Origin: Methylorubrum populi
GTDB taxonomy: Bacteria > Pseudomonadota > Alphaproteobacteria > Rhizobiales > Beijerinckiaceae
DNA length: 64,000 bases
Direction: 5' to 3'
Assembly (NCBI RefSeq): GCF_002355515.1
Contig: NZ_AP014809.1
Coordinates: forward strand, 2,752,501-2,816,500
Positions 1 to 64,000 of the stretch are shown one piece after another. The number at the start of each line of letters is the position of its first letter. The stretch's first letter is position 1. The notes under the pieces were generated by a model. It saw only the letters and a program-made list of their open reading frames with translations, ran no database searches and was not told the DNA's origin. Position numbers and translations under genes: made by a program.

Positions 1-1
1 G

Positions 2-406
2 ACGCTGCGCTCGCATCACGAGGGTGGCTTCATCCCGCCGCACTTCGACAACGAGCAGCGAAACCGGCCGAGTTATCGCCACCTCGACGGCCTGGTCGAG
101 GGCGACATCTTCTCCTTCGTGCTGACCCTGTCGAAGGCCGAACGCGGCGGGATGCTCGAAGTCTTCGACGCCCGAGCGGATGCGTGGTCGGGCCGGTTTC
201 AGAATCGCGACCGCGCGTCGCGCAAGCCCGACCTCTCGCACTTCGCCCGTCACGCCTTCGACGTCGAGGCCGGGACCATCGTGATCCTGCGTTCCGGCCG
301 CTTCCTGCATCAAGTCACGCCGGTGGAAGGCTCCCGCCTGCGCTGGACCGCCTGCTCCTTCATGGCCCGAGCCCGCAGCGGTGACGGTGTCTATTGCTGG
401 GGCTAG
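2..406 (+). CDS. 2OG-Fe(II) oxygenase-type protein, C-terminal part (5' end outside window)
   Basis: The frame is open from the window edge, so only the last 134 residues are visible. They carry the pattern of an iron/2-oxoglutarate dioxygenase core: an HxD-type metal pair in PPHFDNEQ, a distal histidine in SGRFLHQVTPV about 75 residues later, and an arginine ten residues on (SRLRWT) where 2-oxoglutarate would bind. The family couples 2OG decarboxylation to hydroxylation or a related oxidation of a substrate; the substrate here is unknown. It overlaps the methyltransferase start by up to 26 nt and runs in the same direction as two radical SAM genes, which suggests a common pathway. The family assignment is good; the role is inference. 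Confidence 0.7.
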   Translation, partial: TLRSHHEGGFIPPHFDNEQRNRPSYRHLDGLVEGDIFSFVLTLSKAERGGMLEVFDARADAWSGRFQNRDRASRKPDLSHFARHAFDVEAGTIVILRSGRFLHQVTPVEGSRLRWTACSFMARARSGDGVYCWG

Positions 407-1202
407 CGCGGTGACGCGGGTCCCGGCCTATTTCGACGCCTTCCTCACGGCGGTCGCGGGCGGTGCCGAGATCGATCACGTTCATCTGGGTCACTGGGAC
501 GCGCCGGGGGCGATCGGGCCGGCCCGTGCGCGCGCGGGCTTCGCGCAGGCGCAGGACCGGTTGAGCGCGGCGCTCATTGCGTGGCTCGACCTCGCACGCG
601 GCCATCTTGTGCTTGATGTCGGCTGCGGCTTCGGAGGCAGCTTGCGGACGATCCGGACCTGCCATCCCGGGGTGGAGGTGATCGGGCTCAACCTCGATCC
701 GCGCCAGTTGGCGGTCGGCTTTCGCCGAGACCGAAGGCGGCGCAACGCCACGTGGATCGCAGCGGATGCCTGCCGCCTGCCGTTCGCAGGGGGCATGTTC
801 GACCGGCTGCTCTGCGTCGAGGCGGCCTTTCACTTCGCCTCCCGCCGCGACTTCTTCGCCGAGGCGCATCGCGTGCTGGCACGGGACGGCGTTCTCGTAT
901 TGAGCGACATCGTCCTCACCCGCCCGCCGCTGCCGGAGGAGGAAGTCGCGCTGCTGGCGGACGGGCTCGAGGCCGCCTTCGGCCCCTGGCCCGACAAATG
1001 GGCGAGCCTCGACGCGATCGGTCGCGATGCGGAAGCGGCCGGTTTCACCCTCCTCGTGACCGACGCCACGGCGAACACCGAGCCGAGCTTTCACACCATC
1101 GCTCCGGGTCGGAGCGACAGGCCGACCAGCGGCGACGTCTTGCGAGAACTGCATCGGCTCGGCTGCCTGCACTATCTTTATCTCCGCCTGGACAAGCGAT
1201 GA
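381..1202 (+). CDS. Class I SAM-dependent methyltransferase
   Basis: The 273-residue product has a complete Rossmann methyltransferase fold. Motif I is VLDVGCGFGGS, an acidic residue ends strand 2 (GLNLDP), the AADACRLPF segment is the adenine-binding region, and RVLARDGVLVLSD is motif III. The N-terminal LGHWDAPG resembles small-molecule O/N/C-methyltransferases rather than nucleic-acid ones. The first start is GTG at 381, overlapping the oxygenase; a GTG at 411, just after the oxygenase stop, is an equally good alternative. It lies between an oxygenase and two B12-type radical SAM genes, so it probably methylates an intermediate of the same unknown pathway. Confidence 0.8.
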   Translation: MTVSIAGASAVTRVPAYFDAFLTAVAGGAEIDHVHLGHWDAPGAIGPARARAGFAQAQDRLSAALIAWLDLARGHLVLDVGCGFGGSLRTIRTCHPGVEVIGLNLDPRQLAVGFRRDRRRRNATWIAADACRLPFAGGMFDRLLCVEAAFHFASRRDFFAEAHRVLARDGVLVLSDIVLTRPPLPEEEVALLADGLEAAFGPWPDKWASLDAIGRDAEAAGFTLLVTDATANTEPSFHTIAPGRSDRPTSGDVLRELHRLGCLHYLYLRLDKR

Positions 1203-1393
1203 CCCGGATTGTGCCGCCGCGCCGTCTCGATCACCCCGGTTCCGGCGCATGGCGCGAGTTGCGGCGGCTGCCGATCCAAATGCCGGAGAGGGGGGCGGCG
1301 CGGGTCGATTGGACCTGGCAAGCTTTGCCCAGGCCTTAAATTCGCTCCTCTCCCGAACGATCGGTTCAGTGCCGCCCCGGTCACCGCGAAGCC

Positions 1394-2773
1394 ATGCCCG
1401 AACCAGTCTCCCACACACCGCGGCGCATCGCCCTCGTTTGCATGACGCCGCGCCCCGATGCGCAGGAACTCGGCGAGCTGCGGCTGCCGAGCTTCGGGAT
1501 CCGGCGCATCCACGCGGCGCTGCTCGGCGACCCCGATCTCGCCGGGGCGACGGTGAGGCTATTCGACCGCCGCACCGCCGATATCGAGGCTTATGTCGCC
1601 GATATCCTGGACTTCGAGCCCGATCTCGTCGGCTTCTCGATCTATGTCTGGTCGGCGCCGGCCATGATCGCGGTGGCGCGCGCCCTGCGCGCCCGCCGCC
1701 CCTCGCTCGCCGTCGTCTTCGGCGGCCCCTCGGCGCGATCCGCCTTCTTCGATCTCGAACCCTACCGCCCGGCCCACGCCTATCTCGACGCCGTGGTCGA
1801 GGGCGACGGCGAGGAGATCATCTGCGAGATCGCCCGGCTGCCGCACTTCGATCGATCGGATTGGGAGCGGGTGCGCGGGCTGACGCTGCCGAGCGCGACC
1901 GGCTGGCTTCGGACCGAGCGGCGCCCGCCCATCGCCGCCCTCGACCGGATCGCCTCGCCCTACGCGCACGGGCTGATGCCGCAGGGCGGCGTGGCCTATC
2001 TCGAGAGCTATCGCGGCTGCCCGCTCTCCTGCCGCTTCTGCGAGTGGGGTACGAAGGAGAACAGCAAGGCCTCATTCTCGGCCGACTACATCGCCGGCGA
2101 GCTCGAGGCCTTCCGCACCCTGGAGGCGCCGGCGGTATTCCTGCTCGATGCCGGCCTCAACCTGAACATCGGCGCCTTCCGCAACCTTCGGCTCGCCGCC
2201 CAGCGCTCCGGCTTTCTCAAGGAAACCCTGCTCTGGGCGGAGATCTACCCCTCGGTCGTGCGCGACGAGCACCTCGCCTTCATCGAGGAGATCGGCACCG
2301 CCTATCTCGGCGTCGGGATGCAGTCGATGGACCCGGCGGTGCTGCGCCTGCACGACCGCCCCTCGGATTCGCCCCGCTTCGAGGCGGCGGTGCGGGCGCT
2401 GGCGCGCATCACCAACATCGAGCTGCAGATCATCGCGGTCCTGCCCGGCGATACGCCGGAGGGGTTCTTCCGCACCCTCGACTATGCCCTGTCGCTGCCC
2501 GCGAGCGTCCGGGTCTATCACTGTCTCGTCTTGCCCGACGCGCTGCTGACCCGCAGCCGGCCCGAGTGGAACATCCGCTTCGACCCGCACACGCTGACGA
2601 TGCGCTCCTGCGAGGGCTGGAGCGAGGACGCGGTGGCGCGCACCCGCGCGGAACTGCGGCGGCGTGCCCTCGCCGCCGGGGGCAAGGCCGGCGAGTTCTG
2701 GTGGGCCTTCCCCCGCCGGCCCGAGCGCGTCACCCAAGCCCGCGCTTCGTGGCGGCAGGCCGCCGCGCGATGA
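1394..2773 (+). CDS. Cobalamin-binding-domain radical SAM protein (copy 1)
   Basis: This 459-residue protein has an N-terminal Rossmann-like B12-binding-type domain (about residues 10-150, with DFEPDLVGFSIYVWS and VVFGGPSAR). A radical SAM domain follows, with the cluster motif CPLSCRFCEWG (C-x3-C-x2-C), which ligates a 4Fe-4S cluster for SAM cleavage. No DxHxxG histidine motif is evident, so any cobalamin would bind base-off without a histidine ligand, as in several members of this class. C-terminal landmarks RVYHCLVLPDALL and EFWWAFP recur in the next gene. About 190 nt separate it from the methyltransferase; its stop overlaps the next start (ATGA), so the two are translationally coupled. 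The substrate is unknown. Confidence 0.85.
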   Translation: MPEPVSHTPRRIALVCMTPRPDAQELGELRLPSFGIRRIHAALLGDPDLAGATVRLFDRRTADIEAYVADILDFEPDLVGFSIYVWSAPAMIAVARALRARRPSLAVVFGGPSARSAFFDLEPYRPAHAYLDAVVEGDGEEIICEIARLPHFDRSDWERVRGLTLPSATGWLRTERRPPIAALDRIASPYAHGLMPQGGVAYLESYRGCPLSCRFCEWGTKENSKASFSADYIAGELEAFRTLEAPAVFLLDAGLNLNIGAFRNLRLAAQRSGFLKETLLWAEIYPSVVRDEHLAFIEEIGTAYLGVGMQSMDPAVLRLHDRPSDSPRFEAAVRALARITNIELQIIAVLPGDTPEGFFRTLDYALSLPASVRVYHCLVLPDALLTRSRPEWNIRFDPHTLTMRSCEGWSEDAVARTRAELRRRALAAGGKAGEFWWAFPRRPERVTQARASWRQAAAR

Positions 2774-4083
2774 ATGCGGCCCGCTCCGGCCTGCGCATCG
2801 CGCTGGTGGCGCAGTATCCTGAGCGCGATCCGGCGATGCCGAGCTTCGTGCCCAATCTCGGCCTGCGCATGGTCGAGGCCACCCTGCGCGCCGCCGCCCT
2901 TCCCGGTCTCGTCTGCCGGGTCTGGGATCTGACCGCCGGCGACCCCGAGCGGGTTGCCCGCGAGATCACCGCTTTCGACCCCGACATCGTCGGCTTCTCG
3001 GCCTATCTCTGGTCGCTGCCCTTCCTCTGCCGCGTCGCCGCGCTGATCAAGCAAGACGACCCGGCCCGCCTCGTCGTCTTCGGAGGCCCCTCGGCCCGGC
3101 CGGTCATGTTCGCGCGGCCGCCCTTCTCCGCTGCGGCGGACGACATCGACGTCCTCGTCATCAACGAGGGCGAGGAGACCTTTCTCGAGATCGTGTCGCT
3201 CGAACTCCGCACGCCGGCCGCGCTGGGCGCTCTGCGCGGCGTCGCCGTCCGCGACGGCGAGGGTTGGCGCGAGACCCCCGCGCGACCGCTGGCCAATCTC
3301 GACAGCCTCGCCTCGCCCTACGCGCTGAACCTCGTGCAGCATGGCGGCCTCGGCGTGCTGCAGACCTATCGGGGCTGCCCCTTCACCTGCTCGTTCTGCG
3401 AGTGGGGCACCATGGAATCGCCCAAGCGCGTGCGCGCCGTCGACCACCTGACACGGGAGTTCGACGCCATCGCCGGCCACGAGGTCTACGCCGCGCTCCT
3501 CGTCGATGCCGGGCTGAACCTCAACCGCAACGCCTTCCTCAACCTCCGGCAGGCCGCCGAGGAGAGCGGCTTCTTCGAGCGCCGCGGGCTGATCTGCGAG
3601 GTCTATCCGGCCGCAGTGCGCCAGGAGCATCTCGACTTCCTCGCCACCATCAGCAACGCCTATGTCGGCATCGGCCTGCAGAGCTTCGACAACGCGGTGC
3701 TGGCCCATGTCGACCGCACCTACGACGAGCGGCGCTTCGACGAGACCTTCGCCAAGCTGGATGCGGTGGCGAGCCTCGCCGTCGAGATCATCCTGGGACT
3801 GCCCGGCGACAATCCGGAAACCTTTCGCCGCAACTTCGAGCGAGCCCGACGTCTGCCCTGCGCGCTCCGGGTCTATCACTGCGTCGTGCTGCCCTCGGGC
3901 CTGATGGTGCGCTCGCCCCCCGAGCATCGCCTCGACTACGATCCGGTCTCTCTGAAGATGATCTCCTGCACCGGCTGGAGCGAGGCCGCCCTGGCGGCGG
4001 AGTGCCGCTTCCTGACGCGGCAGGCGTCGCTTCAGGGCGGGCGCGCGGGTGCGTTCTTCTGGACCTTCCCGCCGCCCCGGTGA
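2770..4083 (+). CDS. Cobalamin-binding-domain radical SAM protein (copy 2)
   Basis: This 437-residue protein is a full-length paralogue of the gene before it. It has a B12-binding-type N-terminal domain (DPDIVGFSAYLWS, VVFGGPSAR), then the radical SAM motif CPFTCSFCEWG, the shared LLVDAGLNLN segment, an LGLPGD motif and the RVYHCVVLPSGL signature. I place the start at the ATG overlapping the previous stop; a longer upstream frame is antisense-style composition and is not believed. Conservation of the SAM and cluster residues in both copies suggests two related radical steps, or a heterodimer, rather than a decaying duplicate. It converges on the multicopper-oxidase gene with a 6-nt gap. Confidence 0.85.
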   Translation: MNAARSGLRIALVAQYPERDPAMPSFVPNLGLRMVEATLRAAALPGLVCRVWDLTAGDPERVAREITAFDPDIVGFSAYLWSLPFLCRVAALIKQDDPARLVVFGGPSARPVMFARPPFSAAADDIDVLVINEGEETFLEIVSLELRTPAALGALRGVAVRDGEGWRETPARPLANLDSLASPYALNLVQHGGLGVLQTYRGCPFTCSFCEWGTMESPKRVRAVDHLTREFDAIAGHEVYAALLVDAGLNLNRNAFLNLRQAAEESGFFERRGLICEVYPAAVRQEHLDFLATISNAYVGIGLQSFDNAVLAHVDRTYDERRFDETFAKLDAVASLAVEIILGLPGDNPETFRRNFERARRLPCALRVYHCVVLPSGLMVRSPPEHRLDYDPVSLKMISCTGWSEAALAAECRFLTRQASLQGGRAGAFFWTFPPPR

Positions 4084-4089
4084 GAGGCG

Positions 4090-5562
4090 TCAGCTCACCT
4101 CGAAGCTCGTCCACAACCCGTTGTCGAACCGTTCGAGCACGGTCGCGCTCAGGAGCCAGCGGCCGGGATTGTCGGCCACGAAGGCGATCTGGGCGCTGCG
4201 GCCCTCCGGGATCTGCACCGTGTCGAGCCAGTAGGGCTCCCAGCCGTCGTCGAGCTGGTGCAGCAGGCGAAAGACGTGGCCGTGCAGGTGCAGGCTCTGG
4301 ATGAAGCCGGTGTCGTTGCGGATCGCCAGCACCACGACCCCCCCGCGCTTGACCGAGAACAGGGGCGGCGCCCCCGCCGCGCCGCTCGCGCCGTTGACCT
4401 GCCAGACCTTGGCCGGATCGCCCTGATAGGGTGTTTCGGCGCCGGGCTTGGTCTTGTCCGGCCGCACGCCGCCCGTCAGCACGAGGTCGCGGCGCAGGGC
4501 GTTCTGGAGGCGGATCTCGGTCGGCAGGCGCTTGTTCTCGGGGATCGAGCCGATGGCCGCGCGGCCGGCTTGCGCCACCGGCTCGCCGGCGGCGGTCAGG
4601 GTCGCCAGCGGCAGGCCCTGGCCGATCAGGGCGGTGATCGCGCCGGCCGCTCCCGCCTGTGCGGGGAGGTCGAGGAGAAGATCGTAGCGCGTGCCCGGCG
4701 CCAGCGGCAGGGTGGCCTTCAGCGGCTCGAAGGTGTCGGTCGGCTGTCCGTCAACGGCCGCGACATACGCCTTCAGCCCGTCGAAGCGGATGCGCAGGCC
4801 ACGCGCGTTGCAGGCATTGGCCAGGCGCAGGCGCAGGCGGCTGCCGGGCCGGGCCTCGAGGGTGAGCGGAATCGGTCTGCCGTTGAGGGTGACCACGCTC
4901 CCCAGCCGCCCCGCCGCGGCGGCGAAGGCGACCTGCCCGAACGGCTGGAGCGCGCCCGCCTCGTCGAGCCGCCAATCCTGCAGCAGCAGCGCGAGATCCT
5001 GGTCGACCGTGGGCGGGGAGGGCTCCTCCACGATCAGCATGCCGGCGAGGCCGCGGCCCGAGGGCTCGCTCGATCCGCCGATCACGAGCGGGCGGATCAG
5101 GAAGGTGCCGGCATCGGGCGGCGTGAAATCGTAGGTGAAGCTGTCGCCCGGCTTGATCGGCTCCTGCGTGACGCCGCCGACGCCGTCCATGGCGTTGCGG
5201 TTGCGCACGCCGTGCCAGTGCAGGGAGAGGGGGCGGTCGGTGCCGTTCTCGACGCGCAGGCGAAGTGGCTCGCCGAGCTTGATCCGCAGGATCGGCGCCG
5301 CCTCCTCGCCGAGCCGCCACACCGCCGTCTCCGGTGCGGGCTCCGGTTTCAGGCGGAGCTTGGCGGGGGCCGCCTTGAGCGATCTCGGCTCCGGCGGCGT
5401 GGCCTTCCCGGCGGGCGCCTTTTCGGCCGGGGCTTGTGCTCCGGCGGAGACTGGCATCAGCGCGAGGGCGGCGCTGCCGGCGAGCAGGCCGCGTCGCGAA
5501 AAGGATCCCGGCTCGGGCTGGGCCATCGGGTCGGGCTTTCGCATGATGTCTCGCGTCGTCAC
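4090..5562 (-). CDS. Tat-exported multicopper-oxidase homologue with incomplete copper sites
   Basis: The 490-residue protein starts with a twin-arginine signal (SFSRRGLLAG near residues 21-30, then a hydrophobic stretch ending AGAQA), so it is probably exported folded. The cupredoxin arrangement is recognisable: LSLHWHGVRN (H115, H117) and SLHLHGHVF (H425, H427, H429). The second ligand motif, normally HSH, reads GTFLIRPLV. The last motif, normally HCHxxxHxxxxM, reads RWLLSATVLERFDNGLW. The type 1 copper cysteine and most trinuclear-site ligands are therefore missing, so ordinary oxidase activity is doubtful. It may be a copper-binding or structural protein. Starts at residue 7 or 13 are also possible. 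Confidence 0.75.
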   Translation of the reverse strand: MTTRDIMRKPDPMAQPEPGSFSRRGLLAGSAALALMPVSAGAQAPAEKAPAGKATPPEPRSLKAAPAKLRLKPEPAPETAVWRLGEEAAPILRIKLGEPLRLRVENGTDRPLSLHWHGVRNRNAMDGVGGVTQEPIKPGDSFTYDFTPPDAGTFLIRPLVIGGSSEPSGRGLAGMLIVEEPSPPTVDQDLALLLQDWRLDEAGALQPFGQVAFAAAAGRLGSVVTLNGRPIPLTLEARPGSRLRLRLANACNARGLRIRFDGLKAYVAAVDGQPTDTFEPLKATLPLAPGTRYDLLLDLPAQAGAAGAITALIGQGLPLATLTAAGEPVAQAGRAAIGSIPENKRLPTEIRLQNALRRDLVLTGGVRPDKTKPGAETPYQGDPAKVWQVNGASGAAGAPPLFSVKRGGVVVLAIRNDTGFIQSLHLHGHVFRLLHQLDDGWEPYWLDTVQIPEGRSAQIAFVADNPGRWLLSATVLERFDNGLWTSFEVS

Positions 5563-5629
5563 TGGATCGGAGAGGGGTTGTAGACAGGCCCCGCCCGCCC
5601 CGCCACCGGCAAACCCTTCCGTAAGTTTT

Positions 5630-5659
5630 TTGCTGCGGCCATGGGCGCGCGTGCTATAG
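5630..5659 (+). promoter_or_regulatory. Promoter of tRNA-Leu
   Basis: TTGCTG at 5630-5635 and CTATAG at 5654-5659 are separated by 18 nt and lie about 47 nt before the tRNA. CTATAG is a common -10 form for stable-RNA promoters in alphaproteobacteria. Confidence 0.5.
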
Positions 5660-5706
5660 ACGCGCGCTTCGACGGCCCGGTGTCCGGGCTCGTGTCGATG
5701 GCGCTC

Positions 5707-5791
5707 GCGGGCGTGGCGGAACTGGTAGACGCGCTGGATTTAGGTTCCAGTGTCGCAAGACGTGGGGGTTCGAGCCCCTCCGCCCGCACCA
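5707..5791 (+). tRNA. tRNA-Leu (anticodon UAG)
   Basis: The acceptor stem GCGGGCG (5707-5713) pairs with CGCCCGC (5781-5787), followed by discriminator A and an encoded CCA. The anticodon stem-loop is CTGGA-TTTAGGT-TCCAG with anticodon TAG. The long variable arm and 85-nt length fit a class II leucine tRNA. GGTTCGAGCC forms the T loop. Confidence 0.97.
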
Positions 5792-5904
5792 AGTCCGTAC
5801 GGGGCCGGCGCCGGGACCGAATCGGTTCCCGCCGGGACCTCTCCCATGGCGCAGCGGCACGCGAAGACGAGATTGCGGTTTTAGAAAAAAGCGGACGAAC
5901 GACG

Positions 5905-7329
5905 ATGCAGGTGACCGAGACGACCTCCGAGGGGCTGAAGCGCGAGTTTCAGGTGCTCCTCCCCGCGACCGAGCTTGAGGATCGCCTCAACACCGAGCTC
6001 TCGAACATCAAGGGCAAGGTCCAGATCAAGGGCTTCCGCCCCGGCAAGGTGCCGGTCGCGCACCTGCGCAAGGTCTACGGCAAGTCCGTGATGGCCGACG
6101 TGCTGCAGAACGCCGTCAACGAGGCGAACCAGCAGATCGTCGCCGACAAGGGCCTGCGCCTCGCGCTCGAGCCGCAGATCGAGTTCCCGAAGGACGAGGA
6201 GCAGAACATCATCGAGCGCGCGCTCGACGCCAAGGGCGACCTCGCCTTCAAGGTAAAGCTTGAGGTGCTGCCGAGCTTCGAGCTCGCCGACCTCTCCGAC
6301 GTCTCGATCAAGAAGCTCGTGCTCAAGCCCTCCGACGAGGAGATCAACGAGACGCTGGAGCGCATGGCCAAGGACAGCCGCTCGTTCGAGCCCCGCGAGG
6401 AGGGCGCGGAGGCGCAGTCCGGTGACCGCGTCACCATCGACTTCGTCGGCCGCATCGACGGCACCGAGTTCGAGGGCGGCAAGGGCGAGGATGTCGATCT
6501 GGAGCTCGGCTCCAACACCTTCATCCCCGGTTTCGAGGACCAGCTCGTCGGCGCCAAGGTCGGTGACAGCCGTGTCGTGAAGGTCGCCTTCCCGGCCGAT
6601 TACCAGGCCGAGCAGCTCGCCGGTAAGGATGCCGAGTTCGACGTCACGGTGAAGGCGGTCGCCGCCCCCGGCGAGACCAAGATCGACGACGAGCTCGCCA
6701 AGCGCTTCGGCATGGACGACTTGGAGAAGCTGAAGGAGGCCGTCTCCAAGGCCGTCGGCGCCGATTACGAGGCCCAGTCCCGGCGCAAGCTCAAGAAGGA
6801 GCTGCTCGACGCGCTCGATGGCAAGTACGCCTTCGACCTGCCCCCGAGCCTCGTCCACCAGGAATTCGCCGCCGTGTGGGCGCAGGTCGAGCAGGACCTG
6901 AAGAACCGCGGCAAGACCTTCGAGGACGAGGGCACCACCGAGGAGGCCTCCCAGGCGGAGTACCGCAAGATCGCCGAGCGGCGCGTGCGCCTCGGTCTGG
7001 TGCTTGCGCAAGTCGGCGAGACCGCCGATATCAAGGTCTCGGATGACGAGGTCAATCAGGCCCTGTTCGCCCGGATCCGGCAGTTCCCGGGTCAGGAGAA
7101 GCAGGTCTACGACTTCTACCGCAACAATCCGCAGGCGCTCGCCGAGCTTCGCGCGCCGCTGTTCGAGGAAAAGGTCGTCGACCATGTCCTCGGTCAGGTC
7201 CAGGTCGTCGAGGAACCCGTCTCCAAAGAGGCGCTCTTCGCCGAAGACGACGAGGCCGATGCGGCCTCGACGGACGAGAAGCCGAGCGAGTCCAGCAACG
7301 AGGCGGCGGCCGACAAGGCTGCCGGCTGA
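5905..7329 (+). CDS. tig: Trigger factor (ribosome-associated chaperone / prolyl isomerase)
   Basis: The 474-residue product has the three trigger-factor parts. The N-terminal ribosome-binding domain carries the GFRPGKVP loop at about residues 40-47. The central FKBP-type isomerase domain spans [14 protein letters not shown] through [18 protein letters not shown] long helical C-terminal substrate-binding domain ends in an acidic, alanine-rich tail. I chose the ATG at 5905 because the family starts with [15 protein letters not shown]; the frame is open further upstream but overlaps tRNA-Leu. Trigger factor binds near the ribosomal exit tunnel and protects nascent chains. It leads the cluster with clpP, clpX and lon, a conserved order in proteobacteria. 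Confidence 0.97.
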
Positions 7330-7413
7330 TCGCCGACCCTCCGGCTCCGCGGCGGGCGGCGATCTCAAGAGAGATCAGGCGGCGTTAACGGCTGCCATGT
7401 TCGCTGTAACCAA

Positions 7414-7443
7414 CCGGCCCCGAGCGATTCGCTCCGGGGCCGG
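7414..7443 (+). other. GC-rich hairpin in the clpP leader
   Basis: CCGGCCCC-GAGCG and CGCTC-CGGGGCCGG form a near-perfect 13-bp stem with a 3-nt loop, 22 nt before the clpP start. No T-run follows, so it looks like an mRNA stability or processing structure rather than a terminator. Confidence 0.45.
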
Positions 7444-7464
7444 ACTCCGGAGCCGAGGGCTGAT

Positions 7465-8091
7465 ATGAGAGATCCGGTCGACTACTTCCATAATTCGCTC
7501 GTGCCCATGGTGGTCGAGCAGTCGAGCCGCGGCGAGCGCGCCTTCGACATCTATTCCCGGCTCCTGCGCGAGCGGATCATCTTCCTTACCGGTCCCGTCG
7601 AGGACCAGGGCGCGTCGCTGATCGTCGCCCAGCTCCTGTTCCTGGAGGCCGAGAACCCGAAGAAGGAAATCTCCTTCTACATCAACTCGCCCGGCGGCGT
7701 GGTGACCTCGGGCCTGTCGATCTACGACACGATGCAGTTCATCCGTTGCCCCGTCACGACGCTCTGCGTCGGCCAGGCCGCCTCGATGGGCTCGCTCCTG
7801 CTGACCGCCGGCGAGGCCGGCCACCGCTTTGCCCTGCCGAACGCCCGGATCATGGTGCACCAGCCCTCCGGCGGCTTCCAGGGCCAGGCCACCGACATCC
7901 TGATCCACGCCCGCGAGATCGAGGCGCTCAAGAAGCGCCTGAACGAGATCTACGTGAAGCATACCGGCCGCGACTACGAGACGATCCATCAGGCGCTCGA
8001 GCGCGACAACTTCATGACCGCCGACGCGGCCAAGGAGTTCGGCCTGATCGATGACATCCTGCACAAGCGCCCCGAGCCGGCGGCGGCCTGA
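7465..8091 (+). CDS. clpP: ATP-dependent Clp protease proteolytic subunit
   Basis: The 208-residue serine peptidase has the full catalytic triad: Ser107 in GQAASMGS, His132 in MVHQPSGG, and an aspartate near residue 181 in ERDNFMTA. The SPGG oxyanion segment lies at residues 75-78. Length and sequence are those of a standard tetradecameric ClpP. It degrades unfolded substrates delivered by ClpX or ClpA. It is separated from tig by 135 nt with a strong hairpin and from clpX by 251 nt, so it may have its own promoter. Confidence 0.97.
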
Positions 8092-8342
8092 GGCAGGCGG
8101 GGAACCTGAGGCGTCCGGGGCACGCTATCCCGACCATGTCGGGTCATGCGTCCTTTGGGCGCCCGTCCCGCCGCGCTGCCCGGTTGATCCCGAGCCGGCT
8201 GCATGATTGCATCGGGATTCGAGCGCCTCAATCCCGACGCATCCGCCCTGTGTGACTGTTTCTTTAGGCGGATGCGCTTACATCGTATGATCGACGCGCG
8301 TGCCCTCCTGGCTGGGGCCGCGCCTGCGAACCGGAGACCGAC

Positions 8343-9614
<1,272 letters not shown>

Positions 9615-9627
9615 TCGGCAGACCTTG

Positions 9628-9660
9628 AGGGCCGCCCGGTTATGAGCCGGCGGCCCTTTC
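9628..9660 (+). terminator. Intrinsic terminator after clpX
   Basis: AGGGCCGCC (9628-9636) pairs with GGCGGCCCT (9649-9657), followed by TTTC. It begins 14 nt after the clpX stop. Confidence 0.7.
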
Positions 9661-9882
9661 TCGTTCCGGGGGTGGAACGCGCTTGAAAGCGCCCCCCGCA
9701 ACGACCACTTCAGGCTCAACGCAGGGCTCGACGCTTCACTCCCCCGAAAGGTCGGGCCTGCGCCACCAGCCGCAAACTGATTATTCGCTTCCGACCCTTC
9801 GCGGCCCGGTCGGCACCTGGCAGGATGCTTGCTCTCCGTTGAGGAGCGAATGCCCGGCGTCAACAGATCAAGGGAAGACCCC

Positions 9883-12306
9883 ATGACCCAGTCGAAATCG
9901 CGCCAGCCGGTCGTTCCCGGTTCGACGGGCTCCTACGCCGTCCTGCCGCTGCGCGACATCGTCGTGTTTCCACACATGATCGTGCCCCTGTTCGTGGGTC
10001 GCGAGAAGTCGATCCGCGCGCTCGAGGAGGCGGTGCGTTCGGACCGACACATCCTGCTCGCGACGCAGATCAACGCCAGCGACGACGATCCGGCCACCGA
10101 TGCGATCTACACGATCGGCACGCTCGCCTCCGTGCTGCAGCTCCTCAAGCTGCCCGACGGCACCGTGAAGGTGCTGGTCGAGGGTGCCGGTCGCGCGCAG
10201 ATCGAGGAGTTCGTCCGCTCGGATGAGTACTACGAGGCTCGTGCGCTCACGCTCGCCGACGATCTCGGCGACCGCGTTGAGGCCGAGGCGCTCGCCCGCT
10301 CGGTGATCTCCGAGTTCGAGAACTACGTGAAGCTCAACAAGAAGATCTCGCCCGAGGTCGTTTCCGCCGTCACGCAGATCGACGAGCCTTCCAAGCTTGC
10401 CGACACCGTCGGCTCGCACCTCGCCGTCAAGATCGCCGACAAGCAGGCGATCCTCGAGATCCCCACGGTGGCGCAGCGCCTGGAGCGCGTGCTGTCGCTG
10501 ATGGAGAGCGAGATCTCCGTGTTGCAGGTGGAGAAGCGCATCCGGACCCGCGTCAAGCGGCAGATGGAGAAAACTCAGCGCGAGTACTACCTCAACGAGC
10601 AGATGAAGGCGATCCAGAAGGAGCTCGGCGACAGCGAGGACGGCCGCGACGAGCTGGCCGAGCTCGAGGAGAAGATCGAGAAGACCAAGCTGACCAAGGA
10701 GGCCCGCGAGAAGGCCACCGCCGAGCTGAAGAAGCTGCGTCAGATGTCGCCGATGTCGGCCGAGGCCACCGTCGTGCGCAACTACCTCGACTGGATGCTC
10801 GGCATCCCGTGGGGCAAGCGCTCTAAGATCAAGAAGGACCTGCTGGGTGCGCAAGCGATCCTCGACTCGGATCACTTCGGCCTCGACAAGGTCAAGGACC
10901 GGATCGTCGAGTACCTCGCCGTTCAGCAGCGGGCGAACAAGCTCACCGGCCCGATCCTCTGCCTCGTCGGTCCCCCCGGCGTCGGCAAGACCTCGCTCGG
11001 CAAGTCGATCGCCAAGGCCACGGGCCGCGAATTCGTCCGGATGTCGCTCGGCGGCGTGCGTGACGAGGCCGAGATCCGCGGTCACCGCCGGACCTATATC
11101 GGCTCGATGCCCGGCAAGATCGTCCAGTCGATGCGCAAGGCCAAGACCTCGAACCCGCTCATCCTGCTCGACGAGATCGACAAGATGGGCATGGACTTCC
11201 GCGGCGATCCGTCGGCGGCGCTCCTCGAGGTTCTGGATCCGGAGCAGAACGCGACCTTCAACGACCATTACCTCGAGGTCGATTACGACCTGTCGAACGT
11301 GATGTTCGTGACGACCGCGAACACGCTCAACATCCCCGGCCCGCTCATGGACCGCATGGAGGTGATCCGTATCGCCGGCTACACCGAAGAGGAGAAGCTG
11401 GAGATCGCTCGCCGCCACCTCATCCCCGAGGCGGTCAAGAAGCACGGGCTCGGTGCCGACGAGTGGTCGATCACCGACGACGGCCTGATGATGCTCATCC
11501 GCCGCTACACGCGGGAGGCGGGCGTCCGTAACCTGGAGCGCGAGATCTCGAACCTGATCCGCAAGGCGGTGAAGGAGATCCTGATCACCAAGGTGAAGCA
11601 GGTCGAGGCCAACCCCGAGACGCTGCCGGAATTCCTCGGCCCGCCGAAGTTCCGCTACGGCGAGATCGACGCGGACGATCAGGTCGGCGTGGTCACGGGT
11701 CTGGCCTGGACCGAGGTCGGCGGCGAGTTGCTGACGATCGAGGGCGTCATGATGCCCGGCAAGGGCAAGATGACGGTCACGGGCAACCTGCGCGACGTGA
11801 TGAAGGAGTCGATCTCGGCGGCGGCGAGCTACGTCCGCTCGCGGGCCATCGATTTCGGCATCGAGCCGCCGCTGTTCGAGCGTCGGGACATCCACGTCCA
11901 CGTTCCGGAGGGGGCGACCCCGAAGGACGGTCCGTCGGCCGGCATCGCCATGGCCACCGCCATCATCTCGACGCTCACCGGCATCCCGGTGCGCCGCGAC
12001 GTGGCGATGACCGGCGAGGTGACTCTGCGCGGTCGCGTCCTGCCGATCGGCGGCCTGAAGGAGAAGCTGCTCGCCGCGCTCCGCGGCGGTATCAAGACGG
12101 TGCTGATCCCCGAGGAGAACGCCAAGGACATCGCCGAGGTGCCCGACAGCGTGAAGAACGGCCTGGAGATCGTGCCCGTCTCGCGGATGGATCAGGTGCT
12201 GCAGCACGCCCTCGTGCGCCAGCCCGAGCCCATCGAGTGGGACGAGCCGCTCCCCGCCAAGACGCCGAAGCGCGACGAGGACGGCGCGGCGGTCATCGCC
12301 CACTAA
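9883..12306 (+). CDS. lon: ATP-dependent protease La (Lon)
   Basis: The 807-residue product has the N-terminal LON substrate-binding domain ([20 protein letters not shown]), a coiled-coil linker, the AAA+ module with Walker [10 protein letters not shown] and Walker [14 protein letters not shown], and the C-terminal protease domain. That domain has the Ser-Lys dyad in [11 protein letters not shown] and [11 protein letters not shown] chose ATG 9883, preceded by AGGGAAG, because it gives the usual LonA start; ATG 9850 with GAGGAG upstream and TTG 9829 are alternatives that add 11 or 18 residues. GCGCTTGAAAGCGC in the upstream gap includes a CTTGAA that could be a heat-shock -35, though no good -10 is seen. 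Confidence 0.97.
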
Positions 12307-12329
12307 GCTTGCGGCGTCCCGCATGACGA

Positions 12330-12361
12330 AGCCCCCGGAGCCCCGCTCCGGGGGCTTTTTT
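12330..12361 (+). terminator. Intrinsic terminator after lon
   Basis: AGCCCCCGGAGC (12330-12341) and GCTCCGGGGGCT (12345-12356) form a perfect 12-bp stem with a 3-nt loop, followed by a T-run. It lies 23 nt after the lon stop. Confidence 0.93.
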
Positions 12362-12395
12362 CGTGTCCGAGGGGAGGGGAGACCGGGCAGTGGCC

Positions 12396-12424
12396 TTGCG
12401 CAGCCGCGCGGCCTTCCGTAACGC
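12396..12424 (+). promoter_or_regulatory. Possible promoter of tRNA-Val
   Basis: TTGCGC (12396-12401), a 17-nt spacer and TAACGC (12419-12424) lie 16 nt before the tRNA. The -10 match is weak; the position after the lon terminator supports it. Confidence 0.35.
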
Positions 12425-12440
12425 TGCGCGGCGCCGGATC

Positions 12441-12516
12441 GGGCGGTTAGCTCAGTTGGTAGAGCGTCTCCTTTACACGGAGAGGGTCGGGGGTTCGAGT
12501 CCCTCACCGCCCACCA
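12441..12516 (+). tRNA. tRNA-Val (anticodon UAC), probable prophage attachment site
   Basis: GGGCGGT (12441-12447) pairs with ACCGCCC (12506-12512), followed by A and an encoded CCA. The anticodon arm is TCTCC-TTTACAC-GGAGA with anticodon TAC. The T arm GGGGTTCGAGTCCC is normal and the tRNA is intact. Phage-type genes begin 90 nt downstream, so the 3' half is the likely integration target; the second copy of the core would be outside the window. Confidence 0.96.
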
Positions 12517-12543
12517 ATATCTACAGGCACTTAGCAACGGTGC

Positions 12544-12582
12544 TGCTTACCAGAGATGCGCGGTAGTAAGCACATGGTAAGC
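12544..12582. repeat. GTAAGC repeats beside the tRNA-Val junction
   Basis: GCTTACCA (12545-12552) and TGGTAAGC (12575-12582) are a perfect inverted pair, with a third copy GTAAGCA (12566-12572) between them. Clustered short repeats next to a tRNA integration site could be integrase arm sites or an operator for the gene starting at 12606. This is inference. Confidence 0.4.
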
Positions 12583-12605
12583 GCCAGGGGCAAAACGGAC
12601 CCGAA

Positions 12606-12872
12606 ATGCCGGACCTGAACCCCACCGTCGGCGACCTCTTCAAGGCCAAGGCCGTCACCGACGATCAGGTGAACGCGCTGGTCGATGCCGTGCTCGCTGG
12701 CCGGACGGACGAGCGGGCCGAGCTCGGCGAGGGCTACGTGCTGGACGTGGCAGCCGCCGTGAAGGCAAGCCCGTTCGCGACCTCTGTCCTGCGCGACGAC
12801 ACCAGCAGGCCGGGCGCCAAGCGCAACGCGGTCCGCACGGCGATCCTACTCGCGCGGGCGCAGAAGGTGTGA
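12606..12872 (+). CDS. Small protein of unknown function at the prophage left end
   Basis: The 88-residue product is soluble and rich in alanine and aspartate, with no family I recognise. The ATG at 12606 has no clear Shine-Dalgarno. Its last codons overlap the GTG of the next gene (GTGA), so the two are a coupled pair. They run toward the converging late operon and may be expressed from the lysogen. Confidence 0.6.
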   Translation: MPDLNPTVGDLFKAKAVTDDQVNALVDAVLAGRTDERAELGEGYVLDVAAAVKASPFATSVLRDDTSRPGAKRNAVRTAILLARAQKV

Positions 12873-13447
12873 GCGACCCTGACGCCGAGGTCTGGCGCTA
12901 CACCTTCGAGCCCGGCCCCGACTTCACGCTCGAGGTACGCGGCCAGATCATCGGGCGCATCGTTCGCGACGACGTGATGCCGGGCGGATCGAAATGGGGC
13001 TGGTCGATCACCTGCGTGCGCCAGTTCGTCGGCATGACGAAGCCGAGCAAGACGGACAGCGGATACGTCGACACGAAGGCGGAAGCGGTCGAGGCGCTTC
13101 GGGCGATGTGGGCGCTGGAACGCGACTGGCGCGCTGAGATGCGGGCCCTCACCCCCTACCACGACGCCGGCATGACGCATTGGGTTGGGCTGACGGCGTG
13201 GGAAACCTACGAGCGCCCGTCGGCCGCCGAGATGCCCGAGCTTCGAGAGGTCGGGCGCGAACTCGGCCTCGACGCGATGAAGCCGTGGGAGATCTATCAA
13301 GCCGTCTGCCGCGAGGTCGAACCCACCGAAGCGAACCGGGAAGAGCGGCTGGCCGAGGTGCGGCGGCGGCTGATCGCGGTGGCGGAGAGCGAGGAAGAGC
13401 GGCCGTGGTGCGTGGTGCGGAAGCGGATGCTCACGGCGGGCGGATAG
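12869..13447 (+). CDS. Protein of unknown function, coupled to the preceding small gene
   Basis: The 192-residue product starts with GTG overlapping the previous stop. The first 90 residues are rich in beta-strand-like and aromatic segments (VWRYTFEPGPDFTLEVRG), and the C-terminus is helical and charged (EEERPWCVVRKR). I do not recognise a family. It converges with the lysis end of the late operon; a terminator for the opposite strand sits just beyond its stop. Being plus-strand at the prophage edge, it fits a lysogen-expressed cargo gene, but nothing shows its role. Confidence 0.6.
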   Translation: MSDPDAEVWRYTFEPGPDFTLEVRGQIIGRIVRDDVMPGGSKWGWSITCVRQFVGMTKPSKTDSGYVDTKAEAVEALRAMWALERDWRAEMRALTPYHDAGMTHWVGLTAWETYERPSAAEMPELREVGRELGLDAMKPWEIYQAVCREVEPTEANREERLAEVRRRLIAVAESEEERPWCVVRKRMLTAGG

Positions 13448-13455
13448 CGCGCACG

Positions 13456-13484
13456 AAAAAAGCCCCGAGGCCGAAGCCCCGGGG
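13456..13484 (-). terminator. Terminator of the late (lysis) operon
   Basis: Read on the minus strand, CCCCG...CGGGG with an inner GGC-CGAA-GCC type stem is followed by a run of six T. It lies 31 nt beyond the last late gene. Confidence 0.75.
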
Positions 13485-13514
13485 AGGTGTGTGGACGGAT
13501 GTGGATAGGGTGGA

Positions 13515-13853
13515 TCAGCCGCCACGCTTGGGCGGCCCATGGCGCTCCTGCCGCGTCTCCCGCAGCAGCTCGATCATCATCGACATCTTCTCCTCGATCC
13601 GGCCGAACCGCTCCTCGAGCTTCGGCAGCCGGTCCCGGTCGCGCTCCAGGCTCGCTAGGCGCTCGGCGAGGCGGAGATCGTTCTCCGTGAGGCCGGCGAT
13701 CTTGCTGTCGAGCCCAGCCGTATAGGTGCCGGCCCAGAAGACTTGCCCGCCGAAGGCCAGCGCGAGCCCGCACACCGCCCAGAATGGCGCACGCCGCGGC
13801 AGCGTCACGATGCCGTCGGGCGCCTCGCCGGCTGCCTGGATGGTGTCGGACAT
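13515..13853 (-). CDS. Membrane-anchored coiled-coil protein of the lysis cassette
   Basis: The 112-residue product has one hydrophobic segment at about residues 27-48 (FWAVCGLALAFGGQVFWAG) followed by a long charged coiled coil (LERDRDRLPKLEERFGRIEEK). That is the layout of an inner-membrane spanin or a similar accessory lysis protein, but there is no sequence match I can name. It is the last gene of the late operon, 4 nt after the holin-like gene. Confidence 0.65.
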   Translation of the reverse strand: MSDTIQAAGEAPDGIVTLPRRAPFWAVCGLALAFGGQVFWAGTYTAGLDSKIAGLTENDLRLAERLASLERDRDRLPKLEERFGRIEEKMSMMIELLRETRQERHGPPKRGG

Positions 13854-13857
13854 CGGG

Positions 13858-14265
13858 TCAGGCTTTCAGCAGGCGGGCGGCGCCGGCACGGGCCAGCGTC
13901 GTGAGCGGGGAGGAGACGAAGAACGCCGTCAGGATCGTGGCCTCGATCGGTACGTACTCGGGCGGCAGCGGCTCGATGGGCCAGCCGAGAGCGAAGGTCT
14001 TCGAGAGGCAGATCGCCCCGAAGTGGACGGCCGGCGGGATGCCGATGCCGTAGATCAGCCCCTTGAAGGCCGGGGCGATCGCCGCCTTCGCTTGGTTGGC
14101 CGCGATCTCGGCTTGGATGCTGGCGATCGCGGTTTCCTTGTTGGCCACTGTCGTCGCGTCGAGGTGGGCGAGGAACGGCTTCAGCACCGCATCGCCGAAG
14201 ACGCTGACGAGGCCCTTCAATAGGACGGACCAGCCGCCGGAGAAGATCGCGCCGAGGAAGCCCAT
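13858..14265 (-). CDS. Holin-like multi-span membrane protein
   Basis: The 135-residue product has an N-terminal hydrophobic helix (LGAIFSGGWSVLLKGLVSVFG), a helical alanine-rich middle (ETAIASIQAEIAANQAK) and two further hydrophobic segments (GLIYGIGIPPAVHFGAICL and the C-terminal TILTAFFVSSPLTTLA). This resembles the three-span holins of phages and gene-transfer agents of alphaproteobacteria. The start overlaps the previous stop (TGATG). Position beside the endolysin supports a role in timing membrane permeabilisation. Confidence 0.6.
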   Translation of the reverse strand: MGFLGAIFSGGWSVLLKGLVSVFGDAVLKPFLAHLDATTVANKETAIASIQAEIAANQAKAAIAPAFKGLIYGIGIPPAVHFGAICLSKTFALGWPIEPLPPEYVPIEATILTAFFVSSPLTTLARAGAARLLKA

Positions 14266-14525
14266 CAGCGCGGATCCCGAGGTAGAGCCGTCAGCTTCGT
14301 CGCGTAGGCGCGGGCGGCGAGCCGGGCGACCGCGAGGAAGGTCGCCACCTTCGCGCCCGGCAGCCACTCCGGCAGCAGCGGCGCCAGATCGACACCGGGC
14401 AGCGCGTCGAGGACGTCGGGCAGCGCCATCACGGCAGCCAGCAGGTAGACGCGCCAGCCCGAGGCCGCGCGCCAGCAGCGGCGCAGGCCGAGGCGGGCCC
14501 GCGCGAGAAAGGGACGGCGTGCCAT
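14265..14525 (-). CDS. Small membrane protein of the lysis cassette
   Basis: The 86-residue product has a very basic N-terminus (RRPFLARARLGLRR) then one or two hydrophobic segments (VYLLAAVMALPDVLDALPG and VATFLAVARLAA). It starts 2 nt after the endolysin stop and overlaps the holin-like start by one base. It could be a second holin or an antiholin; no named family is evident. Confidence 0.6.
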   Translation of the reverse strand: MARRPFLARARLGLRRCWRAASGWRVYLLAAVMALPDVLDALPGVDLAPLLPEWLPGAKVATFLAVARLAARAYATKLTALPRDPR

Positions 14526-14527
14526 GG

Positions 14528-15400
14528 TCAGGCCTTCCGGAAGGAGGTGTGGATCAGGTCGTAGAGCCCCGCGAGGCCGGAGCGGAGCGCGCCGCCGGTC
14601 GCCTGGACCCCGGAACGAAGAAGCCCGCCGGTGGGGGCGGGCTTCGGATTGTCACCAGGTGCGACGGCGGGTGGCGGCGTTGTCACAACGGGCGGCTTTG
14701 GTGCAATCGCCCCCGTCATCGGCGCCAGCGGGTCGGCCGCCGGCTCGCCCATGCCCGGGCTCCACGGCGTGTCCTTGATCTTCGACCACTTGGCGAAGGC
14801 CTTCGCGAGCTTGGTGTGGTAGCCGTGCTTTGCGTAGCTCGCCCCGTTGTAGCCGCGGGCGAACCCGGCCCAATCGTGCCGGCGCAGCTCGTCGTCGAGC
14901 CCGTTCGTGACGATGAAGCGGACCATCGCCGCCAGGTGCTCGGCCTCGCCGCCGTTGCAGAAGGCCAGCACCATCGCCTGCGGGGTCGAGTAGCCGGCCG
15001 CCTTGAAGTTCTCGCCCAGGATCTGCCCGAGGCCCCAGGAGGCGGCCTTCAGCGCGGCGGTCTCGTCGATGGTCAGGGCCTGCGCGAGGCGCGGATAGCT
15101 GTCGGACGGGTAGGCGCCGGGCTTCCACGCGGCATAGGCGAGGCCGAGCGAGGCGGCGCGGGTGCGCTCTGCGCCCGCGAGGTTGCGCCAGAAGACGTGC
15201 GGCTCGAACAGCATCTTCGGCCGCTTCAGCCTGTCGAAGCCGCCGCCGGAGGCCTCCACCTCCATCACGGCGTGGATCTCGTCCTCGCCGACTCCGATGG
15301 TGTGACCGATCCGGGGGAGGTCGTAATCGGTCAGGCGAGCGGCGGCGCAGACGAAGCCGGCCGCACGCAGCTGCGCGAAGGTGGTCGCGTTGGGCGACAT
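14528..15400 (-). CDS. Endolysin, N-acetylmuramidase family
   Basis: The 290-residue protein matches phage N-acetylmuramidase-type endolysins. The probable catalytic glutamate is Glu49 in EVEASGGGF, followed by the family landmarks RPKMLFEPHVFW, the AASWGLGQILG helix and NGGEAEHLAAMVRFI. Residues 1-210 form the enzyme; a proline-rich linker (residues 225-255) leads to a short amphipathic tail. It would cleave the glycan strands of peptidoglycan at the end of infection. There is no signal peptide, so release through a holin is expected; small membrane genes follow directly. Confidence 0.85.
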   Translation of the reverse strand: MSPNATTFAQLRAAGFVCAAARLTDYDLPRIGHTIGVGEDEIHAVMEVEASGGGFDRLKRPKMLFEPHVFWRNLAGAERTRAASLGLAYAAWKPGAYPSDSYPRLAQALTIDETAALKAASWGLGQILGENFKAAGYSTPQAMVLAFCNGGEAEHLAAMVRFIVTNGLDDELRRHDWAGFARGYNGASYAKHGYHTKLAKAFAKWSKIKDTPWSPGMGEPAADPLAPMTGAIAPKPPVVTTPPPAVAPGDNPKPAPTGGLLRSGVQATGGALRSGLAGLYDLIHTSFRKA

Positions 15401-15615
15401 GGCACAGGATCTCCGGATCAGAGGACGGACACGCGCACCCGGGCGAGCCCGCGATGCGTGATGGCGAGCGTGCTAGAGGTCGATTGGCTGGGCGCGCAGC
15501 AGGCACAGGGACTGGCAGCAGAGCCGAGCGGCCAGTTGAGGGGAAGCCTTGCAATTCCTGCTAAATTAAAGAAGACTGAGCGACAAATCGGCGTCGCTTG
15601 AAAAAGAGAAAATAT

Positions 15616-16956
15616 ATGTTTCTGAAGACAAATAGCGGTAAAATATTAGGCTCAAATTCAGTCGGAGACGTTGTTCAGCTTTCGATTTTGGCCGAAAATG
15701 TACCAAAATTTATCGATCTAAAATCAGATGGCCATAAAATAATTGAAGGAAAGCTGGCGGGATACGAGATCGTGAGGGCCGGGGAGTCTAGCGTTCAGCT
15801 AAAATCAAATGATTTATATATATGCGCCGCGCCGGGCTGGAACTCTGTCGAATTCGACAGAAAAAGCGCGAGTTTGTGGGAGACCTTCGAATTAATCGAT
15901 TGGGCTCAACTTAACGCTATTATTGAAGAAGGCGAACTGTCTTTGCGAGACGGGGCGCTGCGTCCGGCATCGAAGGTTTGGGGTGGGACCAAATTTGTGC
16001 GCTCAGATCCGAGCGTGTCTGAAATCAGGCATGCCTTCTATGTCCCGTGGAGCCTTCAGGGGCCATGGGGGCTCTTTACGTCGGACGGAACTCCCGTGGT
16101 TGACGCGATGGTTGGCCGCCTAATTTACAACATACCTCTAGATGTTTTGCTTACGTCCGATGATATCGAATGCACAGCAAGCGATGATGTCTATATATAC
16201 GGTGGTTTTTTTAACTGCCATTTCGGCCATTTTCTTATTGATACGCTTCCTAGATATTGGAATGAGGGGTTATTTGGCAAAGGCCGCCCCAAGATCGTCT
16301 GTCATTCAGAAGAGGTCCCTAAAGAATGGTTCAATAATTCTTTTGTTGCTCAGATCATGGGAGCGCTCGGGCTCTGCTACGAAGATTTCGTAGTGTTCGA
16401 TCGCCCGACGAAATTGAAACATGTAATTGTTCCCCGACCTGCGCTGGTGGGGCAAACCCTCATTCATCCTATCTATGCTGATATGTGTCGACGCATTTCG
16501 AATATATTATGCGGCGGAGATAAGATCGGATCTGCCGATGAGGCTGTCTTCTACTCTCGAACCAAGCTCAGGATGGGAACTCTCAAAATCATAAACGACT
16601 TCGATCTCGAAGAAGAAATCAGAAGCCTCGGGGCTCGCATCGTCTATCCTGAGATGCTGAATTTAATTGATCAGATAAAATTGATGTCCGAAGCCAATCA
16701 TATAATCGGAACCACTGGTTCGTTTCTGCACTTGAGCGCTTTTTGCCAGGAGCCTCGGCTGATTTCGGCCCTTGCTCACGCGAGTGGTGTTGCCAGCAAC
16801 TTTCACCTAATCGATTTGGCTGCTGGCAACATCGCTCGATACGTGGAACCCGTTTCGTACGAGACAGTCGATCCACCATATGGCTTTATGGGGGGCGCTC
16901 GGCTCAACAATGTCCGGGCTATAGCAAAAGAGTTGATGGAGCTACCAAGTCGCTAA
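15616..16956 (+). CDS. Glycosyltransferase family 61 protein with N-terminal beta-trefoil-like domain (low-GC cargo gene)
   Basis: The 446-residue product contains the GT61 signature YGGFFNCHFGHFLIDTLPRYW around residues 195-215 and the family's ending IGTTGSFLHLSAFC. GT61 enzymes transfer sugars to proteins or cell-surface glycans. The first 90 residues (LKTNSGKIL to SLWETFELI) have the spacing of a fascin/ricin-type beta-trefoil. The gene is strikingly AT-rich compared with both sides, lies on the opposite strand to the late operon, and its stop overlaps the tail gene's stop by 15 nt. I chose ATG 15616 (AAAAAGAG upstream) over TTG 15598. A surface-modifying lysogenic conversion gene is likely, but unproven. 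Confidence 0.8.
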   Translation: MFLKTNSGKILGSNSVGDVVQLSILAENVPKFIDLKSDGHKIIEGKLAGYEIVRAGESSVQLKSNDLYICAAPGWNSVEFDRKSASLWETFELIDWAQLNAIIEEGELSLRDGALRPASKVWGGTKFVRSDPSVSEIRHAFYVPWSLQGPWGLFTSDGTPVVDAMVGRLIYNIPLDVLLTSDDIECTASDDVYIYGGFFNCHFGHFLIDTLPRYWNEGLFGKGRPKIVCHSEEVPKEWFNNSFVAQIMGALGLCYEDFVVFDRPTKLKHVIVPRPALVGQTLIHPIYADMCRRISNILCGGDKIGSADEAVFYSRTKLRMGTLKIINDFDLEEEIRSLGARIVYPEMLNLIDQIKLMSEANHIIGTTGSFLHLSAFCQEPRLISALAHASGVASNFHLIDLAAGNIARYVEPVSYETVDPPYGFMGGARLNNVRAIAKELMELPSR

Positions 16957-18570
16957 GGTTGTCCTCTTCCACGTATTAGTGGCCACGCAACGATACTCGT
17001 AATTCACATCCCAGGTTCTCGTGCCGACGACGCAGGCCGAACCCGAAGAGGAAGGCGGCGCGGAGGTTTCTCGCAGTAGACTCGGGCCGATCGAGACCGC
17101 GCCGCCGCCAGGGTTGAGTCGTAACTCGGTGTTGAACGCACCATTGTGCGTCGATTGGATGCGTCCGGCATCCGCAGCCGTGTCATAATCGACAAGCACC
17201 TGGTAGGTCGTGCCGCCTGCCGTCGCCTTCACCGAAGAACCGGCAAGCGATCCTCCGAAGTTTCCGGCCCCTCCGACGCCCAAGCCGCCATTGGGGATCT
17301 GCAATGCCCCCGTCGCTGCCGAGGTGGAAGCGTTACCGTTGCTCATCCGGATCGAGCCGTCGCCGTAGAGCAGGAAATTGTTAGAGGCGAGGGCGTAAGA
17401 ACTGAACGTGCCGCTCAGATTGAGCCCGACCGCATGGCTCCCCGCGATCTCGATGCTGGTCGGGCTCGTGGTCGCGTCCTTGATGGTCGCGACCGAATGA
17501 GTGTTTGTGCCGATGCCGGACGTTCCGAAGCCAAGGCCAACTTTCGATTGGCTATCGATCTCAATGGAGGCCTCCTGCGCGACATGCTCACCATTGATGC
17601 GGAGCGCCCATAGCATCGAATTGTACTGAGTGCTGCTCCGCGTGAAGCCGTCTCCGGTAATTTGCATGCCATGGGTGATCATGCCGTTCCCTGCGACACC
17701 GACGCGAACGGAAGTGCAGTCGGTGGGGATAAGGCAGTCGACACCGCTCGTGTTAGCGTAATCGACTTCTAGCCCAGGAAAAAATCCATTCTGGATATTG
17801 GGATTTGTGTCGAGGTGATAGTTGAATGCGGCGCCCCATGCAGAGCCAGCGCCATCAACGACTTTCGTCTCGAAATACGAGCCTGCCTTTGCGTTGAGGC
17901 CGGCATAGTTGATCCAGCCGAGCGAGCACGAGCCATCGGCAATGCCGGACGAGGCGAGAGACGTAGGGCCTCCACCGGCCGAGGATGACGTGCAGTTGGC
18001 GGACACTCGATAGACGTTCTCTCCGTTCTTGACGTTGTCGCGAGCAGTGTACGCCGTGTTTTGGGCCCAGGTCTTCAACCGGCCCTTATCAATGGTCGTG
18101 ATCACCGCGAACGATTGCTCTTGGCTATGGACATCGTCCTGCGTGGTCGATGAGACCAAGAGAGACGTGCGCTGGTGATCGTTGGTCGGGGAAGCATCGT
18201 TGTCCCCCGACAGGCACGACAGGGCCGGGCAGAAGGACACCATGTTGCCGGCACCGATACGCACGGCGTTCGGGTTCTTGTACGTCGCGTTGCTGGCGCC
18301 TCCGCGGTTCGAAAGCGACACGTCGAGCGGCGACACACCATTCACCGCCAGCATCGCAGGGGAGGACTGGAACCCCAGGCCGCCGGATAGGACGCATCCG
18401 AACGGCACCATCGCCTTGGAGCCGCGGTCACGGATGGCGAGCTGCTGGCACGTTCCACTGTTCTGCATACCGATCTCAGGCAGCGTGAACACCTGCGCAG
18501 AAGCCGGGGCGGCGAGCGCGCAAACACCCATCGCCACGGCGAGAAGGGCTGCCCGAAAGGATCGAATCAT
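16942..18570 (-). CDS. Tail fibre/spike-like protein with an apparent signal peptide
   Basis: The 542-residue protein starts MIRSFRAALLAVAMG and continues to PASAQ, a textbook Sec signal with an AxA cleavage site at about residue 25. That is unusual for a virion protein. The rest is rich in Gly, Ser, Thr and Asn, like beta-helical or fibre proteins, with repeated short GG and NG turns. A C-terminal piece (TRTWDVNYEYRCVATNTWKR) looks like a small trimerisation cap. The ATG at 18570 has GAAGGG upstream; GTG 18585 overlapping the previous stop is the alternative. Position among tail genes supports a receptor-binding role. Confidence 0.6.
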   Translation of the reverse strand: MIRSFRAALLAVAMGVCALAAPASAQVFTLPEIGMQNSGTCQQLAIRDRGSKAMVPFGCVLSGGLGFQSSPAMLAVNGVSPLDVSLSNRGGASNATYKNPNAVRIGAGNMVSFCPALSCLSGDNDASPTNDHQRTSLLVSSTTQDDVHSQEQSFAVITTIDKGRLKTWAQNTAYTARDNVKNGENVYRVSANCTSSSAGGGPTSLASSGIADGSCSLGWINYAGLNAKAGSYFETKVVDGAGSAWGAAFNYHLDTNPNIQNGFFPGLEVDYANTSGVDCLIPTDCTSVRVGVAGNGMITHGMQITGDGFTRSSTQYNSMLWALRINGEHVAQEASIEIDSQSKVGLGFGTSGIGTNTHSVATIKDATTSPTSIEIAGSHAVGLNLSGTFSSYALASNNFLLYGDGSIRMSNGNASTSAATGALQIPNGGLGVGGAGNFGGSLAGSSVKATAGGTTYQVLVDYDTAADAGRIQSTHNGAFNTELRLNPGGGAVSIGPSLLRETSAPPSSSGSACVVGTRTWDVNYEYRCVATNTWKRTTLATW

Positions 18571-18581
18571 GTGAAGGCCCT

Positions 18582-18941
18582 TCACTGCGGCTGGAGAGCG
18601 GCGGACGCGAGCAGGTTTTCGATCTGCGCGTCCGAGAGAGATAAGGTCGCCTGGACGAAGACGAGCAGTGCGCAGCCGGGCGTGATGACGGCCGTCGTCC
18701 GATAGGCGCGATTGACGGGGTTGCTCACGTCGGAAGGAACAGCGTCTCGCACCGTGGCCGAGGCGCCCGGAAAGGCGTTCTCAAGAGCGGCGTAGAACTG
18801 GCCGGCCGTAAGCGCGCCGTCGCCGCCGCTGGCCGCCACGACATCGAGTGTGACGGCTGTGCCTTGCCGGCCGACCTTCACGGTGCCCGTGGGAGAGCGG
18901 ACGTCGATTGGGAACGTCGGGCGGATCGGATAGCTCGGCAT
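18582..18941 (-). CDS. Small structural-module protein, paralogue of the 28589-29017 product
   Basis: The 119-residue product has no named family. Its C-terminal half shares the order RDAVPSD...N...(T)LSL(S/T)DAQ with the 142-residue protein at 28589-29017 in the same operon, so the two are paralogous modules. Both sit beside large tail proteins. It may be a fibre-associated or baseplate-like component; this is inference from position. Confidence 0.65.
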   Translation of the reverse strand: MPSYPIRPTFPIDVRSPTGTVKVGRQGTAVTLDVVAASGGDGALTAGQFYAALENAFPGASATVRDAVPSDVSNPVNRAYRTTAVITPGCALLVFVQATLSLSDAQIENLLASAALQPQ

Positions 18942-18950
18942 GGTGCGTCC

Positions 18951-19337
18951 TCAGGCGAATTCGACCGGCTCGCAGAAGACCTCTTCCGTCTCCGGCCCGA
19001 TGGTGACGAGCACCCGCACGTCGTAGAGACCCGGCGGCACGTCGAAGAGCGAGCCCGCGGGAAACACGGCCTCGACAAGGCCGGGGTTCGAGACGACGAG
19101 CGTGCCGGACGCGAGCGAGGCCGCGAGCACGGGGACCGGCTCCCGCCCACTCCAGCAACCACGATGCGGCGCCCGCGGCGTCACCTCGATCGCGACCTCG
19201 GAGCAGGTCGAGAAGTCGATCAGGCCCGCGTCCGTGATGTCGAGGCGCCCGCGCTCGTCGGCGCTGCGAAAGACGTGGCGGAACCGCCACTGCCCGCGCC
19301 GGGAGACGGCGCCGAGCGTGTTCATGAAGGACGGCAT
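18951..19337 (-). CDS. Small tail-module protein, unknown function
   Basis: The 128-residue product (start MPSFMNTLGAVSRRG) is predicted mainly beta (VVSNPGLVEAVFPAGSLF, GLYDVRVLVTIGPET), like small immunoglobulin-like or beta-sandwich virion proteins. It lies 5 nt after the tail-collar gene and 9 nt before the next gene. A second ATG at residue 5 is possible. Confidence 0.6.
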   Translation of the reverse strand: MPSFMNTLGAVSRRGQWRFRHVFRSADERGRLDITDAGLIDFSTCSEVAIEVTPRAPHRGCWSGREPVPVLAASLASGTLVVSNPGLVEAVFPAGSLFDVPPGLYDVRVLVTIGPETEEVFCEPVEFA

Positions 19338-19342
19338 CGGCG

Positions 19343-20569
19343 TCAGAGCTTCAGGTAGAAGGTGCCGAGACGGCTCGGCGGGAGGTTCGACACCGGCAAT
19401 CCACCGCCTGGGTTCGGCTGCGAGACGCTGAACGTCTTCGCCGCCGGGACACCGGTGTTGGCGTTCGCGAGCCCCTGCTGCAGGTTCGTCACCGGCGAGG
19501 CGCCGGTCGAGGCGGTGATCGAGGCCGTCGCGAGGGTCTCGTGCGTGATGTAGCTGTGCGCCGGGTAATCGACGGTCACCGAGCCGCCGGGCAACGTCGC
19601 CGGCAGGTTCCTGTTGGACAGCACGGTGAGCGCGTCGCCGCCGATCTGACCGGGCACCTGCGCGTCGCCCAGCGCCGAGAACCGGGCGCCCGACACCGTT
19701 CCAGTCGAGCCCGCCGCCGCGGCCTGCGAGAGCGTGATGGTGGTGCCGCTGATGTCCGTGATCGTGGTGCCGGCCGAAATGCCCGTCGCGATCACCGTCA
19801 TGCCGATGGCGAGCCGCGCGGAGCTGAACACCGTTGCGGTCGTCGATCCGGCGGTCAGCGTCAGATCCGTGATGGTCTGGAGCCGCCCGGCTGGGCTCGA
19901 CCCCATGTCGTCGAGGCCGGCCTGAAGGAGTCCCTGCATCGTCGGGATGACGATCTGCTTGCCGGCCGAGAAGTCGCTCGCGGCGGATGTGCCGCGCCCG
20001 CCGACGACCGAGGCGACCGTGTCGGGGAAGGTGTTCCAGAGGTAGGCGAAGGCTGCCGATGCGGTGGCGGAAGCAAGCTCGGTCGCACCGGAGCCCGCGC
20101 CGCCGAGCGTGCGCCCGTTCATCCGCACCCAGCCCGGCACAATCCCGGCGTCCAGGCGCCACTTCACATCGCCAGTCGCTGCGATGGCGGTCGGATCGAC
20201 GGTCCCTCCCTCGCCGCCGCCTCCGGTCGTTGGCGGCACGGTGCCGAGGCCGTCGTCGCGCCACAGCACATTGCCGTAGGGGCCGAGCACCTCCTCCGCG
20301 TAGAGGGCGGCCGGCAGATAGATGCGCGGGAATCGGCCCGTGCCGTCCGCCTTCACCGGCTGGGCGAGCGGCTTCGTCAGCGCCGCATCGGAGTAGACCG
20401 CGAGCGGCGTGGTCGTGCCGGCCTTGAAGAAGGCGACGCTCGGCACGAGCAGGGGGCGGCCCGAGGCGTCGAGGATCTGCTGGCGCGACTTCGGCCACGA
20501 CTCGGCGGCCGATGCAGCCGAGACCAGGCCGAGCGCGAGAACGAGCCCGGCGGCGAAGGATCGATGCAT
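19343..20569 (-). CDS. Tail-collar-domain protein with an apparent signal peptide
   Basis: The 408-residue protein begins MHRSFAAGLVLALGLVSAAS and then AAES, again a clear Sec-type signal. Residues 30-110 form a fibre-attachment-type domain (ILDASGRPLLVPSVAFFKAG, KADGTGRFPRIYLPA). A tail-collar segment follows (PGWVRMNGRTLGGAGSGATELA, then YLWNTFPD). The collar family forms distal parts of short tail fibres. A palindrome and a hairpin lie between it and the ejection gene, so it probably starts its own transcript. Why a virion protein would carry a secretion signal is not clear. Confidence 0.7.
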   Translation of the reverse strand: MHRSFAAGLVLALGLVSAASAAESWPKSRQQILDASGRPLLVPSVAFFKAGTTTPLAVYSDAALTKPLAQPVKADGTGRFPRIYLPAALYAEEVLGPYGNVLWRDDGLGTVPPTTGGGGEGGTVDPTAIAATGDVKWRLDAGIVPGWVRMNGRTLGGAGSGATELASATASAAFAYLWNTFPDTVASVVGGRGTSAASDFSAGKQIVIPTMQGLLQAGLDDMGSSPAGRLQTITDLTLTAGSTTATVFSSARLAIGMTVIATGISAGTTITDISGTTITLSQAAAAGSTGTVSGARFSALGDAQVPGQIGGDALTVLSNRNLPATLPGGSVTVDYPAHSYITHETLATASITASTGASPVTNLQQGLANANTGVPAAKTFSVSQPNPGGGLPVSNLPPSRLGTFYLKL

Positions 20570-20590
20570 GTGGGGGAGCCTGAAACGACG

Positions 20591-20616
20591 AAGCCCCGCA
20601 CGAGGGGGCGGGGCTT
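20591..20616 (-). other. Hairpin upstream of the tail-collar gene
   Basis: AAGCCCCGC (20591-20599) pairs with GCGGGGCTT (20608-20616), a perfect 9-bp stem. No T-run follows on the minus strand. It lies 22 nt before the gene's start, downstream of the palindrome at 20663. Confidence 0.5.
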
Positions 20617-20662
20617 GGTCAGGGCCAGCGCGTAGGGCGCGGCACGGTGATCAAATCGCGGG

Positions 20663-20682
20663 TTTTGCCCGACGGGTCAAGG
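20663..20682. promoter_or_regulatory. Dispersed late-region palindrome, copy 1
   Basis: On the minus strand this reads TTGACCCGTCGGGCAAAAC, nearly identical to the element at 34519 and related to that at 43715. TTGACC resembles a -35 and the CCCG-T-CGGG centre is a dyad. All three face a minus-strand gene, so a phage late promoter or regulator site is plausible. Confidence 0.45.
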
Positions 20683-20725
20683 GGCGTTGGCTGGCGACGG
20701 CGCGCGGACGTGCTACCGTGCCGCC

Positions 20726-21091
20726 ATGCCCTCGACCCCGTCGCAAAAGCTCTGGTGCCTCGCGCAGGTCGCGTTCATCGCGGCGCTCACTTACGGCATG
20801 TCCGTGCCGCCCGAAGGCAACCCCGCGCCGGTCAATCCGGCGCAGGTCGTCGTCAGCTTCGGGGTTTCGGTGATCATGGCGGCCTTCTTCACTGCCCTGA
20901 TCACCCGGCTATGGGACCGCGCGCACCTTCACCTGAAGGGGTCCGCTGTCCTCGCGGGAGCCGCTGCCGGCGCTGCGGGCCCCGAGCACCACGAGGCGGT
21001 GCAACAGCGCGATCGTATCGGCTCCGGGCTTGGCGTTCGCGAGATCCGCAAGACGCCGTCCTCCCTCTGGCGTGGTCAGCAGCGCGGCTAA
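20726..21091 (+). CDS. Possible small two-span membrane protein, antisense overlap
   Basis: The first 70 residues hold two convincing membrane segments (LWCLAQVAFIAALTYGM and VVVSFGVSVIMAAFFTALI) ending in RLWDRAHLHLK, all within the gap between two minus-strand genes. The frame then runs 180 nt antisense into the ejection-protein gene with poor-looking sequence. Either the gene is real with an overlapping 3' end or the reading is partly chance. No good ribosome-binding site is visible. Confidence 0.4.
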   Translation: MPSTPSQKLWCLAQVAFIAALTYGMSVPPEGNPAPVNPAQVVVSFGVSVIMAAFFTALITRLWDRAHLHLKGSAVLAGAAAGAAGPEHHEAVQQRDRIGSGLGVREIRKTPSSLWRGQQRG

Positions 21092-24000
21092 GCGGTCAAC
21101 GTTCCGGCCCGCCTGCCAGTCCTCGATGCCCTGGGCGATCCGCTTCGGCAGGTTGAGGCCGCCAGTCGCAAGCGCCTTGTTCGCCTCCCCGCCGAGGCCG
21201 CCCTTGCGCAGTTCTGCCAGCGCCTCGTTGTTGAACGAGGTCCGCGAACCGACGCCCTGGCGCGTGCCGGTGGCCTCGAAGATGTCGAGCAGGCGGGAGA
21301 AGCCAGCGGCGAGCCGCTCGCCGTCCGGAAGGGCGCGGATCGCAGCGAAGACGTTCTCGCCGGCCAGATCGTTGCCGCGGATGCTGGCTGCGAACTTGGC
21401 CCCGCCCGCCTGATTGGCGCCGCTCTGGAGATCCTTGGTCTTGGCCGCGAACTCGGTCCCGAGATAGGTCCGGACGAGCTCGCGCGCCGCCAGCGGATTG
21501 CTGCGCGAGATCGCACCGACCGCGGCCCCGACATCGGCCGAGGAGCCCTCGACGGGTTTGACCGGGAACAGCGCGTCGATCGCGCCCTTCATGTCCGGCC
21601 GCTCGGCGATCCGGCCCAGCGGAGAGCGCTCCACGGCCTCGCGGCCCTGATGGGCGAGGGCGAGGCGCTGGAGCCGCCTGCGCGCCTCCGGCAGGAGGGC
21701 GAGCAGGTCTTCGTTCTGGCGCATCGCGGCGCGGATCCGCTCTGCCGTGACGCCACCCTGGCCGCTCACCCCGTCGAGGATGCGCGTCACCTCGCGGGCC
21801 GCGAACGCGTTGCGCGCCGCGGGCGTGGCGTTGGCCAGGAACTCGCGGGCGGCGGTGGCGCCCTCCAGGTGGGTCGGCACCTGCTCTGCGGGCGTATTCA
21901 GCCTGCGAGTTTCAGGGTCGCGCTGCGTCACACGGCCGAGCGGGGTATTCCCGCCGAACGGCTCCAGGGGCCGGCTGTTGGCCGCGAAGTTGGCGTCGGC
22001 CACCGCCATCTCAGGCGCCGTCTTGAGCTGCTCGTCGAGCGCTGTTCGCACGCTCTGCAAGCGGCTCACCATGACGCCGTCGCCGGCCTTGCGGGCCTCT
22101 CGAAGCACTTGGTCGAGACGCTCGCGGGTCTGGTGCAAGCCGTCGATGGTCAGCTCCGTCTCGCGCACACCCGACACTGGGTCGGGCCGGTTGCCGTGCA
22201 GGTCGCGCCGAACAGCCTCGAGGGCGCTCCGGATGTTGCCTTTCGCCGTCCCAAGCGCCGTGTCGATGGCGTCGATGGCCGGTTGCGGATTCACTTGGCC
22301 GAAGCGGACGTCCGGGATCTCTTCCGTGACGGTGGTGCTCTTTACGTAGGGGGCGGGCGGCTCGCGCATCGCGCCAACGGTGCGCTCGTAGGCCTCCAGC
22401 GGATCGACGTGCTCGCCCCGCATCAGGGCGCCGACCGTCCGGCTGCGGATCTCGGGGCTGAGGCTCTCGGGCGGCACGCCGGCACGGCTCAGCGCCTCGT
22501 CCAGGCTGCTCTCCGCCTGCGACTGCGCTGCCCGGTACTCGTCCGTCACCTGTCCCTGCCGACCGCGCGCCGCGGCAGCTTGCCGCTCGCTGTCAATGGG
22601 GAAGCTCGGCACGCCGCGCTGCTCGTTCTGAAGCTTGCGCAGCAGCTCGTTGGTGATGTCCCGCGCGGCGCCGCCATCGGCGTCGGCGCGGAGATACCCG
22701 GCCTCGATCAGACGCTCGCGCCAATAGTTGTCGATGCCCTTGCCGCCCTCGCGCGCCACGTTCCCCATGCCGGGGATGTTGAAGCGCTGAAGGTCCGTGG
22801 CCAGCACGTCGCCATCAAGCCGCAGGCCGCCGTGCCGGGCGACGAAGCGAGCAAGGCTCTCCGGGCCAGCGGCGGCCGAGGCCTCGACGACAGGCGGCGG
22901 GTCCATGGGACGAGGGGCGGCGTCCGTGAAGCGCGGGGCGCCCTCTGGCTGCGTAATGATCGGCTCGCCCGGTCGCTCGACGGTCACGGTGCGCTCAACG
23001 CCCACGCGCTCTGGCGCAGCGCGGGCGGCAGCATAGTCGCGATTCCCCTGTTCGGAGCGGGCCGCCTCGCGGGCATCGGCGACGCCGCGCATCTCGCGCT
23101 GGATCACCTGGCCGGCCTGATCCGGGGAGACGCGCGGGCCGGCCGCCTGCGTCGCGCGGATCACCGCCTGCCCCTCAGGCGTTGCAGCGACCGCGCTGCG
23201 GGCCGCGGCCTGGACGGCCTCGCCGGAACGCGCGGAGGAGGGGGAAGCGGGCGCGATCGCGTCGAGCCCAGCCTGCCCGGCCGCATCGATCTGGCCGGGG
23301 CGCGCGGCGAAGAACTCGGAGAGGCCGCCTTGCCCCTCCACGACGCGCTGGAGATCGCCCAGCCGACGCGGGCCGACGACCTGCTGCAGCGCCTCGGCCC
23401 AGGTCAGGGCGACGCCACGCGCCGCCGCATCGTCCATGAGCGAGCGCACCGCCGTGACCTCGTCGGCCGAGATCTTGCCGGCTCCGGCATCGAACAGGCG
23501 CTCGGCCGTGCCGGGGCGGCGCGCGAAGGCCTGCGCGGCACCGCCCGCGACGCCGCCGACGAGGCGGGCGACAGGCTCGGCCTCGGTGCCCTTGGTGACC
23601 TGACCGGCCGTCTCGGAGGCGAGCGCCGGCACCAAAGCGTTGCGCGCGGCCGTCGCGACGGTCTTGCCCGCGCCGGGGACGAACTCGGCCACGGTGCGGG
23701 CGAACTCGCCGGCCGTGGTCTGGGGTTCGTAGAGCTTGCCGGTCGCGGCTTCGAGCGCGCCGATCGCGGTTTGACCCGGCATCGGCAGCTCGGACGGCGA
23801 GGGGAGCCCGCCCTTCACCGCGGCGCGGGCCGCGGCGGCTTCGGCCTCCGGCAGTGGCGCCTTGCCCGCCAGGGCACGCGCCCCCTTGGCCACCTTGTCG
23901 GTCAGGTAGCCGATGCCGGTCTCCGCCAGCCCGAGCACGGTCTGCGGCAGGTCCGGCAGGCTCGCGGCACCGCGGATGATGCCGGCGCCCGCCGACTGGA

Positions 24001-24160
24001 CGACGTCGCCGACCGCCGAGGGCGCTTCCGCCGTCGGCTTGCCACCCTTCGGAGCACCCTCGTCGAACCGGTCGAAGAAGTTGCCGCCGTCGGCCGCGGG
24101 CTTGCCACCCGAAGCCTTCGGAGCCGGCTGGTCGTCGAACTGGTCGAAGAAGTTCGCCAT
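20909..24160 (-). CDS. Large internal virion / DNA ejection protein
   Basis: The 1083-residue protein opens with a repeated motif (ANFFDQFDDQ, then GNFFDRFDE) typical of large podovirus internal proteins. Residues 55-110 and 160-200 contain alanine/glycine-rich amphipathic helices; the middle and end are long charged helices. No enzyme motif is evident. In P22-like phages such proteins are packed near the portal and ejected to form a channel across the envelope. It is the last of three ejection-type genes, 5 nt after the tail-lysozyme gene. The exact homologue is uncertain. Confidence 0.65.
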   Translation of the reverse strand: MANFFDQFDDQPAPKASGGKPAADGGNFFDRFDEGAPKGGKPTAEAPSAVGDVVQSAGAGIIRGAASLPDLPQTVLGLAETGIGYLTDKVAKGARALAGKAPLPEAEAAAARAAVKGGLPSPSELPMPGQTAIGALEAATGKLYEPQTTAGEFARTVAEFVPGAGKTVATAARNALVPALASETAGQVTKGTEAEPVARLVGGVAGGAAQAFARRPGTAERLFDAGAGKISADEVTAVRSLMDDAAARGVALTWAEALQQVVGPRRLGDLQRVVEGQGGLSEFFAARPGQIDAAGQAGLDAIAPASPSSARSGEAVQAAARSAVAATPEGQAVIRATQAAGPRVSPDQAGQVIQREMRGVADAREAARSEQGNRDYAAARAAPERVGVERTVTVERPGEPIITQPEGAPRFTDAAPRPMDPPPVVEASAAAGPESLARFVARHGGLRLDGDVLATDLQRFNIPGMGNVAREGGKGIDNYWRERLIEAGYLRADADGGAARDITNELLRKLQNEQRGVPSFPIDSERQAAAARGRQGQVTDEYRAAQSQAESSLDEALSRAGVPPESLSPEIRSRTVGALMRGEHVDPLEAYERTVGAMREPPAPYVKSTTVTEEIPDVRFGQVNPQPAIDAIDTALGTAKGNIRSALEAVRRDLHGNRPDPVSGVRETELTIDGLHQTRERLDQVLREARKAGDGVMVSRLQSVRTALDEQLKTAPEMAVADANFAANSRPLEPFGGNTPLGRVTQRDPETRRLNTPAEQVPTHLEGATAAREFLANATPAARNAFAAREVTRILDGVSGQGGVTAERIRAAMRQNEDLLALLPEARRRLQRLALAHQGREAVERSPLGRIAERPDMKGAIDALFPVKPVEGSSADVGAAVGAISRSNPLAARELVRTYLGTEFAAKTKDLQSGANQAGGAKFAASIRGNDLAGENVFAAIRALPDGERLAAGFSRLLDIFEATGTRQGVGSRTSFNNEALAELRKGGLGGEANKALATGGLNLPKRIAQGIEDWQAGRNVDRLAALLTTPEGGRRLADLANAKPGADTIALLHRLVVLGARSAGSGSREDSGPLQVKVRAVP

Positions 24161-24165
24161 CAGGA

Positions 24166-26310
24166 TCAGGGTCCCGCGAGGATGCTGTCCGGCCCGTTCT
24201 CACGGACCGGGCCGAGGATGCGCGCCGAGGCGCCCTCACCATACTTGGCATCGAACTGCGTGCGCAGGTTCGGATCGGACCGCAGCGCGCGGACCGCCGC
24301 CATGGGGATGCTGACCGGGCCGGTGGGCGCGGTCGGCTTCGCTGCCTCGGCAGCGGCAGGAGCCGCCCCCTGCGCAGCCGACCGATCGCCCTGTCTGGAC
24401 TGCCCGCGCCGGTAGCTCTTGAACCGCTCGAACGGACCAGGCAGAGCCCGGAGAGCCCGGTCGGCCTCGGCCTGATCGACCTCGCCGCGCAGCGCCCGCC
24501 CGGCGATCTCGCCCGCCGCAGCCTGATAGTCGAGCAGTCCGCGGAAGGTGTCCGAAACGATCTTGTTGCCCTCGGGCGTCTTCAGCAGCGAGGGAATCGC
24601 ATTGCGGAAGGTTCGCATCTCCATGTCGGAGGTGGCGCCCGATCCCGGCACGCGCATCTGCGGGGTGAGACGGTCTGCGATGGCCCCGAAGGCCTCCATC
24701 TCGCCGAGCTTGCCGCCCGTGAGCCCGTCGGCGACACCATCAAGCCCGGCGGCCTTGGCGAACTGCGCCAGCGTGAGGCGAACCTGCGCGCCGCGCCCGG
24801 TCGCGATCTGAGCGCCGAGATCGGACAAGGCCTCGACGTCGCCGCGCATCCGCACCGACTGATCGGCCGCGTCTACGATCTCGCCGTAGCGCTTCGCCTG
24901 GTGCTCGTTGGCCTTCTCGGCGAACTTGCCCGCTCCCTTGGTATCGACGTTCACCTGCGTGCGAGCGCCGCCGATCCCGAAAGGCTTCCCGTCCGGGCCC
25001 ATGCCAGCGCCGGTGCCCTCGGGGATGCCGTAGGATTGACGCTCCTCGGCCGTCAGCGGGCGCGGCTGTTGGCCGGCGATGATGACACGGGACTGGGTCG
25101 GATCGGTCGAGTGCAGCGCCACCATGCCGACACCGGGCATCGCCTGATAGGTGAACTTCGAGCTGTCCTTGTCCGGTGCCGTGAACAGCACGTCACCCGT
25201 GGCGGTGTCCACGAGGCTGTTGCCGACCGTCGCGGTGTTCCGCTTGGCCTGCCCGATGGGGAGGATCTGGCCGTTGCGGGTATTCACCCAGGCGCTCTGC
25301 CCGTTGACCTCCTTCAGGTCCCAGCCGGCGTCTTGCCCCTTGAGCATCTGCCCGAAGATCTGCCCGGCCATGGCGCGGGTCTGCGGGTTGCGCCACGCAG
25401 CGTTAAGGGCGGTTTGGAGCTCGGGCGTCATGCGGGTGCCAGCGCCCGCCGGGAAGCCGGGGAAGGCCTGCGACGGTGCGGCCACGGCCCCACCCTGCGG
25501 GACGACGAAGCTGGCCGGCTGCGCGCCGGCGGCGGGGAGGTTCGGGGCGTCGGGCTCGGCCGAGGCGACCTGCGTCGGGGCCGGACCTTCCGACGGCGTG
25601 CCACCGAGGCGGGCGAGATATTGACGCGTCGAACCGAGTCGAGCGGCGAACTCGCCGCCGAGTCGGTTGTAGCCGGCGAACTTCCAGGCGTTCGCCATCA
25701 ACTGATTGGCTTCCTCCGGGCTCTTGGCGTTCTGGAGGGCGAGCGTCAGCTCCGGGCTTTCGGTGAGGGCGAAGGTCGCCTGTGCCGCAACCGGATCCTT
25801 GGCCCCGGCCGTCAGGCGCCGCATGTTGGCGAAGCGGTCGCCGCGCCAGGACAGGATGCCGCCCGAGGTGCCGGGCTGCCCGCTCTCGCTCGGATCGGAC
25901 CACGACCCGGTGATGTTGCCGGGCTTGTAGCCGCTCTCGCGTCCGGCATAGGCCGCCATGGCGGCGAGGCCGTAGGGGTTGGTCAGGCCGCCGGACTTCA
26001 GCGCGTCGACGAAGCGGGTCTCGATCTCGCCTCCGCTGCCCGGAACGCGCATCGGCGCCGCGCCCCCGCCCGCGAACGAGGGAAGAGCCGCGGGCGTGCT
26101 GGACGGCGCAGCCGGAGCAACGGTCCCGCCTGCCGGCGCGCCTAGCCCGGTCGCCGGCACAGCCGCGGCGCCGCCCTTGTAGGCGTTCATGAGGTTGGAG
26201 ATCAGCGTCGGCGCCTCCTCCTCCTGCGCCTGCTTGCGGGCGTCCGCATAGGCGCTCCCGAAGGCATCGCCGAGGCCCGACACCATCTGGAAGACGGTCG
26301 CACCGTTCAT
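24166..26310 (-). CDS. Ejection protein with a phage tail lysozyme domain
   Basis: The 714-residue protein has a helical N-terminus, an Ala/Pro linker (residues 45-90) and a tail-lysozyme-type domain at about residues 95-235 (LTNPYGLAAMAAYAGRESGY with the probable catalytic Glu125, then GSWSDPSESG and GILSWRGDR). A conserved-looking beta region (residues 300-420) and a helical tail ending PTGPVSIPMAAVRAL follow. It would locally open peptidoglycan during DNA entry. It follows the smaller ejection gene by 4 nt, so the three ejection proteins form one translational unit. Confidence 0.8.
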   Translation of the reverse strand: MNGATVFQMVSGLGDAFGSAYADARKQAQEEEAPTLISNLMNAYKGGAAAVPATGLGAPAGGTVAPAAPSSTPAALPSFAGGGAAPMRVPGSGGEIETRFVDALKSGGLTNPYGLAAMAAYAGRESGYKPGNITGSWSDPSESGQPGTSGGILSWRGDRFANMRRLTAGAKDPVAAQATFALTESPELTLALQNAKSPEEANQLMANAWKFAGYNRLGGEFAARLGSTRQYLARLGGTPSEGPAPTQVASAEPDAPNLPAAGAQPASFVVPQGGAVAAPSQAFPGFPAGAGTRMTPELQTALNAAWRNPQTRAMAGQIFGQMLKGQDAGWDLKEVNGQSAWVNTRNGQILPIGQAKRNTATVGNSLVDTATGDVLFTAPDKDSSKFTYQAMPGVGMVALHSTDPTQSRVIIAGQQPRPLTAEERQSYGIPEGTGAGMGPDGKPFGIGGARTQVNVDTKGAGKFAEKANEHQAKRYGEIVDAADQSVRMRGDVEALSDLGAQIATGRGAQVRLTLAQFAKAAGLDGVADGLTGGKLGEMEAFGAIADRLTPQMRVPGSGATSDMEMRTFRNAIPSLLKTPEGNKIVSDTFRGLLDYQAAAGEIAGRALRGEVDQAEADRALRALPGPFERFKSYRRGQSRQGDRSAAQGAAPAAAEAAKPTAPTGPVSIPMAAVRALRSDPNLRTQFDAKYGEGASARILGPVRENGPDSILAGP

Positions 26311-26314
26311 CGCG

Positions 26315-27034
26315 TCACCCGAAGATCGAGAAGGCAGAGGAGAAATTGCTGCCGATGTTGCTCAGCGCGGACGGGTTGCCGGCGAGACCGCCGATTCCCT
26401 TCGCGAGCAGGTTCGCGCCGCCCATCAGCGCACCGAACCGGTTCTCCGCCGCCTGCTGCCCGGCCATGAGGCCCTGCTGTCCGGCCGTCGCGAGCCCCTT
26501 GGCCGTGTCGGTCGAGATGCCGGCCTTGGCCACACCGGTCTGGAAGCCGACGTTGCCGAGCCCGGTCTCCGCCCCGGCCTGCCCCGAGACCGCGGTCGCC
26601 CGCTTCGTGTCGAGGTTCGCGAGGTTGGCCAGCCAGTTGTTGAAATCCTGGCTGGCGAGGCCGGAGGCGAACTTCATCGCGTCCGTGTCCGCGTTGCCCG
26701 AGGCGAGCGTGCCGTTGACGGCGCGGGCCCGGGCGAGCGCCTGGAGCCCCTGGTCCATGTTGAAGGTGTAGCTCGGCGAGGCCGTGTAGGCTGACCGTGC
26801 GGCGGCCGAGGCGTCGGCGCCGTTCACGCCGATTGCGTCCTGGTAGAGCTTGGCGCCGCCCCGGTACTCATCGGCGAGGTTGCCGAAGAGCCCCGAAGCC
26901 TTGCCGTACTGATCCTTCGCGAAGCCGAGGCCCTGGTCGAGGGCGTCCTTCGCCTCGTTCTCACCCTGCTGGAGCTGCTGCGCGCCCCAGATCGCGGCCT
27001 GACGCCCGGCCTTGCCCGAGAAGATGCTGGCCAC
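26315..27034 (-). CDS. Internal virion (DNA transfer) protein
   Basis: The 239-residue protein is almost entirely helical. It shows the pattern seen in small ejection proteins of P22-like phages: an N-terminal helix with QQGENEAKDALDQG, a central SPSYTFNMDQGLQALARA, then NGTLASG and a Gly/Ala-rich hydrophobic C-terminus (LMGGANLLAKGIGGLAG). It probably works with the two larger ejection proteins encoded next. Confidence 0.7.
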   Translation of the reverse strand: MASIFSGKAGRQAAIWGAQQLQQGENEAKDALDQGLGFAKDQYGKASGLFGNLADEYRGGAKLYQDAIGVNGADASAAARSAYTASPSYTFNMDQGLQALARARAVNGTLASGNADTDAMKFASGLASQDFNNWLANLANLDTKRATAVSGQAGAETGLGNVGFQTGVAKAGISTDTAKGLATAGQQGLMAGQQAAENRFGALMGGANLLAKGIGGLAGNPSALSNIGSNFSSAFSIFG

Positions 27035-27037
27035 GGA

Positions 27038-27166
27038 TCAGGCCTCCAGTTTGGCGATGCGGTCTTCGAGCGCCGCCACGTAGGCGAGCAGTTCGGAGAG
27101 GAACCGGAACCACTCGCGCGGCAGCGGCAGCGAGGCGGCGTTCGGGATGGTGGGCTTGGTGCTCAT
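27038..27166 (-). CDS. 42-residue protein between tail hub and ejection genes
   Basis: The ATG overlaps the stop of the gp10-like gene (ATGA) and the stop lies 3 nt before the next gene, so spacing is typical of this operon. The C-terminal half is a short coiled-coil-like helix (SELLAYVAALEDRIAKLEA). Its role is unknown. Confidence 0.6.
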   Translation of the reverse strand: MSTKPTIPNAASLPLPREWFRFLSELLAYVAALEDRIAKLEA

Positions 27167-28584
27167 TCGGTGCGGGCCTCGACTGCCATCGCGCCACCGA
27201 GCAGGGCGCAGTAAACCGGGTCGGACACGTCCACGCGCCAGATCCGACCCTGCGGCCCCGTCATGCCGGTGCGCAGGAGGTTGATGCGGGTGCGGCTCTC
27301 GCCTTGGCGCCCGAGCGCGCGGGAGAGCGGGTTGCTCCAGGTCCGTCCGCCATCGTCCGACCACGAGATCAGGACGCGCGGATCCGAGATCGTCGGATCG
27401 GCCGACAGGCCGCCGACGCCGAGCGCGAAGTCGAAATCCGCCCGCGGGATCGCGAGACGGGCGGGGAAGCCCTGCGCCGGCAGGCTCTCGACCCGGAAAC
27501 GCAGCGGGTCGCCGTCCTCGCCGAAGGCGCTCTCCGTCACCTCGAGCAGGCCGGCGCCAGCCGTGTCCCCGTAGAGCCAGCGCCCGAAGGCCTTCACGCT
27601 CTGCGACGCCCGCCAGCGGCTTGCCTGATGGCTGGCGCGCTCGTGCCATTGCTGCGTGGTTAGGTCGTAGACCCAGGTCCGCCCCGGCATGGAGACGACC
27701 CAGAAGGCGTGCCCCGCCACGAGGTGCACCGAGGCCTCGATCGCCTTTGGATCGACCTTCGCCGCCGCCGCGAGATCGCGCTCGACGTCGTGGTTCGAGA
27801 TCCGGGCCGGGCTGTAGCCGCTGAGCTGGTAGACGACTGAATCGTCCCCCACCCAGATCAGTTCGTTCGACCAGCCTTCCTCGTGGCCGGCGACCGCCCA
27901 CGGGCCGATCAGCCCGCGCGGGATGCCGGTGACGCGGGCGAGCGGAAAGCCGTTCGCCTGTGCCTGCCCGCCGTAGACGCCGATTCCCGACGGGCCGAAC
28001 AGGAAGAGCTCGTCCCGGAATGCGATGCCGCGCAGGAGCCCGCCGGGGCGCGCCTGCTCCGTCGTTTTGTCGTTGGTGTTGAAGGTCAGGCCGTTGATGC
28101 CGGTGGCGTAGCAGTCGCCGTTGCCGGCCGTGAAGAACAGGATGCCGAACAGTTCGCAGACCGAGTTCGGCGCCGGCAGGCCGGAGGGCGTCTGGAGCGG
28201 CTGCGGGGCCCCGTCGATAGGCAGGCGGTAAGCACCGAGTTCCGTCACCGCGACTGCGTCGGGGTTCGGCTGGCGGTTGTTGCGCGCGATGGTGATCCGC
28301 TCCGAGCCCGGCAGCGGCCCCACCGTGCTCACCGCGCGGTCCTCGGAGATCCGCACGAGGGCGTTCGAGTAAGCCGCGAGGACGACGGAGCCGACCTGCC
28401 GCGCGCCGCGAGGCCCTGACAGGCCGATGTCAACGAACCGCGAGAGGCCGGGTGCGCGCCGCACCGAAACCGGTGCACGGGCGCCGTCCCCGAGTTTCTC
28501 GGCGAACGCGTTGATCAGGCGGCCGGCGCCCTCCGCATCCGAGAGACCGGGGCGGCTGGACAGAGGCCATGCTATGGCGGGCAA
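27163..28584 (-). CDS. P22 gp10-like tail hub / packaged-DNA stabilisation protein
   Basis: The 473-residue protein has the beta-rich, propeller-like sequence of the gp10 family: the start ending in PGLSRF, SVVLAAYSNALVRIS, an internal FFTAGNGDCYATG, LFLFGPSGIGVYGG, the VWVVSMPGRTWVYDLTT-like strand, QQWHER, and a C-terminal ISWSDDGGRTWSNP. The family closes the tail after packaging and links portal, adaptor and tail needle. The start is TTG with GGAG upstream, 4 nt after the preceding small gene. It supports a P22-type tail for this prophage. Confidence 0.8.
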   Translation of the reverse strand: MPAIAWPLSSRPGLSDAEGAGRLINAFAEKLGDGARAPVSVRRAPGLSRFVDIGLSGPRGARQVGSVVLAAYSNALVRISEDRAVSTVGPLPGSERITIARNNRQPNPDAVAVTELGAYRLPIDGAPQPLQTPSGLPAPNSVCELFGILFFTAGNGDCYATGINGLTFNTNDKTTEQARPGGLLRGIAFRDELFLFGPSGIGVYGGQAQANGFPLARVTGIPRGLIGPWAVAGHEEGWSNELIWVGDDSVVYQLSGYSPARISNHDVERDLAAAAKVDPKAIEASVHLVAGHAFWVVSMPGRTWVYDLTTQQWHERASHQASRWRASQSVKAFGRWLYGDTAGAGLLEVTESAFGEDGDPLRFRVESLPAQGFPARLAIPRADFDFALGVGGLSADPTISDPRVLISWSDDGGRTWSNPLSRALGRQGESRTRINLLRTGMTGPQGRIWRVDVSDPVYCALLGGAMAVEARTE

Positions 28585-28588
28585 AGGG

Positions 28589-29017
28589 CTACTCCGGTCG
28601 CGTCAGGGCGTCGGCGATGATCGCGGCAAGTTGCGCGTCGGTCAGGCTGAGCGTCGTCTTCACGTGCTGCGCGAGCGGACCAGATGCCGTCACCAGGGCC
28701 GCGCCGTTCCAGGCGATGTTGATGGCGCTGCCGACATCCGATGGCACCGCATCCCGGCATGTGGCGATACGGCCTGCGCCGGTTGCTTCGAGGGCTGCCA
28801 GGAACTGCGACCGCCGCGGATCAGCGAACTTGCCACCGGTGATCGAAGCGGCGGCATACCGATCAGTACGAACCTGCCCGTTCGGATCGGCGGTCACCTT
28901 GCCAGCGAGCGCGGCGTTGAGAACACTCGTCAGCACTACGGGGTCAGAAGGCGGGGCTGGGGTCTGGCTGCCGGCCTGGAGCGCAGCGACACGGGCTTTT
29001 AAGGTGGCAAGGGACAT
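28589..29017 (-). CDS. Small tail-module protein, paralogue of the 18582-18941 product
   Basis: The 142-residue product starts with a short coiled coil (SLATLKARVAALQAG). Its C-terminal half (CRDAVPSDVGSAINIAW then TTLSLTDAQLAAI) matches the order found in the 119-residue protein at 18582-18941. No family is recognised. The duplication inside one operon suggests two fibre-associated subunits. Confidence 0.65.
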   Translation of the reverse strand: MSLATLKARVAALQAGSQTPAPPSDPVVLTSVLNAALAGKVTADPNGQVRTDRYAAASITGGKFADPRRSQFLAALEATGAGRIATCRDAVPSDVGSAINIAWNGAALVTASGPLAQHVKTTLSLTDAQLAAIIADALTRPE

Positions 29018-29029
29018 CGTGCGCCAGCC

Positions 29030-29614
29030 TTATCGTTGCCCGGCAGCGATCCAAAACGCGTCGAGGGCCGCGTCGTCAGTCTTGCCAAATACTCGGCCTA
29101 GCAGAGGCACGAGGCTATGTTCGCGCGGGTATGACTTCGCGCCACGCAGGAAGATCGTCACGTTAAACCGCTGATCCTCGTCAGTGATGAGGCGGTTGAC
29201 AGCCTCGGCCAACGTCGGCGGCAGCACGCCAGCACCGGACCACTCAAGCGCCTCGTCGTGAGTGATGATGCCCTCTTGCGCAGCCTGCCCAGCGAACTGC
29301 CAATCATCCACGAGAGACGGAACAAGCACGGGCGGGGGGCTTACCGGCGGCTCATGGGCAACGACCCCCTCGCCGTCCCAGCGCCGCCGGCCGGAGTTAT
29401 TGATGAACTCGCCCCACTGCTCGTTGGTGATTGCGACTACACCATCCGGGATCGCTGGGTTTCGCTCTTCGCCGACGACGGAGGCAACCGGCTGGGGATT
29501 GTCCTCGCTTGGCTCGGGGGTCGGCCCATAGATGGGCAGCATCAACGGGCCATGAATGTCTGGGGTGTAGAACCCCAGGGGCAGTCCGCCATTGTCGAAC
29601 AGACCGTACTTCAT
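29030..29614 (-). CDS. Tail-fibre-associated protein (assembly-type)
   Basis: The 194-residue product starts MKYGLFDNGGLPLGFYTPDI and contains IPDGVVAITNEQWGEFINN followed by RRRWDGEGVVAHEPP. This is the layout of small proteins encoded after tail-fibre genes and often annotated as fibre assembly or accessory factors. The C-terminal half is helical (TLAEAVNRLITDEDQRFN). It starts directly after the collagen-like fibre stop, with GGGGG-type purines as ribosome-binding site. I chose ATG 29614 over an upstream in-frame start that overlaps the fibre gene. Confidence 0.65.
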   Translation of the reverse strand: MKYGLFDNGGLPLGFYTPDIHGPLMLPIYGPTPEPSEDNPQPVASVVGEERNPAIPDGVVAITNEQWGEFINNSGRRRWDGEGVVAHEPPVSPPPVLVPSLVDDWQFAGQAAQEGIITHDEALEWSGAGVLPPTLAEAVNRLITDEDQRFNVTIFLRGAKSYPREHSLVPLLGRVFGKTDDAALDAFWIAAGQR

Positions 29615-29615
29615 C

Positions 29616-31058
29616 TCAGTACCCCCAAGAAAACCAGCGAACAGGTTGATTGGCGCTGGCCGCCACCGTCCCCCCATTGATCGCAATTCGCGCTCTGACG
29701 GCAAAGCTGCTGTTTCCGAGCTGGTCAGTGGTGACGAGATACACGCGATCTCCCGGCGTACCCCCTTCCATGTAGGCTATAGCCCCCAAGATAGAGCCCG
29801 GATAATTGGTGTTGAGCACTTGAAGGTAATCACTAACCGTCGACTCGGCCCGCCCCCACTGGACAATAAATCCGTTCGGAAACTTAGTATACCCGTTTAC
29901 TGCGAAGTTTTTTACAGAAAGAAAGTCTAGCCATATATTTCCCAGATCGACGCCATCGACTGAGCCTTTAAGCGCATCTCCGCTCCACCCAACATAAATC
30001 TTATTGGATAGCTGGCCTGGGCCACCACCCTGTTGCACGGGTGTAAAGCCGAGCGCCGGCTGTGCTCCCGACTCGGCGGGCGTCGGAGACACAAGCGCCT
30101 TCCCGTCGGCGCGGTTGTAGGAGCCTACTGTCCAGTTACCCAAACTGTCTGAAAACGCCCAAGCTGTATCGCCCGGTTGCGTAGCGATGTTTGCGCCGGT
30201 CGGCAGGGCGAGGCTATCCGCGTTGTGAACGAGCACGCACCCACCCGAGAAAGTGAGCTGACGCGGAACGTTGGGTTTCGTCCCGAAACTAAAGATCGCA
30301 GCCGCTCCAGTGATGAGCGCTCGAACCGTCGTGATGGCTCCGAGATCGACCGTCGCCTGCGAGGCAACCGTCGTGCGCGACATGCGCAGGTCGAGCCCCG
30401 CGCCCTCCGAGAGATCGGAGAACATTCCAGCGGTGTCGGAGGCGATGCCGAGGATCACATCGCGGACGTTGGTGCCGTCCGATGCTGCAATCGGCACATC
30501 TGTGCCATAAAGCGTGATGCTTGATCCGGTCTGATTGTTGACCGTGGTCGGCGTGCCTTGCGGCCCGGTAGCTCCTGTTGCACCCGGAGCGCCGTCCTTA
30601 CCTGCCGGTCCGGTTGCTCCTGTGGCTCCAGTCTGACCGGTTGCTCCCGTCGCTCCGGTTGCCCCAGTAGCACCGGGCGTCCCATCCTTGCCGGCCGGTC
30701 CGGTCGGCCCAGTTGCGCCGTCTGCACCAGGGGCACCAGGGGCACCGTCCTTTCCATCTGCGCCCGCCGGGCCAGTCGCGCCCGTCGCGCCGATCGGTCC
30801 AGGCTCTCCGTCCTTGCCCGGCGGCCCAGGTTCACCATCCTTGCCCGGTGGTCCGGGCTCGCCGATGGAGCCGCCCCCGCTCAAGTTGAACTCGACGAAG
30901 GCACCTCCTCCGGTGCCAATCAGCAGCACCTTGTCGGGGAAGACGATCAGGGGCTCGCCCTCAAGCAGGGCGTCCATACCCGTGGATGGCGGGCGATAGC
31001 CGGGCGTGAACGCGCGCGCGAGGCGGGGGCGGGCTTCCTCCTGGAGCGTGCGCGCCAT
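29616..31058 (-). CDS. Collagen-like tail fibre protein
   Basis: The 480-residue protein has an N-terminal virion-binding segment (to residue 60), about 35 Gly-X-Y triplets (residues 63-170, with units such as [10 protein letters not shown] and [10 protein letters not shown]), then a beta-rich domain. A C-terminal cap follows ([16 protein letters not shown] to [10 protein letters not shown]) of the kind that ends many tail fibres. The collagen-like part should form a triple helix, giving a trimeric rod. It is the clearest receptor-binding candidate without a signal peptide. Its downstream partner gene may help folding. Confidence 0.85.
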
Positions 31059-31061
31059 AGA

Positions 31062-31514
31062 TCAGCCTCGCCGTCCGCCGTCGACCGTGACGTCGAGATC
31101 GATGTCCTCGGGCGGCGTGATCGGCCGGCCGCGGCTGTTGATCGGGAGCGAGCCGCCGCGCCTGCCCCAGAACTGCTCCAGGCGCATCGGCGGCCGGGCG
31201 TCGTAGACCCGGTAGGCGAGCTTGAGGTCGGTGCGGGCTTGCTCGGCTGCCGTCTTGATCTCGCCCGCCCGGGTGCCGCCGATGCCGAACGGCACCATGG
31301 CCCGTTCGGCGACGATGTCCGCAAGCGGCAGGTAAGCCGCGTCGTCGATCTCATCACCGTTGAGCTTGGCGACCCCGTCGTCGAGGAGCTTCGCGCACAC
31401 GGGGTCGATCAGGTCGTCGACCTCGGCGCGGTCCTCATCGCTCGGTGCTTGGCCGGCGGCGAGCACGCCGAGGTTCTTGAGAACCCGCGCGATCAGATCC
31501 TCGCGGGTCCGCAT
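31062..31514 (-). CDS. Head-tail adaptor, P22 gp4-like
   Basis: The 150-residue product begins MRTREDLIARVLKNLGVLA and has a helical N-terminal domain (EDRAEVDDLIDPVCAKLLDD) followed by LADIVAERAMVPFGIGG. This is the form of the short connector proteins that extend the portal in P22-like phages. It lies between the coat and fibre genes and starts 1 nt after the coiled-coil gene. Identification rests on length, order and these helices. Confidence 0.6.
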   Translation of the reverse strand: MRTREDLIARVLKNLGVLAAGQAPSDEDRAEVDDLIDPVCAKLLDDGVAKLNGDEIDDAAYLPLADIVAERAMVPFGIGGTRAGEIKTAAEQARTDLKLAYRVYDARPPMRLEQFWGRRGGSLPINSRGRPITPPEDIDLDVTVDGGRRG

Positions 31515-31515
31515 G

Positions 31516-32046
31516 TCAGCGGCCCTTCGCGGCGGCGGCGGGCTTCGGCTTGGTGGCCTCGTCGAGGTCGGCCTTCACCTGCGCGAGGTCAGCGGTCAGC
31601 GCCTCGACCGCGGCTTTGGCGGCGTCGCGCTCGGCGGCGTTCACGCGGCCGTCCTCGTGCGCCTTGGCGAGGGAATCGCGGAGATCAGCCATCGCCGTGG
31701 AGGCGTCGCCGAGCGCGGCTTCGGCCGCATCGATCTCGGCGATGAGGCGCTCATTCTCGGCCGAACCGGTCTCGATCACGGCCTTGAGGCGATCGATTTC
31801 GGTCAGGGCGGCGAGCAGCTCATCGACGGCGGACGGCTCCGACGCCGGCTCCTCGATCGCATGGGCGAAGGTCAGGCCGGTGGCGCGCATGGTGAGCGCG
31901 TCGGCGGTCGCGAGCGCCGGGTCGGTGATGACGGTGGGCGACGCGGACCAGCTCTCGGGAAGGGCGGCGCCGGGCGCAAGGTCGAAGATCTTGGCGGACC
32001 CGTCGGCCTTGTAGCCCCAGGTCGGGATGGTCTCGGTGGTGTCCAT
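31516..32046 (-). CDS. Coiled-coil structural-module protein
   Basis: The 176-residue protein has a beta-like N-terminus (TIPTWGYKADGSAKIFDLAPG, an end segment common in phage head decorations) and a long coiled coil (residues 70-165, LLAALTEIDRLKAVIE onward) ending in a KPKPAAAAKGR tail. No family is recognised. A 12-bp perfect hairpin separates it from the coat gene. Confidence 0.6.
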   Translation of the reverse strand: MDTTETIPTWGYKADGSAKIFDLAPGAALPESWSASPTVITDPALATADALTMRATGLTFAHAIEEPASEPSAVDELLAALTEIDRLKAVIETGSAENERLIAEIDAAEAALGDASTAMADLRDSLAKAHEDGRVNAAERDAAKAAVEALTADLAQVKADLDEATKPKPAAAAKGR

Positions 32047-32090
32047 GAACGCCTCGTCGGAGGTGACGGGGCGCGCACGGCCCCAGAACG

Positions 32091-32119
32091 ACGAAGGGCC
32101 CCCACGCGGGGCCCTTCGT
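32091..32119. other. Perfect hairpin between coat gene and downstream genes
   Basis: ACGAAGGGCCCC (32091-32102) pairs with GGGGCCCTTCGT (32108-32119) around a 5-nt loop. There is no T-run on either side. It may protect the abundant coat mRNA from 3' decay or partly lower downstream expression. Confidence 0.6.
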
Positions 32120-32143
32120 CTTCAGTCGGTGGTAAGAGACGGC

Positions 32144-33379
32144 TTAGCCGCTGACGCGGGTGCCGAGGCGCGGGTCGATGGCGGCCACGCCGTACAGCAC
32201 GTCGAGACGCCAGGACGACACGCGGTTCGGGCCGTCGAAGTAGGGCACCAGCATCACGTGGATGCCCTTGTAGTCCTGCGTCCCGATCTGCTCGGTCGGG
32301 ACACCGGCCGGCTTCTCGAAGGGCACGCACACCAGAGCCAGCGCGTTCCGGTGGAACATGAGGTTCTGCTGGAAGGTGGACGAGGCCGCACCGTTCCAGG
32401 TCACCACCGCACCGGCGGCCGGAGCGGCCGAGACAGTCTGGTAGGCGCCCGAGGTGATGATCGCCGGGGCGATCTGCACCGCAGCGTTGCCGGAACCGTC
32501 GGCGGTGGCCGCGGCGGTGGCAACGAACTGCTGGAGGTAGGGCAGAACCTGCTTGGTCACCGGGTTGACGGCGAACACGCCCGCCAGGGTGAACACCTCA
32601 CCCGCGCGGACCGTACCGCCGGCACCGAGGCCGGCCATGTTGAGCGTCTGGCCCCAGGAGTTCGCCTGCGCGCCGGAGTAGGACACCGCCTGACCGGCGC
32701 CGTTCACGGTGCCGTTGGTGCGGGTGCCCGTGGTCAGCGTCGGGGCGTTCTGGGTCATGAACGGCTCGACACCGGCGAGGCCGCCGAGCTTCGCCTTGCG
32801 GTAGGCGTCGGTGTTGGCGCCGTCGATGTAGAGCTGCGCCTGGTTGCCGAGCAGCGCGACGTGGTCGGCCGGCGACAGGGCGGCGGAGCGCTCGTCGGAC
32901 GGGACGGCCATTTCGTTGAGGCGTTGCACGCCCGCGAGGAACTTGCCGTAGTTCGCGATGGTGGTGCCCGGGGTGCCGACCCAGTTCCAGAAGTTCTGCA
33001 GCGCGCAGGCGTGCAGATCCTGGTCGATCTGGTTGGCGATCGGCACCATGGCCGGCTTGATCACGCGCTCGGCGAGGTCACCGATGTTGAGCGCGAGGTC
33101 GGTCGAGGAGAACTGGAAGTCGACGCCGGCCACCTTGTTGACCTGGATCGCGGTCTTACCCTCGATGACGTCCTGGTTGGACGCGACGAGGCCGGTGCGG
33201 ACGCGGAACTGCGCCGGCTTCCGGATGGAGACCGTGTCACCGACCTTGTAGCCGTTGACGTTCTTCGAGAACTCGTCCTCGTAGCCGCGGAAGACGCGGG
33301 AGCCCATGCCGAGCTCGTTGTCGAGGATCTTCACCGCCGCCTTGGCGATGATATTGGCGGTTGCGATGGTGTTGGGCAC
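32144..33379 (-). CDS. Major capsid protein, P22 coat type
   Basis: The 411-residue protein fits the P22 coat family in length and landmarks: an N-terminal IAKAAVKILDNELGMGSRVF, the KVGDTVSIRKPAQFRVRTG strand, VDFQFSSTDLALNIGDLAER, a helix with IANQIDQDLHACALQNFWNW, and the C-terminal HRNALALVCVPFEKPAG and RLDVLYGVAAIDPRLG. It forms the icosahedral shell with help from the scaffold encoded immediately upstream (27-nt gap). A strong hairpin follows its stop. Confidence 0.9.
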   Translation of the reverse strand: MPNTIATANIIAKAAVKILDNELGMGSRVFRGYEDEFSKNVNGYKVGDTVSIRKPAQFRVRTGLVASNQDVIEGKTAIQVNKVAGVDFQFSSTDLALNIGDLAERVIKPAMVPIANQIDQDLHACALQNFWNWVGTPGTTIANYGKFLAGVQRLNEMAVPSDERSAALSPADHVALLGNQAQLYIDGANTDAYRKAKLGGLAGVEPFMTQNAPTLTTGTRTNGTVNGAGQAVSYSGAQANSWGQTLNMAGLGAGGTVRAGEVFTLAGVFAVNPVTKQVLPYLQQFVATAAATADGSGNAAVQIAPAIITSGAYQTVSAAPAAGAVVTWNGAASSTFQQNLMFHRNALALVCVPFEKPAGVPTEQIGTQDYKGIHVMLVPYFDGPNRVSSWRLDVLYGVAAIDPRLGTRVSG

Positions 33380-33406
33380 GGAGAGTTATCCTTCGACTTG
33401 AGGTGG

Positions 33407-34285
33407 TTAGCCGTATTGTTTGGCCAGCCACGCATCGAGATCGCTGTCGGGGGACGACGGCTTGGATGATCCGGACACCTGCTTGGCAGGGGTCGGAGCG
33501 GCGGTTGCAGTCTTGGGTTTCGCCAGGGTCAGGCGCGCTTCGAGCCGACCGACTTCCTTCGTCGCGTCGCGCTCGGACATCCCGTTGAGCTTGGTGAGCA
33601 CATCGGGGTTCTTGGCGAGGTAATAGGCGAGCAGCCCGCCCTTCTCGCTCTCGATCACCAGCTCGGTGACGTGGGGCTTCACCTCGCGGTCCTTGGCCGC
33701 CGCGAGCGCCTTGTCGAAGTCCGGGATCTTGCCCCGGGTCTCGTCGAGACGATCCTGGAAGGCCTCGATCGCGGCCTCGCGGTGGGCTTCCGCATCGGCG
33801 GTCTGCCGGCGCGTCGCTTCGGCCTCACGGTCGGCATGGCGCTGCACCGCGATCGCCTTGTTGATGCGGTACTCGGCCTTGGCGTCCTCGAAAGCCGCCC
33901 AGTCCTTGAAGTCCTCCTCCTTCGGAGCCGGCCCGATCTCCTTCTCGATGGCGGTAGCGCGATCTTCGCCGGCAGCCGGAGCCGCGCTGCGAAGGGATGC
34001 GATCTCGTCCTTGAGGCGGCCGATCTGGTCCTGCATCCGCTGGATGCCGGTACGTCTCTTGGGCTTGTCCTCGCCGCCCTCACCCTCGGCCTTCGCAGGC
34101 TCCGGCTTCGGTTCGGCGGCAGATTCGCCCCCTTCTTCCCCTGGCGTGGCGGCGCCCGTCTCGACCTCGGCCGTCTGGCCTTCGGTCTGAACGGTCGTCG
34201 CTTCCGAGGCTTCGCCACCTGCCGCCGGCGTCTCCGCCTGCGCGCCCAGCACGATCAGATCCTCGTCCATGTGTCGTTGGTCCAT
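33407..34285 (-). CDS. Scaffolding protein
   Basis: The 292-residue product is acidic and Ala/Glu-rich in its first 80 residues, then mostly charged helix (KRRTGIQRMQDQIGRLKDEI, EAHREAAIEAFQDRLDE). It contains LLAYYLAKNPDVLTKLNGM and ends with a short basic-acidic tail (SDLDAWLAKQYG), the layout of P22-type scaffolds. The gene lies between portal-side genes and the coat gene. ATG 34285 has no Shine-Dalgarno and directly abuts an apparent terminator; ATG 34270 is the other option. A longer upstream reading frame is not credible. Confidence 0.75.
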   Translation of the reverse strand: MDQRHMDEDLIVLGAQAETPAAGGEASEATTVQTEGQTAEVETGAATPGEEGGESAAEPKPEPAKAEGEGGEDKPKRRTGIQRMQDQIGRLKDEIASLRSAAPAAGEDRATAIEKEIGPAPKEEDFKDWAAFEDAKAEYRINKAIAVQRHADREAEATRRQTADAEAHREAAIEAFQDRLDETRGKIPDFDKALAAAKDREVKPHVTELVIESEKGGLLAYYLAKNPDVLTKLNGMSERDATKEVGRLEARLTLAKPKTATAAPTPAKQVSGSSKPSSPDSDLDAWLAKQYG

Positions 34286-34286
34286 G

Positions 34287-34318
34287 AAAAAACCCGCCGC
34301 GCGGTGAGCGGGCGGGTT
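34287..34318 (-). terminator. Terminator-like hairpin abutting the scaffold start
   Basis: On the minus strand AACCCGCC (34318-34311) pairs with GGCGGGTT (34298-34291), followed by six T and, two bases later, the scaffold start codon. It would end transcription from the GH5 gene or act as an attenuator for scaffold and coat. Confidence 0.65.
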
Positions 34319-34406
34319 CGGTGCATCCTCACGGCCTGGCAGCGGGTCCGCCGGCCTGCGGGATCGAGGAGGGCGGGAAGCCCCAAGGTGAGCAGCTCGG
34401 CCCCGT

Positions 34407-34442
34407 AAGGAGGGGAGCTTGCACCACAAGGAGGGGAGCTTG
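34407..34442. repeat. Tandem 15-nt direct repeat in the 34.3-34.6 kb gap
   Basis: AAGGAGGGGAGCTTG occurs at 34407-34421 and 34428-34442, spaced by 6 nt. The 324-nt stretch 34286-34609 holds this repeat, the terminator-like hairpin and the palindrome at 34519. I see no gene in it. Confidence 0.6.
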
Positions 34443-34518
34443 CCGCCGATCAAGATAGTAGGATTGCCGCCGACGGGGCCGTGCCCGCACGTCTCGCGAC
34501 GGATAGTCCTTGGGGCTG

Positions 34519-34538
34519 TTTTGCCCGTCGGGTCAAGA
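34519..34538. promoter_or_regulatory. Dispersed late-region palindrome, copy 2
   Basis: On the minus strand it reads TTGACCCGACGGGCAAAAC, differing from the 20663 copy by one base at the dyad centre. It lies between the GH5 and scaffold genes, the only large gap inside the head operon. A late promoter or regulator site is plausible, though no good -10 is seen. Confidence 0.45.
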
Positions 34539-34609
34539 GGGTTCGAGCCGCTAAGGTGTCAGCGGCGCGTTGATGCCGGCCGCGAGCATGACTGGCGGCC
34601 GATTAGCAG

Positions 34610-36640
34610 TCAGGCCGGCGCCATGGCCTTGTACGGGTGCGCAGCCGGCAGGCGTCCTTGGATGCCGTGATCCCATGCCACTCGGCCCTGAACTTTCGCC
34701 CGGGTTGCTGCGTCAGGGATGTTGCCTTGAACCGAACCGATCTCGTGGATGGAGCCAACGAAGTTTTCGCCGCTCTGGCGGCCACCAATGAACGAGGTCA
34801 TTCCCGCAGCATAAGCGTCGTTGACGGTGCCCGACGCCGACTGGACGGCATCGACCCAGATCTGCGTCGGCAGCGTTGTCGAACGCTGCCTGATCCACTC
34901 GACAAGCTGCTTCTGCCCCGCAACGATCCGACCGCTGCCGGTGCCGATCTGCTGCGACTGCCCCTGACGGTTCATCACGATACCGCCGGACGTGTTCACC
35001 GCGATCTGGCGGCCGCTGTTGCCCGAGCCGTCGGTCGAGCCGATGATCGACTTGTTGCTGCCCGTCAGGACCGGGATCGTGATGACGGCCCAGCCGTATT
35101 CGATCTCGGGATCGGCCGGCAACGTGGAAGGGATCTTCTGCGTGCTGGTCGTCGTGATGCCGCCCTCGGTCGTATTCGCGGTCGGACGGCTCCCGGCCGT
35201 GGCCTGGACGCTGTCCCGGTTGATCGGGCTGATGTCGTCCCACGTTCCGGTCCCGGCCGTGTAGCCGTTCTTACGATGCAGCAGCGCGAGGCCGGGCAGG
35301 CTCACCGTGTCGAACGGCGGCTCGCGGTACATACCGATGGCTTGCAGGATCTGCGTGTCGAAGGGCGTGGCTGCGGTGATGGAGCCGACCGGTCCGGGGT
35401 TGGCGCGGATGCTGAAGTAGCTGTCGAAGTCGTCCCAGACCGTCCGCGCGAGGCCCTGCACGTTGAGATACTTCGAGACGACCGAGAACCATCGAACCGC
35501 ATCCTCCTGGTTCGCGCCCTCGATGTCGTAATCGCGGTGGACGCCGAACTCGGTGATGAAGATCTGCGAGGCCGCAACGCCATTCGCGACGCGCCACTTC
35601 TCCAAGCCCGCACCCGCACCGGGGCTGCCTGGATTGCGCGATCCAAACTCTTGGAAGAACGCCCCGATCGCATCCGTGACGGCCTGCGCGCCATCATAGT
35701 CGGTCGTGTAGGCGAAGTTGTCGAAGTAATAGTTGATGTCGGTCGCGATCAGGCCGTTGAACTCGGCCTTCTGTGCGCTCGAAAGGGAGTTATCCGCGTT
35801 GATCTCGGCTGTCGCGGCAGAGATGAAGGCCGCCCGCTGATCCGTCGTGACCGGGAACGGCAGATTGTGGACGTAATGCTGATGGTTGGCGCCCGCCTGT
35901 CCCTGGTGCGTGAAGATGCCGGGGATGTACATATGGTGGGCGAAGCCGCAGTTCGCGCCGAACTGGCTTGCCGCGAAGGTCGGGTTGATCGACGTGTCAT
36001 AGGTGCCGTTCCAAGGCATGACGATGAACGTCGTCTTGTAGCCGACGACAGAGCGCAGATAGGCGACCAGATCCGGCAGGAGCGCGGTGTATTTCGCCTT
36101 GTCGGAAAAGCTCTCGTTCCAGACCTCGAAGGCCACCTTGTCGGTGTCATACTGGTTCAGAAGGATCGTCACGGCCCGCCAGACGGACCGCACGCGGGTC
36201 CACGCATCTCCGCTCGGGTAGGCCGCGCAGAGCGCCGCGTCGCCGTAAGTCGCGTCGCGGCTGACGTGCATGTCCACGATGGCCTTGAGGCCGCGCGCCA
36301 GCACGTCATCGACGGCGCCCTTCACCATCGCCAGATATGCGACCATCTGCGAGGCGTTGTTCGCCGCCCGCAGCATGGGGGTCGGGTCGATACAGACCCG
36401 GATGTGATCGGCCGTCGTCTGCGTCAGCAGAGAAGACCACCGCGTGGCCGACATCCAATTCGACCAGAGGTTCGCATTGGACCACGGCGCAAAATCATCG
36501 AACCCAAGCGGGGGCTCGTTGATGCCCTTCGACGCCGTGAAGCGCGTCACGCCGTCCCACGGCTCCGAAACGAAGTCCGGAACGCTTAGGGAAACGCGCA
36601 CCATATGCCCGGGCCCGCGCCCGCCGATGTGAATGGCCAT
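34610..36640 (-). CDS. GH5-type glycosidase with a lectin-like C-terminus (virion depolymerase candidate)
   Basis: The 676-residue protein has a TIM-barrel glycoside hydrolase family 5 domain. FEVWNES carries the acid/base Glu176 after the invariant Asn, FAHHMY supplies histidines 235-236, FITEFGV carries the nucleophile Glu364, and VWDDFDSY follows. Residues 450-640 are beta-rich with GWAVITIPVL, GSGRIVAGQKQLVEW and a FVGSIHEIGS ending, like concanavalin-type (LamG) domains. GH5 enzymes hydrolyse beta-glucans and related polymers. There is no signal peptide. Between portal-side and scaffold genes, it is most likely a virion component that degrades host exopolysaccharide. Confidence 0.8.
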   Translation of the reverse strand: MAIHIGGRGPGHMVRVSLSVPDFVSEPWDGVTRFTASKGINEPPLGFDDFAPWSNANLWSNWMSATRWSSLLTQTTADHIRVCIDPTPMLRAANNASQMVAYLAMVKGAVDDVLARGLKAIVDMHVSRDATYGDAALCAAYPSGDAWTRVRSVWRAVTILLNQYDTDKVAFEVWNESFSDKAKYTALLPDLVAYLRSVVGYKTTFIVMPWNGTYDTSINPTFAASQFGANCGFAHHMYIPGIFTHQGQAGANHQHYVHNLPFPVTTDQRAAFISAATAEINADNSLSSAQKAEFNGLIATDINYYFDNFAYTTDYDGAQAVTDAIGAFFQEFGSRNPGSPGAGAGLEKWRVANGVAASQIFITEFGVHRDYDIEGANQEDAVRWFSVVSKYLNVQGLARTVWDDFDSYFSIRANPGPVGSITAATPFDTQILQAIGMYREPPFDTVSLPGLALLHRKNGYTAGTGTWDDISPINRDSVQATAGSRPTANTTEGGITTTSTQKIPSTLPADPEIEYGWAVITIPVLTGSNKSIIGSTDGSGNSGRQIAVNTSGGIVMNRQGQSQQIGTGSGRIVAGQKQLVEWIRQRSTTLPTQIWVDAVQSASGTVNDAYAAGMTSFIGGRQSGENFVGSIHEIGSVQGNIPDAATRAKVQGRVAWDHGIQGRLPAAHPYKAMAPA

Positions 36641-36653
36641 GCGGGCTGATCCT

Positions 36654-37160
36654 TCAGGAGAACTGCTTCCAGCCCGACGCGGCGTCGTAGAAGAAGCGCT
36701 GCGTGCCGCCGAAGAGGAGGGAGAGAAGGCCGCCGACCGAGAGGCCCGCGAGCTTGAGCGAGCCGAGGCCTGTCATGTCGTTGCGGATCTCGAAGGCGGC
36801 GCCCGGGTAGGCGAGGGCCGTGGAGAGGGTCACGGTGCGGGTGACGCCGACGCCGATCGCGCCGGTGAGGAACATCACCGACGGGCTCTTGAGCGGCATC
36901 AGCGTCATGTCGGCCGAGAGCGCCGACGTGCGCGCGAAGACGGGGCGGACCGGCTTCCAGTACGAGAGCGGGCCGGTTTTCGAGGCGAGCACCAGGTCGC
37001 GGGTGTCACCGAACAGATCGGAGACGCGCGCGTACCGGTCGAGGTTCGCCGCCGGGTCGGGCAGCGTGTCGACCGTGAACTCGCCGGGCAGCACCACCGA
37101 GGCCGCCTCGATCGCCGCGGCGACCTGCGCGGGCGACGTTCCGGTGCCATACCCGGCCAC
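36654..37160 (-). CDS. Structural-module protein, unknown function
   Basis: The 168-residue protein has a helical start (SPAQVAAAIEAASVVLPG) then a beta-rich body (TRTVTLSTALAYPGAAFEIRN) and ends GGTQRFFYDAASGWKQFS, the sort of end found in tail or decoration proteins. It starts 2 nt after the preceding gene and precedes the GH5 gene by 13 nt, so it may help attach that enzyme to the virion. Confidence 0.6.
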   Translation of the reverse strand: MAGYGTGTSPAQVAAAIEAASVVLPGEFTVDTLPDPAANLDRYARVSDLFGDTRDLVLASKTGPLSYWKPVRPVFARTSALSADMTLMPLKSPSVMFLTGAIGVGVTRTVTLSTALAYPGAAFEIRNDMTGLGSLKLAGLSVGGLLSLLFGGTQRFFYDAASGWKQFS

Positions 37161-37162
37161 GG

Positions 37163-37501
37163 TCAGATGCCCGAGCCGGTGGTGATCTCGACGTCCGGCG
37201 TGCCCGAGGCGACGGCGATCGCGACGTGGCGCTGGCCCTGCTGGAGGGTCTGCACCTCGACGGCGCCGGGCGGGATGCTCTGCGCGCCGGCCGCGCCGCC
37301 GGCGACCGGAAGCACCGGCAACGCCATGTCCGCCTTCGCGCCGAACTCGATCGACACCGGCACGGAGCCGCGGTTGTAGATCCGGACCTGCGTGCCGGAC
37401 CCGGCCGGCAGGTTCGCGAGCGTCGGGGCCGCGCCGAGCACGGTCGCGGCGCTCAGACGGAGGGTGCTGTTCGGGACGGCACGAAAGGCGAGGTCGGACA
37501 T
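37163..37501 (-). CDS. Small beta-rich structural protein, unknown function
   Basis: The 112-residue protein is predicted as a beta-sandwich (STLRLSAATVLGAAPTL, QVRIYNRGSVPVSIEFG, EVQTLQQGQRHVAIAV). Such compact proteins in head modules are often capsid decoration proteins. It lies 5 nt after the portal stop. The function is inferred from place only. Confidence 0.6.
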   Translation of the reverse strand: MSDLAFRAVPNSTLRLSAATVLGAAPTLANLPAGSGTQVRIYNRGSVPVSIEFGAKADMALPVLPVAGGAAGAQSIPPGAVEVQTLQQGQRHVAIAVASGTPDVEITTGSGI

Positions 37502-37506
37502 CAGGG

Positions 37507-39810
37507 CTAGCCCATCATCTCGGGCGCGGGCTGGCCCAGCGCGCCGGGGTCAAAAGAAAAGGCGCCCGGAGGCGCCTCGATGAAGTCGGTGGGGAGGGCC
37601 ATCGGCGGCCCCTCCGGTTCGACGGGAGGGGGCGGCTCCGGAAGCGGCGCTGCGGCCGACATTTCCTCCATGATCATCGAGACCACCTCGGAGAGCTGCG
37701 CGACGGCCGCGGTGATCGCGTCGAGGCGCGGGTCGGCCGCGGGCGCCGCGCCCTCCATGCCCGGCACCTGAGGACGGTTGGCCTCCATCACACGGGCCTC
37801 GGCTTCGATCTGCGCCTTCTCGATCTCCGCCTGGATCTTCAGCACGTCGGCCTGGAGCTTCTCGCGCTCCACGGCCAGCTTCTCCATGTCGAGTTGCTGG
37901 CGACCAGCTTCGATCTGCTGCTGGCGCTCCTGCTGCGCCATGGCCGCCTGCTGCTCCGGCGAGGGCGGCATGGGCGGCGGCGGGGCCTCACCGCTCTCCT
38001 GTGCCTCCTGCGCCTGGATCTGGGGCGGCAGCATGGTGCGGATGCGCTTGGCGATCTTGTCCGCCATCGGCCAATCCTGCGCCTTGGCCAGCAGGTCGAG
38101 CACGAGGGGCGCGGATTGCGGTGCGGCCTGCAGGAAGGCGTTGATGCCGTCGGAGGCCGCCTGCTGCTTCGTGGTGTAGCTGGCGCCCATCTCGAACGAC
38201 ACGTCGTAGGCGCCGACCGTGACGTCGTTCTTGATGCTCTGGGACACGCCATCGACCGCGAGTCCCTGCGGCTGGTTCAGCTTCACCAAGTCGACCTTGC
38301 CGTCCTCGCCGACGATGCGGAGCGTGCGGGCCGTGTCGTAGACGTGTGGCACCATCGAGTTGATGATCGCGCCGGTGTGCCGGATCGAGCGGTTGAAATT
38401 CTCGATGTAGACGAACGATCCGACGTCGCCCTCGCGCTGGCGGGCCAGGATCGCTTTGCCGCTCGACTCGTTCGAGGGTGCGCCGAGGCTGGCGTCGTAG
38501 ATGCCGGTGACGCCCTTGATGTCCTCGGCCGCCTCGCGGCTCACCTCGGCGAGGCCGGAGGAGGCGACCGGCGGCTGCACCCGCTGCGGCATCGCGGTGC
38601 CGGCCTTCGGGTCGTGATTGTACGGCAGGAACGGGTGGTTCTCGCTGTTGGCCGTCGCCCAGACGTCCTCGTAGCCCTTGAACTGCTCCACCGTGCCGAC
38701 GAAGGGGGACTTCGGCTGGAGCGCGACCACCTCCGTCTGGGTCGAGCGGGCATAGTTGTAGGCGCGCTGCGCGTCCTTCGCCTTGCGCACGACTCCGCGC
38801 CGGGTCCGCTTCTTGCCGATGACCTGCTCGACGCCGAACACCGGCACCACGGGGATGAAGCGGCCGGGGATCAGCACGGGCCCTTCGAGCACCTCGCGCG
38901 CGTTGATGAGGTAGCGCTCGATCCGGTGCCCGTCGCGGGCCTCGATCCGGGCCTGCCCCTGCGCGGCCAAGGCCTCGGCCTCGGCGACCTCCTCGGGATC
39001 GGCATTCGTCAGATCGCGGACCTCGCCGTCCGGCATCATGGCGAGCCGTTTCTTCACCGGGGTCTTCACGTAGTACTCGGCGAGCCGCACCACGTCGGGC
39101 GTGGACCAGTCCGATGCGCCCGTGAACGAGGCGTCCCCGCCGCCGATCTCCTCGCAGGGGTGATCCGGATATTCCTCCTCGTAGGCCGCGCGATCCTTGT
39201 CGACCGGGATGAAGCAGAACTTCGCGTCCTCGCGGGTCTTCTTCACTGCGTCGGGATCCCAGCGCACGCCGATGCCGTCGGGGATGGGCGCGACCGCGAT
39301 CTCCTGCTCGAAGGTGGAGTCGGAGCCGTACTCGGTGATGACCTTCCAGTGGCCGACGCCCGAGGGCACCTGCTGATCGGCCGCCGCGAAGTAGATCGCC
39401 GCCGCGTCGGACCGGTTCTCGACATACCGGATGATGCCGGCGATGACCTCCGCCGTGTCCTTGTCGCCGCGATCGTCGATCGCCACGACCTTGATGGCCG
39501 GACGCATCTGCCGGATGTCACCCGTGATCTGGGCGACCGTGGTGCCGAGGCGGTCGAACTCGAGGCAGGGTCGGCCGGCACTCTCGCGCAACTGCCGGAT
39601 CTGGGTCTCCCACTGGCCGCCGGGCTCGAGGAATTCGAGATCCTCGTAGGCGCGCTCGCGGTTCTCCCGGTCGGCGGCGTCGGCGCGCGCCCACCGCTTC
39701 ATCGCGGTGGCGTGGACCTTGGTGAGATCACCGTCCTTCGCGCCGGCATCAGCCTCGCTCGCGAACGGCTTCCGGAGCCGCCTGGACAGCATGTCGGTGA
39801 AACGACCCAT
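37507..39810 (-). CDS. Portal protein, P22 type
   Basis: The 767-residue protein begins MGRFTDMLSRRLRK and shows P22-portal landmarks: AYEDLEFLEPGGQWETQIRQ, RPCLEFDRLGTTVAQITGD, IKVVAIDDRGDKDTAEVI, FGVEQVIGKK, YNYARSTQTEVVALQPKSPF and the clip/crown helices. Residues 590-690 form a long Gln-rich coiled coil (the barrel) and the C-terminus is proline-rich. It makes the dodecameric DNA gateway. The start was set 4 nt after the terminase stop; a longer upstream frame overlaps terminase and is rejected. Confidence 0.88.
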   Translation of the reverse strand: MGRFTDMLSRRLRKPFASEADAGAKDGDLTKVHATAMKRWARADAADRENRERAYEDLEFLEPGGQWETQIRQLRESAGRPCLEFDRLGTTVAQITGDIRQMRPAIKVVAIDDRGDKDTAEVIAGIIRYVENRSDAAAIYFAAADQQVPSGVGHWKVITEYGSDSTFEQEIAVAPIPDGIGVRWDPDAVKKTREDAKFCFIPVDKDRAAYEEEYPDHPCEEIGGGDASFTGASDWSTPDVVRLAEYYVKTPVKKRLAMMPDGEVRDLTNADPEEVAEAEALAAQGQARIEARDGHRIERYLINAREVLEGPVLIPGRFIPVVPVFGVEQVIGKKRTRRGVVRKAKDAQRAYNYARSTQTEVVALQPKSPFVGTVEQFKGYEDVWATANSENHPFLPYNHDPKAGTAMPQRVQPPVASSGLAEVSREAAEDIKGVTGIYDASLGAPSNESSGKAILARQREGDVGSFVYIENFNRSIRHTGAIINSMVPHVYDTARTLRIVGEDGKVDLVKLNQPQGLAVDGVSQSIKNDVTVGAYDVSFEMGASYTTKQQAASDGINAFLQAAPQSAPLVLDLLAKAQDWPMADKIAKRIRTMLPPQIQAQEAQESGEAPPPPMPPSPEQQAAMAQQERQQQIEAGRQQLDMEKLAVEREKLQADVLKIQAEIEKAQIEAEARVMEANRPQVPGMEGAAPAADPRLDAITAAVAQLSEVVSMIMEEMSAAAPLPEPPPPVEPEGPPMALPTDFIEAPPGAFSFDPGALGQPAPEMMG

Positions 39811-39814
39811 CGTG

Positions 39815-41071
39815 TCAGGCACCCATCCAGCCGCCGCGGCGACGGCCGTTCGCGCTGCCGATCTTGAGCGGTGCCGTCGGCTCCTGGAGCGCAACCGCGA
39901 GGTAGCGGAAGGCGTCGGCGCCGTGGCTGGCCCAATCGTGCAGCGGGTACTTCGAGAATTGTCCGGTGTTCGCGTCCACGTCGTACCGGTAGTTTCGGAG
40001 GCACTGGAGCCCGTCGGAGCAGGCGTCCGCATCGAACCAGCAGCGCGAGAACAGCGTGCGAGCCGCGTTGATGCCCTCGGCGACGCCGAGCTTCGGCGTG
40101 ATGCGGACCTTGAAGCCCGCCGCCTCCATCTGCTGCGCGATCGTGCGCTCGGAGCCGAGCAGCTCGTTGGTCGCGTCGTGCGGGAGCCAGTGGTCGCCGT
40201 AGACGTAGGGCCGGCCCTGGAGGTGCTTCAGATAGTGGCCGAGGGCGTGCCCCCGGTTCTGGTAGTAGTCGACGATCCTGAACTCGAAGCCGACGACCTG
40301 CGCGAACCAGATCGCGGTCATATCGGCCCGGCCGAGATCCCAGAACGTGTGCACCGGCTTGGTGCCGTCATAGGGCACGCGGGTGAAGCGGTTGGCCTCG
40401 GTCGCGGCCATGATCTCGTTGGCGTAGATCGCGCCGTCGAGCACCACCTTGCAGTGGCCATCCCAGACGGTGAGGTAGGCCGCAGGATCGCGCGCCTTCA
40501 GGTCGAGCGCTTCCTGCTTCAGGACGTCGGGAAACCAGGGATTGTCCTGCCAGCCGATCTTCACGACCTTGGCGCCCGTCGGCGGGTTCTTCACGAACCG
40601 CTTGTAGGTCTCGTCTTCCTCCAGCTCCGGGTTGAAGCTGATCCAGATCTCGGACCCCTCCTTGCGGATGGTCGGGATCAGCACATCCCAGGAGGTTTTC
40701 GAGACCGTGCGCGCCTCCTCGACCCAGCACACGTCGATGCCCTCGGTCGATTTCACCGAGGCGACGTTGTGCCGGAGCCCCTTGAAGATGAACTCGGTCC
40801 CGTTGGCGCCAAGGATGCGCTTCTCCTGGACCTGGTAGAAGCCGGAGAGGCCGAGCAGGTCGATTTGCTGCCCAAGCAGCGCGTGTGCCGACTCCGCGAT
40901 CGAGTTCTGGAACTCGCGGGCGCAGAGCACGCGGATCGGACGTTGCGCGCCCATGATGAGGAGGGCGCGGCCGAAGCCCCACGACTTCGCGCCGCCGCGG
41001 CCACCGTAAGCGACCTTGTAGCGGGCGGGCTCGAACAGGAAGTCGAGCCGCTCCGGGAACTCAACTGCCAT
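39815..41071 (-). CDS. Terminase large subunit (PBSX/Terminase_3 type)
   Basis: The 418-residue protein has the packaging ATPase motifs (Walker A variant GGRGGAKSWG near residue 23, Walker B VCWVEEA) and the RNase H-like nuclease domain (FWDLGRADMTA, GDHWLPHDA, LHDWASHGADAFRY). It pumps DNA through the portal and cuts the concatemer. It overlaps the small subunit by 11 nt and is followed closely by the portal gene. Confidence 0.92.
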   Translation of the reverse strand: MAVEFPERLDFLFEPARYKVAYGGRGGAKSWGFGRALLIMGAQRPIRVLCAREFQNSIAESAHALLGQQIDLLGLSGFYQVQEKRILGANGTEFIFKGLRHNVASVKSTEGIDVCWVEEARTVSKTSWDVLIPTIRKEGSEIWISFNPELEEDETYKRFVKNPPTGAKVVKIGWQDNPWFPDVLKQEALDLKARDPAAYLTVWDGHCKVVLDGAIYANEIMAATEANRFTRVPYDGTKPVHTFWDLGRADMTAIWFAQVVGFEFRIVDYYQNRGHALGHYLKHLQGRPYVYGDHWLPHDATNELLGSERTIAQQMEAAGFKVRITPKLGVAEGINAARTLFSRCWFDADACSDGLQCLRNYRYDVDANTGQFSKYPLHDWASHGADAFRYLAVALQEPTAPLKIGSANGRRRGGWMGA

Positions 41072-41345
41072 TGGAGGGAGCGGGCCGGATGAATTGCACG
41101 GTCAGACCAACCGGGATTGCGCCGCCCTCGCCGTCACCATCGACGGGCTGGGTCGGCTTGCCGTAGCCGCGGTCGAGGATGGCGTTGGCGGCGGCCACGC
41201 GGGCGGCCTCGCTCTCGCCGGCCGTCGCGATCTGCACGAGGACCGCGAGGGCTGCCTCGGTGTGCTCGCGGGCCGCGTCACGGACGCGCGCAGATGCCTT
41301 CGGGCGACCGCCAGGGTTGCCCGACTGCCCAGGTTGGAAAGCCAT
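41061..41345 (-). CDS. Terminase small subunit-like protein
   Basis: The 94-residue product begins FQPGQSGNPGGRPKASARVR, a basic motif typical of small phage packaging-recognition proteins, followed by two helices (REHTEAALAVLVQIATAG, AARVAAANAILDRGYGKP). Location just before the large subunit with an overlapping stop supports the call. The packaging site would lie near here. Confidence 0.7.
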   Translation of the reverse strand: MAFQPGQSGNPGGRPKASARVRDAAREHTEAALAVLVQIATAGESEAARVAAANAILDRGYGKPTQPVDGDGEGGAIPVGLTVQFIRPAPSNGS

Positions 41346-41452
41346 TGATAGGGCCTTGTTCTCAGAGGGCCATCAGCCCGTCCGCTGCTCGCTGGGCGTA
41401 AGACGGGAATGGGGCGCCAGAACCCTGCCGACCTTGAAGGCGGCCTCAGACT

Positions 41453-41779
41453 CTACCGGGCGCCGCATCCGATGCAGATGTCATGTACCACGCGCTCGCG
41501 CTTCGGTCCCGTCGTCTGATTGGGCAGGCGGCCACCGGTATCGCGGTCGGCTCCTCGGCCGGTCAGCATCCATGGCCGTTTGACCGGCGTGTCATCTACA
41601 GCGCGGGGCGGTTCAGGCATCTGCCGCTCAATCAGCGCCAAGCCCTGGGCGGCTGCGCCTGCGACGTTGGGCGTTTGAGGTTCCTGCCGCTCGATGAGCG
41701 CCATACCCTGTGCAGATGCACTGCCTGACATGAGGAGGCCGAACAGCAAAGCGCAGACAGATCGGTCTCGTGCAGCCAT
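41453..41779 (-). CDS. Small exported protein with an internal repeat, unknown function
   Basis: The 108-residue product starts with a Sec signal (VCALLFGLLMSGSASAQG, cleavage after ASA). Two copies of a 14-residue unit follow: GMALIERQEPQTP and GLALIERQMPEPP. The C-terminus carries HDICIGCGAR with a CxxC pair. I know no family. It ends the small cluster downstream of the integrase and lies before the terminase genes, a common place for lysogen-expressed cargo. Confidence 0.6.
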   Translation of the reverse strand: MAARDRSVCALLFGLLMSGSASAQGMALIERQEPQTPNVAGAAAQGLALIERQMPEPPRAVDDTPVKRPWMLTGRGADRDTGGRLPNQTTGPKRERVVHDICIGCGAR

Positions 41780-41798
41780 CGACGCCTCCTGTCAGTGC

Positions 41799-41894
41799 TC
41801 AACGCCGCGCCTGAGCCGTGGGTTCGCGTGGCATCAGCCCGGTATGCGGATAGCGCCGGGCGGTGCCAGCACCGAAGCGGACAGCGTAGACCAT
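41799..41894 (-). CDS. 31-residue ORF in the integrase cluster
   Basis: It begins at an ATG overlapping the previous stop (TGATG) and is basic (FGAGTARRYPHTGL). Only coupling and spacing support it; it could be non-coding. Confidence 0.3.
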   Translation of the reverse strand: MVYAVRFGAGTARRYPHTGLMPREPTAQARR

Positions 41895-42010
41895 CAGCGA
41901 CCGCACCCGTTGCTGAGCACGCGGCCGATGCGGATCACCCGCGGCACGTCGGCGGCGAGCTGGGTCGGCGCGGGCGCCAGGAGTCGGCGCAGAAGGGCGA
42001 TGTACTTCAC
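41894..42010 (-). CDS. 38-residue ORF in the integrase cluster
   Basis: It starts with GTG overlapping the previous stop (GTGA) and ends overlapping the next ATG. The product is basic (KYIALLRRLLAPAPTQLA). The chain of overlaps suggests translation, but no family is known. Confidence 0.4.
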   Translation of the reverse strand: MKYIALLRRLLAPAPTQLAADVPRVIRIGRVLSNGCGR

Positions 42011-42219
42011 AGCCGGATCCTCGTGAGAACGTCGCGCGCGACCTCCGCCAGGACGGCGTTGGCCTCGTCGCGGGGCGTGGTGTCGAGCAGAGCGACCGGC
42101 TCCGGCAGTGGGCGGAGAACACCCTTGCGGCGGAGGTGCGCGCCGTAGGCCGAGGCCGCGGGGTCGATGCGGCCTAGGCGGACCGCCTCGTCGTAGGAGG
42201 AGGCGGGGCGAGCCGTCAT
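42007..42219 (-). CDS. 70-residue protein coupled to the integrase, unknown function
   Basis: The ATG overlaps the integrase stop (ATGA). The product is small, soluble and charged, with a helical C-terminus (DEANAVLAEVARDVLTRIRL). An excisionase would be a reasonable expectation next to an integrase, but no winged-helix signature is visible, so I leave the function open. Confidence 0.55.
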   Translation of the reverse strand: MTARPASSYDEAVRLGRIDPAASAYGAHLRRKGVLRPLPEPVALLDTTPRDEANAVLAEVARDVLTRIRL

Positions 42220-43163
42220 AGGAACTTGCGTCCGGCGTGATCGTCGAAGGCGCGGGCGCGCCGGTCGTACTTCTGCAGCGTCGTCACCGCGGTGTGCCGG
42301 GTGACGTGCATGACCTTGAGGACGTCGGCTCCGGCGGCGAGCGCCGAGGTGACGAAGCCGGCGCGTAGCGAGTGGCCCGAGAACAGCGTGGCATCGAACC
42401 CGGCCGCGCCGACGTGGCGCTTCACGATGTCCGCCACCGAGCGATCGGTGAGCCGGTCGGAGCCGACCCGCCCGCCCTTGTTGACGGGGCGGAACACCGG
42501 GCCGGCGGTGATCTTCGCCGCCGCGAGCCACGCGTCGAGGGCATCGCAGGGCTTGAGCTTGCCGCCGCGCGGAACGGCGATCTCCTGGCCCTGGCCATCC
42601 TGGTCCGTCTTCGAGCGGCGGACGTGGACAATGATGCCGTCCGGCACCCGCTCCAGGTCGGCGACGTCGAGCGCCACGAGCTCGGAGCGCCGGAGCGCCG
42701 CGGCGAAGCCGATCAGCAGCAGGGCCCGGTCGCGCGCGCCGGACAGGTCGTCCGGGATCTTGCGCAGCGCCTTCTTCACGGTCTCGGCCGTGACCGGCGC
42801 CTTGCGGACCTGGCGCGTACCGAGCGTCCGGCGGACGCCGCGCTGCGTGGCCTTCACCGCCTCCGAGGTGGTCGGGACATCGAAGCCGCCCGCCCGGTGC
42901 ACCGCGGCGATCGCGGCGACGTGCAGGTTGATGGTCGCCGGCTTCCGGCCGGTGTCCGCGAGGTGGGCGACGTAGGCCGCGACTGCGTGCGGTTCGGCCG
43001 GCACCGGATTGGCGCCGACGCTCCGGCACCATGTCACGAACATCCCGAAGGCGGAGGCGTAGGCCTTGCGGGTCCGATCCGATCGCGCCTCCGCCGCGTA
43101 GGCTTTCGCGCGGTCGAGCGACATGACCTCCGCCGGTGCGGCGGGCACCGGCAGGAGGTTCAT
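42216..43163 (-). CDS. Tyrosine recombinase (phage integrase)
   Basis: The 315-residue protein has a SAM-like core-binding domain (residues 15-100) and a catalytic domain with all expected residues: Arg159 in ALRRSEL, Lys185 in RRSKTDQ, His264 and Arg267 in HSLRAGF, His290 in VTRHTAV and the nucleophile Tyr299 in LQKYDRR. It lacks an obvious N-terminal arm-binding domain. It catalyses site-specific strand exchange between phage and host att sites. It lies about 30 kb from the presumed left end, unusual for an integrated element; a cluster of short repeats precedes the gene. Confidence 0.93.
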   Translation of the reverse strand: MNLLPVPAAPAEVMSLDRAKAYAAEARSDRTRKAYASAFGMFVTWCRSVGANPVPAEPHAVAAYVAHLADTGRKPATINLHVAAIAAVHRAGGFDVPTTSEAVKATQRGVRRTLGTRQVRKAPVTAETVKKALRKIPDDLSGARDRALLLIGFAAALRRSELVALDVADLERVPDGIIVHVRRSKTDQDGQGQEIAVPRGGKLKPCDALDAWLAAAKITAGPVFRPVNKGGRVGSDRLTDRSVADIVKRHVGAAGFDATLFSGHSLRAGFVTSALAAGADVLKVMHVTRHTAVTTLQKYDRRARAFDDHAGRKFL

Positions 43164-43290
43164 GGCTTTTGATCCAGTTTTGATTTTGAGGCCAAATCCG
43201 CCGGAAAATCAAAGCCGGCTGGCAACTTGGTGTTTTGACCGGGCTTTGATCCGGGGCCAAAATCACTTCCGACAACAAAACTTAGCGGAA
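43164..43290. repeat. TTTGAT / GGCCAAA repeats upstream of the integrase
   Basis: GGCTTTTGAT (43164), ATCAAAGCC (43209-43217, inverted) and GGCTTTGAT (43242-43250) share one core. TTTTGATTTTGAGGCCAAA near 43179 and CTTTGATCCGGGGCCAAAA near 43244 are imperfect direct repeats 66 nt apart. They may be the integrase's arm sites or its operator. The stretch is also AT-richer than its neighbours. Confidence 0.5.
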
Positions 43291-43307
43291 GCAGAGTGGA
43301 GAGCGGA

Positions 43308-43559
43308 TCAGCCCGCCTTCCGGCCCCGCGGCATCCGAAGCTGCACGTCGAACGACCGCCCGCCGAAGGTGCGCCGGCCGGTGCCGAGCGAAAGCTTTTC
43401 CGGCACGCCGATCTGGGCGCGGAGCTTCCGGACCAGCGCGCGGACCCGCTTGCAGTGCGCGTCCTTCGCCTCGAGGTAATCGGCTTGGTCGGTGAAGCGC
43501 CGACGGCAGAAGGCCTCGGCCTCCTGCTCGATCGCCGTTGCGGTGGCGTGCGCGCTCAT
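43308..43559 (-). CDS. Small basic protein upstream of the integrase, unknown function
   Basis: The 83-residue product has a helical N-terminal half with cysteines (EAFCRRRFTDQADYLEAKDA) and a basic C-terminus (GRSFDVQLRMPRGRKAG). No family is recognised. It lies downstream of a palindrome and a terminator-like hairpin, which suggests conditional expression. Confidence 0.55.
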   Translation of the reverse strand: MSAHATATAIEQEAEAFCRRRFTDQADYLEAKDAHCKRVRALVRKLRAQIGVPEKLSLGTGRRTFGGRSFDVQLRMPRGRKAG

Positions 43560-43655
43560 CGGGGGCCGATCATGACACAAGGGTCCGCCCGCGTCTGCCG
43601 TGGCAACGCTCTGACCGGTGGGCGGTTCGCGATGTGATGGAGGGGAGCGGACAGC

Positions 43656-43686
43656 AAAACGCCCGGCGGCGGTGAGGCCCCGGGCG
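43656..43686 (-). terminator. Terminator-like hairpin downstream of the PadR cargo pair
   Basis: On the minus strand CGCCCGG (43686-43680) pairs with CCGGGCG (43666-43660), followed by TTTT. It lies 46 nt after the stop of the PadR-linked gene and about 30 nt beyond the palindrome at 43715. Confidence 0.55.
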
Positions 43687-43714
43687 CGCGTATCGCGACG
43701 TAGTGATCTCTGAC

Positions 43715-43735
43715 GTTTCACCCGTCGGGTGTCAA
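43715..43735. promoter_or_regulatory. Dispersed palindrome, copy 3 (variant)
   Basis: On the minus strand it reads TTGACACCCGACGGGTGAAAC. The dyad is CACCCG-A-CGGGTG and the TTGACA is a consensus -35; AGAGAT 18 nt on is a weak -10. The site overlaps the stop of the upstream gene. It shares the TTGAC and CCCGACGGG core with the elements at 20663 and 34519. Confidence 0.45.
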
Positions 43736-44235
43736 GAACTCCACCACTTCAGGATCGACGCGCCGACGCTCGACCAAGCGACCCTGGCCACCCAACGCCG
43801 GAGCAAGGGCCACATCGTCGCGAGAACTCCACCCCAATAGAGGCGTTTCGCCCGAGCCGCCGACCCTTCATTCAGGTGCTTGCGGTAGTCCGTGGCAAGG
43901 TCACCAAGGATGCCGTCGCGGTGCTTCCTAGGAGCGAAGCAGGCGCACAAGAACTCCGCGAGGGCGGGCGGGTCGCCTTGCACTACGGAGACGTCCTTGG
44001 AGGTTCGGGGGAGCTTGGTAGTTTCGCTTGGCGGCACGATAGCGCGGCACGAGATCAAACGTGCAGAGCGAAACTTGCGACTAAAGATTTCCTCCCAGTG
44101 AGCGGCGAGTTCCTGCGGGATATTGTCATCGACCTGTGCCAGGCTAGACTTCACACTGGCGAACCTTTTACTACCGTCTGCGAAAGATACTTCGTATCTG
44201 TGTAGAAAAGACTTCTCGATCGGCGGGTTAGTCAT
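43732..44235 (-). CDS. PadR-linked protein with a permease-prefix-like C-terminus
   Basis: The 167-residue protein ends with AEFLCACFAPRKHRDGILGDLATDYRKH followed by a hydrophobic segment (YWGGVLATMWPLLRRWVA). This pattern matches the prefix domain found before some ABC permeases and usually encoded beside PadR regulators; here no permease follows. The N-terminal half (HRYEVSFADGSKRFASVKSS) is soluble. It overlaps the PadR stop by 8 nt. It is probably a membrane-anchored cargo protein; its job is unknown. Confidence 0.55.
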   Translation of the reverse strand: MTNPPIEKSFLHRYEVSFADGSKRFASVKSSLAQVDDNIPQELAAHWEEIFSRKFRSARLISCRAIVPPSETTKLPRTSKDVSVVQGDPPALAEFLCACFAPRKHRDGILGDLATDYRKHLNEGSAARAKRLYWGGVLATMWPLLRRWVARVAWSSVGASILKWWSS

Positions 44236-44590
44236 GACAGCCTCCGAGCACAAATCGACGAGCCAAGGCTCCGAGACCCGTATATCCGCGCAACGCATCC
44301 AGCGCGGACAAAGAACTATCAAGTGTAGCTCGGCCAATGCCGGTCAGCTCGAAGTAAATCTTCCGTCTGCCGCCCCTCTCAGCGGTAGGTTCTCCTTCGC
44401 GAGATTTCAGAAAGCCTCTCTCCTCAAGCCGATCCACGGCAGCGTAGATCGATCCGAGCGACCACTTCTGTTTCGTGCGGCTCTCAAGCTCGTCACGGAT
44501 CGAAATGCCGTATCCATTCGGATGAAGGCGCAGGATCGCCAGCATGATCTGCTGGTCGGTTCCGTTGATGCTTTTGGATGAGCGAGCCAT
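44228..44590 (-). CDS. PadR-family transcriptional regulator
   Basis: The 120-residue protein is a PadR winged helix: INGTDQQIMLAILRLHPNGYGISIRDELE, then KWSLGSIYAAVDRLEERGFLKS and GGRRKIYFELTGIGRATL. PadR proteins bind inverted repeats as dimers and usually repress themselves and a neighbour. A good dyad lies 11 nt upstream of its start. The gene and its partner are less GC-rich than their surroundings and look like a cargo cassette in the leftward operon. Confidence 0.87.
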   Translation of the reverse strand: MARSSKSINGTDQQIMLAILRLHPNGYGISIRDELESRTKQKWSLGSIYAAVDRLEERGFLKSREGEPTAERGGRRKIYFELTGIGRATLDSSLSALDALRGYTGLGALARRFVLGGCHD

Positions 44591-44600
44591 TCCAAGCCCT

Positions 44601-44629
44601 CCATATCTTCTGATTTTGAAGACATATGG
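44601..44629. promoter_or_regulatory. Probable PadR operator
   Basis: CCATATCTTC (44601-44610) and GAAGACATATGG (44618-44629) form an interrupted dyad over an AT-rich 7-nt centre. PadR sites are typically such ATGT/ACAT-type inverted repeats. It lies directly upstream of the padR-like start, fitting autorepression. Confidence 0.65.
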
Positions 44630-44673
44630 AAGGCGAGAGCGCGTGCGCAAGGGCTGGCGGGGTGGCGGCCTGC

Positions 44674-45348
44674 TTAATTCGCCTCCCGCGTAGCCCGGAT
44701 GTGCTGCCCCTCCGCCCCGGTCGCGGTGTGCTGCTCCTCGGTCAGGGACTCCAGCAGCCAGCGGAAGCGCTTCGCCACGTCGGTGGCCGCCCGGTCGCCC
44801 GAGCCCCGGCCGGTGCGCGCGGCATAGGCCGCAAATGTCTGGCCCTCGGCGAGGATGGCGCGGAGGAAGCGGACGCCCACGCCGCCGATCGCCTGCTCCA
44901 GCCGGGCCGTGAACTTGCGGACCCGCTCGGCGTCGTCGATCGCGTAGATGATCGCCAGCTCGTGCGCGATGGTCTGATCCCGCGAGCCGCCGGCATTCCA
45001 GCCGCCGGAGCCGAGACGGGCGCCGGAGCCGCGCTCGAACACCGCCTGGACCATGCGGCCGACCTCGAACTCAGCGCGCTCGATGCGCTTGGCCGCAAGC
45101 TCCTGCGCCAGCACGTCGACGCGGCGGTTGATCGCGACCTCGCGGTATGAGCCCGGCTCGAACGGGTCGGGCACGTTGGCGCGGCCGACGACGATCTCGC
45201 GATCGCTGGCGAGGCGCGGCATGGGGCGCCGCGAGGAGGCCGTGCGGCGGCTCTTCTTGGTCGCGGAGATCGAGATAGACGAAGCGGCGACGGACACGAG
45301 TCTGACCTCGGGTAGAGCGCGACCGTTCTGGGCGCTCGGCAAGATCAT
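44674..45348 (-). CDS. Prophage protein of unknown function
   Basis: The 224-residue product has a basic, low-complexity first 45 residues and a helical body (RRVDVLAQELAAKRIERAEFEVG, VRKFTARLEQAIGG, FRWLLESLTEEQHTA). The real start could be the Met at residue 43. An inverted repeat TCCTCTT (45359-45365) / AAGAGGA (45376-45382) lies just before the start. No family is recognised; it follows a 208-nt gap, so it likely heads its own transcript. Confidence 0.55.
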   Translation of the reverse strand: MILPSAQNGRALPEVRLVSVAASSISISATKKSRRTASSRRPMPRLASDREIVVGRANVPDPFEPGSYREVAINRRVDVLAQELAAKRIERAEFEVGRMVQAVFERGSGARLGSGGWNAGGSRDQTIAHELAIIYAIDDAERVRKFTARLEQAIGGVGVRFLRAILAEGQTFAAYAARTGRGSGDRAATDVAKRFRWLLESLTEEQHTATGAEGQHIRATREAN

Positions 45349-45556
45349 GGGTCGATTGTCCTCTTCCTCACAGTCAAGAGGAATAATTGCGGCGCGTCAC
45401 TGCTTCAGGTCGCATTTTGCCGCCCCGACCGCCGAGCCAATTTGACAGCAGCCCTGGCTCTTCCATGCAGAGGGGGAGCGAGATAGCGGTGCAAGCCCGC
45501 TAGCTCGCACCTGCGATTGCGGCGCACGAAGGCACATGATCACAAACGGCTAGAGA

Positions 45557-46426
45557 TTAAACTTGTCGATCGCAGCGCCGGTAAACTTTGCCACGGTAGG
45601 AGAGACTTTTGCGGTTTACTTTGAAGCGCTCAACTATCTCCTTTTTGGAGGATCCGCAGATCTCTGTTACATCGTAGATTTCTGGGCCAACCTTGCGCCA
45701 TGACACAAGCTTGCAACTCGCCTCATGCGCAAAGACGCTATTGGCGCTAAATGTTACGTAATGACCTTCGCGCTGAAGCCGAGCATCCGCGCAGCCATCC
45801 CACTTCGCATCCGGCACTCCGTAAGTGCCTAAGAATGGGAAAGCCGAGCCGCTGGCCGGACGGGACGATAATGCGTTGACACGCCTATCGTATTCCTCCT
45901 TCAACATCTCCATTCGAGTTTTGAAATTTGGGAAGCAGGCCGCGACCTCTACATGCGATGCCGCTAGCTTTTCTGCGCGCTCCTTATCTCCCGGAGTAAA
46001 TTTGTAATCCGTCCCCTTCAAATCAATATTCAGCTCGGTGACGGCGAATTCTTTTCCAATCAAATTTTCCTGCAATTTTAGCTTGAATATTTGGCCATTG
46101 ATTTTTTCCTGAACACTGTCGCTAAGCATGGCTGGAATGATGCAGGGCTTTCCTTTCGGCTCCGCGGCTGTCGGAATTGTGGTGATACGTGTTCTTATGT
46201 AAGTCTCTGCCTGCTCTGACGTCATGCGTGTTAAGAGTACGTCGCGCACATCCTTAATATCGCCCCTGCATGCCGCAACACCTTGAAGTTCGACGCAGCC
46301 CACTGCGATGTTCGTCAAGCGAGCGAGAGTCGCTTCGTATGTTCGCAATCGGTCTGCAGCGGCTGTTCCCGCGCCTACAGAGGTGAGCAGCAGCGCTGTG
46401 AGCGCCATCGTGGTACGGATCTGCAT
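45557..46426 (-). CDS. Exported protein of unknown function, cargo-like
   Basis: The 289-residue product starts with a Sec signal (MQIRTTMALTALLLTSVGAG, cleavage after TAAA). The mature part is a helical domain with a Cys pair (CVELQGVAAC) and a C-terminal beta domain with several cysteines (WDGCADARLQ, HEASCKLVSW, EICGSS, YRRC) that could form disulphides in the periplasm. Base composition is clearly lower in GC than flanking genes and it stands alone between gaps. These traits fit recent acquisition as a lysogen-expressed gene. No family is recognised. Confidence 0.65.
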   Translation of the reverse strand: MQIRTTMALTALLLTSVGAGTAAADRLRTYEATLARLTNIAVGCVELQGVAACRGDIKDVRDVLLTRMTSEQAETYIRTRITTIPTAAEPKGKPCIIPAMLSDSVQEKINGQIFKLKLQENLIGKEFAVTELNIDLKGTDYKFTPGDKERAEKLAASHVEVAACFPNFKTRMEMLKEEYDRRVNALSSRPASGSAFPFLGTYGVPDAKWDGCADARLQREGHYVTFSANSVFAHEASCKLVSWRKVGPEIYDVTEICGSSKKEIVERFKVNRKSLSYRGKVYRRCDRQV

Positions 46427-46641
46427 GAAAGTCACCCTGAGCAAGTTATCAGATCGTACTCCTGCGCGATTTGAAGCTCGCCTTGCACAATCAGTAAAAT
46501 TGCCAACATCGGGTTCAGGCGGTACTAGTAGTGCGTAAGCGGCCTAATCCATGACGATCGACGTTTGGCTTCCGAGGAAGTCAGCCGCCGCAGCGAGCTG
46601 GGGAGTGGTCGCGTGCCACCCTCCTGCCATACGACAGCTTC

Positions 46642-47031
46642 CTAACTTGTTTGGTTTTTCACTGCGGCTATACGCTCGCAGGCCTTGATGCGGCGCCGGT
46701 CGAAGGTGGCCCGAGACCATCGAGTGCGCCGGCAGAACTCGGCGATCGATCCGCCGACCTCGCCCTGCGTGGCCATCGCCCGCGCCCAAAGAAGCACGAC
46801 CTGTCGATCCTCGCTCTTGTCCCCAAGCACGGTGCCGGAGAAGGCGACGATATCGAAGGTCGCGTCTGGCACGTCGCCGGCCGCCGCCTGGAGCGTGTTG
46901 CCGCGCGGGGCGTAGATCGGCGTCGAGGGCATGGCCCGGAAGGCAGCCTTCAGCCAGCGCTCGACGTCCGCGCGGGTCCACGGGTTGGCAGAGCGCTGGG
47001 GCGGGGCTGGTCCTTCCGGGGGAGCGAGCAT
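46642..47031 (-). CDS. Small prophage protein with an HTH-like C-terminus, unknown function
   Basis: The 129-residue protein has an N-terminal RADVERWLKAAFRAMP helix and a C-terminal stretch (GSIAEFCRRTRWSRATFDRR then KACERIAAV) that resembles a helix-turn-helix. Such proteins occur in phage replication and regulatory regions. It starts 18 nt after the MucR-type gene. Confidence 0.55.
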   Translation of the reverse strand: MLAPPEGPAPPQRSANPWTRADVERWLKAAFRAMPSTPIYAPRGNTLQAAAGDVPDATFDIVAFSGTVLGDKSEDRQVVLLWARAMATQGEVGGSIAEFCRRTRWSRATFDRRRIKACERIAAVKNQTS

Positions 47032-47049
47032 CAGGCTCGGGTGAGCCCC

Positions 47050-47493
47050 TCACTCCGCCGCTTGTTTCCGAGCGCGCCCACCAAGACGGCCGAGACCAAG
47101 GTCCTTTGCAAGCGCCGACCGCCGCTCAGAGTAGCTCGGCGCTGTCATCGGGTAGTCCGAGGGCAGGCCGTAGCGGGCGCGGTAGCTATAGGCGTCGAGC
47201 CCGTGCATGCCGAGATGCCGCTTCAGCGTCTTGTAGGGCTTGCCGTCGATGAAGCTGATCAGCGCGTCGGGCGTGATCGACTTCTTGATCGCCGCGGCTG
47301 TCGGCTTTTCGACCTTTGGTTCAGCAGCAGCGGGCGCGACTGTTCCGCCCAAGCCGGCGAGGGCGGCGTGTACTTCCCCGATCAGCGTCGGCAAGTCCTT
47401 GGCTGGAAGGACGTTGTTGCTGACGTAAGCCATCACAATTTCGGCCGCGAGTTCGGCCTGGGCATAAGTGGCTTCGCTGGTGTCGTTACTCAC
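47050..47493 (-). CDS. MucR/Ros-family regulator lacking the zinc cysteines
   Basis: The 147-residue protein has the N-terminal oligomerisation region (ELAAEIVMAYVSNNVL, LPTLIGEVHAALAGLG) and the DNA-binding region (SFIDGKPYKTLKRHLGMHGL, then YRARYGLPSDYPMTAPSYSE and ALAKDLGLG). In Ros the first two zinc ligands are cysteines; here that place reads SFIDG, as in some rhizobial zinc-free homologues. Host MucR proteins are H-NS-like silencers of surface and motility genes, so a phage copy could silence or rewire them. Start is GTG with GAGGAG upstream. Confidence 0.85.
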   Translation of the reverse strand: MSNDTSEATYAQAELAAEIVMAYVSNNVLPAKDLPTLIGEVHAALAGLGGTVAPAAAEPKVEKPTAAAIKKSITPDALISFIDGKPYKTLKRHLGMHGLDAYSYRARYGLPSDYPMTAPSYSERRSALAKDLGLGRLGGRARKQAAE

Positions 47494-47503
47494 GATGTAC
47501 TCC

Positions 47504-47713
47504 TCATGGTGAAGCGGGCGGAATAGAGCCTGATGGCGCCCGCGTCACGCACGCCCACAGCACGATCCGGCCGCGGCGGAGGCTCTGCTCCCTCCGGCCG
47601 GCCGCCTCGCAGGCCTGCATCGTCGTGAACGACTCGGCCGCCACCGAATGGTCGGCGGCGGGCGAGGCGCCGGACAGGAACAGGATCAGGACGACGGACA
47701 CGGGCGGGCTCAC
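47504..47713 (-). CDS. Small exported or membrane protein, unknown function
   Basis: The 69-residue product has a hydrophobic N-terminus (SPPVSVVLILFLSGASPAA) like a signal peptide and a short cysteine-containing body (TTMQACEAAGRREQSL). The GTG start overlaps the previous stop (GTGA). Its role is unknown. Confidence 0.5.
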   Translation of the reverse strand: MSPPVSVVLILFLSGASPAADHSVAAESFTTMQACEAAGRREQSLRRGRIVLWACVTRAPSGSIPPASP

Positions 47714-47916
47714 GTCGAGGGCGCGGCACGATCGCCCGGCGCGCGGCCGATGCGGTGATCGAACGAGCCGGCGCGGGTCTCGCCCGTCTCGCTCGCGACC
47801 AGACCCGTCCCGCCGCACTCGCGGCAGGTGTCCATGAGCGTCTCGGCGTGCCGGTCCTCGTGGGTGTCCGTGCCGGTGCCCGAGCAGCGCGGGCAGGGGA
47901 GGCGATAGTTCGGCAT
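47710..47916 (-). CDS. DnaJ-type zinc-finger small protein
   Basis: The 68-residue protein has two CxxCxGxG motifs (CPRCSGTGTD and CRECGGTGLV), the pattern of half a DnaJ cysteine-rich domain, which binds one zinc ion. Tiny proteins of this kind are common in phage early regions and their function is not known. It overlaps the following gene. Confidence 0.7.
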   Translation of the reverse strand: MPNYRLPCPRCSGTGTDTHEDRHAETLMDTCRECGGTGLVASETGETRAGSFDHRIGRAPGDRAAPST

Positions 47917-47926
47917 GGGGCGCTCC

Positions 47927-48193
47927 TCAGAACGGAATGTCGTCGCCGGCCTCGGCGCGCGCGAGGCGCGTCCCAGGCGGGCAGGGAGCGGTGCGCAGGC
48001 TGAACCGGTCGAACCTGCGGACGCGGACCGCTTCGGTGGCCTCCAGCACCACAAAGGTCGTGCCGGGGCTGACCTCGGCGAGGCGCTCGGCCTCCCGCAG
48101 CGCGGAGGCTTCCGTCTCGTGCTGGAAGGTCGGCCCGCGCTGGCCCAGCCCGTAGACCATCCAGAACGGCTTCATCTCGGTCAGGTCGCTCAC
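47927..48193 (-). CDS. Small protein with an SSB-like C-terminal tip (GDDIPF)
   Basis: The 88-residue protein has a compact alpha/beta look (FWMVYGLGQRGPTFQHETEA, ALREAERLAEVSPGTTFVVL) and ends RAEAGDDIPF. The last six residues match the acidic tip of bacterial single-stranded DNA-binding protein (DDDIPF) that recruits replication and repair enzymes. There is no OB-fold. The gene starts 40 nt from the candidate origin. A second protein with such a tip lies at 56876-57133. GTG 48193 is the chosen start; ATG 48175 is possible. Confidence 0.6.
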   Translation of the reverse strand: MSDLTEMKPFWMVYGLGQRGPTFQHETEASALREAERLAEVSPGTTFVVLEATEAVRVRRFDRFSLRTAPCPPGTRLARAEAGDDIPF

Positions 48194-48234
48194 GGTGCTC
48201 TCCTCACAGCCAGATCGGCGGGCTCTGGCTCTGC

Positions 48235-48521
48235 GCCCCACCTTGCCCCACCTGCTATTCGAGGTGGGGCGCGTGTAAGTGTTCGATTTCGTTGGCTCTG
48301 CCCCACCTGCCCCACCTGCCCCACCTTTTTTGAGGGTTAGAGTAATTTCGGAGCACAGGCGGGGCGCCGGGATCCGGTGCGTTTCCAGCCCCCAAGGCGC
48401 GCAAGTTCCGATTTTCCTACGCGCGCGTAGAGGTGGGGCAGGTGGGGCAGGTGGGGCAGAGCCTTTGTTATCAATGGGTTAGAGTCGCCCCACCTTCAGA
48501 ACGAGGTGGGGCAGGTGGGGC
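48235..48521. repeat. Candidate replication origin: twelve GGTGGGGC iterons in a large inverted repeat
   Basis: The 8-mer GCCCCACC occurs at 48235, 48245, 48300, 48309, 48318 and 48487; its complement occurs at 48263, 48432, 48441, 48450, 48505 and 48514. Three copies at exact 9-nt spacing form each arm of a perfect 33-nt inverted repeat (48294-48326 and 48431-48463). GGGTTAGAGT is repeated at 48334 and 48476, and CTACGCGCGCGTAG (48417-48430) is a perfect palindrome. AT-rich stretches lie between arms. The primase-helicase gene begins downstream of the block. Confidence 0.75.
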
Positions 48522-48527
48522 GCATCT

Positions 48528-49976
48528 TCATTCGGTCAGGTGCTCGAACTCGGGCTCATCGGACTGATCTTCCCAAGTAATGGCCTGCCCGATCGCCTTC
48601 TCGAATGAAGTTCGACAGTTCTTCAGAGAAGGCAGCACGTAGCACCAGACGCGGCGGTCACCGTCTGGCGTGGTCCAATTCCGCTTTTGTCGCTGGAGTA
48701 ACGGCACGAGCTTGCGCAATCGGCCGCCGAGGATTGTCTCTGCACTCTTGTGCCGGACTCCTCGTCGGTCGGATGCTTCGTGGTAGTCATCCCGCACGAG
48801 GTCGGTCCAGATGTAGCTTGGCCAATCCGTCGACTTCCGCGTCGGGGCGCCCGCCATCAGTCGGTCGAGCCACCAACTGTCGATCGGGTCGAGCGAGTGG
48901 ATCTTCTGGCTCAGCAGCGCGGCCGTGCGCGGCACGTGGCGCAGGTCCACGCTGGCAAGGTCGAAAGCCAGGAGATCGGCGAGGAGCGCCTCACGGCCGC
49001 CGTCGGCGAGCTCGTCGTCCATCTCGGCGAAGTAGGCCGAGTTCTGGGCGCAGCGCCCGTCGACGTCGAGCACGCAAAACCGCCGCTCGTCCTTGCCGGC
49101 CGGCACCACCCAATCCTCGTTCGAGGTCATGACGACCCGCACGAAGTTGCGCAGCCGGATCGGGTCGATGCCCTTCGATTCGACCATCTGCTCGGCGGAG
49201 GTGATCAGGCCCTTGAGCCGTCCCTCCGCCTGCTTGTCGCCGGCCCAGACCGCTTCGTCGGCCTGGAGCAGGAGGCAGGAGGCCATGTGGGCGTTGAAGT
49301 TGCCGGTGAGGTAGCGGGCGCTGTCGACGAGGAAGTAGTGGCTCGGGATCAGCGAGCCGAACACCTCGCCGATCTTCGTCTTGCCCGAGCCCTGCCCGCC
49401 GCGCAGCACCAGGGCGACGCCGAGGCGCTCGCGCGGGCGCTGGAGCATGTGGGCGAAGAACCCGAACACCCACGCGTAGAGAGCCTCGTCCCCGCCGCAG
49501 ATGTTGTTGAGCAGGTGGTCACGGAAGACGGCGTACTTGCCGCCCCTCCGCGGCTCGCAGCCCCAGCCGCGCCACAGGTTGAAGTAGCCGGGCGTGCCGC
49601 CGGCGTTCGCCGGATCCGGGTTGGCGTCGGGATGGAACTCGACCCCGTCGAACTGGCGCCGGTCGCGGGCGCCGAGCCAGCGCTTCGCCCACGGCACCGA
49701 CTTCACGTCCTTGGCAGACGGGTCGTAGATCTCGGTCCAGCGGTTGAGCGACCACTGCCGGAAGGCGTCGAGCGTCAGGAAGCGGATCCGCTGCTCGATC
49801 GGGGCGTCGGGATTCTCGCGGATCACCACCGCCTTCGATCCGACGAGGAGGAACGCGAACTCGGCGTTCATCGCCTCGTGGTCGTAGCCGCCGGGGTCGA
49901 GCTCGACGTCGAGCGGCTTTCCCGATTTCTTGGCCCGCTCGCGCTTGGCCTTCTGGAGGTCGAGGACGGAGGTCAT
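48528..49976 (-). CDS. Primase-helicase type replication protein (DUF5906/D5-like ATPase)
   Basis: The 482-residue protein has a superfamily 3-type ATPase core: Walker A LRGGQGSGKTKIGEV at about residue 190, FLVDSARYLTGNFNAHMASC, Walker B-like LLLQADEAVWAGDK and VRVVMTSNEDWVVP. An N-terminal region (to residue 170) resembles the linker of such replicases, with a C-terminal winged-helix-like segment. It should unwind the phage origin. Its 3' end abuts the iteron block and its start overlaps the upstream gene's stop (ATGA). Confidence 0.82.
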   Translation of the reverse strand: MTSVLDLQKAKRERAKKSGKPLDVELDPGGYDHEAMNAEFAFLLVGSKAVVIRENPDAPIEQRIRFLTLDAFRQWSLNRWTEIYDPSAKDVKSVPWAKRWLGARDRRQFDGVEFHPDANPDPANAGGTPGYFNLWRGWGCEPRRGGKYAVFRDHLLNNICGGDEALYAWVFGFFAHMLQRPRERLGVALVLRGGQGSGKTKIGEVFGSLIPSHYFLVDSARYLTGNFNAHMASCLLLQADEAVWAGDKQAEGRLKGLITSAEQMVESKGIDPIRLRNFVRVVMTSNEDWVVPAGKDERRFCVLDVDGRCAQNSAYFAEMDDELADGGREALLADLLAFDLASVDLRHVPRTAALLSQKIHSLDPIDSWWLDRLMAGAPTRKSTDWPSYIWTDLVRDDYHEASDRRGVRHKSAETILGGRLRKLVPLLQRQKRNWTTPDGDRRVWCYVLPSLKNCRTSFEKAIGQAITWEDQSDEPEFEHLTE

Positions 49977-50599
49977 GCTGCGGCCCTCGTCACCGAATGG
50001 GCCGGCACCACGATCCGCGGCATCCGCACCTTGCTCAACATCGCCTCGAGCGCCTCACCCTGCGCCACGCTGTCGACCTGTAGCGGGCAGCGCGCCTCGC
50101 GCAGCACCGGCCGCGCGAGCGCCTCGTCGACCACCACCACACCCTGCCGCCACGCCGCGAGCCACGCCCGCGGGTCGGACAGGAGCCGCACCGGCTCATC
50201 CTTGGTCGACGATTCGATCAGGTCGGCACCGAGCAGGCCAGCGCGCCCGTCGTGCGTCGCGATCCGCCCCGTGCGCGGATGCCACGCCACCTCGTCGACG
50301 ATGGCGCCGGACTCGATCGCCGGCAGGACGTAGGCCGGTACCGCCTCGTCCGGCTCGCCGCGAAGCTCCGCCTCGAACGCGAAGCGCCCGCGCCGCGAGA
50401 AACACACCCGCTCGCGACGCACGCGGAAGCCGAGCTGCATCGGCGTCGAGAATGGTCGCTGGATCTCGTGCGGGTCGGCGCAGTAGCCCGCGAGCGCGAA
50501 CACGCTGGCGCCGCCCTCCCGGAAGAAGGCGATGTCCCGCTCCCGCAGGGCGTTCGCCGGCAGCGGACCGTCCGCGAAGGGGTTGCGGGCGGTGCTCAT
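49973..50599 (-). CDS. Replication-module protein of unknown function
   Basis: The 208-residue protein reads NALRERDIAFFREGGASVFALAGYCADPHEI then alternating beta and charged segments (DEVAWHPRTGRIATHDGRAG). It overlaps both neighbours by 4 nt (ATGA), between a RecD-like helicase and the primase-helicase. A priming-accessory role is possible, but no catalytic motif is visible. Confidence 0.6.
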   Translation of the reverse strand: MSTARNPFADGPLPANALRERDIAFFREGGASVFALAGYCADPHEIQRPFSTPMQLGFRVRRERVCFSRRGRFAFEAELRGEPDEAVPAYVLPAIESGAIVDEVAWHPRTGRIATHDGRAGLLGADLIESSTKDEPVRLLSDPRAWLAAWRQGVVVVDEALARPVLREARCPLQVDSVAQGEALEAMLSKVRMPRIVVPAHSVTRAAA

Positions 50600-51717
50600 G
50601 ACAGCACCACCGTCACGCGCTGCGCGGCCCGCGTCAGGCCGGTGTAGAGGTGCCGCGCCCGATCCTCCCGAAAAGTCGAGGATTCGTCGATCAGCAGGAC
50701 GTCGTTCCACTGCGAGCCCTGCGCCTTGTGAACGGTGAGCGCGTAGCCGTAGGTGAACTCGTCCGCGCCCTTCCGCAGCGGATAGGGCACGTCCTCCTCG
50801 CGGCCCGTGAAGAAGGCCTCGGGGACCCGCACGTCCGCCGTGCGCCCCCTGATGTCGATCGAATCCAGGCCGAGCGCGACCTTGCCGTCCTCCCGCCCCT
50901 TCACCGCGGAGACGGTCCAGAGCCCGCCGTTCAGCAGGCCCTTGTCCTTGTTGTTCTTGAGGCAGACGAGGCGGTCCTCGACCTGGGGGCCGGACGGGTC
51001 CCGACCGAGCAGGCGCCGCACCTTGGCGTTCACCGTGCGGCGCGTGGCGTTGCGGCCGACGAGGACCTGGTCGGCGCCCATGACGACGCGCTGGCCGAGC
51101 GCGCTGACGTCGATAACGCGGCTGTCGCCGTAGGCCCCGCGCTGCAGGCGGCGCCCCTCGCGCACCTCCATCGACATGCGGATGATCGGGTTGTCCGCCG
51201 CCTGCCGGTGGATCTCGGTCAGCATGAAGTCGGGCTCGACCCGGGTGAAAAAGCCCTCGCCCCGCACCGGCGGCAGCTGCGCGGGGTCGCCGAGCACGAG
51301 CACCTTCGTGCCGAACGAGAGCAGGTCCTCGCCCAGGCGGTCGCCCACCATGGAGCACTCGTCGACGACGACGAGATCGGCCGACGCCACCTCGGAGAGC
51401 GGGTTGAGCCCGTAGCGCATGGTGACGCGCAGCACCTCGCCGGTGACCGGGTCGAGATCCTCTTCCTCGAACGCCTTGTAGATCAGCGAGTGGATGGTCT
51501 GGGCGCCGACGCAGCCCTTGCCGGCGAGCACCAGCGCGGCCTTGCCGGTGAAGGCGGCGAACAGCGCCATCTTGGAGACGCTGGCGGCGGCCTCCTTCGC
51601 GATCGTCGTCTTGCCCGTGCCGGCGTAGCCGCCGAGGTAGAACACCTGATCGTCGGATTCGCGATACCACGCGCCGATCCGGCGTAGGGCCTCGTCCTGC
51701 TGCGGGGACCAGCTCAT
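50596..51717 (-). CDS. RecD-like SF1 DNA helicase
   Basis: The 373-residue protein has the SF1B helicase motifs in order: motif I YLGGYAGTGKTTIA (residues 27-40), AAFTGKAALVLAGKG (Ia), ADLVVVDECSMVG (II), VLGDPAQLPPV (III), LTEIHRQA (IV) and the C-terminal FTYGYALTVHKAQGSQW (V) and YTGLTRAAQRVTVV (VI). It resembles phage Dda/RecD2-type helicases that act 5' to 3' at forks. It starts at ATG 51717 overlapping the previous stop. Confidence 0.92.
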   Translation of the reverse strand: MSWSPQQDEALRRIGAWYRESDDQVFYLGGYAGTGKTTIAKEAAASVSKMALFAAFTGKAALVLAGKGCVGAQTIHSLIYKAFEEEDLDPVTGEVLRVTMRYGLNPLSEVASADLVVVDECSMVGDRLGEDLLSFGTKVLVLGDPAQLPPVRGEGFFTRVEPDFMLTEIHRQAADNPIIRMSMEVREGRRLQRGAYGDSRVIDVSALGQRVVMGADQVLVGRNATRRTVNAKVRRLLGRDPSGPQVEDRLVCLKNNKDKGLLNGGLWTVSAVKGREDGKVALGLDSIDIRGRTADVRVPEAFFTGREEDVPYPLRKGADEFTYGYALTVHKAQGSQWNDVLLIDESSTFREDRARHLYTGLTRAAQRVTVVLS

Positions 51718-52013
51718 CGGCCGCCCCCGAGCGCCCTGCGGCGCCGCTCGGCCTGCCGAGTCTCGTGCAGCATCTTCTGCATCGAGCCGGTGGCGAGTGC
51801 GTCGAGGATGGTGTCGTCGAAGCCGGCGAGCAGGAGCGCCACGTCGCTCGCGCGGCGCAGGCGGGCGGCCTCGGCGCGCACGGCCTGAGCGCAACCATTC
51901 GGCATGGCGGCGAGCGCGTCGGCCCGGCCCTCGGCCTTCGTTGCGTCGGCGAGCAAGGCGAGCGCGTCGTCGGTGAGCGCGTCGCGGCGGAGGAGTTCGT
52001 GCGGCTCGTTCAT
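51714..52013 (-). CDS. Small helical replication-module protein, unknown function
   Basis: The 99-residue product is helical, Ala/Arg/Leu-rich (LLRRDALTDDALALLADATKAE, RLRRASDVALLLAGFDD). Its stop overlaps the helicase start. It may be a helicase loader-like accessory protein, which is only a guess from position. Confidence 0.55.
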   Translation of the reverse strand: MNEPHELLRRDALTDDALALLADATKAEGRADALAAMPNGCAQAVRAEAARLRRASDVALLLAGFDDTILDALATGSMQKMLHETRQAERRRRALGGGR

Positions 52014-52018
52014 GGCGC

Positions 52019-52696
52019 CTACTCCGCAGCCATGAGCAGAGGGGCAGGCGGCGGGGCCACGCCGAAGCGGCGGCGGTCGTCCGGCCGCGTCAGGGCTTGG
52101 CGGCACCCCGGTGGAATCCAGAATGGCGCGAGCGGCGACGCGCCCTCGACCCAAACGAACCACGCGTAGGAGGTGGCGGTCGACGCATCCGGGTCCCATC
52201 GACCCTTCGTCATCGGCACGCGCTCGACGAAGGGGGCGAACAGCGTCGGCGGATGGTCGCGGAAGAGTTCGCCGTAGCGCTCGACGCCCTCGATCCAGGC
52301 GGTGCGCACAAGCGCCGCGACGGCGCAGCCCGTCAGGTCCAGCGCCCGGCGGACGAACGGCAGGGCGACCTTGAACGGCGGGTTGAACCCGATCAGGTTC
52401 GGGCGCGGCGTCACTGCCGTGCCGGGATCAAGGAAATCGGCGACGATGTAGCCACGCCCGTAATCGAAGACGTCGCTCGCGCTCACGATCGCGATGTCCT
52501 CGGCAAAGACCTCGGCCATATGCCCTTCGCCGCAGGCCGGATCCCAGGCAGAGGCGATGTGGTAGCCGTTGAGCGCCCGCGGCAGGACGTGCCGCAGCAG
52601 CGCGCGCGTTGCCCAAGGCGGGGTCGGGAAGAAATCGAGGCTGTCGGGCGGCTCGCGGCGCGAGGCCATGACGGCGCTGTGTCCGGCTGGGATCAT
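52019..52696 (-). CDS. DNA methyltransferase-like protein (NPPF motif)
   Basis: The 225-residue protein contains DFFPTPPWATRALLRHVLP, motif I AWDPACGEGHMAEVF (residues 50-64) and motif IV IGFNPPFKVALPF (residues 102-114). This is the arrangement of N6-adenine or N4-cytosine DNA methyltransferases, though a target-recognition domain is not obvious. It may mark phage DNA against host restriction. ATG 52696 overlaps the previous stop; ATG 52669 is an alternative. Confidence 0.75.
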   Translation of the reverse strand: MIPAGHSAVMASRREPPDSLDFFPTPPWATRALLRHVLPRALNGYHIASAWDPACGEGHMAEVFAEDIAIVSASDVFDYGRGYIVADFLDPGTAVTPRPNLIGFNPPFKVALPFVRRALDLTGCAVAALVRTAWIEGVERYGELFRDHPPTLFAPFVERVPMTKGRWDPDASTATSYAWFVWVEGASPLAPFWIPPGCRQALTRPDDRRRFGVAPPPAPLLMAAE

Positions 52697-52947
52697 GCCG
52701 CACGCCTCCGCGGCTCGACGGAGCCGAACAGGTCGCCGTCCCGCCGCATCGGCGCGCCGGCTTGGATCGCGGCGAGCGCGAGCGCCTCGGGCACCGGCGC
52801 AGGGGAGGGGCGGCGCGGGTCCGGCGAGGAGGGGTCCGCCTCGAGGCGGTAGACGCCCTCGCTCAGCACCAGCGAGCATCCGGCCGCCAGCCAGAAGGCG
52901 AGGCGGTCCCGGTCGGCGCCCATCATCTTGCAGGCGAAGCGGAACAT
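52693..52947 (-). CDS. Small protein between resolvase and methyltransferase genes, unknown function
   Basis: The 84-residue product starts MFRFACKMMGADRDRLAFWL with one modest hydrophobic stretch (LAFWLAAGCSLVLSEGV) and a proline-rich charged tail. Both ends overlap neighbouring genes, so it is well embedded in the operon. No family is recognised. Confidence 0.55.
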   Translation of the reverse strand: MFRFACKMMGADRDRLAFWLAAGCSLVLSEGVYRLEADPSSPDPRRPSPAPVPEALALAAIQAGAPMRRDGDLFGSVEPRRRAA

Positions 52948-53519
52948 CAGCGGAGGACCTCCGCGGCGTAGCGGGCGAGCAGAGCCGCGTCGGCGCGGCC
53001 GTGGTCTTTCTTTCGGGCGAATCGCTCGGCACACGCCGGGAACAGCCGGATCGCGAGAGCGCGACCAGCTTCCTTGCCCTCGTCCCCGCCCGACAGCCTG
53101 AAGTGCTTCTTCCAGTCCTTCGGCAGAGCGAGGTGCAGCGGAGCACCGGACAGCGCCAGCGTCGTCCGCCCAGCCTCGAAGGCCCGTCCGAAGTTGAAGG
53201 CGCTCTGCGCTCCCATGCTGCGACGCTGTCCGCCCTTTCCCGGAATGGAGGGCATGGCGTTGACGTGCTCGATGATCGCGAGCGTCGGGCCCATCCGCTG
53301 GATCAGACGGTTCAACCCGTGCGAATCGACCTCACCGTTGACGACAGGCATGTCCTCGACGGCAATGCGGTCTGGTGCGCTGGGGAAGTAAAAGGCGACG
53401 GCGCCGGTCAGCCCGGGATCGATCGCGACGATGCAGGCTGTTTTCGTGTCAGGAAGATCAATCACCGCCTCGGAAGGCTGCGCATCATCTTGAAAAAGCG
53501 GTGCGGTTGTGGCTTCCAT
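52947..53519 (-). CDS. RuvC-like Holliday junction resolvase
   Basis: The 190-residue protein has the RNase H-fold active site: Asp34 in CIVAIDPGLTGAVAFY, Glu85 in LAIIEHVNAMP and the C-terminal KKDHGRADAALLARYA with Asp177. The conserved QSAFNFGRAFE helix is present. Such phage enzymes resolve recombination or replication branches before packaging. ATG 53519 with GGAGGA seven nt upstream is preferred over GTG 53549. Confidence 0.87.
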   Translation of the reverse strand: MEATTAPLFQDDAQPSEAVIDLPDTKTACIVAIDPGLTGAVAFYFPSAPDRIAVEDMPVVNGEVDSHGLNRLIQRMGPTLAIIEHVNAMPSIPGKGGQRRSMGAQSAFNFGRAFEAGRTTLALSGAPLHLALPKDWKKHFRLSGGDEGKEAGRALAIRLFPACAERFARKKDHGRADAALLARYAAEVLR

Positions 53520-53590
53520 TGTGTCCTCCAGAGACTTCGCTGTGACCACCGCCCGGCACCCGCTCCCCAGCAGGCCGGGCGGTTCGCGTT

Positions 53591-53911
53591 TCAGGGGTGG
53601 TAGCGACCGGGCGGCAGTCGGCTGCCGTCGTGCGGGCGCATGGGATCGCCGCCGAGGGGCGGACGGCGCGGCACGCGAGGCTCGTCGATCGCAGGCAGAT
53701 CGGCCGCCGGCAGCGGCGTCGAGGGGCCGGCCCGCAGCCGCTCATCGGCCTGGGCGAGGGCAATCAGCACGTAGCGGCGGCCCTGGACGAGGCTCCTCGC
53801 CGTCGGCGAAGCGTCGTCCCGCAGCAGGCCATTCCGGCGCACGATCTCGTCGCGCACCGACGTGATCAGGTCCGCGAGGCCGGCATCGCTCAGATCGGCG
53901 AGGGCGCTCAT
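53591..53911 (-). CDS. Small prophage protein, unknown function
   Basis: The 106-residue product has a helical first half (LADLITSVRDEIVRRNGLL, YVLIALAQADERLRAG) and a proline/arginine-rich tail. It ends 71 nt before the resolvase start. No family is recognised. Confidence 0.55.
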   Translation of the reverse strand: MSALADLSDAGLADLITSVRDEIVRRNGLLRDDASPTARSLVQGRRYVLIALAQADERLRAGPSTPLPAADLPAIDEPRVPRRPPLGGDPMRPHDGSRLPPGRYHP

Positions 53912-53913
53912 CG

Positions 53914-54261
53914 TCAGGCGACCCGCACCGCGTCGTCCTGGCCGCGCGCTGCGGACGCCTGGTCGGCAAGCCGCTCGCGGAGCAGATAGCCCTCGAAGGC
54001 CCAGATCTTCTCGCGGGCGTTCTTCCGCGCGATCTGGCGGCCAATCTCCGGGTCGAAGTTCGCCGGGCTGGCCGCGGCGCTCTCGCCGGTGACGTTGAAG
54101 CCGTTGCGCAGGGTGAGGGCGCAGACGGTCAGCGTCGTGCCGGGGAAGACGTGGTAGGCCTCGCCCACGATGCAGGCGTCGATCAGCGCGGGCGTGAGGC
54201 GCGGGGCGTTGAGGCCCTTCGCCTTCAACTCGGTCTCGAGGTTGATCTCGTCTTGGGACAT
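53914..54261 (-). CDS. Gp49/Sf6 gene 66-family phage protein
   Basis: The 115-residue protein matches the family pattern: LIDACIVGEAYHVFPGTTLT, VCALTLRNGFNVTGESAAA and FDPEIGRQIARKNAREKIW, then a short helix. Members are common early-region phage proteins of unknown role. It lies 2 nt before the next gene. Confidence 0.8.
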   Translation of the reverse strand: MSQDEINLETELKAKGLNAPRLTPALIDACIVGEAYHVFPGTTLTVCALTLRNGFNVTGESAAASPANFDPEIGRQIARKNAREKIWAFEGYLLRERLADQASAARGQDDAVRVA

Positions 54262-54284
54262 GCTGCTCTCCTCTCGCTCAGCGG

Positions 54285-54740
54285 CTACGGCCGCGGCTCC
54301 ATCGCCCCGAACAGGGGCAGGTCGGTCAGTTCGGGGGCAGCCGTCCGCCGCGGACGCCGAGCAGCCGGTCCCACAGGCGCCGCCGCCACGTCCGGACCCG
54401 GCTCCACAGGGGCGCCGTCAGCCGCACGAAGAAGAGCCTCAGCCGCGCGAACAGCAGCGTGATCAGGCCCGGCGACGGTGGCGGTGAGCGAGGCTTCATC
54501 GGCGAGCTTCCTGAGTTGCCGCTCGCGCTCGGCGGCGTGGACGGCTTCGAGCCGGGACAGGACGTGGGAGGCGATTTCCTTGGGCGGCCGGTATTTCAGC
54601 GCCCAAAGCTTGGAGAAGGGGACGCGCGCCCGAGTAGCGACCCGGCGCATTGCGTTGCCGGCATCGCCCCAACCTGTCGCTTCCCAGCGGATCAAGTCGT
54701 CGGCCCAGGTCTGGGCCCGTGAAACGTCAGCGCTAGACAT
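54285..54740 (-). CDS. Prophage protein with a possible N-terminal HTH, unknown function
   Basis: The 151-residue protein starts SSADVSRAQTWADDLIRWEA, with a helical region (AMRRVATRARVPFSKLWALK) that looks like a DNA-binding helix pair, then a charged coiled coil (LEAVHAAERERQLRKLADEA) and a basic linker before LPLFGAMEPRP. It heads the resolvase/methyltransferase run. A transcriptional or priming role is possible. Confidence 0.55.
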   Translation of the reverse strand: MSSADVSRAQTWADDLIRWEATGWGDAGNAMRRVATRARVPFSKLWALKYRPPKEIASHVLSRLEAVHAAERERQLRKLADEASLTATVAGPDHAAVRAAEALLRAADGAPVEPGPDVAAAPVGPAARRPRRTAAPELTDLPLFGAMEPRP

Positions 54741-55286
54741 TTGCGCCACCCGCAAAAGCTTTTTGCACACCCTCAAATCCCTCTGTGGTTTCTTCGGACC
54801 ACTGAGAGAGGGCGGGCAGATGAGGGAGGGAGCGGAACGCACGAGGCACAGGAGCGCGACGGCCGACAGCTTGGCGGCGGAGGCAGACGCGCGGGTAGGA
54901 GAGGCGGCCGACGGCTCGGGAGCCGGAAGCCGCCACGGGAGGAGACGCGACGATCGTGCGGCCGCTTGGGACCGGCGCACGACCGTCGCGCTCGCCATCG
55001 GGAGCGCAGCGACGCGCTCGACCGGGGCGATGGGAATTCGAAAAAGCCGGAGCCCGAAGGCCCCGGCAGTCGAGGCGACGCCCACGATGGGCCACGGACG
55101 CGCCGCGGGAACGGCGCGAATGGGGGACGGGTCCGCCGACGTCCGAAACAGTGACGACGGACCCGACCGGCCGGTTCATTCCGGCGCGGTTCGAAAGGGG
55201 AGCGCGGCGAATGCTTGGGGGCTGAAGCGCACCCGCCGCGCACGGGAGGCCGAAGCCGCCCGATCTGGAAAGGGGGAGGGCGGCGC
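54741..55286. other. Stretch without a convincing gene
   Basis: Several long frames are open on both strands here because of very high GC, but their products are Arg/Ser/Gly-rich with no plausible fold. A minus-strand terminator-like hairpin lies at 55040-55067 in the middle of them. A minus-strand frame starting at 55290 with ATGA overlap is the least bad candidate; I do not call it. Confidence 0.5.
55040..55067 (-). terminator. Terminator-like hairpin, minus strand
   Basis: On the minus strand GCCGG-x-GCC pairs with GGC-x-CCGGC around a 4-nt loop, followed by TTTTT. It would end transcription from the small membrane gene at 55287-55436. Confidence 0.6.
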
Positions 55287-55436
55287 TCATGGGACGATCC
55301 CCCAAGCGAGCGCGCACAGCCCGGAGGCTGCGAACTCCAGCAGCGAGAACGCGAGCGAGACCGTGGAGCCGGTGACAGCCGCGCTCACAAGGCTAACGAG
55401 GCCGGTCGCCGCGAAGATGAGGGCGAGCGCGATCAT
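55287..55436 (-). CDS. 49-residue two-span membrane protein
   Basis: The product is almost entirely two hydrophobic helices (IALALIFAATGLVSLVSAAV, AFSLLEFAASGLCALAWG). It is divergent from the plus-strand gene at 55550. Such small membrane proteins in phage regulatory regions can act in exclusion or lysis; no family is known. Confidence 0.6.
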   Translation of the reverse strand: MIALALIFAATGLVSLVSAAVTGSTVSLAFSLLEFAASGLCALAWGIVP

Positions 55437-55549
55437 GTCAGGCCGCCCTCGCGAGCGAGGGGCAAGCTCGGACGAGGCGCCGAGCCTGACGCTCGACAGC
55501 CCCGTCCGGCCCGCTACCTTGAGTGTTGCCACACACCAAGGAGCTTGTG

Positions 55550-55795
55550 ATGACGGACAGTATCCGGGATTTGCCGCAGCAGACCCGACTGAACGTAAGA
55601 GGCGTAGCGGCCTCTATTCTTTTGCCGGTCCTCATCAATCGCCTGGACAAGATGCATCCCGGCTTGACCGAAGAACTGGCAAAGGACGCAGAAAGATTCC
55701 TCGAACTCGCGATGTCACAGGCGCCGGAGACACCGCCAGAGATCCAAGCAGAGTTACGGCACGCGGTGCGCTCAATGTTGGCGAAGGACATCTAG
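55550..55795 (+). CDS. Small protein in the switch region, unknown function
   Basis: The 81-residue protein is helical (GVAASILLPVLINRLDKM, LTEELAKDAERFLELAM, PEIQAELRHAVRSML), with an excellent ribosome-binding site (AAGGAG at 55538-55543). It is less GC-rich than its surroundings and its stop overlaps the end of the convergent small gene by 4 nt. It could be expressed in the lysogen. Confidence 0.65.
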   Translation: MTDSIRDLPQQTRLNVRGVAASILLPVLINRLDKMHPGLTEELAKDAERFLELAMSQAPETPPEIQAELRHAVRSMLAKDI

Positions 55796-55959
55796 ACCAT
55801 CCTCGCCGCTATTGCTGTCACAGCACGGATATCGGCAGCGGCCTCTTCGGCAAGCTGCCGATATCTGACAGGCTGGGCGCACTCGTGCGCCGCGATCCGC
55901 GCGTCAATGCGCCGGTCCAGCCAGCGCGAGAGCCAGGAGAAGGGAGCGAGGGCGCGCAT
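55792..55959 (-). CDS. 55-residue protein cotranscribed with the Cro-like gene
   Basis: The start overlaps the Cro-like stop (TGATG). The product is helical and basic at first (FSWLSRWLDRRIDARIAAHE) then YRQLAEEAAADIRAVTAIAA. A perfect 12-nt inverted repeat (55829-55840 with 55855-55866) lies inside the coding region. Function unknown. Confidence 0.6.
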   Translation of the reverse strand: MRALAPFSWLSRWLDRRIDARIAAHECAQPVRYRQLAEEAAADIRAVTAIAARMV

Positions 55960-56207
55960 CAGGCGGCCTCGTCGCTTGCAGCGGCGGCCGCTTGGCGGAC
56001 CGCGCAGTCTTCAGCAGCCGCGATCAGGTCGTTCGCGGTCACTTCGCCGTCAGTTGCTTCTCGGATGCGCCTCTGCTGCGCGAGCCGCGGGATGCGCTGT
56101 CCGTATCGCCACTTCCTCACGGCCCATGCCGAAACACCCGGACCAAGACGTCTGGCGAAAGCCTCGTCGGTCAGATCGTTCGCGCGAAGGTAGGCATCGA
56201 GCTGCAT
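55959..56207 (-). CDS. Cro-like helix-turn-helix regulator
   Basis: The 82-residue protein has a Cro/C1-type HTH at residues 1-60 (LRANDLTDEAFARRLGPGVS, AWAVRKWRYGQRIPRL). It lies back to back with the S24-type repressor across an operator, the classic lytic/lysogenic switch. Its promoter's -10 ends 8 nt before the ATG, so the mRNA may be leaderless. Confidence 0.8.
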   Translation of the reverse strand: MQLDAYLRANDLTDEAFARRLGPGVSAWAVRKWRYGQRIPRLAQQRRIREATDGEVTANDLIAAAEDCAVRQAAAAASDEAA

Positions 56208-56214
56208 GTCCGAA

Positions 56215-56244
56215 GATATATGCCCATGATGGGCACATCGTCAA
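56215..56244 (-). promoter_or_regulatory. Promoter of the Cro-like gene with an operator in its spacer
   Basis: On the minus strand TTGACG (56244-56239), an 18-nt spacer and TATATC (56220-56215) form a near-consensus promoter. The perfect palindrome TGCCCATGATGGGCA (56221-56235) fills the spacer, so a bound repressor would block it. Half sites lie at 56254-56260 and 56290-56296 toward the repressor gene. Confidence 0.8.
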
Positions 56245-56306
56245 ACGCCAATCGTGCCCACCTTGTGCTCTGCTCACAGGCGAAGGCTTTGGGCACAGTC
56301 CGGCCC

Positions 56307-56879
56307 ATGGCGAACAACCTCAAACGGCTGCGCACGGAGCGGGAGCTTTCCCAGACCGAACTCGCGGACCGTATGAACACGACACGAAATCAGATCGCGA
56401 AGCTGGAGAGCGGCGCACGCCGCCTATCGGACGTGTGGATCAGCCGTGCGGCCGTAGCGCTGCGCGTTGACCCTGGGGCACTCGTCGCCGATTCGATGCT
56501 GGTTGACGTGGTCGGCTACGTCGGAGCCGGCTCGATGATCACCTACTACGGCGAGGACGAGGGCTCGCTTGAGACCGTCGACCGTCCGCCGGGCGCGTCC
56601 GACGAAACGGTAGCGGTGAGAGTTAAGGGCGACTCCATGCCCGGCGTCGCTGAGGACCGGTGGATCCTCTATTACGACAAGCGCGTCCGAAGCGTGCCGG
56701 ACGAGTGGGTGAACCAACTCTGTGTGGTCTGGCTGCCGAACGAGCGCGTTTACGTGAAGAAGGTGTACCGGGGCCGCGACCCCGGCACGTTCGATTTGAT
56801 CTCGACCGGACACTACGAGCCCATGCGGGACGAAGAGGTCGAGTGGTCCGCGAAAGTCCAGTGGATCAAGCCCGCCTAG
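56307..56879 (+). CDS. CI-like repressor with HTH and S24-type C-terminal domain
   Basis: The 190-residue protein has an N-terminal HTH (LKRLRTERELSQTELADRMN, TTRNQIAKLESGARRLS) and a C-terminal LexA/S24-like domain (VVGYVGAGSMITYY, VAVRVKGDSMPGVAEDRWIL with the usual GDSM serine, and NQLCVVWLPNERVYVKKVYR with the conserved lysine). GAGS may be the self-cleavage region. It maintains lysogeny and would respond to RecA after DNA damage. ATG 56307 gives the usual start; a long upstream frame is open but not protein-like. Confidence 0.88.
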   Translation: MANNLKRLRTERELSQTELADRMNTTRNQIAKLESGARRLSDVWISRAAVALRVDPGALVADSMLVDVVGYVGAGSMITYYGEDEGSLETVDRPPGASDETVAVRVKGDSMPGVAEDRWILYYDKRVRSVPDEWVNQLCVVWLPNERVYVKKVYRGRDPGTFDLISTGHYEPMRDEEVEWSAKVQWIKPA

Positions 56880-57133
56880 AACGGGATCTCGTCGTCAGGG
56901 TCACACACCACCCCGAACGTGCCGATGAAGCGAAGCGACTCACATTCACCCGTGAGCGTGTTCGTCTCCTGCGTGAAGGCCTGCGCGCCGAGCACACGCC
57001 CTTGCTCGACGAGGCGTTGAGCAAGGCGGGTAGCACCTTCCGGGGAAGAGCATGAGCGGGTCTCGAGTCTGCCGATCCGCCCCTTCTTCGTGCGTACGAA
57101 CGATTGCACCGCGTGAGTCGTGATTTGCCCCAT
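56876..57133 (-). CDS. Small protein with an SSB-like C-terminal tip (DDEIPF)
   Basis: The 85-residue protein (MGQITTHAVQSFVRTKKGRI, ATRLAQRLVEQGRVLGAQAF) ends VVCDPDDEIPF, resembling the acidic tip of bacterial SSB. It shares only the small size and this tail with the protein at 47927-48193. AGGAGA lies before the ATG. It converges with the CI gene (4-nt overlap of stops) and diverges from the rightward operon across the operators. Confidence 0.6.
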   Translation of the reverse strand: MGQITTHAVQSFVRTKKGRIGRLETRSCSSPEGATRLAQRLVEQGRVLGAQAFTQETNTLTGECESLRFIGTFGVVCDPDDEIPF

Positions 57134-57191
57134 TTCGGTCTCCTGTGAGACCTCAAGGATGGAACAGAAAGAGAACAAAGCAAGCGGATAA

Positions 57192-57286
57192 TGCCCATAT
57201 CGTCCTCGCCTGTGGAAAGCGGGGAAACCGCAATGTGCCCATTATGGGCTTGACGAGCGTGCCCATTCAGGGCACGTTGTGCCCAT
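57192..57286. promoter_or_regulatory. Right operator cluster for the CI-like repressor
   Basis: TGCCCAT half sites begin at 57192 and 57280. Near-palindromes TGCCCATTATGGGCT (57236-57250) and TGCCCATTCAGGGCA (57260-57274) match the operator at 56221 except one base each. TTGACG (57250-57255) with CACGTT 17 nt on (57273-57278) is a possible rightward promoter covered by the second site. This would repress the early operon in the lysogen. Confidence 0.75.
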
Positions 57287-57316
57287 CGCCGCTCAACGAG
57301 CCGATGGAGCCGCACG

Positions 57317-57529
57317 GTGCCCCAGCCCTACACCCACATCGTCCAGGACCTCGCCGGCCAGTTCTTCCAGGTCCGTGACGCGGGCTCGGCCGAACTCTCC
57401 CACGTCTTCCACGGCATGGCCGTGAAGCGCGCCGGCGGCGGCTTCGCCCCCAAGAAGGGCGCCCGCGAGATCCTCGTTCGCAAGCTCGGCTGCCGCGTCG
57501 TGGCCGCCCTCGCAGCGAAGGCCGCCTGA
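57317..57529 (+). CDS. First gene of the rightward early operon, unknown function
   Basis: The 70-residue product starts with GTG 31 nt after the operator cluster. It has YTHIVQDLAGQFFQVRDAGS and a basic helical end (KKGAREILVRKLGCRVVAAL). Position makes it the first protein made on induction. No family is recognised. Confidence 0.6.
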   Translation: MPQPYTHIVQDLAGQFFQVRDAGSAELSHVFHGMAVKRAGGGFAPKKGAREILVRKLGCRVVAALAAKAA

Positions 57530-57531
57530 CC

Positions 57532-57627
57532 ATGGCCGCCTTCCTCGCCAACCTCGCGCCGTTCGCCGGCATCCTGATCGTCGGCGCCCTGTTCGCTGTC
57601 GGTCATCACCGGTGGGGGCGCGCGTGA
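57532..57627 (+). CDS. 31-residue single-span membrane protein
   Basis: The product is a single hydrophobic helix (FLANLAPFAGILIVGALFAVG) with a short basic tail. It starts 2 nt after the previous stop and overlaps the next GTG (GTGA). Function unknown. Confidence 0.5.
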   Translation: MAAFLANLAPFAGILIVGALFAVGHHRWGRA

Positions 57628-57872
57628 ACGCCCTCTCGATGCCCGAGACCATGACCGAGGCGATGGTCGATGTCTGGCAGCGGGCTTTCGCCAAGCAACT
57701 CAACCGGCGCCGCAAGGGGACTCGCGCCGACTGCCATCGGCAGCACCGGTATCCCGAGACCTGCGAGGCTTATGCTTGGCGGGCGCTGATCGCCCACCTG
57801 CAATCCCCGCACATTGCGCCGGCCGATATCGTCTTGCAGACGAAGCCGCTCACGCAGCGGGGTGGCCAGTGA
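57624..57872 (+). CDS. Small early protein, unknown function
   Basis: The 82-residue product reads MTEAMVDVWQRAFAKQLNRR then RADCHRQHRYPETCEAYAWR and ALIAHLQSPHIA, a helical, Cys/His-containing protein. Starts and stops overlap the neighbours. Confidence 0.55.
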   Translation: MNALSMPETMTEAMVDVWQRAFAKQLNRRRKGTRADCHRQHRYPETCEAYAWRALIAHLQSPHIAPADIVLQTKPLTQRGGQ

Positions 57873-58246
57873 ACGCCCCGCTTCGCTCCGACGCGGTGAG
57901 CCTGCCGCTCTCCCCCGTGGTCGCGACCTTCCGCGTCCGCCAGCGCACCGCCGGCACGTGGGACGTCGTCCGCGAGATCTCCGGCCCCGACGTGCTCAGC
58001 GTCGAGGAATCGCCCCTCCGCATCGGCGACCTGCACCGCGATCCGGCGGAGGCGAATGCTGCGGCCGCCGCTGCTGCCGAGGCGTGGAAGCTGACCGGTC
58101 GCGAGGCCCTGGTGCGCCCGATCTCGACCGCCACCACCGGCCGCCGCGCTGGCCAGACCTACGGCCTGTTCCCGCTGCGGAGCGAGCCCGACGCTGAGCA
58201 CCGCCTCGGCTCCCAGGACCTCGGCATCATCGCGAGGGCATCATGA
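57869..58246 (+). CDS. Early protein, unknown function
   Basis: The 125-residue product has a beta-like first part (PVVATFRVRQRTAGTWDVV), an alanine-rich helix and a basic glycine-containing segment (TATTGRRAGQTYGLFPLR). GTG start overlaps the previous stop. No family is recognised. Confidence 0.55.
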   Translation: MNAPLRSDAVSLPLSPVVATFRVRQRTAGTWDVVREISGPDVLSVEESPLRIGDLHRDPAEANAAAAAAAEAWKLTGREALVRPISTATTGRRAGQTYGLFPLRSEPDAEHRLGSQDLGIIARAS

Positions 58247-58554
58247 GCGCCGCTCCCACCGTCGCCGACACCGGCACGCCCCTCTCCGTCATCATACAGG
58301 CCGAGCGCGACTCCGCTCGCACGTTCGGCCTCGCCGCCGGCCTCTTGATCGGCGGCGCCTCGCAGGCCGAGGGCGCGCTGCGCACGCTCGCCTCCGGCAT
58401 CGGCCTGATCGAGCAGGCCGCCCGCGACGGCACCGACCCCGCGACGGTCGCCGCCTACGCGGCCCGCCTCGAGCGTGAGGCCGCCGCCCTGCTCGGCCGC
58501 CTCGTCGCGGTTCGGGTCAACGCCACCACCGCCGACTCCCGCGAGGCCGCCTGA
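58243..58554 (+). CDS. Helical early protein, unknown function
   Basis: The 103-residue product is alanine-rich and helical (SVIIQAERDSARTFGLAAGL, ATVAAYAARLEREAAALLGR). It starts ATGA-overlapped. A small membrane-active or scaffolding role is possible; nothing shows it. Confidence 0.55.
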   Translation: MSAAPTVADTGTPLSVIIQAERDSARTFGLAAGLLIGGASQAEGALRTLASGIGLIEQAARDGTDPATVAAYAARLEREAAALLGRLVAVRVNATTADSREAA

Positions 58555-58646
58555 TGTTCGGCCTCGTCGTCGATGCCCTCGCGCTGATCGGCGCGTGGTC
58601 GGTCGCCCGCCGACTCTACCGGCTCCGCCGCTTCTTCCGCCGCTGA
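58554..58646 (+). CDS. 30-residue basic membrane peptide
   Basis: The sequence is a hydrophobic helix (LVVDALALIGAWSVA) followed by a very basic end (RRLYRLRRFFRR). The start overlaps the previous stop by one base. Function unknown; the amphipathic, basic design resembles membrane-perturbing phage peptides. Confidence 0.45.
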   Translation: MFGLVVDALALIGAWSVARRLYRLRRFFRR

Positions 58647-58697
58647 TCCCGACCGCGGGGCCGGGACACGCCCCTGCACCATCCACGAGCACGACCT

Positions 58698-58961
58698 ATG
58701 AAGCGCATCCTCGCCTTGGCCGCCCTCCTGCCCCTCGCGGCCTGCGGTCCCTACCAACTCGCCGACACCGAGCGGCAGGTCGCCGAACTCGGCGCCCGCG
58801 AGATCGCCGACCGCTCGCAGGCCGACTTCGTCGGATGCTCCGGGCAGGACTCGGACAAGGACGGCTACGTCACCTGCACGATCAAGGACCGGGCCTCGCC
58901 GCGCGCCGAGCACGAGCTCGCCTGCGCGTACAAGGCCCGCGGCTGCAAGCGCAAAGCCTGA
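58698..58961 (+). CDS. Small putative lipoprotein
   Basis: The 87-residue product has a lipoprotein signal (MKRILALAALLPLAACG, lipobox LAAC), so Cys16 would be lipidated. The mature part contains a Cys pair and a charged helix (ERQVAELGAREIADRSQAD). A phage-encoded lipoprotein may act in superinfection exclusion by the outer membrane, but this is speculative. Confidence 0.65.
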   Translation: MKRILALAALLPLAACGPYQLADTERQVAELGAREIADRSQADFVGCSGQDSDKDGYVTCTIKDRASPRAEHELACAYKARGCKRKA

Positions 58962-59018
58962 CCCGTCCGCCGGGTCGGTCTCCGGCCCGGCGCCCGCCCT
59001 CCTGTCGCGGCGCCATCC

Positions 59019-59159
59019 ATGAGCACGCTCGCCAACCTCCCCTGGATCCTGACGCTCGCCGGCACCGCCGGCCTCACCGCCTACGCGGCCTTCCGTGCCT
59101 ACGACGACGGGTGCGCCCAGCAGGCGGCCGACGACGGGGAGGGCCGCGCGGATGGCTGA
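59019..59159 (+). CDS. 46-residue single-span membrane protein
   Basis: The product has one hydrophobic helix (LPWILTLAGTAGLTAYAAF) and an acidic C-terminus. It overlaps the next start by 8 nt. Function unknown. Confidence 0.5.
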   Translation: MSTLANLPWILTLAGTAGLTAYAAFRAYDDGCAQQAADDGEGRADG

Positions 59160-59352
59160 GGACACGCCCCTCGCCCTGTTCGTCGAGCGCACCGATGCCG
59201 GCCCGCGCCTCGTCGCATCCCGCCCGGACGGCGAGCGCGTCGCCGAGTTCGATCTCAACCGAGCCGGCGCCCGCCTCATCGCCCGCGAGCTGCTCGCCGC
59301 TTCCGGCGACGGCACCGAGCGCACCTTCACCCCGGAGGCCGCCCGTGGCTGA
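59152..59352 (+). CDS. Small beta-rich early protein, unknown function
   Basis: The 66-residue product (LALFVERTDAGPRLVASRPD, AEFDLNRAGARLIARELLAA) is compact and soluble. It overlaps the next GTG by 8 nt. No family is recognised. Confidence 0.55.
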   Translation: MAEDTPLALFVERTDAGPRLVASRPDGERVAEFDLNRAGARLIARELLAASGDGTERTFTPEAARG

Positions 59353-59692
59353 CCGCACCCCCGACCAGCAGCAGCTCGCCGACCTGTTCCTTGCCCTCGG
59401 CGTCCGGCTACCGCTGCGCGTCGGCGGCCCCCTCGGCCGCGAGATCCGCGACGCCGACGGGCACACGTTCTTCATCGTCCTGCCGACCGGCAGCCAGTCC
59501 GACGACCGCGCCCGCGCGCTCGCCATCGTGAGCACTGTGAACGCCGCCACCGGCACGCCCGACCACGAGGCCGGGCCGCTCCCGGTGCTGCGGCCGCTTA
59601 CCGCCGATGTGATCCGGGCGGCCGAGCAACCCTTCGACCCCGATTACCTCGTCGCCCTGGCGCAATCCGCCCGGGCCGCCGCCGCGGAGTGA
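59345..59692 (+). CDS. Early protein, unknown function
   Basis: The 115-residue product starts with GTG (ADRTPDQQQLADLFLALGVR) and has FFIVLPTGSQSDDRARALAI and VIRAAEQPFDPDYLVALAQS. It directly precedes the recombination genes and overlaps the alternative start of the nuclease gene, so it is part of that unit. Confidence 0.55.
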   Translation: MADRTPDQQQLADLFLALGVRLPLRVGGPLGREIRDADGHTFFIVLPTGSQSDDRARALAIVSTVNAATGTPDHEAGPLPVLRPLTADVIRAAEQPFDPDYLVALAQSARAAAAE

Positions 59693-59697
59693 GCGCC

Positions 59698-60687
59698 ATG
59701 CGGATCATCGACCACAACGAGGGGCGCGTGCCCGGCCCCGGCCTCTACCGGATGCCGGCGGCGCTCTATCACGCGGACCCGGCACCGGGCCCGAGCCTGT
59801 CCTCGTCGATCGCCCGCGCGATCATCAGCGAGACGCCCCGGCACGCCCACGCCAAGCATCCGCGCCTGACGCCGCAGACCGAGGACAGCAAGAACCGGAA
59901 GATGGATCTCGGGTCCGTCGCCCACGAGATCCTGACGGGCGAAGGGCGCGGCATCCACGTCATCACCGCGACGAACAAGGCCGGCGAGGCTGTCGAGACC
60001 TACGCGACGAAGGCCGCACAGGAGGAGCGCGACGAGGCGCTCGCCGCCGGGCTGACGCCGGTCCTGTCCTGCGACCTCCTCAAGGCCGAGCGCATGGTCG
60101 CGGCGGTGCGCTCCCGGCTCGCCGAGACGCCGGAGACCAAGGGCGCATTCGAGCAGGGCGCGGGCGAGACCTCGCTCGTCTGGCAGGATCGGCTCGGGCT
60201 GTGGGGCAGGGCGCAACTCGACTGGCGTGGTCCCGAACCGCACCTGATCTGGGATCTCAAGACGACTTCGGCCGGCCTCTCGGACCGCGCCATCGCGACG
60301 AAGATCGCCGAGGGCCTGGACATCCAGGAGCACTGGTATCGCCGCGGCCTGACGCGGCTGGTGCCCGACCTGATGGGCCGGGTGCGCATGCGCTTCGTCT
60401 TCGTCGAGACGGTCGAGCCGTTCGAGTGCCGCGTGATCGAGCTCTCCGGCGAGCAGCAGTGGCTCGGCGAGCGTAAGGCCATCACGGCGGCCGTCCTGTT
60501 CCGCGAGTGCCTGCGCACCGGGCGGTGGCCCGGCTACGCGGCCGGCATCAGCCGCGTCGAGGCGCCGGCATGGCCCGCCGCGCAGTGGGAAGCCCGCGAG
60601 GCCGCTGACCCCCTCTTCCGCGAGTTCGGCACGGCCCTGGTGTTGGCCCACTCGACCGCCGCCCCCGATCAGGAGATCGCCGCGTGA
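59698..60687 (+). CDS. RecE-like PD-(D/E)XK exonuclease
   Basis: The 329-residue protein has the RecB/RecE-type nuclease pattern: PGLYRMPAALYHADPAPGPS, GSVAHEILTGEG (motif H), then QLDWRGPEPHLIWDLKTTSA with the D and DLK catalytic residues. IQEHWYRRGL and a C-terminal FECRVIELSGEQQW follow. It would resect DNA 5' to 3' for single-strand annealing. ATG 59698 with GGAGTGA upstream is used; GTG 59689 is an alternative. The next gene is the likely annealing partner. Confidence 0.8.
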   Translation: MRIIDHNEGRVPGPGLYRMPAALYHADPAPGPSLSSSIARAIISETPRHAHAKHPRLTPQTEDSKNRKMDLGSVAHEILTGEGRGIHVITATNKAGEAVETYATKAAQEERDEALAAGLTPVLSCDLLKAERMVAAVRSRLAETPETKGAFEQGAGETSLVWQDRLGLWGRAQLDWRGPEPHLIWDLKTTSAGLSDRAIATKIAEGLDIQEHWYRRGLTRLVPDLMGRVRMRFVFVETVEPFECRVIELSGEQQWLGERKAITAAVLFRECLRTGRWPGYAAGISRVEAPAWPAAQWEAREAADPLFREFGTALVLAHSTAAPDQEIAA

Positions 60688-61739
60688 CCAAGCCTCCCGT
60701 TCGCACCTTCGAGGACAAGGAAGCGGTTCGCCAGCAGGTGCCGCTCCTCGTCGGTCTCTTCGGCCCGTCCGGTTCGGGCAAGACCTTCAGCGCCCTCCGC
60801 CTCGCGCAGGGCATCCAGCAGGTGGCCGGCGGCGACATCTTTGTCGTCGATACCGAGTCGAAGCGCGCGCTGCACTACGCCGACCGCTTCCGCTTCCGCC
60901 ACGTCGAGTTCGGCGCGCCCTTCGGCTCGCTCGATTACCTCGCCGCGCTCCAATACTGCGTCGGCAAGGGTGCCCGCACGATCATCGTGGATTCGATGAG
61001 CCACGAGCACGAGGGCGTCGGCGGCTACCTGATGACCCAGGAGGCCGAGCTCGACCGGATCGCGGGCGACAACGAGAGCAAGCGTCAGAAGGCGACCTAT
61101 TCGGCCTGGATCGTGCCGGCCAAGCAGCGGCGCCAGTTCATCAACGGCGTGCTCGGGCTCAACGCCAACTTCATCTTCTGCTTCCGCGCCAAGGAAAAGC
61201 TCAAGATCAAGGGCGGCGGCTCGCCGACCGAGCTCGGCTACATGCCGATCGCGGGCGAGGAATTCCTGTTCGAGATGACGGTGAACGCCCTGCTGCTGCC
61301 GGGCGCCCGCGGCGTGCCGACTTGGAAGACGGACTATCCCGGCGAGCGGCGCATGCTGAAGCTGCCGGAGCAGTTCCGCGAGCTGTTGCTGAAGGAGCAG
61401 CCCCTCGACGAGGAGATCGGCCGCAACCTCGCGCAGTGGGCGCAGGGCGGCACGGTCGAGGTGTCGCGACCGACCAGCAAGCCGGACGAGGGCAGGGCGC
61501 CGTCGCCCAACGGCCCCCGCGACCGCAAGACCGAACTCCTCACTGCCGCCCGTGAGAAAGCGCGCGCCGGCAGCGACACGTTCGGGCTCTGGCGCGATCG
61601 GCTGAGCGAGGGGCAGCGCGCCGCCGTCGACGAGATCGAGGACGAGTTGCGCGACCTGATGGCGGATGCGGACGATCGCCCGCCAGACGACAGCTTCCCA
61701 GCCGACGACGAACTCGCCGCGCGCGGGGAGGCCGCCTGA
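60684..61739 (+). CDS. Sak4-like RecA-superfamily ATPase (single-strand annealing/recombinase)
   Basis: The 351-residue protein has Walker A LFGPSGSGKTFSALRLA (residues 25-41), a Walker B region GARTIIVDSMSHEHEGVGG and a central NANFIFCFRAKEKLKIKG. This is the arrangement of the phage P-loop recombinases grouped as Sak4. The tail is acidic and ends DDELAARGEAA. The GTG start overlaps the nuclease stop. Together with the nuclease it makes a two-gene recombination system like Red. Confidence 0.8.
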   Translation: MTKPPVRTFEDKEAVRQQVPLLVGLFGPSGSGKTFSALRLAQGIQQVAGGDIFVVDTESKRALHYADRFRFRHVEFGAPFGSLDYLAALQYCVGKGARTIIVDSMSHEHEGVGGYLMTQEAELDRIAGDNESKRQKATYSAWIVPAKQRRQFINGVLGLNANFIFCFRAKEKLKIKGGGSPTELGYMPIAGEEFLFEMTVNALLLPGARGVPTWKTDYPGERRMLKLPEQFRELLLKEQPLDEEIGRNLAQWAQGGTVEVSRPTSKPDEGRAPSPNGPRDRKTELLTAAREKARAGSDTFGLWRDRLSEGQRAAVDEIEDELRDLMADADDRPPDDSFPADDELAARGEAA

Positions 61740-61740
61740 C

Positions 61741-61968
61741 ATGGCCGAGTCCTTCTCCGCTCGCGGCATCAGCCTCGCAGGCTGCCCCGAACCCCGCTGC
61801 ACCTGCGGCAGCCTGATCGTCCGCCTCTACGACGAGGCCGGCAACATCGTCGGTGGTTTGGTGCTCCCCCGCGAGCATGCCGCCCTGTTCGCCGCGCAGG
61901 CCGCAGCGCTCACCGGTCCCGACGCACGGACCGACCTTTCCGTCATCCGCTGCCAGGGAGTCGCCTGA
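61741..61968 (+). CDS. Small cysteine-containing protein, unknown function
   Basis: The 75-residue product has CPEPRCTCGSLIVRLYDEAG, a possible metal-binding Cys cluster, then a helical end. It starts 1 nt after the ATPase stop. Confidence 0.55.
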   Translation: MAESFSARGISLAGCPEPRCTCGSLIVRLYDEAGNIVGGLVLPREHAALFAAQAAALTGPDARTDLSVIRCQGVA

Positions 61969-61969
61969 G

Positions 61970-62410
61970 ATGAACGCGCACGCTCACCACCTGACGCGCT
62001 CTCAGGTCATCGCCCTGCTCGAAGAGCGCGACACCCTTCGCGAGACCATTCGCCAGCTCGAAGACATCCTCGTGCCCTTCATGGTGCTGCCGAAGGACTG
62101 GCGGCTTACGACCTCCGAACAGCGGATGATGCGGGCACTGCGCGCATCCGCACCCGGCATCCTCCACAAAGAGCGCGCGATGATCGCGATGTACGGCACG
62201 TGGGAGGACGCGCCGGAGCAGAAGATCGTCGACGTCTTCATCTGCAAGATCCGGCGCAAGCTCATGGAGGCGCAGACCCGCATCCACATCGAGACGATCT
62301 GGGGGCGCGGCTGGAGGCTGACGCCCGAGAGCATCCAGATCTTCGACGGGATCGTCGCGGCTGATGCGGCCGACTATCCCGCGTGGCCCTCTGCCGAGAG
62401 GGCGGCATGA
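61970..62410 (+). CDS. Stand-alone CtrA-type winged-helix DNA-binding protein
   Basis: The 146-residue protein has a short N-terminal helical pair (RSQVIALLEERDTLRETIRQ, residues 11-30) and an OmpR/PhoB-type winged helix at residues 45-120: LTTSEQRMMRALRAS, MYGTWEDAPEQKIVDVFICK, IRRKLMEA and IETIWGRGWRLTPES. The KIVDVFICKIRRKL and ETIWGRGWRL stretches are the hallmark of CtrA, the alphaproteobacterial cell-cycle regulator. No receiver domain is present, so it cannot be switched by phosphorylation. It probably binds CtrA-type sites on host or phage DNA; this is inference. Confidence 0.85.
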   Translation: MNAHAHHLTRSQVIALLEERDTLRETIRQLEDILVPFMVLPKDWRLTTSEQRMMRALRASAPGILHKERAMIAMYGTWEDAPEQKIVDVFICKIRRKLMEAQTRIHIETIWGRGWRLTPESIQIFDGIVAADAADYPAWPSAERAA

Positions 62411-62859
62411 GCGCCCTCGGCATCTACTGCGCCGATTGCGGCACCGAGTGCGAGCGGATCACCGGTCGCGAGGCCGGCACCCGCGAGCCGGACCTGCTCG
62501 ACGCCCAGGTCTGGGCCTGCACGGTCTGCCCCGAGGCGTGGGCTCCGTGCGCGCCCGACGGCACCGCAATCGGGCTCCCAGCCGGCGAGAAGACTCGCGA
62601 GGCCCGCGCCATGCTGCGCGAGCGCCAGGTCGAGCGGTTGATCGGCGAGGCCCTGCGCCACTGCCCGAACGGTCGGACGATCGCCGAGGAGCGCGTCGCG
62701 TCCTTCCTTGCCCATGCGCTCAGCCTGCCGCCGGCAGAGGCCGCGATCGACCGTCTCAACCTCGAATGGTGCCGCCGCGCGTGGCGGGCGCTCCAGGGCG
62801 CCTCCTACGCCGACGCCGTGCGCCACGCCCAGACCTATCGCCCGAGGAAAGCAGCCTGA
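62407..62859 (+). CDS. Zinc-binding phage protein
   Basis: The 150-residue protein starts with a cysteine cluster (IYCADCGTECERITG then VWACTVCPEAWAPC) typical of small zinc-finger phage proteins and ends in a helical domain (AIDRLNLEWCRRAWRAL). It overlaps the CtrA-like stop by 4 nt. Nucleic-acid binding is plausible. Confidence 0.7.
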   Translation: MSALGIYCADCGTECERITGREAGTREPDLLDAQVWACTVCPEAWAPCAPDGTAIGLPAGEKTREARAMLRERQVERLIGEALRHCPNGRTIAEERVASFLAHALSLPPAEAAIDRLNLEWCRRAWRALQGASYADAVRHAQTYRPRKAA

Positions 62860-62899
62860 TGCGCCCCCTGATCATCGACAGCTTCGCGGGCGGCGATCC
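62859..62899 (+). pseudogene. 5' remnant of a phage DNA cytosine methyltransferase
   Basis: The ATG overlaps the previous stop (TGATG) and the first residues, MRPLIIDSFAGG, are the usual N-terminus and SAM-binding motif I of phage C5 methyltransferases (LIIDSFAGGGGAS). After residue 12 the match stops at the 3' end of a minus-strand gene. The open frame continues for 450 nt but is merely the antisense of that gene. Confidence 0.65.
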
Positions 62900-63184
62900 T
62901 CAGCGCGCTTCCCGCAACACCCGCCGGGCTTCCTGCTCAAACACCGTGTGCCGAACCGAGGCCGGACCATCGGTCGGCGCGTCTCTGCCTTCCTCACGCA
63001 CGCAGCGGAGGAACCGCTGCCGGCTGAACCCAAACGGGCGAAGGCTGGTGGTCAGCGCGCGCAGCACGAGGCGCATGGCCTGCTCGCGCTCTTCGGCGAC
63101 TGCAAGGCGCGCCTTCAGCGTCTCCAGCTCACTCGGGGGTTCCGGCACCAGCATCGGCAGCCCTGATCGCTTGTCACCAGCCAC
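62900..63184 (-). CDS. Minus-strand coiled-coil protein inserted in the early operon
   Basis: The 94-residue product (GTG start with AAGGAGA 7-8 nt upstream) has a clear coiled coil (ELETLKARLAVAEEREQAMR) and a basic C-terminal part (RPFGFSRQRFLRCVREEGRD). It is the only leftward gene in the rightward operon and its 3' end abuts the methyltransferase remnant, suggesting it replaced most of that gene. About 150 nt upstream (63185-63334) is free for its promoter. Function unknown. Confidence 0.65.
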   Translation of the reverse strand: MAGDKRSGLPMLVPEPPSELETLKARLAVAEEREQAMRLVLRALTTSLRPFGFSRQRFLRCVREEGRDAPTDGPASVRHTVFEQEARRVLREAR

Positions 63185-63334
63185 CCTGATTCTCCTTGGT
63201 CTCGGCGACAGGCTTTTGGCTCGCGGCTCGTCTGTTGTCGATCGGACCGCGGGCACAATCGGACGTTATCCGCGCCGCCCAGCCGTCGCCGCCCGCCGCC
63301 TCCCCTCGACCTCTCTCGCCGCGGAGTGACGCCC

Positions 63335-63760
63335 ATGGTCGCCTACAGCTTCAAGAAGCGGTTCGGCCCGCCGATCCTCGCCGGCACCAAGGCGCAGACG
63401 ATCCGCGCCGACCGGAAGCGGCACGCTCGGCAGGGCGAGCAGCTGCAGCTCTACACCGGGATGCGGACGAAGCACTGCCGGCTCCTCGGCCGGCCGACCT
63501 GCCTCTCTGTCATGCCCGTGCGCCTGTGCTTCTCCGAGCGCAGCGCGACCGAGCTATTCGAGGTGGGCGGCGAGCTGCTCAGCCCGGCGCGGATGGACAC
63601 CTTCGCGCGCGAGGACGGCTTCGAGAGCGTCGAAGACATGGCCCGCTTTTGGTGGGCCGAGCACCCGCCGGAGGAGGGCGATCGCATCGCCTTCGAGGGC
63701 GTGCTGATCCGCTGGCAGCCTCTCGCCGACGCCCCCGTCCTTCCCCTTGCAGCCGAGTGA
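63335..63760 (+). CDS. ASCH-domain-like phage protein
   Basis: The 141-residue protein begins MVAYSFKKRFGPPILAGTKA followed by QTIRADRKRHARQGEQLQLY, the pattern of phage ASCH/PUA-like proteins, which are thought to bind RNA. The end is aromatic and acidic (MARFWWAEHPPEEGDRIAFE). It resumes the rightward operon after the inserted gene. Confidence 0.7.
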   Translation: MVAYSFKKRFGPPILAGTKAQTIRADRKRHARQGEQLQLYTGMRTKHCRLLGRPTCLSVMPVRLCFSERSATELFEVGGELLSPARMDTFAREDGFESVEDMARFWWAEHPPEEGDRIAFEGVLIRWQPLADAPVLPLAAE

Positions 63761-63765
63761 CCGCC

Positions 63766-64000
63766 ATGCCCGAGGTATCCCGCAAGCTCGACATCAACCT
63801 GCACGACACGTCCGTTGGCATCTGGCAGGACGACCCGAACGACCCGACCTTTCGATCCGAGATCTTCGAGCCGCTGACCGCCTGGATGCGGCGGCGAGGC
63901 TGGCGCGTCACGGCCGATCCGGAGGTGCTGAAGCGCCACCGCTGCATCAGCAAGGGCTACCGTGTCGCCGAGCGCGGAGACCTGCGCGCGAGGGGCGAAT
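63766..64000 (+). CDS. Early protein, unknown function (3' end outside window)
   Basis: Translation starts at ATG 63766 (or GTG 63757) and stays open to the edge: KLDINLHDTSVGIWQDDPND, RSEIFEPLTAWMRRRGWRVT, KRHRCISKGYRVAERGDLRA. At least 78 residues are visible. No family is recognised; the gene continues the early operon. Confidence 0.6.
   Translation, partial: MPEVSRKLDINLHDTSVGIWQDDPNDPTFRSEIFEPLTAWMRRRGWRVTADPEVLKRHRCISKGYRVAERGDLRARGE

Follow-up and report, generated by a model that had tools for sequence, protein, structure and literature searches.

CtrA is the cell-cycle master response regulator of the alphaproteobacteria and is switched by a phosphorelay. PMC9437464 describes host CtrA as binding and regulating the promoters of several alphaproteobacterial phages, a form of control called 'lytic deferment'; a possible GcrA homologue is encoded by five of six phiCbK-type phages (PMC3556154), and host ctrA is needed for infection by phage Jorvik (PMC10589892). 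One phage copy named CtrA is already known, gp37 of RDJL Phi 1. A phage-encoded CtrA domain without a receiver was not found in the titles, abstract starts and passages that our literature search covered, among which few subscription journals were represented, and a text search of PMC8224337 returned no mention of CtrA. Here we describe a phage-borne protein of this kind, encoded in a 64,000-nucleotide stretch of DNA (the window); the coordinates of its gene and of the surrounding features are given in Table 1.

The 146-aa protein matched Trans_reg_C (PF00486) over residues 44-117 (Pfam, E 5e-10; score 39.7 bits, cut-off 26.2), and its AlphaFold2 model, built on a 25-sequence alignment (mean pLDDT 83, pTM 0.67), contained a winged helix at residues 48-117 between the N-terminal helix and a C-terminal helix at residues 119-133. 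This score exceeds the curated cut-off, and together with the fold it identifies an OmpR/PhoB-type winged-helix domain. When the model was compared with PDB folds, with one match at E <= 0.001, the best matches were the OmpR/PhoB-type DNA-binding domains of ArlR, SaeR, CssR, RstA and PhoB. A beta-sheet usually sits ahead of the winged helix in domains of this type; the model has no strands N-terminal to it. A Pfam scan found no receiver in the protein, whose 43 residues ahead of the winged-helix match hold one helix, and it is not a member of the full CtrA response regulator family, which has a receiver with a phosphorylated aspartate. The best phage family was phrog_31800, 'transcriptional regulator' (PHROGs, E 5e-16).

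An earlier note on this DNA had given the position of the reading frame and quoted residues 75-93 (YGTWEDAPEQKIVDVFICK) and 107-117 (IETIWGRGWRL), all of which proved accurate. It had also taken the first 45 residues for a short helical pair and not a receiver: no receiver was detected there by Pfam, and the pair is a single helix in the AlphaFold2 model. This helix has a heptad pattern that 89 of 5000 shuffles matched, and by the same kind of shuffle test the pattern reached p<=0.05 in 36 of 68 receiver-less rows. The pattern is compatible with the proposal, also made in that note, that N-terminal dimerisation takes the place of phosphorylation.

Table 1. Coordinates of the CtrA-type gene, its parts and neighbouring prophage features
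Feature	Position	Strand	Remarks
Prophage, part in window	12307..64000	.	whole prophage ends at 69008 in extended coordinates (L022:5008), the outer edge of the integrase gene
CI-type repressor (HTH + S24 peptidase domain)	56309..56879	+	start taken as internal ATG at 56309, an interpretation; longer open frame 55992-56879
TGCCCAT-type near-palindrome, two copies, candidate CI operators	57235..57273	.	ahead of + strand gene run
RecE/exonuclease VIII-like nuclease (DUF3799, phrog_412)	59689..60687	+	Pfam, PHROGs
AAA_24 ATPase (phrog_1366)	60684..61739	+	Pfam, PHROGs; upstream in same run
75-aa ORF immediately upstream of CtrA-type gene	61741..61968	+	no family match (Pfam, PHROGs); swapped together with it in L302
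CtrA-type winged-helix protein without receiver	61970..62410	+	146 aa; ATG at 61970, stop at 62408-62410
Heptad-patterned N-terminal helix (residues 10-34), a candidate coiled coil where CtrA has its receiver	61997..62071	+	AlphaFold2 model
Recognition helix, residues 85-100 (KIVDVFICKIRRKLME)	62222..62269	+	alignment to host CtrA
Wing, residues 107-117 (IETIWGRGWRL)	62288..62320	+	8/11 identical to host CtrA
phrog_1934 gene, downstream	62407..62859	+	start overlaps stop of CtrA-type gene

The host genome has 19 places matching PF00486, the query included, and among the 18 others the best BLAST match of the query was L009 (45% over 73 aa, E 6e-16), followed at E 7e-5 by the second-best paralogue. 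L009 is taken as the host CtrA on the strength of its own sequence and because 4qpj, a CtrA receiver, is its closest relative in the PDB (E 1.3e-67). NCBIfam likewise ranked its CtrA model first for the query (E 4.8e-14; next RprY, 7.6e-6), at a score of 52.6 bits, which is far under the model's full-length cut-off of 350. In a tree of 107 rows and 83 columns, built by a quick method with every fourth genome locus, with identical rows dropped and rows L133, L144 and L160 left out, a single branch (SH-aLRT 98) set the query, CtrA and every viral row apart from the remaining OmpR-type proteins of the host, with one exception (16 of 17); the host protein L012, which has a long branch, was placed among the viral rows. 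Within this group the query fell inside a 15-row clade of phage proteins (support 97).

Identity to host CtrA was concentrated in two parts, at 11/17 in the recognition helix (residues 84-100) and 8/11 in the wing, compared with 13/40 over residues 44-84. The query residues K85, I86, D88, V89, F90, C92, K93 and W111 are invariant in 19/19 CtrA rows, and, by analogy with PhoB, these positions presumably touch DNA. In the other host paralogues (n=17) the most frequent residues seldom or never include K85, I86, F90, C92, K93 and W111, whereas D88 (10/17) and V89 (9/17) are common. With CtrA as its nearest relative and a CtrA recognition helix, the protein has, as judged from its sequence, a CtrA-type DNA-binding domain, as the earlier note had maintained; a closer OmpR-type regulator with a different recognition helix, which that note had named as the finding that would speak against it, did not emerge from BLAST, NCBIfam, the tree or the alignment. 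Two of these positions are less constant among phage relatives of the query. F90, invariant in the 19 CtrA rows, varies within the query's own clade (W5 F4 Y3 L1 H1, n=14), and W111 is replaced by Y in 4/14; this variation suggests a drift of specificity.

The gene lies in a prophage of a Methylobacterium-type host that is predicted to extend over about 12307-69008, bounds deduced from the contig coordinates of IMG/VR stretch L001 and not from an end-to-end alignment; L001 matches the stretch 56970-67407 (extended coordinates) at 100% identity. The integrase gene ends at the prophage edge at 69008, and the genes for terminase, portal and head protein are on the - strand. The presence of these genes and of a CI repressor in the same prophage agrees with the phage origin that had been proposed for the gene. 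Genes of the prophage, like those around the host CtrA boxes, were called by base composition. Copies of a TGCCCAT near-palindrome begin at 57235 and 57259, with a third at 56220-56234, and these are candidate CI operators. After 57317 there follows a + strand run with tight spacing, comprising the RecE-like nuclease, the AAA_24 ATPase, the 75-aa ORF, the CtrA-type gene and the phrog_1934 gene, which we infer to be an early operon silenced by CI. The Ala-Ala C-terminus of the protein was considered as a CtrA-like degradation tag and rejected, since 7/70 called ORFs end in AA and, by eye, several neighbours in the run do so too.

Elsewhere in the prophage, the stretch 48235-48520 holds eleven GGTGGGGC/GCCCCACC motifs (5 and 6) and adjoins a primase-like gene on the - strand (48528-49976). 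The 9-base repeats CTGCCCCAC occur there three times at 48298-48326 and as three inverted copies at 48431-48459, and CTGCCCCACC has 7 occurrences against 0.23 expected; the stretch is a candidate phage replication origin. A 452-aa ORF at 15598-16956, which borders a prophage region of low GC (54.5% in 16001-18000), had no PHROG match.

Comparison with the sister phage L302 revealed a replacement at the CtrA-type gene. L302 is 88.5% identical to the window over 59137-61746 and 88.8% over 62388-62895, and the intervening 61747-62387 is replaced by other DNA with three ORFs. One of 119 aa had no match, although by eye it resembles XRE proteins; one of 160 aa encodes a helix-turn-helix protein (HTH_38, E 4e-10; phrog_323, E 6e-12); and one of 115 aa had no Pfam match. 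The whole L302 record contains no PF00486 match. Because L302 holds other HTH genes between flanks of about 88% identity, the CtrA-type gene is an exchangeable accessory cassette in what resembles a regulator slot. Of 30 phage records that contain relatives of two genes from its neighbourhood, 2 have a PF00486 protein, a count that is no frequency, as the records were hand-picked and the contigs L231, L240 and L254, which carry the gene, were left out. We also noted two methylase-like genes: a long ORF after the shared gene in L302 (8268-10889) that resembles a C-5 cytosine methylase by eye, and an ORF in L108 (6332-8968) with a Pfam DNA_methylase match.

Relatives of the protein were found by tblastn in 30 of 50,697 phage records, every one at <60% identity, and 268 confirmed IMG/VR stretches encode relatives, 80 of which were kept for analysis. 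The IMG/VR loci were retrieved with search patterns covering a portion of the recognition helix or of the wing, with F90 left free, so the conservation of these parts among viral loci is partly built in. By a split made by eye from translations, 69 of the 80 loci were without a receiver and 11 had a receiver-like or long N-terminus. In L149 (..ILRCGADDVQPAPI..), L156, L169, L173, L177 and L178 the N-terminus looked by eye like a degenerate receiver; L173, the one of these to which the Pfam receiver model was applied, gave no receiver match.

A phrog_1033 (ParB-like)/Pfam DUF6551 gene, represented by L121 and forming one BLAST cluster, is upstream in 28 of the 69 receiver-less loci. Its end is <=90 bases from the start of the match in 23/28, and in 5/28 a second winged-helix gene lies between. 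This arrangement was rejected as general to the query's clade, being missing from L104-L119 and from the query itself. The five ParB_N places of the query's own genome are all outside the prophage, which is a weak comparison because the ParB_N model PF02195 differs from DUF6551, the model to which the phage gene matched. L148 and L159, from a different upstream cluster, have a weak winged-helix domain of their own. Two winged-helix cluster genes were present in 11/80 loci, one often with a different recognition helix; tandem family genes whose first copy has a changed recognition helix were seen in L130, L132, L133, L135, L139, L144 and L146, as in L130, where ..VESHVSKLKRK.. in the first copy stands against ..VDVFVCKMRRK.. 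in the second.

We then compared the CtrA boxes of phage and host. The window contains neither an exact TTAA-N7-TTAA nor one with a single mismatch (0.53 expected), and the genome-wide list of exact matches places none in the rest of the prophage. TTAA itself occurs 14 times in the whole prophage against 20.2 expected. Eighty phage records that carry the family, a set in which the prophage of the window (G001) was counted along with fragments and near-copies, yielded 5 sites, each in a different record, and the reversed pattern gave 10. With no site in the prophage and no excess in these records, CtrA sites as phage promoters, one of the uses that the earlier note had envisaged, were rejected. 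The signature of lytic deferment, a concentration of CtrA sites in phage promoter regions, is likewise absent by the TTAA-N7-TTAA pattern, which is not the site search of PMC9437464.

The scan for this pattern, which the earlier note had suggested, gave a different picture in the host genome, where TTAA pairs number 31 at N7 compared with 7 at N6 and 3 at N8 (reversed-pattern controls 15, 12 and 15). Twenty-seven stretches hold the 28 main-contig sites of the 31, and the central site is inside a called gene in 2/27. Ten neighbouring genes were scanned, picked by eye mostly for a motility or signalling look, a choice that gives no measure of the share of flagellar genes. They included four flagellar proteins, namely FliL, a rod/hook protein, another rod protein and FliE (937 bases from its site, which is itself inside a called gene), as well as a chemotaxis receptor domain, a receiver protein (response regulator) and a curlin-repeat protein; a flagellin-like protein (just under) and an Hpt protein were under the cut-off, and one neighbour had no match. 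The host has CtrA-type boxes, some of them at motility genes, and the prophage has none.

In a first look, TTAA pairs seemed scarce in phage loci compared with loci around host ctrA genes. TTAA avoidance was nevertheless rejected as a distinguishing feature of gene-bearing phages, as TTAA/AATT was 0.296 in the 80 loci with it and 0.317 in 152 controls without it, most of which were checked for the domain within the locus only. These controls remained of 160 after eight were dropped, five holding such a domain and three (L231, L240 and L254) lying on contigs with the gene elsewhere. A first run by GC band showed no consistent direction (0.35/0.44, 0.29/0.24 and 0.26/0.27 with and without the gene), and the 28 controls that are domain-free over the whole record gave 0.345. 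Since the ratio is nearly equal with and without the gene, the lack of CtrA boxes is not special to gene-bearing phages.

The best explanation, to which we assign a probability of roughly 0.48, is that the protein is an accessory, phosphorylation-independent CtrA-type regulator that acts mainly on host CtrA sites and competes with host CtrA there. The early operon would be off under CI in the lysogen and on at induction or infection; the protein would dimerise through its N-terminal helix and so bind DNA without the phosphorylation of CtrA; and it would compete with host CtrA for the chromosomal CtrA boxes, some of which precede flagellar and chemotaxis genes. We infer binding to TTAA-N7-TTAA from the kept recognition helix and wing, and the host boxes are proposed as the target because these elements are kept while the phage has no such sites. 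That the protein is a simple CtrA substitute is doubtful, because its alpha2-alpha3 loop is altered. Host sites are the most likely target, at about even odds, with a diverged phage operator as the alternative.

This alternative, in which the protein is an interchangeable early-operon regulator of the phage's own promoters and recognizes an operator that no longer resembles a CtrA box, is possible and is the main competitor of action on host sites. The varying F90 of the query's clade and the adjoining recombination genes fit it, as do the other HTH genes in the slot of L302, since different regulators could serve one phage role, but the query itself retains the CtrA residues. Direct repeats in the 5777 intergenic bases of the prophage point both ways: those with a 12-base period are slightly raised (6-mers, 10 against 4.1 expected, with 5/100 shuffles as high), but at the 11-base period of CtrA half-sites there is no excess (5-mers, 15 against 14.8 expected). 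A strong excess at a 9-base period is due to the repeats at 48298-48459, and these were rejected as the protein's operator, as they were not found at <=2 mismatches in 15 other clade contigs, one imperfect match aside. A dead competitor that blocks host CtrA, on its boxes or by pairing with it, without being a regulator itself, would also explain a kept DNA-reading surface, a missing receiver and an alpha2-alpha3 loop one residue longer than that of CtrA; by sequence it is inseparable from the competing regulator preferred here, and we consider it unlikely.

Still less credible is a decaying, functionless remnant of a captured host ctrA gene. The missing receiver would suit a remnant, as would the internal stop in two of the seven genomes with a match at E <= 1e-15 (among 59 of the host genus, own genome included). 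Against decay, non-synonymous changes per site were fewer than synonymous ones in 10/10 relative pairs (dN/dS about 0.1-0.4), from which the gene is judged to be maintained, and a remnant is thereby largely refuted. Close relatives, moreover, conserve the N-terminal helix and the C-terminal tail, and many relatives are of similar length and build.

If the competing regulator is extended to its relatives, alphaproteobacterial phages might encode a family of 'unswitched CtrA' proteins that is widespread but undescribed. In these the DNA-reading domain would have been freed of its receiver and fused to a dimerisation helix, and the proteins, made early in infection, would bypass the phosphorelay and seize the CtrA boxes of the host at genes for motility, chemotaxis and perhaps also division and replication. 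We put this wider claim forward as a speculation that is on balance unlikely. The family of relatives is common enough to offer a natural series of recognition-helix variants for studying shifts in CtrA-type specificity.

Among known proteins, host CtrA (L009) shares with the query a winged helix with a KI-DVF-CK recognition helix and a TxWGRG wing, and the query differs from it in having an N-terminal helix where CtrA has its receiver, one more residue in the alpha2-alpha3 loop and the C-terminal helix at residues 119-133. The phage family phrog_31800 is known to us as a profile name only. RDJL Phi 1 gp37 (HM151342), annotated 'transcriptional regulator CtrA', is likewise a phage-borne CtrA-type domain, 46.5% identical over 71 aa, but has a different N-terminus and a longer C-terminus; L168, taken as RDJL Phi 1, grouped with the CtrA rows in the tree. 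The possible GcrA homologue of phiCbK-type phages (PMC3556154) is also a phage copy of a host cell-cycle regulator, but of GcrA and not of CtrA. The likeness to the lytic-deferment phages lies in CtrA-related control in alphaproteobacterial phages; according to PMC9437464, those phages carry CtrA sites and use host CtrA, whereas this prophage encodes a CtrA-type protein and has no TTAA-N7-TTAA. If the preferred explanation is true, it would be the reverse of host CtrA governing phage genes as presented there, with the phage writing on the CtrA sites of its host.
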